From: Chamaesiphon polymorphus CCALA 037
Lineage (GTDB): Bacteria; Cyanobacteriota; Cyanobacteriia; Cyanobacteriales; Chamaesiphonaceae
DNA: 32,866 bases
Reading direction: 5' to 3'
Assembly: GCF_003003845.1 (NCBI RefSeq)
Contig: NZ_PVWO01000013.1
Span: 1 to 32,866 of the forward strand
Position 1 is the first letter of the stretch. Every line of letters starts with the position of its first letter. Position numbers and translations under genes: made by a program. Below the pieces are notes generated by a model. That model was not told the origin of the DNA. It saw nothing but the letters and a program-made list of their open reading frames with translations, and ran no database searches. Positions 1-32,866 of this stretch are shown here, piece after piece.

Positions 1-20
1 GAGATGTGTATAAGAGACAG
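1..20. other. Nextera/Tn5 mosaic-end adapter remnant (not genomic)
   Basis: The first bases contain AGATGTGTATAAGAGACAG, the 19-bp Tn5 mosaic end used in Nextera libraries. The preceding G fits the read-2 side adapter, which ends in ...CGG before the mosaic end. Genomic sequence therefore begins at about base 21, and the left edge is a contig end created by untrimmed adapter, not a biological junction. Confidence 0.95.
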
Positions 21-1369
21 CTTTCGATCTCTAGCTCTGGGAGTTCGGCGCGATCGTCATCGCTACTCGTAGACTCCTGTAATAGGGGAAATTTACTAGC
101 TGTTACCACCTTACTTGCTTGTTTCTCTATCGTCTGACGATGTACCTTGAGGGTGCGACTAAAAGCTTCGATCGATGACAACAGCCGCTTCTGGAGACAA
201 ATAATCACCAACATTGCCGCAGTTTGCTTAGTCTTCGATGTCTCTTTGAGACTTTCTTCCCGTAACTGGCGATATTCTTGGAGTAATTGGGCGAGTACGA
301 GTTCGGGCGCATCGCTGGGTAAACCTGATACCCGCAGGGGAATCACTTGACGTTCGGGAAAATCTCTGTCTCCCAATTCTCTTAAATCTCGTTTGAGTCG
401 CCGTACCATCACGCGATCGAGGATTTTTTGACTTTTAACCGGAACGCCGCGACAAAACCGTTGTGGATCGAGCATTTCCAATAAAGCTGCAAAACTATTG
501 GAATGCCCATTATGCGGAGTAGCCGAGAGAAATAATTTGTGTTCAAACTTAGGTGCTAACTCCCGCACACTTTTAGTCAATTGAGAATCGAGCGCATATC
601 TCGCACTACTCGCAGGTGCCGCATTATGCGCTTCATCCAAAATTAACATCGCCCCTGGCGATGGCGATAAATCTCCCAGCCAGTCCCGCAAGGATGCCGC
701 ATAACTTTCATCCCGCAGCAGCGCGTGAGAAATAATAAACCGAGTATGAGTAGTCCAAGGATTCACCCCATAGCCCCGCTCTCGTCGTTTCGCCGCTACG
801 AACTCGCGATCGAAGACTTGGAAAATCAACCCAAATCTACTCTCCATTTCCTCTTGCCACTGTCTGACTACCGAAGGCGGACAGGAAATTACCACCCGCC
901 GAATCTTCTGCCGGATCAGCATTTCGCGGAGAATCAAACCAGCCTCGATCGTTTTCCCCAAACCAACATCATCAGCAATAAACAGCGACACTCGCGGCAT
1001 TTCCAAAGCCTTCCGCAATGGCTCTAGCTGGTAAGTCTTAACCTCAATTCCCGCTCGATAGGGAGCTTGAAATAACTTAGGATTTGTAGACGTAACGCAG
1101 TTCCAGCGCAAGGTGTGGAGATAAGCCGAAAAGTAGCGCGGATCGTCGAATCCTCGATGTAAGATTGTCTCCCAGTTCGCCCCACCCAGAATTTTGGCAT
1201 CTATTTCTCGTTCCCAAAAGACTTCCAGTTGTTGCCCCTGAGCATCATCTTCCACACAAGACAGTCGCACTAAAGTATCGCCATCTGGGAGAGGAGGATG
1301 AGTAACTTCCTCCACCAAGTACTGGCGAGATCTGACTCGAACGATTTGTCCTAATTTAATTGCTTGCAT
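21..1369 (-). CDS. drmD: DISARM-type SNF2-like helicase DrmD, N-terminal ~449 codons (3' end missing)
   Basis: This frame is open from an ATG at 1369 to the left edge but is absent from the ORF track because no stop is reached. The translation begins MQAIKLGQIVRVRSRQYLVE. Motifs in order are Walker A DDVGLGKT (about residues 133-140), CPPSVVRQWQ, the Walker B box DEAH (245-248) and motif III SATPHNGHS (about 282-290). RWNCVT..NPKLFQAPYRAG before the helicase core is the pattern I associate with DrmD. DrmD is the SNF2-family translocase of class 1 DISARM, an anti-phage system that also uses a DNA methylase and DrmABC. Partner genes would lie downstream, to the left, beyond the contig end, so an intact DISARM locus cannot be confirmed. 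A solitary DrmD-like helicase is the alternative. Confidence 0.85.
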
Positions 1370-1526
1370 TTTATGAGAAAACGGGGATTTTTAGCTCAGG
1401 AATCGATCGTAGTCTGAAAACAGAGTGATGATTCGCTCCATTTGGCTCCAGCCACTAATACTAAGTAGTAAACATTGGCTTTTGCTAAATACGATCTGGC
1501 TCAACTGTATTAATCGCTCGATCGAG

Positions 1527-1825
1527 TTATGGTTCAGCCAGAGTCGCTTCAGGTTGAGGTTTCTTCTCGAATACTTGAATGTTCGGTTGGTCTAGAATGA
1601 AGCCATCTGAGGTCATTGTACCGAGTTGTCCTGCAATCGCACCTACGTTATCGGAAAGTTCACCTGAGCATCTGTGAAATTCTTCCAAACTTTGGGTTTG
1701 ACAGTCACAGAGAAGATCCGCCCATTGCAGTCCAGCTCAAAATACTGCAAGCCGTTCTCAACAACCTTGACTTCTGGTAGTTCGCTAATCTTGATAGTAA
1801 GTTCGAGTTTTCCGGTAGTCGCCAT
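1527..1825 (-). pseudogene. FinO-like fertility-inhibition small protein, broken by a frameshift
   Basis: The frame starts at ATG 1825 with MATTGKLELTIKISELPEVK and stops early at 1643 after NFPIT. In the next frame the sequence continues as DNVGAIAGQLGTMTSDGFILDQPNIQVFEKKPQPEATLAEP and stops at 1527. Restoring one base in the GG run near 1653-1654 (CC on the coding strand) would rejoin the halves into a protein of about 99 residues. From memory, cyanobacterial proteins with this KLELTIKI..VKPK.WK.LTDAQ..F pattern are annotated as fertility inhibition FinO-like. FinO-class proteins are RNA chaperones that repress conjugation, which would suit the transfer genes in this window. A true mutation and a sequencing error near the contig end are both possible. 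The family name is moderately certain; the broken frame is visible directly. Confidence 0.65.
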
Positions 1826-1877
1826 AAGTATCTAGATCTGTGTTGGTATCATAGACAATGTAAATCCTCTGATGCCC

Positions 1878-1902
1878 CGTTCGCAAAGCGTCTCGGAGGG
1901 AA
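1878..1902. repeat. Cyanobacterial interspersed short repeat (CGTTCGC..GCGTCTCGG type), copy 1
   Basis: CGTTCGCAAAGCGTCTCGGA belongs to a short, highly iterated motif seen in filamentous cyanobacteria, usually CGTTCGCGTAGCGTCTC. Read as protein it gives the RSQSVSEGIAKS peptide often found at false N-termini. Here it covers the first codons of the ORF at 1872, which argues for a later start for that gene. A related copy in opposite orientation lies at 13341-13368. Confidence 0.6.
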
Positions 1903-1913
1903 TCGCAAAATCT

Positions 1914-2111
1914 ATGAGTAGAATACCTTCGCGCAATTCACAACTCGCTCAAGACTCTACAGTAGTCCAAGATTCAACGATTAAAGAGCAATTTCTTCCT
2001 GAATCGATCGAAATTTGTTGCCCTGTGTGTGGGTGCATCAATCTCGGTGAAGATGAAATGGGGCAGATTTGCTGCGATGAATGTGATTTTGTCGATGTCG
2101 TTGAAATTTAA
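1914..2111 (+). CDS. Small putative zinc-ribbon protein (65 aa)
   Basis: The track ORF begins at 1872, but its first 14 codons fall in a cyanobacterial interspersed repeat, so I prefer the internal ATG at 1914. The product has a low-complexity Ser/Gln/Asp-rich N-terminus and a C-terminal CPVCGCINL...GQICCDECDF segment. That gives paired CxxC motifs able to bind one zinc ion like a rubredoxin-type knuckle. No catalytic residues are visible and I do not recognise a family. It lies convergent with the NERD helicase gene, with 35 bp between the stops. It could be a regulator or a small nucleic-acid or protein adaptor, but the sequence gives no direct function. Confidence 0.45.
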   Translation: MSRIPSRNSQLAQDSTVVQDSTIKEQFLPESIEICCPVCGCINLGEDEMGQICCDECDFVDVVEI

Positions 2112-2146
2112 TCGGATGCCCACAGATTTGTGCCAGGGGTTATTTT

Positions 2147-4018
2147 CTAAGAAACGATCGATCGCAACCGTTTCACAAAATCTGATTCTTGAACGTAACT
2201 CATCATCAAACGGTGAGTCGATCGAGTCATCGCCACATACAACAGTCGCGCATCATCCGCTGGGATGCTATTCTGACGTGGTAAATATCCCAGCCCTGGA
2301 ATGACGACGTGGGCAAACTCTAAGCCCTTACACGAATGCAGCGTCATCAGTTTGACACTTTCGACCTTGGGTTTATAGAAGCGGCTGTCTGGGTCTTTAT
2401 TCAACCACTCGATCGGGATGCCAGCAGATTGAAGTTGAGTATAAATTTCCTCCCCCATAAATCTCAATCCGTGGAAAATACCAATTTCATTTAGGGGCAC
2501 ACCTTCGGTCTGAAACTGTTTGACTGTGGCGATCGCCAATTTGACTTCTGCTTGAAAGCTGTCACAGCGAGTTAGTTGAGGGGGAATGCCCCGTCGCCCC
2601 GCGCTCAGAGGTTGAACCAACGGTTGCTCGTCATCGCTAGCATTGCTAGGCTGCATGATATCCTTGGCGAACTCATAGGCTAGGTTAAGTACTTCGATCG
2701 TGTTGCGATAGTTTGTTTTAAGGATGGATGTCCGCCCCCGCGCTTCGACTCCGACGCTCTTGAATGAGAACTTTTTACGTTTTTGCTGCCCACCATATAA
2801 GTTTTGAGCGTCATCGTAGAGCAGTAGCAGTGAATTTTGCTCGTCAAGGACATGGACGAGCATAGTAAACCACTCTGGCTCGAAGTCATGCCCCTCATCG
2901 ATGAGGATGCTACTGTACTGTCCCGCTGGAATTCGATCGTCTGCAATCGCTTCTCTAACCGTGCGTTCGAGGTCTGCGATATAAGTATCCGATTGTGTTG
3001 GGAACGTTACGCGGTGGCGGCGGAGTTGGTCTGTACACCAGCCATGAAAATGGCGAACGTGAACGATGTTATCGAGATTTGATGAGGCGATCGCTTCTCT
3101 GAGCCTGGATGCTAGCGCGATGTTAAAACAAATTATCAAAATCGGTCGTTCGGGAGCGAGTGACGCTAGATAGTTGCAACGGTAAAGCAAAATCATCGTT
3201 TTGCCAGAGCCAGCCACCCCATGAATCACCCGATGCCCATCGCCCAAGCTCCGTGCTAGTGTCTCCTGCTGAAGGTCGAAGATTTGAATTAGGTCGGTGG
3301 GAATCTCGATCGGAGTAACGGGTTTATCTAGCTCGACATCAGTGTCGGGGTCAGCGATTGGGTGTTCGGCGAGGAATAACGCGAGCTGTTTCGATGGCAG
3401 GCGACAGTTGGGGAACAGCAGCCACCGAATTCGAGCAACTTGTTGAGGAGTGACCGCGCGATCGAAGGTGTAGGGATACATCCCCCATAATTTTTCCTGT
3501 AATTCGATCGGGTCTTTAGGTTTAATCTCATCCTGACAAATGACTAAGTACTCGCCGAGAATCGAGTCTAGTTCGCTTTGAGCAAAAACCTTTCGGGTGA
3601 TGTTAGCCAGCACTAATCCATATCCGTAGGGACAGATTAGCTGCCCTGCATACTTACCATCAGGTTGTACTAAATCTCGGTCTTGGCAGAGTAACTGTTT
3701 GATTGCTAAGACATACTTTCGAGCCTGTTCGAGGGGATTGATAACCGATTTAACCCCATCATCAGTAACGATCGTGAAGGATTTACGATCCGCTTCCTGA
3801 ATAGTGTCTATCTTCCAGTCCTTGACTTCCAGCACCAGCAATCCTCGCTGGGGATGAAGGAGCGTAAAATCGGGGCGGAGGTTCTTCTTCCCGACGGGCA
3901 CGTCATACCAAATCGTGTAGTCATCCTCTAAATTATCTTCTAAGCTCTGCCCCAGCCGCTTTTCTCCGCCTGTCATATTGGAAGCGCAGCTATTGAAAGT
4001 AGGGATGAGTTTTGCCAT
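2147..4018 (-). CDS. NERD domain-UvrD/Rep-type superfamily 1 helicase
   Basis: The N-terminal NERD (nuclease-related) domain spans about residues 15-130, with the PD-(D/E)XK-like pattern RPDFTLL (D50) and LEVKDWK (E64, K66). The SF1 helicase core follows: Q-motif region FDLQQETLARSL (about 248), Walker A GVAGSGKT (267-274), Walker B ILIDEGHDF (371-379), motif III-like LLLLYDDAQNLYG, VKLMTLHSCKGLEF (motif V region) and LLYVAMTRSTHRL (motif VI). At 623 aa it is the usual length for NERD-helicases. Such proteins occur often among defence genes and mobile elements and are thought to unwind and cleave or process foreign DNA. No methylase or other partner is adjacent; the DUF559-like gene 27 bp upstream on the same strand may be co-transcribed. 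All key motifs look intact. Confidence 0.9.
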   Translation of the reverse strand: MAKLIPTFNSCASNMTGGEKRLGQSLEDNLEDDYTIWYDVPVGKKNLRPDFTLLHPQRGLLVLEVKDWKIDTIQEADRKSFTIVTDDGVKSVINPLEQARKYVLAIKQLLCQDRDLVQPDGKYAGQLICPYGYGLVLANITRKVFAQSELDSILGEYLVICQDEIKPKDPIELQEKLWGMYPYTFDRAVTPQQVARIRWLLFPNCRLPSKQLALFLAEHPIADPDTDVELDKPVTPIEIPTDLIQIFDLQQETLARSLGDGHRVIHGVAGSGKTMILLYRCNYLASLAPERPILIICFNIALASRLREAIASSNLDNIVHVRHFHGWCTDQLRRHRVTFPTQSDTYIADLERTVREAIADDRIPAGQYSSILIDEGHDFEPEWFTMLVHVLDEQNSLLLLYDDAQNLYGGQQKRKKFSFKSVGVEARGRTSILKTNYRNTIEVLNLAYEFAKDIMQPSNASDDEQPLVQPLSAGRRGIPPQLTRCDSFQAEVKLAIATVKQFQTEGVPLNEIGIFHGLRFMGEEIYTQLQSAGIPIEWLNKDPDSRFYKPKVESVKLMTLHSCKGLEFAHVVIPGLGYLPRQNSIPADDARLLYVAMTRSTHRLMMSYVQESDFVKRLRSIVS

Positions 4019-4045
4019 GTTTGTAATAAGAGTTAAATATTATTT

Positions 4046-5095
4046 TTATCTATTTCGCCGAAAATCGTTTTCACAAACAGAACTGTATTTACTTCGATAA
4101 TCATTTATTGCCATTTCTTTCGCTTCCTCCTCTGACCAGTGGTGGATAGGTTGAAGTTCTCCGAAACGTTCGGTTCGATTTATAAAAGTAGGATCGTTAG
4201 CCCACTCATAAACTACTTTTGCAATAACCTTGCAGCATTCATCAGGTTGTTTGGCAACTTGTTCCTCAGCAAATCGAATTACAATCCACCCCCTCGACAA
4301 GAAAGCATCATTTCGATTATTATCTCTCCACATTCCTCGATAATGTGTGGGTTCTCTGCTATTAAAGGCGTACGGTTCATCTATTTCAATATCAATCCGA
4401 AGCCCAGAAACTAGATCGATATATGCAAAATCTGGAGAATATGGATAGGGATAATCACTAATATTCAATCCCAAGCCAGTTTTTATCTTTGAGCTAGAAA
4501 AATAACTGAGAAGAGATCTACCAAACATCGGTTCGCAAAAACCTCTCTGTGCCTTGCTATCCTCTAAGTCATGCGGACGAGTGTTTTGTATTTCTCGTTC
4601 GATCAGGTTGAGTTGAAATTGTCTCACATTTTCTGGCTTTAAAATCTCGGTGATTCTGCGATCGTGTTCTTGTCGGGCTTGTTTGTATTGCCTCTCCCTA
4701 GTCGGGTAATTACTTATATCATCATCGTATCTTTTCTGCTCTCGATCGTTTGATTCTTCAATTTGTTTGATTTGATTGCTATGCTCTCTTTTCCGGCGGG
4801 GGTAGCTCATAACTTTATATCCCACATATAAACCTATTCCAGCCAGCAGAAATGACAACACGCCCATAACAGGAATGGTTATTACGTGGGCGATTAAAAG
4901 GCTCAACGGAATACTGATAGCAAAATCGAACAGAAGCACTCCGCGATTAAATCTCTTTGGAGTTGGAGGGATCGTTCGTACCTGGGGAGGTGCGGGGGAG
5001 ACTGGTTGAATTGCAGAGAACACTGGCGTTGGCGGTTGAGCCGCCTTCGCCCGTTCGAGACTGCGCGGAATCAGCACGATAGGGAAGGTTGTCAT
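4046..5095 (-). CDS. Membrane-anchored DUF559-like PD-(D/E)XK nuclease protein
   Basis: This 349-aa protein has a proline-rich N-terminus (about 1-50), two closely spaced hydrophobic segments (about 52-72 and 75-95), and a charged, probably coiled-coil stretch (about 100-170). The C-terminal nuclease-like domain reads PDFAYIDLVSGLRIDIEIDEPY (about 221-241), supplying D222 and the D-x-E-x-D core. RNDAFLSRGWIVIRF follows, typical of DUF559/Vsr-like endonucleases, which carry a final helix with a conserved arginine. A nuclease tethered to the membrane is unusual and could act at a membrane complex such as DNA import, or as a defence effector. The stop lies 27 bp before the NERD-helicase start on the same strand, suggesting a two-gene unit. 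The classical lysine of the (D/E)XK motif is not obvious, so activity is uncertain. Confidence 0.7.
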   Translation of the reverse strand: MTTFPIVLIPRSLERAKAAQPPTPVFSAIQPVSPAPPQVRTIPPTPKRFNRGVLLFDFAISIPLSLLIAHVITIPVMGVLSFLLAGIGLYVGYKVMSYPRRKREHSNQIKQIEESNDREQKRYDDDISNYPTRERQYKQARQEHDRRITEILKPENVRQFQLNLIEREIQNTRPHDLEDSKAQRGFCEPMFGRSLLSYFSSSKIKTGLGLNISDYPYPYSPDFAYIDLVSGLRIDIEIDEPYAFNSREPTHYRGMWRDNNRNDAFLSRGWIVIRFAEEQVAKQPDECCKVIAKVVYEWANDPTFINRTERFGELQPIHHWSEEEAKEMAINDYRSKYSSVCENDFRRNR

Positions 5096-5136
5096 TTCAG
5101 AAATTCGGGGGTTAGCTACTTATTAGCTTTCCCCGA

Positions 5137-5156
5137 TAATACCTGAAATGGTATTA
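5137..5156. promoter_or_regulatory. Operator-like dyad TAATACC-N6-GGTATTA between divergent genes
   Basis: TAATACC TGAAAT GGTATTA is a perfect 7-bp-arm dyad with a 6-bp spacer in the 149-bp gap between the minus-strand DUF559-like gene and the plus-strand gene at 5245. CTGAAAT also pairs with ATTTCAG at 5175-5181. A dimeric repressor site is plausible, but no cognate regulator is identified. Confidence 0.35.
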
Positions 5157-5244
5157 CATTCCTACCTTTTGCCGATTTCAGACATTCTAATTCCTTCTAC
5201 ACTGATGAAGGCAATTCAGTAATAAGCGATCGTCGTAAGGCGAT

Positions 5245-5583
5245 ATGCAAGCCTCGATGTTCGGGCAGCGCAACAAAACAAGATATCTGACAGAGTTTAA
5301 AAGCGATCCCCGTTACTATCGTGATGTCATCGTTATTACTTATTTGCCGCCTACGAGCGCATTTGGCATCAGGAGGGACATCAATCCTGAAGGAGCGATC
5401 GAGACTCCGATCGTATTAATCGAGATCGTTCTGCCTACAAGCTCTAAATTCTACCGCTGTCAGAGAGCGGGTATGATCGAGACGATCGATCGCTCCACGG
5501 CTAGTCAAGAGTGGATACCTTTTTTCGAGCGGATTTGTTGGGATTTGTATCGGGAGGTAGATCGGGAGTTGCTGAGCTGGTAG
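5245..5583 (+). CDS. Hypothetical protein (112 aa)
   Basis: The ATG at 5245 is preceded by a TAAGG sequence about nine bases upstream, a reasonable ribosome binding site. The product has a basic start (FGQRNKTRYLTEFKS), a predicted beta-rich centre (DVIVITYLP, PIVLIEIVLP) and an acidic, aromatic C-terminus (FFERICWDLYREVDRELL). There are no membrane segments, no signal peptide and no motif I can assign. It leads a plus-strand run with the GIY-YIG gene (51 bp downstream) and the small acidic protein at 6278. It is probably a genuine cyanobacterial hypothetical gene; function unknown. Confidence 0.55.
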   Translation: MQASMFGQRNKTRYLTEFKSDPRYYRDVIVITYLPPTSAFGIRRDINPEGAIETPIVLIEIVLPTSSKFYRCQRAGMIETIDRSTASQEWIPFFERICWDLYREVDRELLSW

Positions 5584-5634
5584 ATTCGATCGCGTTGGGA
5601 GACTCCTCCCAATGCCCTCATCAGCGCAAGCACA

Positions 5635-6210
5635 ATGACCCAGCAACTATCTCTGTTTACAGCGAATGAAATTAACAGAGCGACAATCACTCGTCCGGTT
5701 TTAATGTCTAAAGATTTTCTTGTAAGCTGGAAATCGCAGATCGTCACTTATCAGCAACAAACTTGGGATAATCCTCCACCTCAACAAACGAGTTTGTTCG
5801 ATCTATCATCGAACCTATTTGACCCCAATAGTGTCGATCCGTTTGGCTTACTATATCAGCCATTCGAGTTTTATCGGTTGCCTGAAGATGGTCAGGAAAA
5901 CTGTCTCTATTTTGTTGTAGATTTGATGCAACCTTTACTGCTATATATTGGGGAAACACAGCAGACACCCAAGAAACGCTGGATGAATCATTCGTGCCGA
6001 GATTATACGGACAACTACCTAGCACTCCATCACCATCATAAATTAGAAGTAGCTGTCAATATTGGGTTTTGGTGGAATACTCCAACAAATAGAAAGGCTA
6101 GACAAGCAATGGAATTAGCTTTAATCGATAAATGGCGATCGCCTTTTAATAAAGAAAATTGGCATATATATTCTCAACCTTTCAAAAAAGCTGGCTCGAT
6201 AAATTATTAA
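5635..6210 (+). CDS. GIY-YIG nuclease family protein (191 aa)
   Basis: After a polar N-terminus containing several FDLSSN/NPFD-like segments, the core reads CLYFVVD...LLLYIGETQQTPKKRW (about residues 89-115). This is the GIY-YIG beta-hairpin with a degenerate first half and an intact YIGET, followed by the helix with R/W. MELALIDKWRSPFNKENW supplies the acidic helix and terminal Asn typical of the family. Such folds cleave DNA with a single metal. The N-terminal 85 residues are unlike known partners and may bind DNA or protein. It follows the 112-aa gene at a 51-bp distance and precedes the 103-aa gene. A homing endonuclease is possible, but no intron or intein is seen nearby, so a restriction or repair role is equally likely. 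Confidence 0.75.
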   Translation: MTQQLSLFTANEINRATITRPVLMSKDFLVSWKSQIVTYQQQTWDNPPPQQTSLFDLSSNLFDPNSVDPFGLLYQPFEFYRLPEDGQENCLYFVVDLMQPLLLYIGETQQTPKKRWMNHSCRDYTDNYLALHHHHKLEVAVNIGFWWNTPTNRKARQAMELALIDKWRSPFNKENWHIYSQPFKKAGSINY

Positions 6211-6277
6211 ACAAGCTATGATAAATTTGATTGCTAAGTAATTCTTCAACACGAAAGCTGATAAATATGACGATCTT

Positions 6278-6589
6278 ATGATTAATCCTCTACCCAGTAA
6301 TGAAGATCCATCTGTTCAGGAAAATCTTTATCAACTCTCGATTCAGTTAGGACAGCCTCTAGATCGGGAAACGATCGAGGAGTTGTGCCAAGATGCTAGA
6401 GATTTACTCAGCCACATCGATCCGGCACCAGTGACACTCGCCCGTGTCGCAGGGGTGCTATTAGTTCATCATGTCCAAAATTCCGAAGCTGAGGAATTGG
6501 AGTGGTTTAAAGACCAAATCGAGCAATGTGTTGATGATGAAGAGGTTGAAGAGGTGATTGAATCGCTTCATCGGATCGATACTCTGTAA
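6278..6589 (+). CDS. Small acidic helical hypothetical protein (103 aa)
   Basis: The ATG at 6278 opens a strongly acidic, predicted all-helical protein: LDRETIEELCQDARDLLSHID, then VTLARVAGVLLVHHVQNSEAEELEWFKDQIEQCVDDEEVEEVIESL. There is no signal peptide, and the only hydrophobic stretch (ARVAGVLLVHHV) is too short to span a membrane. The acidity could suggest a DNA mimic or an anti-nuclease partner for the GIY-YIG protein encoded 67 bp upstream, but that is speculation. The gene is followed by two strong hairpins, consistent with the end of this plus-strand unit. Confidence 0.55.
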   Translation: MINPLPSNEDPSVQENLYQLSIQLGQPLDRETIEELCQDARDLLSHIDPAPVTLARVAGVLLVHHVQNSEAEELEWFKDQIEQCVDDEEVEEVIESLHRIDTL

Positions 6590-6627
6590 TGCAATTTTCT
6601 GTTTTCTGTCGTCGTAATCGGTTGGTG

Positions 6628-6672
6628 GGGGCAAAGCCCCTTCGATCGCGATCTGGCTGTAAAGCCAGATCG
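6628..6672 (+). terminator. Tandem hairpins after the plus-strand gene group
   Basis: GGGGC-AAA-GCCCC (6628-6640) is followed by CGATCTGGCT-GTAA-AGCCAGATCG (6649-6672), a perfect 10-bp stem closed by a GNRA-type GUAA tetraloop. They lie 38 bp after the stop of the 103-aa gene. No U-run follows, so classic intrinsic termination is uncertain. A processing or transcript-stability element, or a copy of a dispersed palindrome, also fits. The surrounding 6590-6956 gap shows no gene I can support. Confidence 0.4.
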
Positions 6673-6858
6673 AGGTACCTATAGTTACTTGTACATTTTT
6701 GGCGCGTTGGGCTATTTTCGCCTACTTCGGTCGCAAGATCGTTGTCTAAAACTCTATACATTTCCGTTTTTGCAGCTACCACCATCATAAACTCCCAATC
6801 GATGTACTTCTGCAAAACCCTCGTCTTTAATTCAGTCTAAGAGTACTTCTTGTCGATT

Positions 6859-6939
6859 CCTTTTTTTAGTACACCGATCTCGACCGATTTGAGGCAAGTT
6901 TCGGGCAAAAATGCTGTTCGCTGACGTACTAAAAAAAGG
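6859..6939. repeat. 81-bp segment bounded by 14-bp perfect inverted repeats
   Basis: CCTTTTTTTAGTAC at 6859-6872 is the exact reverse complement of GTACTAAAAAAAGG at 6926-6939, enclosing 53 bp. The pair ends just beyond the stop of the recombinase-tail ORF. Its right arm with flank, GTACTAAAAAAAGGTTATCTC, matches 16 of 21 positions of the direct repeat at 8287 and 8378. It could be a miniature element, a recombination site used by the lost recombinase, or paired protein sites. Confidence 0.5.
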
Positions 6940-6956
6940 TTATCTCAAAAAGCTTG

Positions 6957-7166
6957 TTAAATATCCTTTTTCTTCAATGCTGCCTTCACCTTTTGCACGG
7001 TAGCGGGCGATATGCCAACTTCTTTGGCAGTTGCACGGATCGATAAACCTCGTGTTAAGGCATCGTCGATCGCGATCGACGATGGTTTAGCTAGAAAATC
7101 ATCATCTGTTGTCGTACTACCTATAGGTCTACCAACATGACCGCCCCAATTTTTAGCTCTCTGCAT
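6957..7166 (-). pseudogene. C-terminal tail of a serine recombinase (resolvase-like linker plus HTH)
   Basis: GMQRAKNWGGHVGRPIGS followed by ALTRGLSIRATAKEVGISPATVQKVK is the end of a resolvase/invertase: the ..GL.RAK..G..GRP linker and a C-terminal helix-turn-helix. The same frame is open upstream for 30 more codons (EVELKIEIKRQKAIAEANRQQRSFAIKT), back to the TAA that ends the GIY-YIG gene, but no catalytic serine domain is present. It is therefore a remnant, or a small DNA-binding protein starting at ATG 7166. Its position directly behind a nuclease gene, in the same frame, suggests a deletion fused them or that the tail once belonged to a longer protein. Confidence 0.6.
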
Positions 7167-7256
7167 CCCTGTTTTGATTGCGAATGAGCGTTGCTGGCGG
7201 TTTGCTTCTGCAATAGCTTTTTGTCGCTTAATCTCAATTTTTAACTCAACTTCTGT

Positions 7257-8153
7257 TTAGATTTTACTAGGAATACTGTCGAGTATATCTCGCTCTTTTT
7301 TTCTAAAAATCCTCGTGCTTAATCTTCTCAAATCTCTGAGTATAGCAGGAGCAATATTAATTGGAAACTCAAAATATTCTTTAAATTTAATATATTGATA
7401 ACGATATCTTTGATATTTGTAAATGAAATACCGCTCCAATCCACCATGATTTTCCCACAATCCGATCGTCTCGATGGTCACTGCCGAACCCAAAGCCTCT
7501 CTTAGCTCTGATGCAATCTCATCTATTCGCTCTGCGATATCGCGAGTAGTCACACCGATTTTATAAATGGTGGTGAAATCGCTAACTATTTTCAAATAGT
7601 AAAGAGTTTGGGATAATATCCGCTTGACGTGATTTTTATATAATTTCAGATCTGTTAATAAATCCGGTAAGTCGATAGAATTCTCCGTATTAGCCTCAGT
7701 AAGTCTTGTTTTTAAATTGTCTAATTTTGCGACAATTGCTAAACTCTGATAATTACTGAACCGATCTAGGGGCATAACCCCACAGGCTATTTCGCCAAGA
7801 TTGTCTAACTTCCAGCGATAATTAGCATTCTGGAAAATAAAATCTTTTCGGACTAATTTATTTTTGAAATCTCCGGTTAATCTGCCAGTTTTGTGAAGGT
7901 GAATTAAAACAGCCAGTTCCGAACTAGACAAGTGACGATCGAATCCAGCCAAAAACGGGATAGCGATATCTCTACCGCTGCTAACCGCTCGGCAGGTTTC
8001 ATCAGTGTGGGCAAAATGATGATTCTTAACGGCTCCTTTTTTTGCGGTTAAGGCTCCACCACAGTAAGGACACTTGAGATCGGTCTTTCCCCGTCGGCGG
8101 GACTCAATGTAAATCATTTCCCCATCTGGATCGATGCCATACTCTAGCCACAT
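7257..8153 (-). CDS. CoiA-like zinc motif plus GIY-YIG-like (T5orf172/MUG113) domain protein
   Basis: The 298-aa product opens with CPYCGGALTAKKGAVKNHHFAH (about 28-49), a C-x2-C...H-H-x-x-H arrangement like the N-terminal motif of competence CoiA-type nucleases. A second Cys lies in DETCR. The middle is helical. From about 184, TLYYLKIVSDFTTIYKIGVTTRDIAERI followed by IGLWENHGGLERYFIYKYQRYRY fits the GIY-YIG-like T5orf172/MUG113 fold: YLKI for GIY, YKIGVT for YIG, then a helix with R and a downstream E. It is likely a DNA-cleaving enzyme handling foreign or incoming DNA. The upstream 296-bp gap contains the 29-bp direct repeats, which may regulate it. An in-frame stop separates it from the recombinase tail. 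Confidence 0.7.
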   Translation of the reverse strand: MWLEYGIDPDGEMIYIESRRRGKTDLKCPYCGGALTAKKGAVKNHHFAHTDETCRAVSSGRDIAIPFLAGFDRHLSSSELAVLIHLHKTGRLTGDFKNKLVRKDFIFQNANYRWKLDNLGEIACGVMPLDRFSNYQSLAIVAKLDNLKTRLTEANTENSIDLPDLLTDLKLYKNHVKRILSQTLYYLKIVSDFTTIYKIGVTTRDIAERIDEIASELREALGSAVTIETIGLWENHGGLERYFIYKYQRYRYQYIKFKEYFEFPINIAPAILRDLRRLSTRIFRKKERDILDSIPSKI

Positions 8154-8278
8154 GTTGAAACCTCTATCAACAACAATACTCCAACTTTAATTATTGACTG
8201 GCGTAAGTTCTAGACTACCCTTTTTTTGATACAGCAAGGATAGCTATCGGTCGATAAACTTTTACTCAGATCCGCTAA

Positions 8279-8307
8279 TTTTTGGTGTACCACTAAAAGG
8301 ATAGCTC
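8279..8307 (+). repeat. 29-bp direct repeat, copy 1
   Basis: TTTTTGGTGTACCACTAAAA followed by GGATAGCTC occurs here and again at 8370-8398 with one mismatch (T/C). A shorter core AAGGATAGCT occurs at 8236-8245, next to the palindrome GATAGCTATC (8239-8248). The 8154-8449 intergenic stretch has no gene I can support; the repeats are its main content. Confidence 0.8.
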
Positions 8308-8369
8308 GAAAACTGCTATGTATCGATGATATTCTCATAGTCTATCCACCAAACCCCATCATTGTCTTT

Positions 8370-8398
8370 TTTTTGGCGTACCACTAAAAGGATAGCTC
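8370..8398 (+). repeat. 29-bp direct repeat, copy 2
   Basis: TTTTTGGCGTACCACTAAAA followed by GGATAGCTC is identical to copy 1 except for one base. The start-to-start distance is 91 bp. Candidate roles are iteron-like initiator sites, operators for the flanking minus-strand genes, or recombinase sites. The spacing is wider than classic 20-22-bp tandem iterons. Confidence 0.8.
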
Positions 8399-8449
8399 AC
8401 TTATTTGAGTGTCCGATCGGCTAATTTGTCATGCCGCGCTAGTCCCTGG

Positions 8450-8830
8450 TTAGAATGCGACATCTAACAGCACAAACAAGCCATCAGAGTGGTGACGAAT
8501 AGTAAATGTAAAGGGCTGTTCGTAGCTATTAATATTGCCACTAGTAACGATCGTTAATTCATTTTCTTCGACAGAGGAGACAATAGATACTGCGGCTAGA
8601 ACCTCCACAAGATATGTTGTGCTAGCGTCCCGTCCTTGGTGCGAATCTACAATACTGGTAGCAATAATCTTCTCGACAACGATCCGATTGCTTTGCTGAT
8701 TGCAGATAGAGGCAATTTTAAGATCTGGAATAGAGAACGCTGGAAGATTAAATCGTCGCCAGCTCAGAAACTCACCTTTCACTAGCAAACTCTCCGCTAA
8801 GTGACAGATTTTTTTATCGATAGAATCCAT
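8450..8830 (-). CDS. Hypothetical protein (126 aa)
   Basis: The ORF track begins at a TTG (8869); the ATG at 8830 gives MDSIDKKICHLAESLLVKGEF and is the more likely start. The protein appears to have an N-terminal helix, then beta-rich segments (RIVVEKIIATSIVDS, TYLVEVLAAVSIVSS, NELTIVTSG) ending in HHSDGLFVLLDVAF. There is no signal peptide, transmembrane segment or motif I recognise. The stop lies about 50 bp from the 29-bp direct repeat, so the repeats sit downstream of this gene and upstream of the CoiA/GIY-YIG gene. Overall composition looks coding. Function unknown. Confidence 0.5.
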   Translation of the reverse strand: MDSIDKKICHLAESLLVKGEFLSWRRFNLPAFSIPDLKIASICNQQSNRIVVEKIIATSIVDSHQGRDASTTYLVEVLAAVSIVSSVEENELTIVTSGNINSYEQPFTFTIRHHSDGLFVLLDVAF

Positions 8831-8834
8831 AATT

Positions 8835-8960
8835 ATGACCAATGAAGAGTTTAGATCGGCTCTAGCCAAACGTGTTCGAGAGAAAGAATTGACAGCGTTA
8901 ATTCTAGAAATCGCTCAGGTCGCCAAAGGTAAAGATCTCCTCGAACGCCCTCGTGGATAA
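8835..8960 (+). CDS. Possible 41-aa protein, divergent from the 126-aa gene
   Basis: The ATG at 8835 opens a short helical, charged peptide, MTNEEFRSALAKRVREKELT..LERPRG, ending at TAA 8960, too short for the ORF track. Its regular amphipathic pattern looks protein-like. However, it begins only 4 bp from the divergent ATG at 8830, leaving no room for independent ribosome binding sites and promoters. One of the two calls may be wrong. Confidence 0.25.
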   Translation: MTNEEFRSALAKRVREKELTALILEIAQVAKGKDLLERPRG

Positions 8961-9052
8961 GGGATCGATGCTGAATTCCTTCAAGCGATCGCCGTTGCGA
9001 ATCCGTAACTAGTATCGATCGAAAAGTTTTTAGCCTCAGCCTACTATTTTGT

Positions 9053-9427
9053 CTAAATTCTGCTTTTCCCTCTAGATGATAGATTAAATAGTTGTCGATC
9101 GATCGAATTAATTAATCGACTGTCTAATTCCTGAATAATTTTATCTCCATCGATCGCACCTAGATCGAGCAATCGATCGACTGCTTCACCTAGTAATTGA
9201 TGCTTCCGCGTTCGCGCTGCTCGACAAGCCTTATGTTCTAATTGGCGAATCTTAATCTGTTTGTTGCTACTTCTCAAGTCATCGATTATTGCTGTTGCTT
9301 TCTTGACTCTTTCAGAACGTTTCTGAACCCCCTCTGCCAACACGTCCTTTACCTTAGTAGAAGTCCGACCATCAGTTGTGAATTCGATATTGTCGCTAGT
9401 TTTATTGAGAAATTTCTGTTGTTTCAT
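9053..9427 (-). CDS. Small basic protein, possibly TraD/MobC-like relaxosome accessory (124 aa)
   Basis: A basic, helical protein with lysine/arginine-rich stretches. HKACRAARTRKHQLLGEAVDRLLDLGAIDGDKI loosely resembles the (R)KARTR..LGG.V.KAGL pattern of the small conjugal transfer protein family TraD, which accompanies relaxases at oriT. The start ATG 9427 is preceded by AAGATGATGAA. It is the last gene of the long minus-strand operon, 107 bp after the P-loop gene. If it is a relaxosome component, an oriT and relaxase should be close, but neither is recognisable here. A plasmid partition accessory is the main alternative. Confidence 0.45.
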   Translation of the reverse strand: MKQQKFLNKTSDNIEFTTDGRTSTKVKDVLAEGVQKRSERVKKATAIIDDLRSSNKQIKIRQLEHKACRAARTRKHQLLGEAVDRLLDLGAIDGDKIIQELDSRLINSIDRQLFNLSSRGKSRI

Positions 9428-9534
9428 TTCATCATCTTGCTTGGATCGAATGTCCAGTACGTGTATTACAAGCTCAAACTATAAGTTGGTGTCAAGTTCA
9501 TCTTTTATTTGGTGATAACATAATTTAATAAGTG

Positions 9535-10182
9535 CTAATGTACTTTAATTTCTGGCGCGATCGATTCTTCTATGCTAATAAAAGTTGTGTGAAGAAAACG
9601 ATAAATTCGGGTGCGAGATATTGTAGGCATATCTAAAGTTAGGTCTAATAAACTCTTTTTTGTGAGTTCGATCTCTCTAGTATCTTTTGGTGAAATCCCA
9701 AATTTTTGCATGGACAACCTTTTAATGTCTCGATATTCATACTTGTCTCCATTTAAGCTGTTAAGGTAATATTCATTATCAACTATGAAAAAATGAGTGC
9801 TGAATACTTTGATAATCTTAGTGGATAATCGATCGTACCCGCTATTAATATGCCAATAATAGATTGGTATGTCCAGCCTGTCGATCTCGATATTCTCAAT
9901 CCAATTCTCAAAGTGCAAATTATCATAAGCTGGAATTTTAATAATTGCGGTAACTCCACAGTCTGAAATTTCGATCAGGCGATCTGCCTCGATACTATGA
10001 CAATCGAATCTAAGATTGAAATTGCGATTGAGGCTTGGATTATAAATTTCTCCTACTGACTTATCGGCACTAGCATCGAGCATTACTACTGGCGATTTTT
10101 GTCGTAAATACTCGATCGCTGCACGAATGAACCAACTTTTTCCAGCTTGATTTCTCACACTACCTACAAAATGTAATGACAT
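9535..10182 (-). CDS. P-loop NTPase, ParA/CobQ/MobB-like (215 aa)
   Basis: The N-terminus reads HFVGSVRNQAGKSWFIRAAIEYLRQKSPVVMLDASADKS. This is a beta strand, a Walker A loop GSVRNQAGKS (about 7-16), a helix, and a second strand ending in LDASADKS, as in the SIMIBI/ParA-CobQ fold where the switch aspartate follows. The loop lacks the signature lysine of typical ParA (KGGxGK), so it is closer to StbB/MobB-type proteins. It starts 1 nt after the stop of the 1885-aa gene (TAATATG), implying translational coupling. Likely roles are plasmid positioning, or an ATPase partner of the giant protein or the relaxosome. The C-terminal half is not recognisable. Confidence 0.6.
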   Translation of the reverse strand: MSLHFVGSVRNQAGKSWFIRAAIEYLRQKSPVVMLDASADKSVGEIYNPSLNRNFNLRFDCHSIEADRLIEISDCGVTAIIKIPAYDNLHFENWIENIEIDRLDIPIYYWHINSGYDRLSTKIIKVFSTHFFIVDNEYYLNSLNGDKYEYRDIKRLSMQKFGISPKDTREIELTKKSLLDLTLDMPTISRTRIYRFLHTTFISIEESIAPEIKVH

Positions 10183-10183
10183 A

Positions 10184-13100
10184 TTAGATTACTAGTGCCT
10201 CTTGTTTGTCCGATCGCACGTAATCATCTAACTTTTCAGCTTCTAGCGGTTCGCACAGGCTTTTTAATGTTTTCTTGGTTGGTTCTACTTTTAGTGCTGA
10301 TTCTGCTACAATCTCGATCTCTTCTTGCTCGTTAGTACTTGCTATTTGACTCTGAGTTTTATTGACTTCATCGATCTTCGCTGCCAGATCGAGTTTGACA
10401 GATTTAGCCGTCTTAGGCGATTTAGCCTTTGTAATGCGCTTCTTTTTAGCTTCCGGCTCCATTACTGCTGCTGGGGATGGAGTTACTTCCATAGTCTGTT
10501 TTAACTGCTGTTGGCGTTCTACAGCGCGTCCTTGAGGAACTGCTTCCGCATAGCCACTGGGATGATCCAAAATCGCATAACCTGAGTCACGTAAATATTG
10601 TTTGGTAAGTGCATCGATACTATTGCCATTACCTACAACAATTGTTGCCCCAGCCTTCCGAGCCGATTTAAGTAAGGGCAAATATTCTGCTTGAAAGAAT
10701 TTACCCATGACTTCTCGACCGATCTGCTTGTTGACAAAACGGTTCCCCGTTACCATCACCACATCTGAGGACGTGTAGCTTGGAGAATTAGCATTTCTAC
10801 CGTAGGCTTCAACGTATAAATCGGTGCGTGTTGTAGCTTCTGCTAGTGACTTGCCAATGAATTTATTGGCACTAAATCCCATTGCCACATCTATTGCCGC
10901 CCGTGCGGGTAATTTATCGAGTCGATCGACATTAAAAGTCTTGAGTACAGGATTAATCGTATTACCTGTTTCGCGATCGAAATTATAGCTGAGTTGATGG
11001 TAATGCTCGCGCACGTAACTCTCTAATTCTGCTGTCGGAATAACTGCGGCATAAACCGGACGTTGCCGCTGCTTGGAGGTATATTCAACATTAGTTAGAG
11101 TATCGCCCAGAGCGTTATTAAACTGTTGGCGAAGATAATCGACTCCAAATGAGAATACTGCGTGTTTACCATCTTCAGTAACGCCCATCCTCGCGCCAAA
11201 CCGAGATCGTACTTCTGCTTGAATACCTCTAAGAAATGAAGGCACCGAACCCAGCTTATCGACATCGATTGCAGGTAACTCAGTGCTGACAAGATCGGCT
11301 TGAGCGAGCCAATCGCCAAGTTTCCGTAAATCCTGCCCGATGACTGGACGCACTACTCTAGCATCGCTTAACGCTTGCTGATAAGCATCTGGTTCGAGCG
11401 GCTTGCCAAATTTAGAGATAAAGCGGTCTAGTTTATCGACTTTTGAGCCTTTCTTTTGCTCTAGCTCGACTGGATCTACGACTAATACCTCATAACCGCG
11501 CCGATATTCCTCAACATAAGCAGGATGAGTATCGAGATAAGACTGATATGGAATCTTCTGTTTGTTCAGGTATTCTTTGATTTCACCAGCACCACTAACT
11601 GGCAGATCGATTTGGTAAAAATTCTTGAAATCGACTCCCTCATTTTTAATAACTGGTTGTACGATCTCAGTCATTAAAATTGAATTATTGCTCGATCGAT
11701 TCAAAATCTGCGACCTGATCTTAGCGTTTTGAGTATCCGTCTCACTCGGCTCCCGTTGATAAATAGTTGGCTCGTATGATTTAGATTCCGCCCGAATCTT
11801 CCACACAGCAGCATTTGTAACTCTCTGAGGATCGGGAATATCTAGTCGATAGTGATGATTGGGTGAAATAGCCAAAATTTGCTCGTCACCAGTCAATTGG
11901 GCGGTAGTAACAGAACGAGCGGTGATATCCCCTAATTTGCATCGATTGCCATCGACATTTTGATATAGTTCGTATCCGATCGTTACTGGGTCTGTTTTAA
12001 TTATTTGACGATCGATATTCTTAAATGCCACATAACCAGATAGAACTTTACTGTAATCGATTGGCTCTCCTGCTGCATCGCTATCCGGCATTACTCCAGT
12101 TAAATAATACTCTCGTCCGCTGTCTTCGAGAACTGCTGAGAATGATGGCTTCTGATTTGTGAGCGAGCGAGGGTTTACCCGAAATTCACTAAATTGTAGA
12201 TTTCCAACTGCATCGTCACCGATGGAGCGATCGAATAGTTCGTTCGCTCCATCGCTAGTATAAACCACCGGACACTTTAATCCTTTGATATCGATTTGAT
12301 AGGGTGTGCTAGTAACTTTCTCAAGTGTCAAGTCTTGGGAAATTTCTACAGACTTACCAGATGTTGTCAAATTAACCGCAAGAATGCGCTTGTTATTATT
12401 CAATTGGATCGACAAGTTGACAGTCTCTTTTTGCAAACGGCCTTCACCCAGTAATCCTGCTGGTAAAACAGAATACATCCCCGCCTTCGCTTTATCTGCA
12501 AAGTTACCAAACTGTCGATAAGCCTGACGATGTATGTTCGATGCAAATTCAATCTTATGACTGTTACCATCGGGTGCGGTCAGGTTTAAAACACCCTTGT
12601 CATCAACATTAAATTTGACTCGTTCCGTACCCAATGATTCGAGTAATTCGGCGGCACTTTTGTCGAGAACGAGCGATTCATCGGCGGCGACCTTAACTCG
12701 TTCGACCAAACTTTGCGGATATGCGGCTAACAGCAATGCTGGGTTAGCATTCCCAGTTACCTTCGCAATTGCAGCTAAACTCTCTGTTTGGCCGATTTCA
12801 GCTCGCTCGAATGCTTGATGCATTTTTACCACTGCGGCTTTACGTTCGCGTTGAATCGCTGCTTTCGCATCACCAACTTTCACAAAATCGATTAAACCTT
12901 TAGCTACTCCTGCTTGGAAATCTACAGCCTCAAATTCGATCGTCTCCTCTCCACACTTTTGGACAAAAGCTTTGCACCACTCGCGATCTAACGAGCCGAC
13001 ATCATGTTGTGTCACAAATTGACCATTAATATTTCGCTCGATGTAAGTCGCAGTCCCATCGCGTAAATTTAATCTAAATTCACCAAATTCAGCATTTTTA

Positions 13101-15841
13101 AGTGCGTTGATACCGCCGATCTCTAAGTCGAAAATATCGATTTTCGTCCCTGCATATTTGATTTCAAGATAAGTTCGCTTCTGACCTGCTAATTTAGCGA
13201 TGCGATTGTATTCTGCATATTTGTCGATTGCCTCCTGATCGTCATTGATATAAAAACCTGCAATTGCCAATGCTCGATCGGAAACAGGAATATCTTTAAA
13301 TGCTCCAGTTAGGTTGGCATTAGTAGAAATAGTCTCGCGATTCTCGTTCCGAGAGGCTACGCCAACGAGCGGTTGATAATTTTGATTGCACGAATCTTGT
13401 AAAATCTCTGGCAAACTAAAGCCAGTCGGTCTGGGCTTGAAGTTGTTATTATAAGCAAGCGATTTAGATTTTCCAGATACTGAAGCGTATTTATCACGGC
13501 TAAAGTTAGTAGCAATTGCCGAACTCAATTCCACTTCGATCTGATTTGCCGACTTAAAAACATCAACAGCATCTTGATTGAGTTGACTCGTAATCACAAT
13601 CGCCTCATCTAATACAGTTTGATACAATATCAATCGATCGATACTAGATAGTTCTGGATCGGCAGCTAAACGATTTAACTTAACTGACTCGCTATCTTTA
13701 TATTCGATAAAGCTTTTCGTTGGCGGATCGAACCGTTCGCGAGTTTCGGTAAATTGAATTGGAAGGCTAGTATCGATAACCTGCTCGATCGACCGCGAGA
13801 GCTTTTGATACCGATCGATAACTTCTGCTAATTCGCCAGAGAGTTCGGGGTATTTTTTGATAAAATTTGGTAAATAAATTCGGTTGAAATCATCGATCGC
13901 AGTCAATAGCTTTTCGGGCAACTTGGTTTTGACCTTCCCATCGGGAGTGGTGAATTCCAACCGCTCGTAGTTATCGCGGAATCGAGCCAGGGACTTCTGA
14001 AAATCCATCATCTTGAATAAAGACCGATGGTATCCACTACTTTCATAAGCCGCAATCGTCCACTTCTCATCAAAAGAATCGCTAAAAACTTGAGCTGCAT
14101 CTTTAATCGGACTGGGTAAAGCTACTGGATGAAACTCTCCATCTATTCCCATCCCAGTAAAGTTATCTTTAACTACTGCAAATAAAGCCCGATTTGTCTT
14201 CTCCAAATACTCGATTGCCAGTCGATCGATTAACTCCGCATCGCCACTATCGACCGCCAGATCGATCTCCGAACTGGATAAGTGTAGCCGTGCTTTCTGG
14301 CTATAAACTAAATTGACGTAAGGCGGACGAATGTGAACTGCCACCTCCGGTAAAGTCATCTCTGTCGGCAGATTTTTTGCCCGTTTTTCAAAGTTAGGTA
14401 GTTTGGCATCTGGATGTTCGTTTGCTTGCACTGCCGCATATAAATTTGGGACGATCGTGCGCGAAATGGCATTGCCAGTATCTCCGTCATAGTCCATCTG
14501 AGTGGCTTCCATTAACGTCTGAAATTCTGCTTTAAGGCGTTCGGCTGTGCCATATTCCTCGATCAGCGCATCGTAGGTGTCTGAGTCTTCTGTCTCGATT
14601 CGTTCGAGTGTCTGAATATTGACATACATGATATCGGGATCGGCTCCCAATTTTTGTAAACTTTCCCAAGCTTTCAGGTTATTTTTGAGCGTGACTAGCC
14701 CGTTGCGATTGACTACTGGAGAGCGAAAAAATACAAATTCTTCACCATCCTTGAGCCAAGGTACGGCAATCTCTCCATATCTGAGATCCCATGCCGGAAG
14801 AACCGTCGCATTGTCACCGTTCAATCGCCGAGTATCGGCAAATGAGAGATTGCGCCAGGATGCACTCAACCTGTCTCCCAACCAGTCTTTAACTTGGACG
14901 GAGTTAAGCAAATCGTACCGCCCCGTACTCAATGCCATATCCATCAAATTGATGGTGTTAAACTCGTCAGGCTGAGCTTCATTCTCCATGTAATAGTCAT
15001 TTAATGCCCATGCAGCAGCCAATACTAGATTTTGACTGTGAGCGGCAAGAACTTGAGCTTCTGCTCGAACGACAGGCAATACGTCATGCGCTGCTTGAGG
15101 ATAAATCGATAATACTTCACTAATCGCTGACTTAGTATTTTGGCTGTCGTTCTTGATGCCGAAGAATAATTCTTCCGGTCGATATTCATACATTCCAGGC
15201 ACGGGCTTTTGCCCCTTGAAGCTATCGAGCGATAGAATCATGTCTGGAGCGTCGCCAGCCGGAAATAACTGAGGTAGATCGATCGTATTTAAGAATCCTT
15301 TGGCAAATGTGGTAGCTTTAGCACTTTTGACCCCCATCCGAAATTGGATTGCTTTACTTTTACCTGTTAGCTTCTTCAATAAATTTTTATCGATCGCCCC
15401 ACAAGAATCATGAACGAATTGGCGTGAGATTTCAGCGGGAATATTAGCGTTACCACTGTCGTAACCGTTGGCAAAATCGACTACTGCAATCTTTAACGGA
15501 CGATCCGCTTTGAGTGGTTCGCAACCACCTTTGAAGATGCTAGCGTAAGCTCCAGCTAAATAATCGATCGGCAGTACTTGCTTGAGTTTTTGGGCAGCTT
15601 CTGGCGAACCGTAGATGAGATCGTCGCGATCGACTAAAATTAGTTGCGTTCCGGCAGGAGCGTTACTAATAATCTCTGCTTGAGTTGTAAAGTCATCATT
15701 TTGGGCTAAATATAACAGCTCTCCAGGGATAAAGAAATCTAGTAATGTTTCACCAGGAATCTTGCGCTCGGCGGGTTGTTTGGTTTTCGGATCGATCCGA
15801 ACTTTTTGAGCGAATAGGCTGTAACGAGTTAAATCTGTCAT
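10184..15841 (-). CDS. Giant protein with a putative two-barrel (QDE-1/YonO-like) RNA polymerase core and SLOG-like C-terminal domain (1885 aa)
   Basis: The start ATG 15841 has an AGGAG box about 7 bases upstream. Motifs in order: VHDSCGAIDKNLLKKL (about 143-158), like the DG.G.IS segment of RNA-dependent RNA polymerases; AIQFRMG (164-170) then AKG (K181); ILSLDSFKG (K209); VFFRSPVVNRNGLV (about 370-383); MDYDGDTGN (D450, D452, D454), matching the metal-binding DxDGD; and AVDVFKS (758-764), like the AVD..K motif downstream of the active site in that family. K181 and K209 would be the second-barrel lysines. The middle, about 800-1600, is beta-rich and unassigned. About 1660-1770 holds VVMVTGNR and GATIVVGNGNSIDALTKQYL, a SLOG/DUF2493-like Rossmann unit, followed by a lysine-rich tail. 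The gene sits in the conjugation operon between the DUF192 and P-loop genes. The polymerase call is by motif only; activity is untested. Confidence 0.6.
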   Translation of the reverse strand: MTDLTRYSLFAQKVRIDPKTKQPAERKIPGETLLDFFIPGELLYLAQNDDFTTQAEIISNAPAGTQLILVDRDDLIYGSPEAAQKLKQVLPIDYLAGAYASIFKGGCEPLKADRPLKIAVVDFANGYDSGNANIPAEISRQFVHDSCGAIDKNLLKKLTGKSKAIQFRMGVKSAKATTFAKGFLNTIDLPQLFPAGDAPDMILSLDSFKGQKPVPGMYEYRPEELFFGIKNDSQNTKSAISEVLSIYPQAAHDVLPVVRAEAQVLAAHSQNLVLAAAWALNDYYMENEAQPDEFNTINLMDMALSTGRYDLLNSVQVKDWLGDRLSASWRNLSFADTRRLNGDNATVLPAWDLRYGEIAVPWLKDGEEFVFFRSPVVNRNGLVTLKNNLKAWESLQKLGADPDIMYVNIQTLERIETEDSDTYDALIEEYGTAERLKAEFQTLMEATQMDYDGDTGNAISRTIVPNLYAAVQANEHPDAKLPNFEKRAKNLPTEMTLPEVAVHIRPPYVNLVYSQKARLHLSSSEIDLAVDSGDAELIDRLAIEYLEKTNRALFAVVKDNFTGMGIDGEFHPVALPSPIKDAAQVFSDSFDEKWTIAAYESSGYHRSLFKMMDFQKSLARFRDNYERLEFTTPDGKVKTKLPEKLLTAIDDFNRIYLPNFIKKYPELSGELAEVIDRYQKLSRSIEQVIDTSLPIQFTETRERFDPPTKSFIEYKDSESVKLNRLAADPELSSIDRLILYQTVLDEAIVITSQLNQDAVDVFKSANQIEVELSSAIATNFSRDKYASVSGKSKSLAYNNNFKPRPTGFSLPEILQDSCNQNYQPLVGVASRNENRETISTNANLTGAFKDIPVSDRALAIAGFYINDDQEAIDKYAEYNRIAKLAGQKRTYLEIKYAGTKIDIFDLEIGGINALKNAEFGEFRLNLRDGTATYIERNINGQFVTQHDVGSLDREWCKAFVQKCGEETIEFEAVDFQAGVAKGLIDFVKVGDAKAAIQRERKAAVVKMHQAFERAEIGQTESLAAIAKVTGNANPALLLAAYPQSLVERVKVAADESLVLDKSAAELLESLGTERVKFNVDDKGVLNLTAPDGNSHKIEFASNIHRQAYRQFGNFADKAKAGMYSVLPAGLLGEGRLQKETVNLSIQLNNNKRILAVNLTTSGKSVEISQDLTLEKVTSTPYQIDIKGLKCPVVYTSDGANELFDRSIGDDAVGNLQFSEFRVNPRSLTNQKPSFSAVLEDSGREYYLTGVMPDSDAAGEPIDYSKVLSGYVAFKNIDRQIIKTDPVTIGYELYQNVDGNRCKLGDITARSVTTAQLTGDEQILAISPNHHYRLDIPDPQRVTNAAVWKIRAESKSYEPTIYQREPSETDTQNAKIRSQILNRSSNNSILMTEIVQPVIKNEGVDFKNFYQIDLPVSGAGEIKEYLNKQKIPYQSYLDTHPAYVEEYRRGYEVLVVDPVELEQKKGSKVDKLDRFISKFGKPLEPDAYQQALSDARVVRPVIGQDLRKLGDWLAQADLVSTELPAIDVDKLGSVPSFLRGIQAEVRSRFGARMGVTEDGKHAVFSFGVDYLRQQFNNALGDTLTNVEYTSKQRQRPVYAAVIPTAELESYVREHYHQLSYNFDRETGNTINPVLKTFNVDRLDKLPARAAIDVAMGFSANKFIGKSLAEATTRTDLYVEAYGRNANSPSYTSSDVVMVTGNRFVNKQIGREVMGKFFQAEYLPLLKSARKAGATIVVGNGNSIDALTKQYLRDSGYAILDHPSGYAEAVPQGRAVERQQQLKQTMEVTPSPAAVMEPEAKKKRITKAKSPKTAKSVKLDLAAKIDEVNKTQSQIASTNEQEEIEIVAESALKVEPTKKTLKSLCEPLEAEKLDDYVRSDKQEALVI
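13341..13368. repeat. Cyanobacterial interspersed short repeat inside the giant gene, copy 2
   Basis: TTCTCGTTCCGAGAGGCTAC followed by GCCAACGA is the reverse-complement relative of the repeat at 1878-1902; both share the CGTT.GC..AGC.TCTCGG core and an adjoining AATCGC. Here it lies in frame within the 1885-aa coding sequence, encoding part of PLVGVASRNENRE, so it is tolerated as a small insertion between putative domains. Confidence 0.5.
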
Positions 15842-15844
15842 CGA

Positions 15845-16360
15845 TTATCTCCTGGGGATAAAGCGAATTTCCACAGTCGAGCCAACTGCAATCTTGAGCT
15901 TATTGGCGATTCCAGCTTTGACTTCAACTACTCGATCGTATGGTTGATTGGTGCGATGTTCTAAACATCTTTGCTTGTCGCAAGCTTCGACACGATCGAT
16001 ATAAGCGACCCGATTACCATTGAGAAATAAGATATCCGTTGCAAACTTATTATCCTTGCCACTAAATGCTGTATCTGACGTGAAATCGCCAGCATATAAC
16101 ATTCCGCGATCGTCTGCCATATCCTTACTTTCTCGAAAGGTCAGCCCACGAGCGATATCCAGTTTCGTTCGCGCCACCTCTAAATCCACCGCTTTATCAC
16201 CATTAATTAATTGTGCTTCAATCGGTAAAATAATCGGTGAATTTCCAGCAATTTCTTCTGTCTTAAAACCTTGCATCATAAAGGGAAAAACCAGGAAGAA
16301 TATCCAGTAAAATTGACTGTATCCGGGCTTTTTTGGCTGCCGATCGATCTGCTGATTCAT
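15845..16360 (-). CDS. DUF192 family protein with N-terminal membrane anchor (171 aa)
   Basis: A hydrophobic segment at about 17-35 (SQFYWIFFLVFPFMMQGF) serves as an uncleaved anchor or signal. DUF192 follows: VEVARTKLDIARGLTFRESKDMADDRGMLYAGDF, then TDILFLNGNRVAYIDRVEAC and VVEVKAGIANKLKIAVGSTVEI. The usual F(W)MKNT segment is replaced by FSGKDNKFA, a divergence from chromosomal homologues. DUF192 proteins are small extracytoplasmic beta-barrel proteins of unknown role; here it may be a periplasmic accessory of the transfer apparatus. It begins 2 nt after the AAA+ stop and ends 3 nt before the giant gene's ATG, so all three are probably translated from one message. Confidence 0.8.
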   Translation of the reverse strand: MNQQIDRQPKKPGYSQFYWIFFLVFPFMMQGFKTEEIAGNSPIILPIEAQLINGDKAVDLEVARTKLDIARGLTFRESKDMADDRGMLYAGDFTSDTAFSGKDNKFATDILFLNGNRVAYIDRVEACDKQRCLEHRTNQPYDRVVEVKAGIANKLKIAVGSTVEIRFIPRR

Positions 16361-16362
16361 GG

Positions 16363-17874
16363 TTAATTACAGTTGAGTGAATATAGTGGTTCTTCTGGTA
16401 AGTCAAATGGATTGGGCAGATCCGAACTCGAAGCTTCGGTAAAAGCTTTAGCCCTATTCTCAATCGCCATAATCCCTTCAGGGTTACGGCTATAGAGCGT
16501 TCTGATGCGGGTTCTCGCGGCTAAAATATCTTCAGCCGATAGTTCTATCGCCTCCCCAGCTTCAAGGCGATAGAATTGGTAGGTGGCAGCTTCGATGGCC
16601 ATTTGTGCGAGTTCGGCACCAGTACATTTTTCGGTACGCTCTAGGATGCTAAACCACTCCCGATCGGTCAATCTTCCGTGCCCTGTTTTATAAGCAGAAT
16701 CAAACCGTGCCAAGTGCAATTGTAAAATTTCCTTGCGTTCGGCGGCTTTGGGAAAGTCAACATAAAAAGTGCGGTCGAAACGACCCGCACGAGTAAGTTC
16801 GGGAGGAAGATTTTCCAGTCTGTTTAATGTGGCAAGTACGAATGTTTGACTGGTCTTTTCATTCAGCCAAGTGAGAATTATACCCAGAAACTCACCAGCG
16901 TTTTCACCCATGAAAAATTTGTCGAACTCATCAAAGTAAGGCAGACATGGTTCGCAAGCATCGATACGTTTGAGCAACCGTTTAAATTTAGCTACGCCAC
17001 CAGATTTAGCTACGTCTATACCGATATTAATTAGTGGAAATCCGAGTTTTTGAGCGCAAACCTTAGCAAAATAGGTTTTCCCCGCTCCAGGCACCCCCAC
17101 CATCAACCAACCGCGAGGAATCGGAATATTATAAGCACGAGCTTCTGGTGCAAATGATTTCTGTACGCCGACTAATGCCTCTTTGACGATATCTAAGCCA
17201 CCGATATCTTTGGTAGCGGTTTCGCCAATAAATTCTAGTCCGTAAGTAGCGAATAACTCGTACTTGTAATCCAATAACCGATCTGCTGCCGTGTCGAGAT
17301 CCATCCCTAATTCAATTGGTTTTAACGCAATCCGAATTTCTTCTAAAGTTAAGCCAGACAAGATATTTAAAAATTTAGGATTGTCTGCTGGCAATTGTGC
17401 TGCCGCAATTAGATCCCGTACTTCTGCTGGCGTAGGCAAAGGAAAATCGTAACTGTAAATCGATTGGACGAACTGCTTGGGAATCTCGCCTGTTTCCAGA
17501 AACACGATCCGCCGCTCGTTGTCACGTTGAAGATGAAAAAACAGGTTGAGAATCGCCTGATGCGCTCGAACTTGTGAGGGTCGATCGAGCGAGGCGATCG
17601 CGGTAAATAAATCGATGTAGACTGAAATACCCGACTGTAAAGCTTGTGGAGCTAAGTGACGTAAGATCTCAAAGCCAAGATCGAGATCGTCCGCCCATTC
17701 ATTTAAGATCCGATCGATCGAGTGCCATCCTGAAGCAATCGAACTCCAACATTGAATGGGTCGCTGCATTTGTTCGGCAACTACTTGCAATTTTAAGATA
17801 CTGTTTTGTTGTTCGATCGCTCCAATCTCAATCCCTACTAGGGGACGATTGGCGAGGGTGGCGGCTAGACTCAT
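16363..17874 (-). CDS. AAA+ ATPase, Ycf46-like (503 aa)
   Basis: The N-terminal half (about 1-215) resembles the Ycf46 regulatory region: a degenerate P-loop-like domain with SVYIDLF and RRIVFLETGEIP, then a helical LTLEEIRIALKP segment. The C-terminal AAA+ module has IGGLDIVKEAL (about 224), Walker A GVPGAGKT (260-267), Walker B CLPYFDEFDKFF (about 307-318), sensor-1 FVLATLNRL and the arginine-finger box TRAGRFDR, followed by a helical lid (CTGAELAQMAIEAA). All catalytic residues look intact. Such ATPases remodel or unfold protein partners. Being encoded 70 bp after the 598-aa gene and immediately before the DUF192 and giant genes suggests it handles one of them. FtsH-like proteolysis is excluded because there is no HEXXH. 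Confidence 0.85.
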   Translation of the reverse strand: MSLAATLANRPLVGIEIGAIEQQNSILKLQVVAEQMQRPIQCWSSIASGWHSIDRILNEWADDLDLGFEILRHLAPQALQSGISVYIDLFTAIASLDRPSQVRAHQAILNLFFHLQRDNERRIVFLETGEIPKQFVQSIYSYDFPLPTPAEVRDLIAAAQLPADNPKFLNILSGLTLEEIRIALKPIELGMDLDTAADRLLDYKYELFATYGLEFIGETATKDIGGLDIVKEALVGVQKSFAPEARAYNIPIPRGWLMVGVPGAGKTYFAKVCAQKLGFPLINIGIDVAKSGGVAKFKRLLKRIDACEPCLPYFDEFDKFFMGENAGEFLGIILTWLNEKTSQTFVLATLNRLENLPPELTRAGRFDRTFYVDFPKAAERKEILQLHLARFDSAYKTGHGRLTDREWFSILERTEKCTGAELAQMAIEAATYQFYRLEAGEAIELSAEDILAARTRIRTLYSRNPEGIMAIENRAKAFTEASSSDLPNPFDLPEEPLYSLNCN

Positions 17875-17944
17875 CGGATATGTATGGTGGTTTTATGCTT
17901 CTTAATTCCCATCGTTGCTCGGTCTTTAGGCTGATTAAAATAAC

Positions 17945-19741
17945 CTATTGTTGCAGCGATTCTTCCTCGGCAATTGCTAACTCTCGTTCGATTTCTACCA
18001 ACTTGGTAGCCTCTGAGTCGTCATTCAACTGCGCTAGCAGACCCGTTTTCGCAAGAGCTTGGTTCTCGTTCTCATCCGGTAAATCGTTTAGATCGGCCAA
18101 GCTGAGAACTTTCTCTGCTCGAACCTGTGTGGCTGTGGATAATTCCTGTTTTTGAGTTTCGAGAACCTCATCAGCCGCTATTACCGTGGGAGTCTTAACT
18201 ACTTCGCGAGTAGCGATATTTTTCAATTCGCCCACAGCCGAATTAACCTGGGCAAATCCTGCTTTAGCTTGCTTGGCAACCCCTGTCGCAAGTTCCACGT
18301 CACCCGCGTTGGCAGCTCCTCGCTCGCTCGATAGCAAGCGTTCCACTTCATCACCATCAGCTCGAATTTTAGCGATAATTTGCATTGAATTGGAGGTCTT
18401 GCCCCCAGTGGTTAACTCAGATAAAATCGTTCCTGTGGCAGATACTTTGCCATCTACGTCGATCGTTAACTTGCCGTTGTCATTGCTAATCGTGGTAGCT
18501 TTAGCATCTTTGACAAGCTGATAAGACTTATCGCCAAACTCGAAAGATTTTTGTCCCTCTGGCAGATTTTTGACTGCGTTTGCTAGATTACTTAATTGTG
18601 TTATTGGTTTAGATACCGACTTGGCTCTAGGAGTAAATTCACTGCCAAACTGTCCGTTAAAACCTAGTTCGGCAGAATCGAGTACATCGTCGATCGACTC
18701 GATATTAACATCGTGAACGGTAACTTCCCCGTCTTCATTGGCAATGAACGTAAATGGCTCCGCTCCAGCTCTAGTAACTGTGTATTTTGTACTATTGCCA
18801 AGATCTGCTGTGGCTCGGATCGTTACCTGGTTCTTCCCGTTGCCGATGACAAAGTTGTTTTTGTCGGTTTTGCCGATCTCGTGCAACCGCACTAGTTGCT
18901 CCAGCCGCTGCCGATTATTGGCTAGGGGATCGTTAACGCTCTCTGTATTAGATTGCGCTACGTTTGTCTGGGCTGATTCTAAAACTACCGCAGTTGGCAG
19001 CTCTCCAATTAAATCGCCATTAACGACCTCGGATTGCTGTTGGGCGAGGATGCGGCCTGTTAGCGATTCGCTGGTGATCTTTGTCAAATTGGGATTTAAT
19101 ACCGCAGGGATGGTATCGCGATTGATGGCGGCTTCAATTACCGCCGAATCCATGTGTTCGGCAATGGCATTCATCTCGACCTTGCCGTCTTTAACTTCTA
19201 ATAATTTCACTCCCTCTGAGGCAATAGTGACGTTATAGAAATCATGAGGAGCGTTTTCTCCTTCAGGAGTCTTGAGTAAATCGATTAGTTTCTTGGCTTG
19301 TTCTGCACTACTACCTCGAACTTCTTCTTTAATATTTACTTTGCCCTTAGACCGATCGAACATAAATCGCTTAATCGATCCCAATGTATCGCTTAATCTA
19401 GATTTGAAGTCCTTGAAAGAATCCTTGCTCTTCGCTAAAACAAATTGCTTGGATAACTTGATAATCTCAATGGTTAGTTGCACTGACTTCGTAGGCAGTT
19501 CGATTAAGTCCTTGCCAGCTCGATCTAAATCTTTGGTCTTCTGCTTTAGTTTTGCTGCTATATCTGCTGATGTTTGTTCCTCTTTATTAGATTCTTTTGA
19601 TAACAATAGTGCCGCTGCCGCCCCGACGATATTCCCCCCAATCTTGCCGATACCTTCGGCGAAATCTTCAACAGGTTTAGAAATCTCCTTAGCTGTCATG
19701 CCTTGAAATGCTGATTCTGCTTTAGCCTGAATTCCGTCCAT
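17945..19741 (-). CDS. Large hypothetical protein of the conjugation operon (598 aa)
   Basis: I do not recognise this family. Visible features: an N-terminal helical stretch with a small-residue hydrophobic patch IGGNIVGAAAALLLS (about 32-46) that could insert in or bind a membrane; a lysine-rich helical section (about 60-140); and beta-rich middle domains with repeated charged strands (NNFVIGNGKNQVTIRATAD, KSFEFGDKSYQLV, GKLTIDVDGKVSATG). The C-terminus is acidic and helical, rich in Glu/Gln and ending EEESLQQ. No enzyme motif is visible. The beta segments resemble in style the unassigned middle of the 1885-aa protein. The gene lies between the 223-aa unknown and the AAA+ ATPase, so it may be the substrate or partner of that ATPase. 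Confidence 0.7.
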   Translation of the reverse strand: MDGIQAKAESAFQGMTAKEISKPVEDFAEGIGKIGGNIVGAAAALLLSKESNKEEQTSADIAAKLKQKTKDLDRAGKDLIELPTKSVQLTIEIIKLSKQFVLAKSKDSFKDFKSRLSDTLGSIKRFMFDRSKGKVNIKEEVRGSSAEQAKKLIDLLKTPEGENAPHDFYNVTIASEGVKLLEVKDGKVEMNAIAEHMDSAVIEAAINRDTIPAVLNPNLTKITSESLTGRILAQQQSEVVNGDLIGELPTAVVLESAQTNVAQSNTESVNDPLANNRQRLEQLVRLHEIGKTDKNNFVIGNGKNQVTIRATADLGNSTKYTVTRAGAEPFTFIANEDGEVTVHDVNIESIDDVLDSAELGFNGQFGSEFTPRAKSVSKPITQLSNLANAVKNLPEGQKSFEFGDKSYQLVKDAKATTISNDNGKLTIDVDGKVSATGTILSELTTGGKTSNSMQIIAKIRADGDEVERLLSSERGAANAGDVELATGVAKQAKAGFAQVNSAVGELKNIATREVVKTPTVIAADEVLETQKQELSTATQVRAEKVLSLADLNDLPDENENQALAKTGLLAQLNDDSEATKLVEIERELAIAEEESLQQ

Positions 19742-19790
19742 GATTTTTCTCTATATTTAGATATTTAATTTGAGCTGCTAGAATTGTTAT

Positions 19791-20462
19791 CTATGCTTCA
19801 AGTGACAGTAATTCATATACCGGATAATTAACTCCTGCTGGCTCGCTCGATCTTCCGACGAGTTCTGCATACATTGCTGGTGTGTAGTTTACAAGGAAAA
19901 GATTTCGTTCGGGGATGTCGATCGTACCATCATCATCCACTGTATAGGGCACTAGGTCGTCAGGATGCTGGCGGATGTACTCGACAGCTTCTGGCTCTAT
20001 GCGTAAAAATTCTCCTGATTGCTCCATTACGCCAACGATCTCATCTACATCGATCCAGAAAGGAGTAGTGTTTACATAATCACTGCCGCAAAAAGCAAAC
20101 GTACATGGAGTCATATTGCGGAAAATAATCTTCTCTAGTTCGAGGGAATTAACCTCAACTAGTTCGCCGTCGATGTATGTGAGGATGTATCTAAAGTCCC
20201 GATCTAAAGAAGTTTTATAAACTGTTTTGCTTACACCGCGTACTCGCTCCGAGACGATCGAGTATTCATCGAAAATCTCAACTTTGTGAAAGTCTAAGTT
20301 GTGAAATGGCTTATTTGTGGCAATACTTAGCTCCATTAATTCCCGAATCCGTGGAATGTTGACAGTACTGGAGTCGCAAAAAACAAACCGCTCGATGTAA
20401 TTAATATCTAATGTGGGAAATCTGAGCGTGTCTAGTTTGGGGTACTTAGTTTTTAAAGTCAT
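19791..20462 (-). CDS. Hypothetical protein (223 aa), start corrected to ATG 20462
   Basis: The ORF track uses a TTG at 20474, but ATG 20462 has a GGAG box at the right distance (GGAGCCAATTATG), giving MTLKTKYPKLDTLRFPTLD. The protein is soluble, acidic and mixed alpha/beta, with no signal peptide. Segments include YILTYIDGELVEVNSLELEKIIF, PFWIDVDEIVGVMEQSG and DDDGTIDIPERNLFLVNYTPAMYAEL. No catalytic motif is recognised. It follows the coupling protein gene by 37 bp and precedes the 598-aa gene. A role linked to substrate selection is conceivable only from position. Confidence 0.65.
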   Translation of the reverse strand: MTLKTKYPKLDTLRFPTLDINYIERFVFCDSSTVNIPRIRELMELSIATNKPFHNLDFHKVEIFDEYSIVSERVRGVSKTVYKTSLDRDFRYILTYIDGELVEVNSLELEKIIFRNMTPCTFAFCGSDYVNTTPFWIDVDEIVGVMEQSGEFLRIEPEAVEYIRQHPDDLVPYTVDDDGTIDIPERNLFLVNYTPAMYAELVGRSSEPAGVNYPVYELLSLEA

Positions 20463-20499
20463 AATTGGCTCCAAAATAATATAAATAACGTTCGTTCGA

Positions 20500-22749
20500 T
20501 TATAAGGTAGAAACTAGAGGTTTCTCAGTATCTGTCTCCCCATCATAAGTTTCATCATCTGTATCTGTCTCTACGTCATCTGTCTCTACCTCTGGCTCGA
20601 TAATTGGATTCGAGCAATAGATCGGATGAGAAAGATCGGGGGATTTAATAAACTTAATTCCGTGACTCTCTAACAGCAACAAAAGTCGGTCGATATCGTC
20701 TTTTGCTTTGTACGCATCAAACTTCGCCCCACCTTCCTTGGACTTTGTAGACCATTCTGAATAGATGAGAATATCATCGTTTTTGAAGACCTTAGATTCT
20801 TCAGCCAGTTGATATGGCGAAGGGTTGTCGTGGGCATCGGGATAAAGTACTACATTAACCAGCGTAGTTAATTTGGCTAACAATTTACCCTGTGGCGGTT
20901 CGGGGAAAAGGCGTTCGACGATTGCCCTGCGCTCGGTCATAATTTCGGCGTATTCGGCATTACTCAATTGCCGTTTGCTCGACTGAATTTTAGATAATAG
21001 CTTGTCCCAATGTCCGACCGATCGCTTACTATTTTCGATATCTACTTGAGAGACTTTAATGTCGTGTAAAATTGGAATATATGCCTCCTTTTTATTGCTA
21101 TAGCCAGGGGATATCGTTACAGCTTTACCTTGTGGTAATTTCAAAAATTCCTCTGGAGTCATTAATGGCACTTGCGTCCGTTGCTCCGATCTCGATACCG
21201 TGGCGTTACCTTGTCCGCTCCCGCTGTTGATGCTCTTAGTCCAATAAACTATCTCTTTCTCCCCTAAATACTCTGAGTATTCCTTTGCGCTACCTACATC
21301 CTGCGGATTTAGGTAATGCTTGGTGGCGCAATTACTCATCATCGTATTCGCCCGATCCTCACCATAGGTTTCGTTAAGTTGGCTTTTATTTTGGAGGCCG
21401 AGCAATCCGACGAATCCCGCCGATCGTGATTCAGCCAACCAATTAGCCAATTTAGGTAATCTCAGCGACGGAATTTCGTCGAACGAGCAAATTACTGGAG
21501 TTATTCGGTGACGCGAGTGAGCGACATTACGGGAGATTAATACGTCGAGAACCGTTGCGAGAATCGGTGTGAGAATCGCCCGATAGTCTTGGTTTAGCCC
21601 GACAACTACGAGTGTTTTTCCTTCAATGTCAGGATTGAAGTCGCTCTTACCACATAGAGCAGAAACGAAATCTCGCTCGATGAACTTCTGGAAGACCTTA
21701 GCTGCGTTACCGATGATGCCACCCTCAGTAACATTTGTCTCCTTTTTGCCACCACCAATACCGATTAGCTGACTGAAAGCTTTGTCATTCCAGACATTTA
21801 GGCGTTTGCTGGCAAACTTGAGCCGACTGCTGAGGTTCGGTAACGCGATGATGGCCGCAGCCGTCATCAGATCGCCAAGTTCTGGTCTGTTCTCTTGTTC
21901 TGCCACCCATTTAGCTGCTAAGAATAAACCTTTAACCAGCGTCACCCCCGCGTCCGTGAAGAACTCATTTCCACCAGCATTTTTATCGCTACCCTTGAGA
22001 TTTTCGAGCATTACTTCTGCCATATTTCCGGCAGCAACTCCATGACCGGAATCATCGATAAAATCGAGTAAGTTGATGGTGCAAGATTCGAGGAAACTCG
22101 GCGCGAAAATCTGGATGTTGTAGCCATGCTCTTTGGCATAGCCGACAATCTCCTTAGACTGTTCGTAATATTTAAAATCGTAGAGAACGATCGACAGTCC
22201 TTGATCGATTGCCGAACGCAGGTAAGGGTTGAGTACTCCATAAGATTTCCCCGTACCAGCCGCCCCAAATACCGCAGTCCCAGCTTGACAATCGGGGAAA
22301 TATACGGTGGAATCGCGTTGGAGTAAGTTAGGAAACTTTGGTAAGTTTTTATGGCTTTGGCGAATCTTCTGGGCGATCTCGGCATCGCCCAATCCCTGTT
22401 GTTTTAGGGTTCGTTTGATGCCACCAATCGTCGCGCGATAGTGAGTCAATTGAGATCTTTGTGGTTGATTGATATACAGGCAAGTTTTGCCAACCTTAGA
22501 CCTCCTGTTAGCCACCTGTAGGCGACCCTTAATTTGAGAGTTTTTGCGCTCTTTAGCTCCACCCCAGTAAGCTTTACCCAGCTTGCCCTGCGGTTTCTTA
22601 CTGCATAGTGCGGCAACGAGCAAAATTAACCCACAAGCCGAAATTAACCCCAATGGCGAAACAATAAAGCTCTTGGCTTGGACGATGGTTGGTAACTGCT
22701 GAGGTATTGGCTGATGGCTAACTGACTGCGGGTGCTGAAATTTCGTCAT
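20500..22749 (-). CDS. virD4: Type IV coupling protein, VirD4/TraG/TraD family (749 aa)
   Basis: The track start at 22881 overlaps the upstream gene by 133 bp; the ATG at 22749 overlaps that gene's stop as TAATG and is the natural start. One transmembrane segment (about 28-49, FIVSPLGLISACGLILLVAALC) anchors the protein. The ATPase domain has Walker A FGAAGTGKSYGVL (about 161-173), a Walker B/DE box VICSFDEIPSLRLP, and the hallmark SRSAGFVGLLGLQNKSQLNETYGEDRANTMMSNC, where a Q-rich sensor follows. Coupling proteins bring relaxase-bound DNA to the secretion channel. The C-terminus ends in an acidic DVETDTDDETYDGETDTE stretch, a candidate interaction tail. All core motifs are intact, so it should be functional. 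Confidence 0.92.
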   Translation of the reverse strand: MTKFQHPQSVSHQPIPQQLPTIVQAKSFIVSPLGLISACGLILLVAALCSKKPQGKLGKAYWGGAKERKNSQIKGRLQVANRRSKVGKTCLYINQPQRSQLTHYRATIGGIKRTLKQQGLGDAEIAQKIRQSHKNLPKFPNLLQRDSTVYFPDCQAGTAVFGAAGTGKSYGVLNPYLRSAIDQGLSIVLYDFKYYEQSKEIVGYAKEHGYNIQIFAPSFLESCTINLLDFIDDSGHGVAAGNMAEVMLENLKGSDKNAGGNEFFTDAGVTLVKGLFLAAKWVAEQENRPELGDLMTAAAIIALPNLSSRLKFASKRLNVWNDKAFSQLIGIGGGKKETNVTEGGIIGNAAKVFQKFIERDFVSALCGKSDFNPDIEGKTLVVVGLNQDYRAILTPILATVLDVLISRNVAHSRHRITPVICSFDEIPSLRLPKLANWLAESRSAGFVGLLGLQNKSQLNETYGEDRANTMMSNCATKHYLNPQDVGSAKEYSEYLGEKEIVYWTKSINSGSGQGNATVSRSEQRTQVPLMTPEEFLKLPQGKAVTISPGYSNKKEAYIPILHDIKVSQVDIENSKRSVGHWDKLLSKIQSSKRQLSNAEYAEIMTERRAIVERLFPEPPQGKLLAKLTTLVNVVLYPDAHDNPSPYQLAEESKVFKNDDILIYSEWSTKSKEGGAKFDAYKAKDDIDRLLLLLESHGIKFIKSPDLSHPIYCSNPIIEPEVETDDVETDTDDETYDGETDTEKPLVSTL

Positions 22750-23855
22750 TATGGTACCTTCACTTGGCGGTAAATAGAAGAGCCAACCACCGGAATGGCA
22801 ATGCCGCGATTGCGTTCGGAAATAGTCAAGTACAGGGGTATGGGAATAAAATAGGGAGAGCAACCAGCCAGCCAAGAGCATACCCGCGTATTCATGTGAA
22901 TCAATGCCGTACCTTTTTTGGCATTAACGTTCGTCAGGATGAATTTCACGCCCCCAGAGCCGATATCGACAACGATTCCAGCAGGTTCGCGTCCGCCATT
23001 CATTAGAGCCAATAGCCCGCTGCCGCCAGGAACTGATTGACTATCTCCTGAAATCATCCGCGCTCCATTGAGATAGGGCATCCCTAACACCGCTCGAAAC
23101 TCACCATAATCGCATTTGGTAATGCACTTATGCGCTCCGTTATCAGAAATCACCATGTGTTGGATATTCCGCTCGTTCGTCCGCACCAAATCTAACCGAA
23201 TCGCCGCCACCCCAACTGGATATGAAAACCCAGGCATTCTAGAGATAAGTACCTCGCTCAATCCAGGGATCGTATTTGCTGTTAAATTAGAAATCCCAGG
23301 AAACTGGTTGAACTGAGTGTTTTGAATTTGGGGAAATTGGGCGATACTCGTTTTGCGTAAGTCAGCAACACTTCCTAGAGTTGCATTGGGGTTTTTAGCC
23401 GCTAAATTGCCCACTGTCGTCCGCGAACCATCGGCAGCCGTGACAGGCATTTGTGCCATCCCTGGAGTTGCCGCAATATCGCCAACTTTTAAGCGACTCA
23501 ACCACGGGGTCGCTGTAGCCAAACTGCTATTGGAGTCAACCCGCGTACCATTTTTAGCCGCAATCTGAGCTGGAGTCAATTTGCCTGCTGCAAAAGTAGT
23601 ATTCCACACAGACATTGGAACACAAGCTGCTGGAGCTACCCCAGCGGGACAATTAATTGAAGTTACCCCGCCCATCGAGCTTTGAGCTTGAGATGGGACA
23701 TTAACCCTCACTGAATTAGGATAGGCTGGCATCGCACCAATGGTCGAGTTGCCGAGTGTTTCTTGAATAGTTTGGGCATGTACGGGATGAATATTTAATC
23801 CCAAACAAACACCCACAATTGGTAAAATTGAATGTCGAAATTTGAATCTTGCCAT
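22749..23855 (-). CDS. Secreted cysteine-containing conjugation-locus protein (368 aa)
   Basis: A clear signal peptide (MARFKFRHSILPIVGVCLGLNIHPVHA/Q) is followed by a Gly/Ala/Asn-rich, mostly beta protein. Six mature cysteines come in three close pairs (INCPAGVAPAACVP, CITKCDYG, VCSWLAGC), implying three short disulfide loops in an oxidising compartment. The C-terminus holds hydrophobic strands (YFIPIPLYLTISERNRGIAIPVV) but no obvious transmembrane helix. It lies between the VirB9-like region and virD4 and overlaps the virD4 start by one base, so it is probably a structural part of the transfer channel or pilus. F-type TraU/TraW-like roles are possible, but no sequence match is evident. Confidence 0.7.
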   Translation of the reverse strand: MARFKFRHSILPIVGVCLGLNIHPVHAQTIQETLGNSTIGAMPAYPNSVRVNVPSQAQSSMGGVTSINCPAGVAPAACVPMSVWNTTFAAGKLTPAQIAAKNGTRVDSNSSLATATPWLSRLKVGDIAATPGMAQMPVTAADGSRTTVGNLAAKNPNATLGSVADLRKTSIAQFPQIQNTQFNQFPGISNLTANTIPGLSEVLISRMPGFSYPVGVAAIRLDLVRTNERNIQHMVISDNGAHKCITKCDYGEFRAVLGMPYLNGARMISGDSQSVPGGSGLLALMNGGREPAGIVVDIGSGGVKFILTNVNAKKGTALIHMNTRVCSWLAGCSPYFIPIPLYLTISERNRGIAIPVVGSSIYRQVKVP

Positions 23856-23891
23856 GATAAGTTACTCCAATTATTCTCAAGCTGAATGAGC

Positions 23892-24059
23892 TTAGTTCAG
23901 GAAATTGCTCCAGTTATTCCAAAACTGAGTGGGATTCATTAAGAAAAATGCTAACCCAGTAGCATAAAAAGCCAAGAATGTAAGCTTGCAAAACCGATTG
24001 AATTGACGAGAGTGATAGAAATCTAAGGTAGACTTAACGAAGCGATCGAGACTTTCCAT
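23892..24059 (-). CDS. 55-aa single-pass membrane protein, missed by the ORF track
   Basis: The ATG at 24059 opens MESLDRFVKSTLDFYHSRQF, followed by a hydrophobic helix CKLTFLAFYATGLAFFLM (about 24-41) and NPTQFWNNWSNFLN, ending at TAA 23892. It fills what is otherwise a 251-bp gap in a tightly packed operon between the VirB9-like gene and the secreted Cys protein. Size, single helix and position recall small T4SS components such as TraL/VirB3, or a pilin-related subunit, but the sequence is too short to assign. The orientation N-in/C-out is favoured by the basic residues before the helix. Confidence 0.65.
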   Translation of the reverse strand: MESLDRFVKSTLDFYHSRQFNRFCKLTFLAFYATGLAFFLMNPTQFWNNWSNFLN

Positions 24060-24106
24060 GATAATTTATGCTTGTAATAAAGCTATTGCGAATGTAATGA
24101 AGAAAA

Positions 24107-24850
24107 TTAAGAACCAAGCAGAATTAATTTAGATACTAAATTCAAATCGATGCGATGCTTGGTTGCAGCATTAAGTAGCGGCATTCCTCCATGCACGTCA
24201 AGAATAAATCGATCGATTGGATTGTTGCCCCGTCTATCGTAGTTGGGAACTTCATTCCGATTGACAGCAACTTTCAAACCTTTGAATAGCTTAGAACTTA
24301 AAGCATTTAACCGCAGAGAATTCTCTTTCTGGCGCAAATCCTCGGCATTTTTGACGGCAATCGGATCGTAATATCGCGGAGGAGGAGCAGCTTTGATAAA
24401 GTTAATTTGAGCGATCGCTTCGTCTCCAGGTCTGCCTTGACGCAAACTAAAAAGGTACGTTCGGCGGTTATTCGCTCGATCTCTAGTCCTAATCGTCAGT
24501 ACTGATTGAGTTGCAATCGAGTTCACTTTGGTTACTCCAGGTAATTGAAGTTTGTCAATTAGAGTTAAATGCACTAAATTTGCTGGATCTTGACAACCTT
24601 CTTGTACTGCAAGACAACCTTCCGCCTTGATGCCAACAAAGGAGCGATTGTCGGCAATCATTGTTTGAATGTATTCTCCAGCTCCTTCAAAGTTAAGGTT
24701 AACGCCCACTCCAGGGATGATATTTACAACCAACACGCCATTCATCGGCGTGGATACTTCCCGAACGATCGGCTGATTAGCAAGACTAGGAGATCCCGCA
24801 ACAAGAGTCGAAATTAACACTAATGGCAATCCTAAATATTTTTTCAACAT
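24107..24850 (-). CDS. VirB9/TraK-like secreted T4SS protein (247 aa)
   Basis: A signal peptide (MLKKYLGLPLVLISTLVAGSPSLA) precedes a beta-rich domain beginning NGVLVVNIIPGVGVNLNFEGAGEYIQTMIADNRS, comparable to the strand pattern at the start of VirB9/TrbG/TraK secretins. KLQLPGVTKVNSIATQSVLTIRTR and RRTYLFSLRQG follow. One Cys pair (CLAVQEGC) is present. The C-terminal half is helical and divergent, lacking the usual VirB9 C-terminal barrel. It sits directly after virB10 with a 5-bp gap, where VirB9/TraK homologues are expected, and would form the outer ring of the core complex. The assignment relies partly on position. Confidence 0.6.
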   Translation of the reverse strand: MLKKYLGLPLVLISTLVAGSPSLANQPIVREVSTPMNGVLVVNIIPGVGVNLNFEGAGEYIQTMIADNRSFVGIKAEGCLAVQEGCQDPANLVHLTLIDKLQLPGVTKVNSIATQSVLTIRTRDRANNRRTYLFSLRQGRPGDEAIAQINFIKAAPPPRYYDPIAVKNAEDLRQKENSLRLNALSSKLFKGLKVAVNRNEVPNYDRRGNNPIDRFILDVHGGMPLLNAATKHRIDLNLVSKLILLGS

Positions 24851-24855
24851 TCCTC

Positions 24856-26796
24856 TTACCTCACTGCAAACGGCTTAACCGCAACGATCGTCATTTTGTA
24901 TCCCATTGGCAGATACCAGAGTCTGGACGCACTCTCCAACCGCCTAATCTCGGTTTCATTACGTTTCGACCAAGCCTCAAGAATCGGTGTCGCACCGCCA
25001 TCTAAAATTCCACCTACAATATTGGGATTGCTAGTACTACTAACAACAGCCGTGCCATTAGTCGAAACTTGAACCGATGAATTAGGTTGAGTTAGAACTC
25101 TTCCCAGCCCAGAAGCTGCCCCTGCTAAAAACGTCTGCAAATCTCGCCGACCGATTTCGCCCTGGTCGAACTGCTTGTATTGAGCGATGACGGGACTATT
25201 ATCGGTGCCACTGAGAATTAAACTCCCCGCATCAATGGGAATATTTTCACCATTAACGATGGCGATGGCTGAGGAGATTCGCATCAGTCCATTTGATGCC
25301 ACGGTGACAGTCGCAATAATTCTCGTGCCATCGGGAATAGGCACATCCCCATTGGTATCGGCAAAACCCTGTTCTAGTTGCAATAAAATTTCTTGTCCGG
25401 CTTCACCAGGAATGATTTGCATCGGGGAAATCAGCGATACAATCCTGTTCTGACCTGGGATAACGATCGCCTGCGCCACCGTAAAAGTTTTATTGTCTTT
25501 GTAATTATCTTTCTCTCCAGAATATTGAGAAATTGCCCGATCGACAGGTTGATAGTCTGGCTCGATCCCAGGCTGGGGAATAGCTTCTGAATACGACCTC
25601 GGATCGATCGACGCTATATAGTTAGCTGCTGCATTCTTAATCGTGCTAGCTTGTGGCACGAGTTGCCGCACGGGTTGCATCGATGGCTGGCCGAGTGGCA
25701 GGATTTGTTGTGGATATAACTGCCCAGCAGGTTGTACTAACGGTTGCAGAGACGATCTACCAACTGGTACATAAGATGATTGTCCATTCGATCGCACGAC
25801 TGGTTGTTGGTAAATCTGCGAGGTGACAGGTTGTGTAACTGGCTGTGGAATGGGTTGAGCGATAGTTTGTGGTTGCATCGGTTGTCCGATGGGTTGCACG
25901 ACAGATTTTTGGACGGATTCTGGCGTAGTCTGTGTGACGGTTTTCGATACTGTCTTCTCGCCATAAATTCCAATAGCGTTATCGGTAGCCTCTTGCCAGG
26001 ATACTGGCTGTTTAGGAACGATCGCCTCAGTCGCAGGAGCGGGCTGGGGTTTAACGATTGCCACTTTAGCTTGCGAGCTAGGTTGAGGCGTAGTTTTGGC
26101 TACAGGCTGAGGTTTAAACGCGATCGGCTGAGGCTTGGCGACAACCACTAGAGGTTTCGCCTTTGGCTCGCTGGCAACTCGCGGCTGAGGAGCTGGAGTA
26201 ATCGCAGGTGCGACAGCAACAGGCTTGGTGACTGGAGCGATTGGCGGTTCTACGTTTGTTGGTGGAGCAGATCTACTACTAGTAACGGGCGTAACCGCAG
26301 GAGCTGGTGTAACTGGGGTAGCCTGTGGATTAGGAGTTGCTGCGGTGGCTTTGGCATCTGCGGCGGCTTTGGCGAGCCGCTCGGCTTCTTGAGCTTTAGC
26401 TGCATCTTCAAGCCCCCGCGTCTGATCTTGCATTGCTAACTTGTTCTGCATGGTGGCAAAACGCGGATCGGGTGCAAACTCGGCTTTCGGAGCTGTTGGT
26501 TCGTTAGTCGGGGTCGCAGCTACTGTCGGACTGTTCTGCCCACTATTTCCGAACATCATATATCCGAGTCCACCGATGGGAACTGCCGACAATCCCAAGA
26601 TTAGAAGAGATTTAACACCCCCTTGCTTGTGAAGGGGAATTGTAGTGCGCTGTTCCTCAATGTCACCACCTTCAGCATCGGCAGGAAGATCGTGCGGATG
26701 TTCGATCGTACCGGAAAGATCTGAATCGGTACCAACTAATTCGCTAAAAAATTCATTGTCTAAGGGAGGATTTTCTGAGTTGAATTTTGCTTGCAT
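24856..26796 (-). CDS. virB10: VirB10/TraB/TrbI core-complex protein (646 aa)
   Basis: An acidic cytoplasmic N-terminus (about 1-58) is followed by one transmembrane helix (about 61-83, VKSLLILGLSAVPIGGLGYMMFG). A very long Pro/Gln/Ala/Val-rich periplasmic spacer (about 95-430) has many QPV, PVT and KPQ repeats. The C-terminal TrbI/VirB10 domain (about 440-646) contains FTVAQAIVIPGQN, IPDGTRIIATVTV, PIDAGSLILSGTD and EIGRRDLQTFLAGAASGLGRVL, and ends YLPMGYKMTIVAVKPFAV. VirB10 spans both membranes and transmits ATP energy to the channel. The long spacer may reflect the thicker cyanobacterial peptidoglycan. The start at 26796 lies 2 nt after the virB8-like stop. Confidence 0.88.
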   Translation of the reverse strand: MQAKFNSENPPLDNEFFSELVGTDSDLSGTIEHPHDLPADAEGGDIEEQRTTIPLHKQGGVKSLLILGLSAVPIGGLGYMMFGNSGQNSPTVAATPTNEPTAPKAEFAPDPRFATMQNKLAMQDQTRGLEDAAKAQEAERLAKAAADAKATAATPNPQATPVTPAPAVTPVTSSRSAPPTNVEPPIAPVTKPVAVAPAITPAPQPRVASEPKAKPLVVVAKPQPIAFKPQPVAKTTPQPSSQAKVAIVKPQPAPATEAIVPKQPVSWQEATDNAIGIYGEKTVSKTVTQTTPESVQKSVVQPIGQPMQPQTIAQPIPQPVTQPVTSQIYQQPVVRSNGQSSYVPVGRSSLQPLVQPAGQLYPQQILPLGQPSMQPVRQLVPQASTIKNAAANYIASIDPRSYSEAIPQPGIEPDYQPVDRAISQYSGEKDNYKDNKTFTVAQAIVIPGQNRIVSLISPMQIIPGEAGQEILLQLEQGFADTNGDVPIPDGTRIIATVTVASNGLMRISSAIAIVNGENIPIDAGSLILSGTDNSPVIAQYKQFDQGEIGRRDLQTFLAGAASGLGRVLTQPNSSVQVSTNGTAVVSSTSNPNIVGGILDGGATPILEAWSKRNETEIRRLESASRLWYLPMGYKMTIVAVKPFAVR

Positions 26797-26798
26797 GA

Positions 26799-27659
26799 CT
26801 ATTTTTGAGGAGTTGTAGGAGTAACATTGGTAGCAGGAGCCGGAGCAGATACTGTTGGGGGCTTGATATCGTCTGCTTGGTATGCCTCGACTGCGTAGAT
26901 CTGTAGTCCAGGGGCTTGAGCCATTGCCACCACTTGAGCTAAATCTCCAGGAGTAGTAGTTTGAGCCAAAGTCGCTGGGTAAATTGCCTTGACATAGACG
27001 ATTTTATTGAATGGAATCGTTTTCTCTGGTACGTTTGCTGCCGACCGTAAAATTAGATTTGCCACAACTTTAACTTTCCAAAGTCGTTCGTCATTGTTGC
27101 CTTTGACTTCGATCGGATCTTGCAAGTCCAAAATTGAGATCGTCACTTCCGACTGACCTTGCAAAACGCCTAACTTGGTAAGCAATGGGGAGATCGTCTC
27201 GCCTAAAAATTCTTCCCTAAACTTGTCTGATAAAGCGAAACTTCCCGCCCAAACAGTAGTTGGTACTAAAGCTTTGGCTGATTTAGATTCGATTGGAGCA
27301 CCAGGATCGATCTTGGGTCGGCGCATATCCTCTGTAGTCGCGGGTGGTAAATATCTACTCCAAGTAAATAACTTGGTTAACGTCATCGCCGTGAAATCTT
27401 TAATCAACTGAGGCGATCGATTTTTAGATTCAAATGCTGTAACTTGAATCGTTTTACCGTTGATGGTTTGTACCATCGTTGGTAACGGACGATTGGCAAT
27501 ATTATTTGTGCTAAAGGCGTTGATTATCAACAAGAGTGTATTGAAAATTGATAATCCGCAAGTAACTAAAACAAATAGTGCAAAATGATTGTTTTCCGTT
27601 GCCTGAGAATGCGGTCGGATCTTAGTTAAAGATTTAAGTTCGTGAAATGAGTCAGACAT
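26799..27659 (-). CDS. VirB8/TraE-like inner-membrane T4SS protein (286 aa)
   Basis: A short cytoplasmic N-terminus and one transmembrane helix (about 27-48, ALFVLVTCGLSIFNTLLLIINAF) precede a periplasmic domain of alternating helices and strands. This contains IKDFTAMTLTKLFTWSRYLPP, SVTIS-like strand EVTISILDLQDPIEV, ERLWKVKVVANLILRS and NKIVYVKAIYP, consistent with the NTF2-like VirB8/TraE fold. A Pro/Thr/Ala-rich tail ends the protein. Position immediately before virB10 and after the VirB6-like gene supports the call. VirB8 homologues bridge the inner membrane complex to the channel and are needed for assembly. Confidence 0.72.
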   Translation of the reverse strand: MSDSFHELKSLTKIRPHSQATENNHFALFVLVTCGLSIFNTLLLIINAFSTNNIANRPLPTMVQTINGKTIQVTAFESKNRSPQLIKDFTAMTLTKLFTWSRYLPPATTEDMRRPKIDPGAPIESKSAKALVPTTVWAGSFALSDKFREEFLGETISPLLTKLGVLQGQSEVTISILDLQDPIEVKGNNDERLWKVKVVANLILRSAANVPEKTIPFNKIVYVKAIYPATLAQTTTPGDLAQVVAMAQAPGLQIYAVEAYQADDIKPPTVSAPAPATNVTPTTPQK

Positions 27660-27700
27660 GAATTTAGATAGTTATTTAGTAATTAAAGTAATTTGAGAGT

Positions 27701-29056
27701 TTATTTTTTACCAAAAAGTGCCTTAGCTTTACCCCCAACAGATCCAACTTTACCCCCAATGGCTTTAGCTATTTTCGCGCCGTCACTCGTACCCCCAGCT
27801 TTAGCTGCAATCCCTGCTTTAACTGCTTTCCCAATACCCCCTGCTGCACCCCCCGCTGCCGATCCTGCGGCACTAATTGGAGCTGTCGCCAATCCTTCAG
27901 CAACGGCAATCATCGAGCCTTTGGCAAAGATAAAGGTGATGAATGGTGCAAATATCGCAGATAGCATGGCAAGTACGTAACCCAATCCCCCCAACCTGCC
28001 TGCAACAGTGGCAATTAACGCTAACACGATGGCAAAACAAATCTTGGCATTGCATAGTGCCCAAAACTGTGAAAACCAATCCACCATAGCTTTTTCATCA
28101 GCGACTCCCATTGCTAAAGCTAGGGGTAATAAATAAAATGATAAAATCGCCGCAAGTTCGAGTCCCCAGTAAAACATGATCGTGATGCACTTGAGCACCA
28201 GCGAAATTAGTTCGTCTCCCATTTTTGCAAAAGCCGCTCCAGGGTCGGAGATACCACTCGCAACGGCGGACGCAGTATTTATCAGACCATCTAGTACGTT
28301 ACCGCCAGCGTTATTGCCATTAACTCCAGCCCCACTTGCCGCAGCTTGCTGCTGGGCGATTTGAGATACCATTGCTTGTGAATATTGAATGATTGCCGGA
28401 TCTGTAACATTAGCATCGTTGATAGTTTGTGCTAGTGTAGCTGCCGCAGTTGCCGCACAAGTAAGTTGAGCTGACTGACCACCCGAAGCATTTGTTGTAT
28501 TGGGCTTGAGCCGACAGAGATTGAGAGATGCTAAAAATTGCTTGACGGCTGATTGTCCGATTGCAGAATTACTATTTGGATCGAGTGGTGCATTCGTAAT
28601 CCCCGCCGCTTGTGATGCGGCAGAATCTGCCTGCATGTCCGCACCCACATTTTCAATAATGGTGATGCCAAAGCCCTGCGTCAAACCTCTGAGGGCATAA
28701 GTCGCTTTTTTAGCTGGGGCACCACTTTGAGATAGTAAAATGATGAATAATAAAGGCATCATTAACTTCTGAATAACTTGCCAAGGTTGCATTTCGGCGT
28801 TTAATGAGTACTCCTCATAAAGCTTGTAGCATCGCCAAGCTAGAAAAATAAATGCCAAACCGATACTAAATCCAGCAATTCGACCAAAGACACCGCTACT
28901 GTTATAAAGAACTGCCCACATCGCGTTGGTAGAATCAGCCGCATCCTTCGCTGCATTTGCTGCTGCTGTTGCAATACCACCATTTGCAGCACTTGAAGGA
29001 GGACTTGCAGCCGCAACAAAATATAGATTAGGAGTGATGAGTGAAGTTAAATTCAT
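27701..29056 (-). CDS. VirB6/TrbL-type polytopic T4SS membrane protein (451 aa)
   Basis: The protein has about five to six hydrophobic helices: about 58-76 (FGRIAGFSIGLAFIFLAW), 92-110 (KLMMPLLFIILLSQSG), then a large Ala/Asn/Gln-rich periplasmic loop (about 125-280), and three or more helices between about 293 and 395 (CITIMFYWGLELAAILSFYLLPLALAMG, KICFAIVLALIATVAG, LAMLSAIFAPFITFIFAKG). A Gly/Ala/Lys-rich C-terminal tail follows. This layout matches VirB6/TrbL proteins, which line the inner-membrane part of the DNA path. A perfect 15-bp hairpin lies between it and the upstream VirB5-like gene. The long loop and G/A-rich tail are typical low-complexity additions. Confidence 0.78.
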   Translation of the reverse strand: MNLTSLITPNLYFVAAASPPSSAANGGIATAAANAAKDAADSTNAMWAVLYNSSGVFGRIAGFSIGLAFIFLAWRCYKLYEEYSLNAEMQPWQVIQKLMMPLLFIILLSQSGAPAKKATYALRGLTQGFGITIIENVGADMQADSAASQAAGITNAPLDPNSNSAIGQSAVKQFLASLNLCRLKPNTTNASGGQSAQLTCAATAAATLAQTINDANVTDPAIIQYSQAMVSQIAQQQAAASGAGVNGNNAGGNVLDGLINTASAVASGISDPGAAFAKMGDELISLVLKCITIMFYWGLELAAILSFYLLPLALAMGVADEKAMVDWFSQFWALCNAKICFAIVLALIATVAGRLGGLGYVLAMLSAIFAPFITFIFAKGSMIAVAEGLATAPISAAGSAAGGAAGGIGKAVKAGIAAKAGGTSDGAKIAKAIGGKVGSVGGKAKALFGKK

Positions 29057-29084
29057 TTTTGAATATTGTTAAAATTTTAAATAT

Positions 29085-29121
29085 GAGTGAAGCAGAAATC
29101 CCAATTATTTCTGCTTCACTC
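29085..29121 (-). terminator. Perfect 15-bp-stem hairpin between VirB5-like and VirB6-like genes
   Basis: GAGTGAAGCAGAAAT and ATTTCTGCTTCACTC pair exactly around a 7-nt loop. It starts 7 bases after the VirB5-like stop (29129) and ends about 28 bases before the VirB6-like ATG (29056). No strong U-run follows on the minus strand (CATATTTAAAATTTT). It may therefore be a leaky intra-operon terminator, an RNA processing site or a stability element that sets different levels of the two proteins. Confidence 0.6.
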
Positions 29122-29128
29122 TTCTAGA

Positions 29129-30433
29129 TTATGGTTGTCGCTTCACCCTGGAAATTCCGCCGATATAAGCATCAAGATAAACATTGCGTTTTCCATAAGC
29201 GATGCTAGCATCTGCTTCGCCAAGTGCAATTTTTCGTTGAAGATCTTGACTCTCAGATGTTTGTTGTAATAACTGCGCTTGAACGACACCTTGCTTACTA
29301 GCTGTGTCCAAGATCGAATCATTTTGATGAACGATACCTGTCGCCACAGACTTCAAATTTTGAATTGCAGTTAAGGAATCATCTTCAGAAGTCTGTGCGA
29401 GATTATCTGAATTTTTAACTACATTGTTAGAGTCAGATAGCTTATTGATAGTATCGTTTGTTGCGTCCTTGCCGAGGAAAGTACCCGCTACGATCGTGCC
29501 GTTTTCAGTAGTAGGATTAGAACCACTCGAAAGTGAAACATTCGGCGAATTATTAACATCCACAGCAATTTGAGCAGCTCGTCGAGCCTCAGCCGCCTTG
29601 TTGTTTGCGTCTACTAAAGCTGCGACATTAGATGAACTCGCTGGTGAAACAATCTGGCGTTCTGCTGCTGTAGTAGATGCTGGCGGCGCGGTTGAAGCTG
29701 TGCCTCCGAACAACCCAGCCAAACCAGGAAACGCGGTCTGAAACCATGTTGTTGCTTTCTTAACCGCCCAATCGGTAGCTGCTTGTTTTGCGGAATCCGT
29801 ATACTGTTTTGCAGTTGCTTCAGCCGATGCCTGTAAGGTTGAAGTAATATTCCCAAACGATGCAAATGTAGTTTGGGGATTTGCCGCACAACTGGCAGGG
29901 TTGGCAACACACGGAGCCAAAGGATTGGCAAAGACGATCGGGGTGTAGCCAGCGGATGGTGTAACGGTAAAACTTGTTGAAGTAAAAGCATTGGGATTGC
30001 TGGAACTGACTGCAAGTGACGGTAATGCTGGCAGTGCTATTCCCGTTCCAACTTGGATAATATTCCCGTTTGCGCCGACAGTGTAAGAATTTCCATTCGC
30101 TCCAGTTAAGGTTGCCCCGCTCGGTAAAATTGGAGTCATACCGACAGTGGGACTAGCACCAATAGAGCCATCGATCGTTCCTCGAATGGGAGAATAACCG
30201 TTAGCATTAGTGCCATTAGCACCAATAGAGCCATCGATCGCATTAGGATAGTTAGAGTAACCTATAGTAGTACCATTAGCACCAACAGAGCCATCAATAG
30301 CCGTAGTTGCGGGAAGCCCTGTTAGCGGATCGATCGGAGCTAGCGTACCCCCAAGAGTAGCTGCCTGAGCGTGAGATGTCGATGCTAAGATCGCCCCCGC
30401 AATTGAAATCGCACTGAGAAACTTTAATTTCAT
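29129..30433 (-). CDS. VirB5/TrbJ-position secreted protein with Gly/Asn repeats and coiled coil (434 aa)
   Basis: The signal peptide MKLKFLSAISIAGAILASTSHAQA is followed by a repeat region (about 38-90) in which TAIDGSVGANGT-type units occur three times, ending IDGSIGAS. A Pro/Gly/Asn-rich beta stretch (about 95-190) follows, then a helical, coiled-coil half (ADANNKAAEARRAAQIAV; NKLSDSNNVVKNSDNLAQTSEDD; QAQLLQQTSESQDLQRKIALGEAD). The helical C-terminus and its place directly after virB4 match VirB5/TrbJ proteins, which sit at the pilus tip or stalk and contact recipients. The repeats are a lineage-specific addition and may vary by slippage. Family assignment is by architecture and position only. 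Confidence 0.6.
   Translation of the reverse strand: MKLKFLSAISIAGAILASTSHAQAATLGGTLAPIDPLTGLPATTAIDGSVGANGTTIGYSNYPNAIDGSIGANGTNANGYSPIRGTIDGSIGASPTVGMTPILPSGATLTGANGNSYTVGANGNIIQVGTGIALPALPSLAVSSSNPNAFTSTSFTVTPSAGYTPIVFANPLAPCVANPASCAANPQTTFASFGNITSTLQASAEATAKQYTDSAKQAATDWAVKKATTWFQTAFPGLAGLFGGTASTAPPASTTAAERQIVSPASSSNVAALVDANNKAAEARRAAQIAVDVNNSPNVSLSSGSNPTTENGTIVAGTFLGKDATNDTINKLSDSNNVVKNSDNLAQTSEDDSLTAIQNLKSVATGIVHQNDSILDTASKQGVVQAQLLQQTSESQDLQRKIALGEADASIAYGKRNVYLDAYIGGISRVKRQP
30156..30300. repeat. Three ~22-bp direct repeats encoding IDGS[IV]GANGT
   Basis: GCACCAATAGAGCCATCGAT occurs at 30156, 30219 and, with changes (GCACCAACAGAGCCATCAAT), at 30279, at periods of 63 and 60 bp, in frame inside the VirB5-like gene. 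They encode the repeated IDGSIGANGT motif of the mature N-terminus. Repeat number could change by recombination without breaking the frame. Confidence 0.75.
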
Positions 30434-30441
30434 AGAAATTG

Positions 30442-32866
30442 TTAGGTTGGTAATAATTCTGTAGCGTATCGATGCAGCCCTAAAATGGGGTTCTCAGCCG
30501 CAGCCATTAACTCTTGTCGTCGTTTAACTTCAAGCGTATTGTTAACGACTGCTGCCAAGCTACCCGCGCTGGCATAAGCGCGGACGCGAGTGTAACTGCG
30601 TCCGTCGAGTAACAGCCAGTTCGAGTATCCCAATGCTTTGTTAGGCTTGAATGAATCAGTCATTGTGGGGGCAAGAATTTCTTCGGGAATGAAGAGAATG
30701 TCCCGAAATGCTTCCCTGACCTCCGGCTGAATCCGCCCAACTAATTTAATGTTGCAGTTACCTAAAATTCGATCGCCATCCGCACAACTTGCGATCGAAC
30801 CTGGTTCTTGAGCTGCGAGAATTACGCTGATTCCTGATTTACCGCCGTTGGCACAAAGCTTGCCAACTTGATTTGCCAGTGCTGGGAATTGAAGTAAAAT
30901 CGCGGCTTCATCCACAATCAATACAGACTTAACGTTGCTAAAAGCTCGTCGCAACACTGCCCCGAACATACACATCGATAGGATTGCCGCATCCTCAGCG
31001 TTATTTACCCCACGCATCGCCATCACAAATAACTTGCTGTCGGCTGAAAATGTTGAGGGACGCGACAAAGCTTTACCCACCCGACTAGTCAGCCAGTAAC
31101 GTAATTTTGTCACGACAAAATTTAGAGCCTCGATCTGTTCTGGCGACTGTTTGAGGGCGATTCGTTCGGGGGAGCAAAACTCGACAAAATGCTTGAGAGT
31201 TGGATACTTAGACCATTCTGGCGATCCGAGTCCAGCAATCCGCGCTGCTTTGATAGCCTGTTTAATTTCATAATCTTTATAAAATTTCGCCATCACTAAC
31301 GCCAAGATCGATCTCACGATATCGCCATTAACGCTGGTATTTTGAGCTGTGGTTCCCATCACCATTGAATAGAGAATTTCGAGTAAGAAGTCTTCATAGT
31401 CTAAGTGGCGACTATCCTGCTGTTCCTGAGATAGATGGTTGATATTTGGTAACTCAAACAGATTACATGCTTCCTTACCCACATCGAAGTAGGCTTCCCC
31501 TAGCAGCATGGTGTAATCCTTGAACGTGCTAGCATCCTCAGTGGGTGGGTAATCGACGATCGATACGGGCACATCGTTAAGCAAGAAGTCATTGACCATG
31601 CTAGTCATAACAACTGATTTACCCGATCGCTGAGTGGCCAACAACAGCATGTGGTGTTGGCTGTTAATCATGTCGAGAGCGATCGGTACGCCACCATCGT
31701 GAGAGATAAATTCAAATCCCGATTTATCGACAGTCGATACTTGCGATAACGGAATCGTCCCCAGGACGTATTCGCTAAAAATCCTACCCAGACGGTTATA
31801 GGGAAATTTGAGCAGCGGAGTCCAGCAAACTGGAAATGTCTGCGCCCAAGTCTTCCAGGTATAGGTGGTTTCGCGATTGAGGTTCGCAGGATAGAGAAAT
31901 AAGCTTTCTAAATAGTTACAGGCACGCTCTAACTTGTCTAATGAGTCGCGGTGAATTAAGAAGACTGTCGAACAAGATAGCGCGACATCGCCTCGGTGTA
32001 AGGTCGCACGAGCATCGATTGCTTCTTGGAGATCGATCGTTGCCGCTACCCCGACATCGCCATCTTCAGCAGCTTTACCCGCACGGAAGATTTGCTCTTT
32101 GGTGACATCTTTAAGCTGAGAGCGAACGAGCGTTTGATCGACTTTGGATAACTGCGTGATAATTTCAACGTCATTCACTAAATCCTGACTGAGCTTAGAC
32201 CAAAAGTAATTCAAACAATCCCTTTCGTCCTCCCATCCGTCGGGACGATCCAACATTGCCATGACTGCGGTAAATCTTTTCTTGACGTGTACCCAACGGT
32301 AATCAGCCGTTGGTAAAGATTCCTCACTATTGATGAGTAATGACAGAGCATGAATATCTGAAGTAATTTCCTCTTTAATCGACTCACGATCGAAAATCAA
32401 TTTCTGGGGGACGGGAATACATGGCTTGGTATTGAATCTGTCCCATAAATCCACCCATAGTTCTTGTGCTTGTAAAGGTCTGACGCTTAAACCCATCTTA
32501 TTGATAAAAATCTGTTCCCAGAGCAAGAAGGCATTAAAACTGGCTTCGAGAAACGCAAAAAACTCTTGAGACTTCTTAATCTTCTCTGCCCCAGAGAAAC
32601 TACCGAGATTTTTCAGTAACCCCTTAGTGATTTTCTCTACCCGATCGTCTTTAACATCAGCGTCGGGATCGTAAGTAAATGTCGCAAATACCCGCAAACT
32701 CTTCTGCTTCCGCAACCCCTTCACGCTCAGAACTTCTAGCCGCTTGAGTTCGGTCGTGGCAATATACTTGAGGATTGGATTGGTAGTATTACTCCCTTCC
32801 CGCTCAAAGAGTATAGAAAGAGGTACAATTACTAAATAAGGGGGAAAAGATGAATGAATCTGAGCC
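30442..32866 (-). CDS. virB4: VirB4/TraC-type T4SS ATPase, 5' end beyond the window
   Basis: The ORF track starts at an internal GTG (32724), but the frame is open without a stop to the right edge and reads protein-like sequence (LRFIHLFPPYLVIVPLSILFEREGSN, then YIATTELKRLEVLSVKGLRKQK). The true start is therefore outside. Motifs, in track numbering: Walker A LLLATQRSGKSVVM (about 364), Walker B SVLIVDEAAILL (about 620) followed by SGISVILAAQEPG, the VirB4/TraC pattern with a Q sensor, and ILGNCNIKLVGRI. VirB4 ATPases power pilus assembly and substrate transfer and are the most conserved T4SS part. It precedes the VirB5-like gene by 8 bp. The N-terminal domain fits the F-type TraC subgroup better than Ti VirB4. 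Confidence 0.85.
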   Translation of the reverse strand, partial: AQIHSSFPPYLVIVPLSILFEREGSNTTNPILKYIATTELKRLEVLSVKGLRKQKSLRVFATFTYDPDADVKDDRVEKITKGLLKNLGSFSGAEKIKKSQEFFAFLEASFNAFLLWEQIFINKMGLSVRPLQAQELWVDLWDRFNTKPCIPVPQKLIFDRESIKEEITSDIHALSLLINSEESLPTADYRWVHVKKRFTAVMAMLDRPDGWEDERDCLNYFWSKLSQDLVNDVEIITQLSKVDQTLVRSQLKDVTKEQIFRAGKAAEDGDVGVAATIDLQEAIDARATLHRGDVALSCSTVFLIHRDSLDKLERACNYLESLFLYPANLNRETTYTWKTWAQTFPVCWTPLLKFPYNRLGRIFSEYVLGTIPLSQVSTVDKSGFEFISHDGGVPIALDMINSQHHMLLLATQRSGKSVVMTSMVNDFLLNDVPVSIVDYPPTEDASTFKDYTMLLGEAYFDVGKEACNLFELPNINHLSQEQQDSRHLDYEDFLLEILYSMVMGTTAQNTSVNGDIVRSILALVMAKFYKDYEIKQAIKAARIAGLGSPEWSKYPTLKHFVEFCSPERIALKQSPEQIEALNFVVTKLRYWLTSRVGKALSRPSTFSADSKLFVMAMRGVNNAEDAAILSMCMFGAVLRRAFSNVKSVLIVDEAAILLQFPALANQVGKLCANGGKSGISVILAAQEPGSIASCADGDRILGNCNIKLVGRIQPEVREAFRDILFIPEEILAPTMTDSFKPNKALGYSNWLLLDGRSYTRVRAYASAGSLAAVVNNTLEVKRRQELMAAAENPILGLHRYATELLPT

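Follow-up and report, generated by a model that had tools for sequence, protein, structure and literature searches.

The window analyzed is a 32,866-nucleotide stretch of DNA from Chamaesiphon polymorphus CCALA 037 (contig NZ_PVWO01000013.1). Every gene of a run between positions 9053 and 32724, from a VirB4-like gene through a T4SS coupling protein gene to a P-loop gene, lies on the minus strand (Table 1). The single orientation that the initial annotation described, from the coupling protein to the 124-aa gene, agrees with the open reading frame coordinates, as do the tight junctions it listed. At 22749, the sequence TAATG overlaps the stop codon of the 368-aa gene with an internal ATG (M45) of the coupling protein reading frame. 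The longest reading frame of the coupling protein starts at 22881 and overlaps the 368-aa gene by 133 nt; the ATG at 22749 is the likely start judging from this arrangement. Downstream of the coupling protein gene, gaps of 25, 49, and 70 nt separate it from the 227-aa gene, the 227-aa gene from the 598-aa gene, and the 598-aa gene from the AAA+ gene. The gaps then narrow to 2 nt between the AAA+ and DUF192 genes, 3 nt between the DUF192 gene and the gene for the 1885-aa protein (hereafter the giant), and 1 nt between the giant and P-loop genes, and 107 nt separate the P-loop gene from the 124-aa gene. Relatives of these loci in the same genus repeat the tight junctions. A scan for consensus promoters and terminators returned no more sites than shuffled sequence, and these chance-level counts argue neither for nor against a single transcript.

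Table 1. Features of the minus-strand gene run in the window
Feature	Position	Strand	Basis
Giant, 1885-aa two-barrel RNA-polymerase-like protein	10184..15841	-	Invariant columns, AlphaFold2 model, Foldseek
DYDGD putative catalytic motif, giant residues 450-454	14480..14494	-	DxDGD in 23/23 aligned relatives
P-loop protein, 215 aa, directly after giant	9535..10182	-	Weakly ParA/CbiA-like via distant relatives
DUF192 protein, 171 aa, hydrophobic N-terminal stretch	15845..16360	-	PF02643, E 1.3e-15
AAA+ ATPase, 503 aa	16363..17874	-	PF00004, E 4.6e-16
598-aa protein	17945..19741	-	No Pfam match above cut-off
227-aa protein	19791..20474	-	No Pfam match; short relative adjoins coupling gene in G003:C149
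T4SS coupling protein (TraD/TraG type)	20500..22749	-	PF10412, PF02534, PF12696; TrwB/TraG-D E 4.6e-31
T4SS-operon protein, 368 aa	22749..23855	-	Relatives in G006:C3, G003:C149, and the pNLP1 T4SS operon
T4SS genes	24107..32724	-	pNLP1 VirB4 and VirB10 matches, shared gene order
VirB10-like gene	24856-26796	-	Match to pNLP1 VirB10
VirB4-like gene	30442-32724	-	Match to pNLP1 VirB4

The T4SS genes of the window share their order with the Nostoc plasmid pNLP1: VirB4, relatives of the genes at 26799, 24856 (VirB10), 24107, and 22749, and the coupling protein. The AAA+ protein has relatives on 707 plasmid records, 593 of them typed conjugative, with enterobacterial conjugative plasmids predominating. 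It is thus far more common than the giant, and its presence alone is no sign of a shared module. A Pfam search gave no match for the giant or the P-loop protein themselves, and the P-loop relatives L013 and L014 gave weak CbiA/ParA matches that fall under the curated cut-offs. The relative of the 598-aa protein in G003:C149 is 1021 aa long and is alike over the first 280 residues only. Downstream of the operon the window encodes a protein with NERD and UvrD-type helicase domains (2147-4018) and a nuclease-like protein with CoiA_N and MUG113/T5orf172 domains (7257-8153).

The polymerase core of the giant is assigned to residues 1-900 and carries the motifs K181-G, K209-G, R373-x-P375, N387, D450-x-D452-G-D454, K489, and Q756-x-AVD-xx-KS764. 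The KG, KG, RxP, N, and DxDGD motifs and K489 are invariant in all 23 aligned relatives, which are 20-64% identical, and DxDGD is present in every relative whose reading frame extends that far. The QxAVDxxKS motif is also conserved and lies about 300 residues past the DxDGD/K489 region. Lys181 and Lys209, each followed by glycine, form an invariant basic pair that the model places in the first barrel. The KG pair and DxDGD reside on one polypeptide, so both barrels would belong to a single chain. This motif order agrees with the description of QDE-1, in which DPBB1 motifs are followed by the DPBB2 catalytic aspartates and a further helical motif (PMC1750930), and with the definition of the two-barrel fold (PMC7824862).

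Searching the PDB directly with the sequence of the giant gave nothing useful and no detectable similarity to solved polymerases. A 787-aa Pseudanabaena relative scores 25.6 bits (E 6.5e-6) for Pfam RdRP, above the cut-off of 23.8 bits, and hhalign aligns this relative to the giant family with E 1.3e-22. The AlphaFold2 model of residues 1-900 has a pLDDT of 71 and a pTM of 0.62. Foldseek ranked plant RDR2 as the top match to this model (E 4.7e-4), followed by RNA polymerase large subunits, and a search of a viral library returned a phage 'RNA dependent RNA polymerase' at E 7.7e-9. The TM-scores of the Foldseek matches are modest (0.26-0.36), so the fine detail of the model is not to be read. 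Alignment of the giant family with the single phi3T YonO sequence by hhalign paired the DxDGD regions in a match that was non-significant. An IMG/VR search found no relative of the giant, and a phage search gave one non-significant match. The invariant motifs, the Pfam RdRP match of the Pseudanabaena relative, and the Foldseek matches of the model together support placement of the N-terminal half of the giant in the two-barrel RNA polymerase superfamily, predicted to be of the single-chain RdRP/YonO type. The earlier description of the gene as polymerase-like is borne out by this evidence. RNA is the likelier product because the nearest folds of the modeled core are RNA polymerases. The two-barrel fold is also used for DNA synthesis, as in archaeal PolD, which counts against the RNA reading.

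The C-terminal part of the giant contains a separate domain (residues ~1630-1796) that is confidently predicted as alpha/beta and recurs in 38 of the sequences collected, a count that includes several duplicate loci. The model of the C-terminal half as a whole has low confidence and found no match among solved structures, and no function is assigned to it for these reasons. Complete relatives range from ~1260 to 3300 aa, and some carry additional domains. A 3308-aa relative from Iningainema tapete (L133:9896-19822) contains an SF1 helicase domain (1669-1834) and a cpYpsA SLOG domain (2770-2922). A 2805-aa relative on the Gloeothece citriformis plasmid pP742402 (L009:13932-22349) contains an RNase HI domain (2188-2316) and a second RNase HI-similar stretch at 2407-2551. 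Fusion of giant relatives to RNase HI or SF1 helicase fits work on RNA-DNA hybrids. The giant of Trichormus variabilis plasmid A (L005:13896-17769) is split into two reading frames that overlap by 8 nt. SLOG is a nucleotide-binding superfamily, and cpYpsA is present in the C-terminal part of one further relative. These two cpYpsA-bearing relatives and the predicted alpha/beta fold of the C-terminal domain in the window's giant would suit a conflict or signaling enzyme whose RNA or nucleotide product acts as a signal, read by the C-terminal domain, in defense against phages or between plasmids. The lack of a solved-structure match for the C-terminal half and the absence of consistent defense neighbors around the giants weigh against such an enzyme, which we consider improbable.

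Several characterized enzymes resemble the giant. The eukaryotic cellular RdRPs (QDE-1 and plant RDR2; PF05183) likewise hold two DPBBs in one chain, with DxDGD and a helical motif after DPBB2, and plant RDR2 is the best solved-structure match. The giant differs from them in its much larger size, its location on cyanobacterial plasmids, and its long extra C-terminal half. YonO of phage SPbeta and YonO-like proteins share the single-chain two-barrel layout with DxDGD (DNDGD in the phi3T copy), whereas the giant family spans 1260-3300 aa and is found on plasmids rather than prophages. The RNA polymerase of yeast linear (killer) plasmids differs from the giant in its subunit layout, and killer plasmids are eukaryotic cytoplasmic elements, unlike the cyanobacterial plasmids considered here. 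Like the giant, the killer plasmid enzyme is plasmid-encoded and of the two-barrel kind (PMC6211774). One clade unites the single-chain RNA polymerases of plasmids and phages (PMC10770324). YonO-like proteins have been reported in cyanobacterial genomes (PMC5467207), a set that may or may not include the giant family. We claim the family as a variant of the known single-chain two-barrel polymerases and not as a separate kind.

A tblastn search found relatives of the giant on 59 cyanobacterial plasmid records, of which 39 are typed conjugative or mobilizable and 20 non-mobilizable. Large plasmids usually carry one copy, and members are present on plasmids of the laboratory strains Trichormus variabilis ATCC 29413 and Anabaena cylindrica PCC 7122. 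A scan of genome contigs used an alignment narrower than A1, whose divergence was too great for this purpose, and detected 134 relatives; 80 were kept, and all are cyanobacterial by title. The giant matched in 29 of 292 sampled cyanobacterial genomes, and the closest relatives are in Chamaesiphon MAGs. Two weak relatives, G113:C1:4107606 (894-aa reading frame) and G281:C1:3774284 (226-aa reading frame), lie on contigs of at least ~4 Mb that are possibly chromosomes. These two may be YonO-like proteins of the kind already reported.

Neighbor profiles were built and located around each giant, and the T4SS test used the annotated T4SS proteins of pNLP1. Within the window's genus, seven of eight giants have a DUF192 gene on the same strand no more than 2 kb upstream, and the same proportion (7/8) have an adjacent P-loop gene. 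Two gene orders occur, AAA-DUF192-giant-P-loop and AAA-DUF192-P-loop-giant, and the AAA+ gene is off the contig in some cases. T4SS genes lie within ~11 kb at all four loci of the genus with enough flanking sequence (the window, G003:C149, G006:C3, and G008:C116). These data support conservation of the AAA+/DUF192/P-loop/giant set beside T4SS genes within the genus.

The set and the giant are separable in this genome. Contig G000:C369 (L019; 5215-8600) carries the AAA+ and DUF192 genes, a Uma2-like reading frame, the P-loop gene, and a VirB4-like neighbor without a giant. What appears to be one further giant, of the same type as the window's, is spread over G000:C96 (L031) and C738 (L046) and has no DUF192 or P-loop neighbors. 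The complementary coverage of the two pieces suggests that they belong to one gene.

Outside the genus, a DUF192 gene on the same strand within 2 kb upstream was found at 0 of 91 giants and an adjacent P-loop gene at 0 of 92. A T4SS gene within 10 kb was detected as a mere fragment at two loci only, and in pNLP1 the end of the T4SS operon is ~17.5 kb from the giant. Giants therefore regularly occur without T4SS, AAA+, and P-loop neighbors, the outcome that the initial annotation had named as its refutation, and the operon is not a general rule. The conserved cassette proposed in the initial annotation holds within the genus and fails beyond it. Different neighbors recur in the genome set. Among the 49 giant loci with ~10 kb of upstream flank, ParM is present at 43, a relaxase at 38, and an AAA+ gene at 18, mostly on the opposite strand; the loci are related to one another, so these counts are not independent. 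At 69 of 77 loci, a small divergently oriented gene is found no more than 500 nt from the giant, usually 30-50 nt upstream. The giant thus sits in its own apparent transcription unit outside the genus and would not be co-expressed with the T4SS there. More widely, the giant is associated with relaxase and ParM, in the part of large plasmids that serves transfer and partition.

The same observations bear on whether the giant is a passenger, a mobile-element polymerase placed behind the T4SS by chance and lacking a role in transfer. The window's gene order is absent from the 91 relatives outside the genus, and this genome has both a giant without the set and the set without a giant, as expected of a passenger. 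The proximity to relaxase and ParM recurs across many genera, however, and the same four genes occur in two orders within the genus, which makes a passenger quite unlikely. The claim that the giant is more than a passenger remains plausible through its ParM and relaxase neighbors, even though the general cassette on which it was built was not upheld. A link of the giant to plasmid transfer or maintenance is likewise plausible, and the neighborhood test does not refute it.

Our leading interpretation, put forward tentatively, is that the plasmid-encoded giant is an RNA polymerase or primase, acts on plasmid DNA, and helps plasmid transfer or establishment. The polymerase fold, the catalytic residues, the plasmid setting, and the proximity to relaxase and ParM speak for this role. 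The 20 non-mobilizable plasmids among the 59 and the separate transcription unit outside the genus speak against it. An alternative is a dedicated plasmid RNA polymerase that would express plasmid genes within the resident cell, in the manner of the two-barrel polymerases of phages and killer plasmids, and take no part in the act of transfer. In its favor, the fold class is common to phage and plasmid single-chain RNA polymerases, most relatives form a separate transcription unit with a divergent neighbor, and there is usually one copy per large plasmid. Such a resident enzyme leaves the genus-specific joining to T4SS genes unexplained, and we regard it as somewhat unlikely. The wider association with relaxase and ParM favors a transfer or establishment polymerase over a resident transcriptase, a signaling enzyme, or a passenger.

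For a transfer or establishment polymerase, the giant would be a backbone component of large cyanobacterial plasmids, an RNA polymerase-like enzyme with both barrels in a single chain, whose gene in the window's genus would have been joined to the AAA+/DUF192/P-loop set behind the T4SS operon. It may synthesize RNA from plasmid DNA while transfer is under way or immediately afterward. This RNA would be a primer or an early transcript made on the arriving single strand, with ssDNA as the presumed template, and the giant might enter the recipient with the DNA by passage through the T4SS. Conjugative primases such as RP4 TraC and ColIb Sog prime the transferred strand in the recipient; the role proposed for the giant is alike, and the catalytic fold is unrelated. 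An F-type T4SS is reported to move plasmid-encoded proteins, including SSB and ParA (PMC8406263), and delivery of the giant is conceivable to that extent. That a conjugation system encodes, and possibly delivers, a giant two-barrel RNA polymerase for incoming ssDNA, unlike any described conjugative primase, is hardly probable at present. If the enzyme is active, cyanobacterial plasmids would carry a widespread family of giant RNA polymerases that are kin to RNA-interference enzymes and phage polymerases, and one could then test whether conjugative plasmids supply an RNA polymerase of their own for the earliest events in the recipient.
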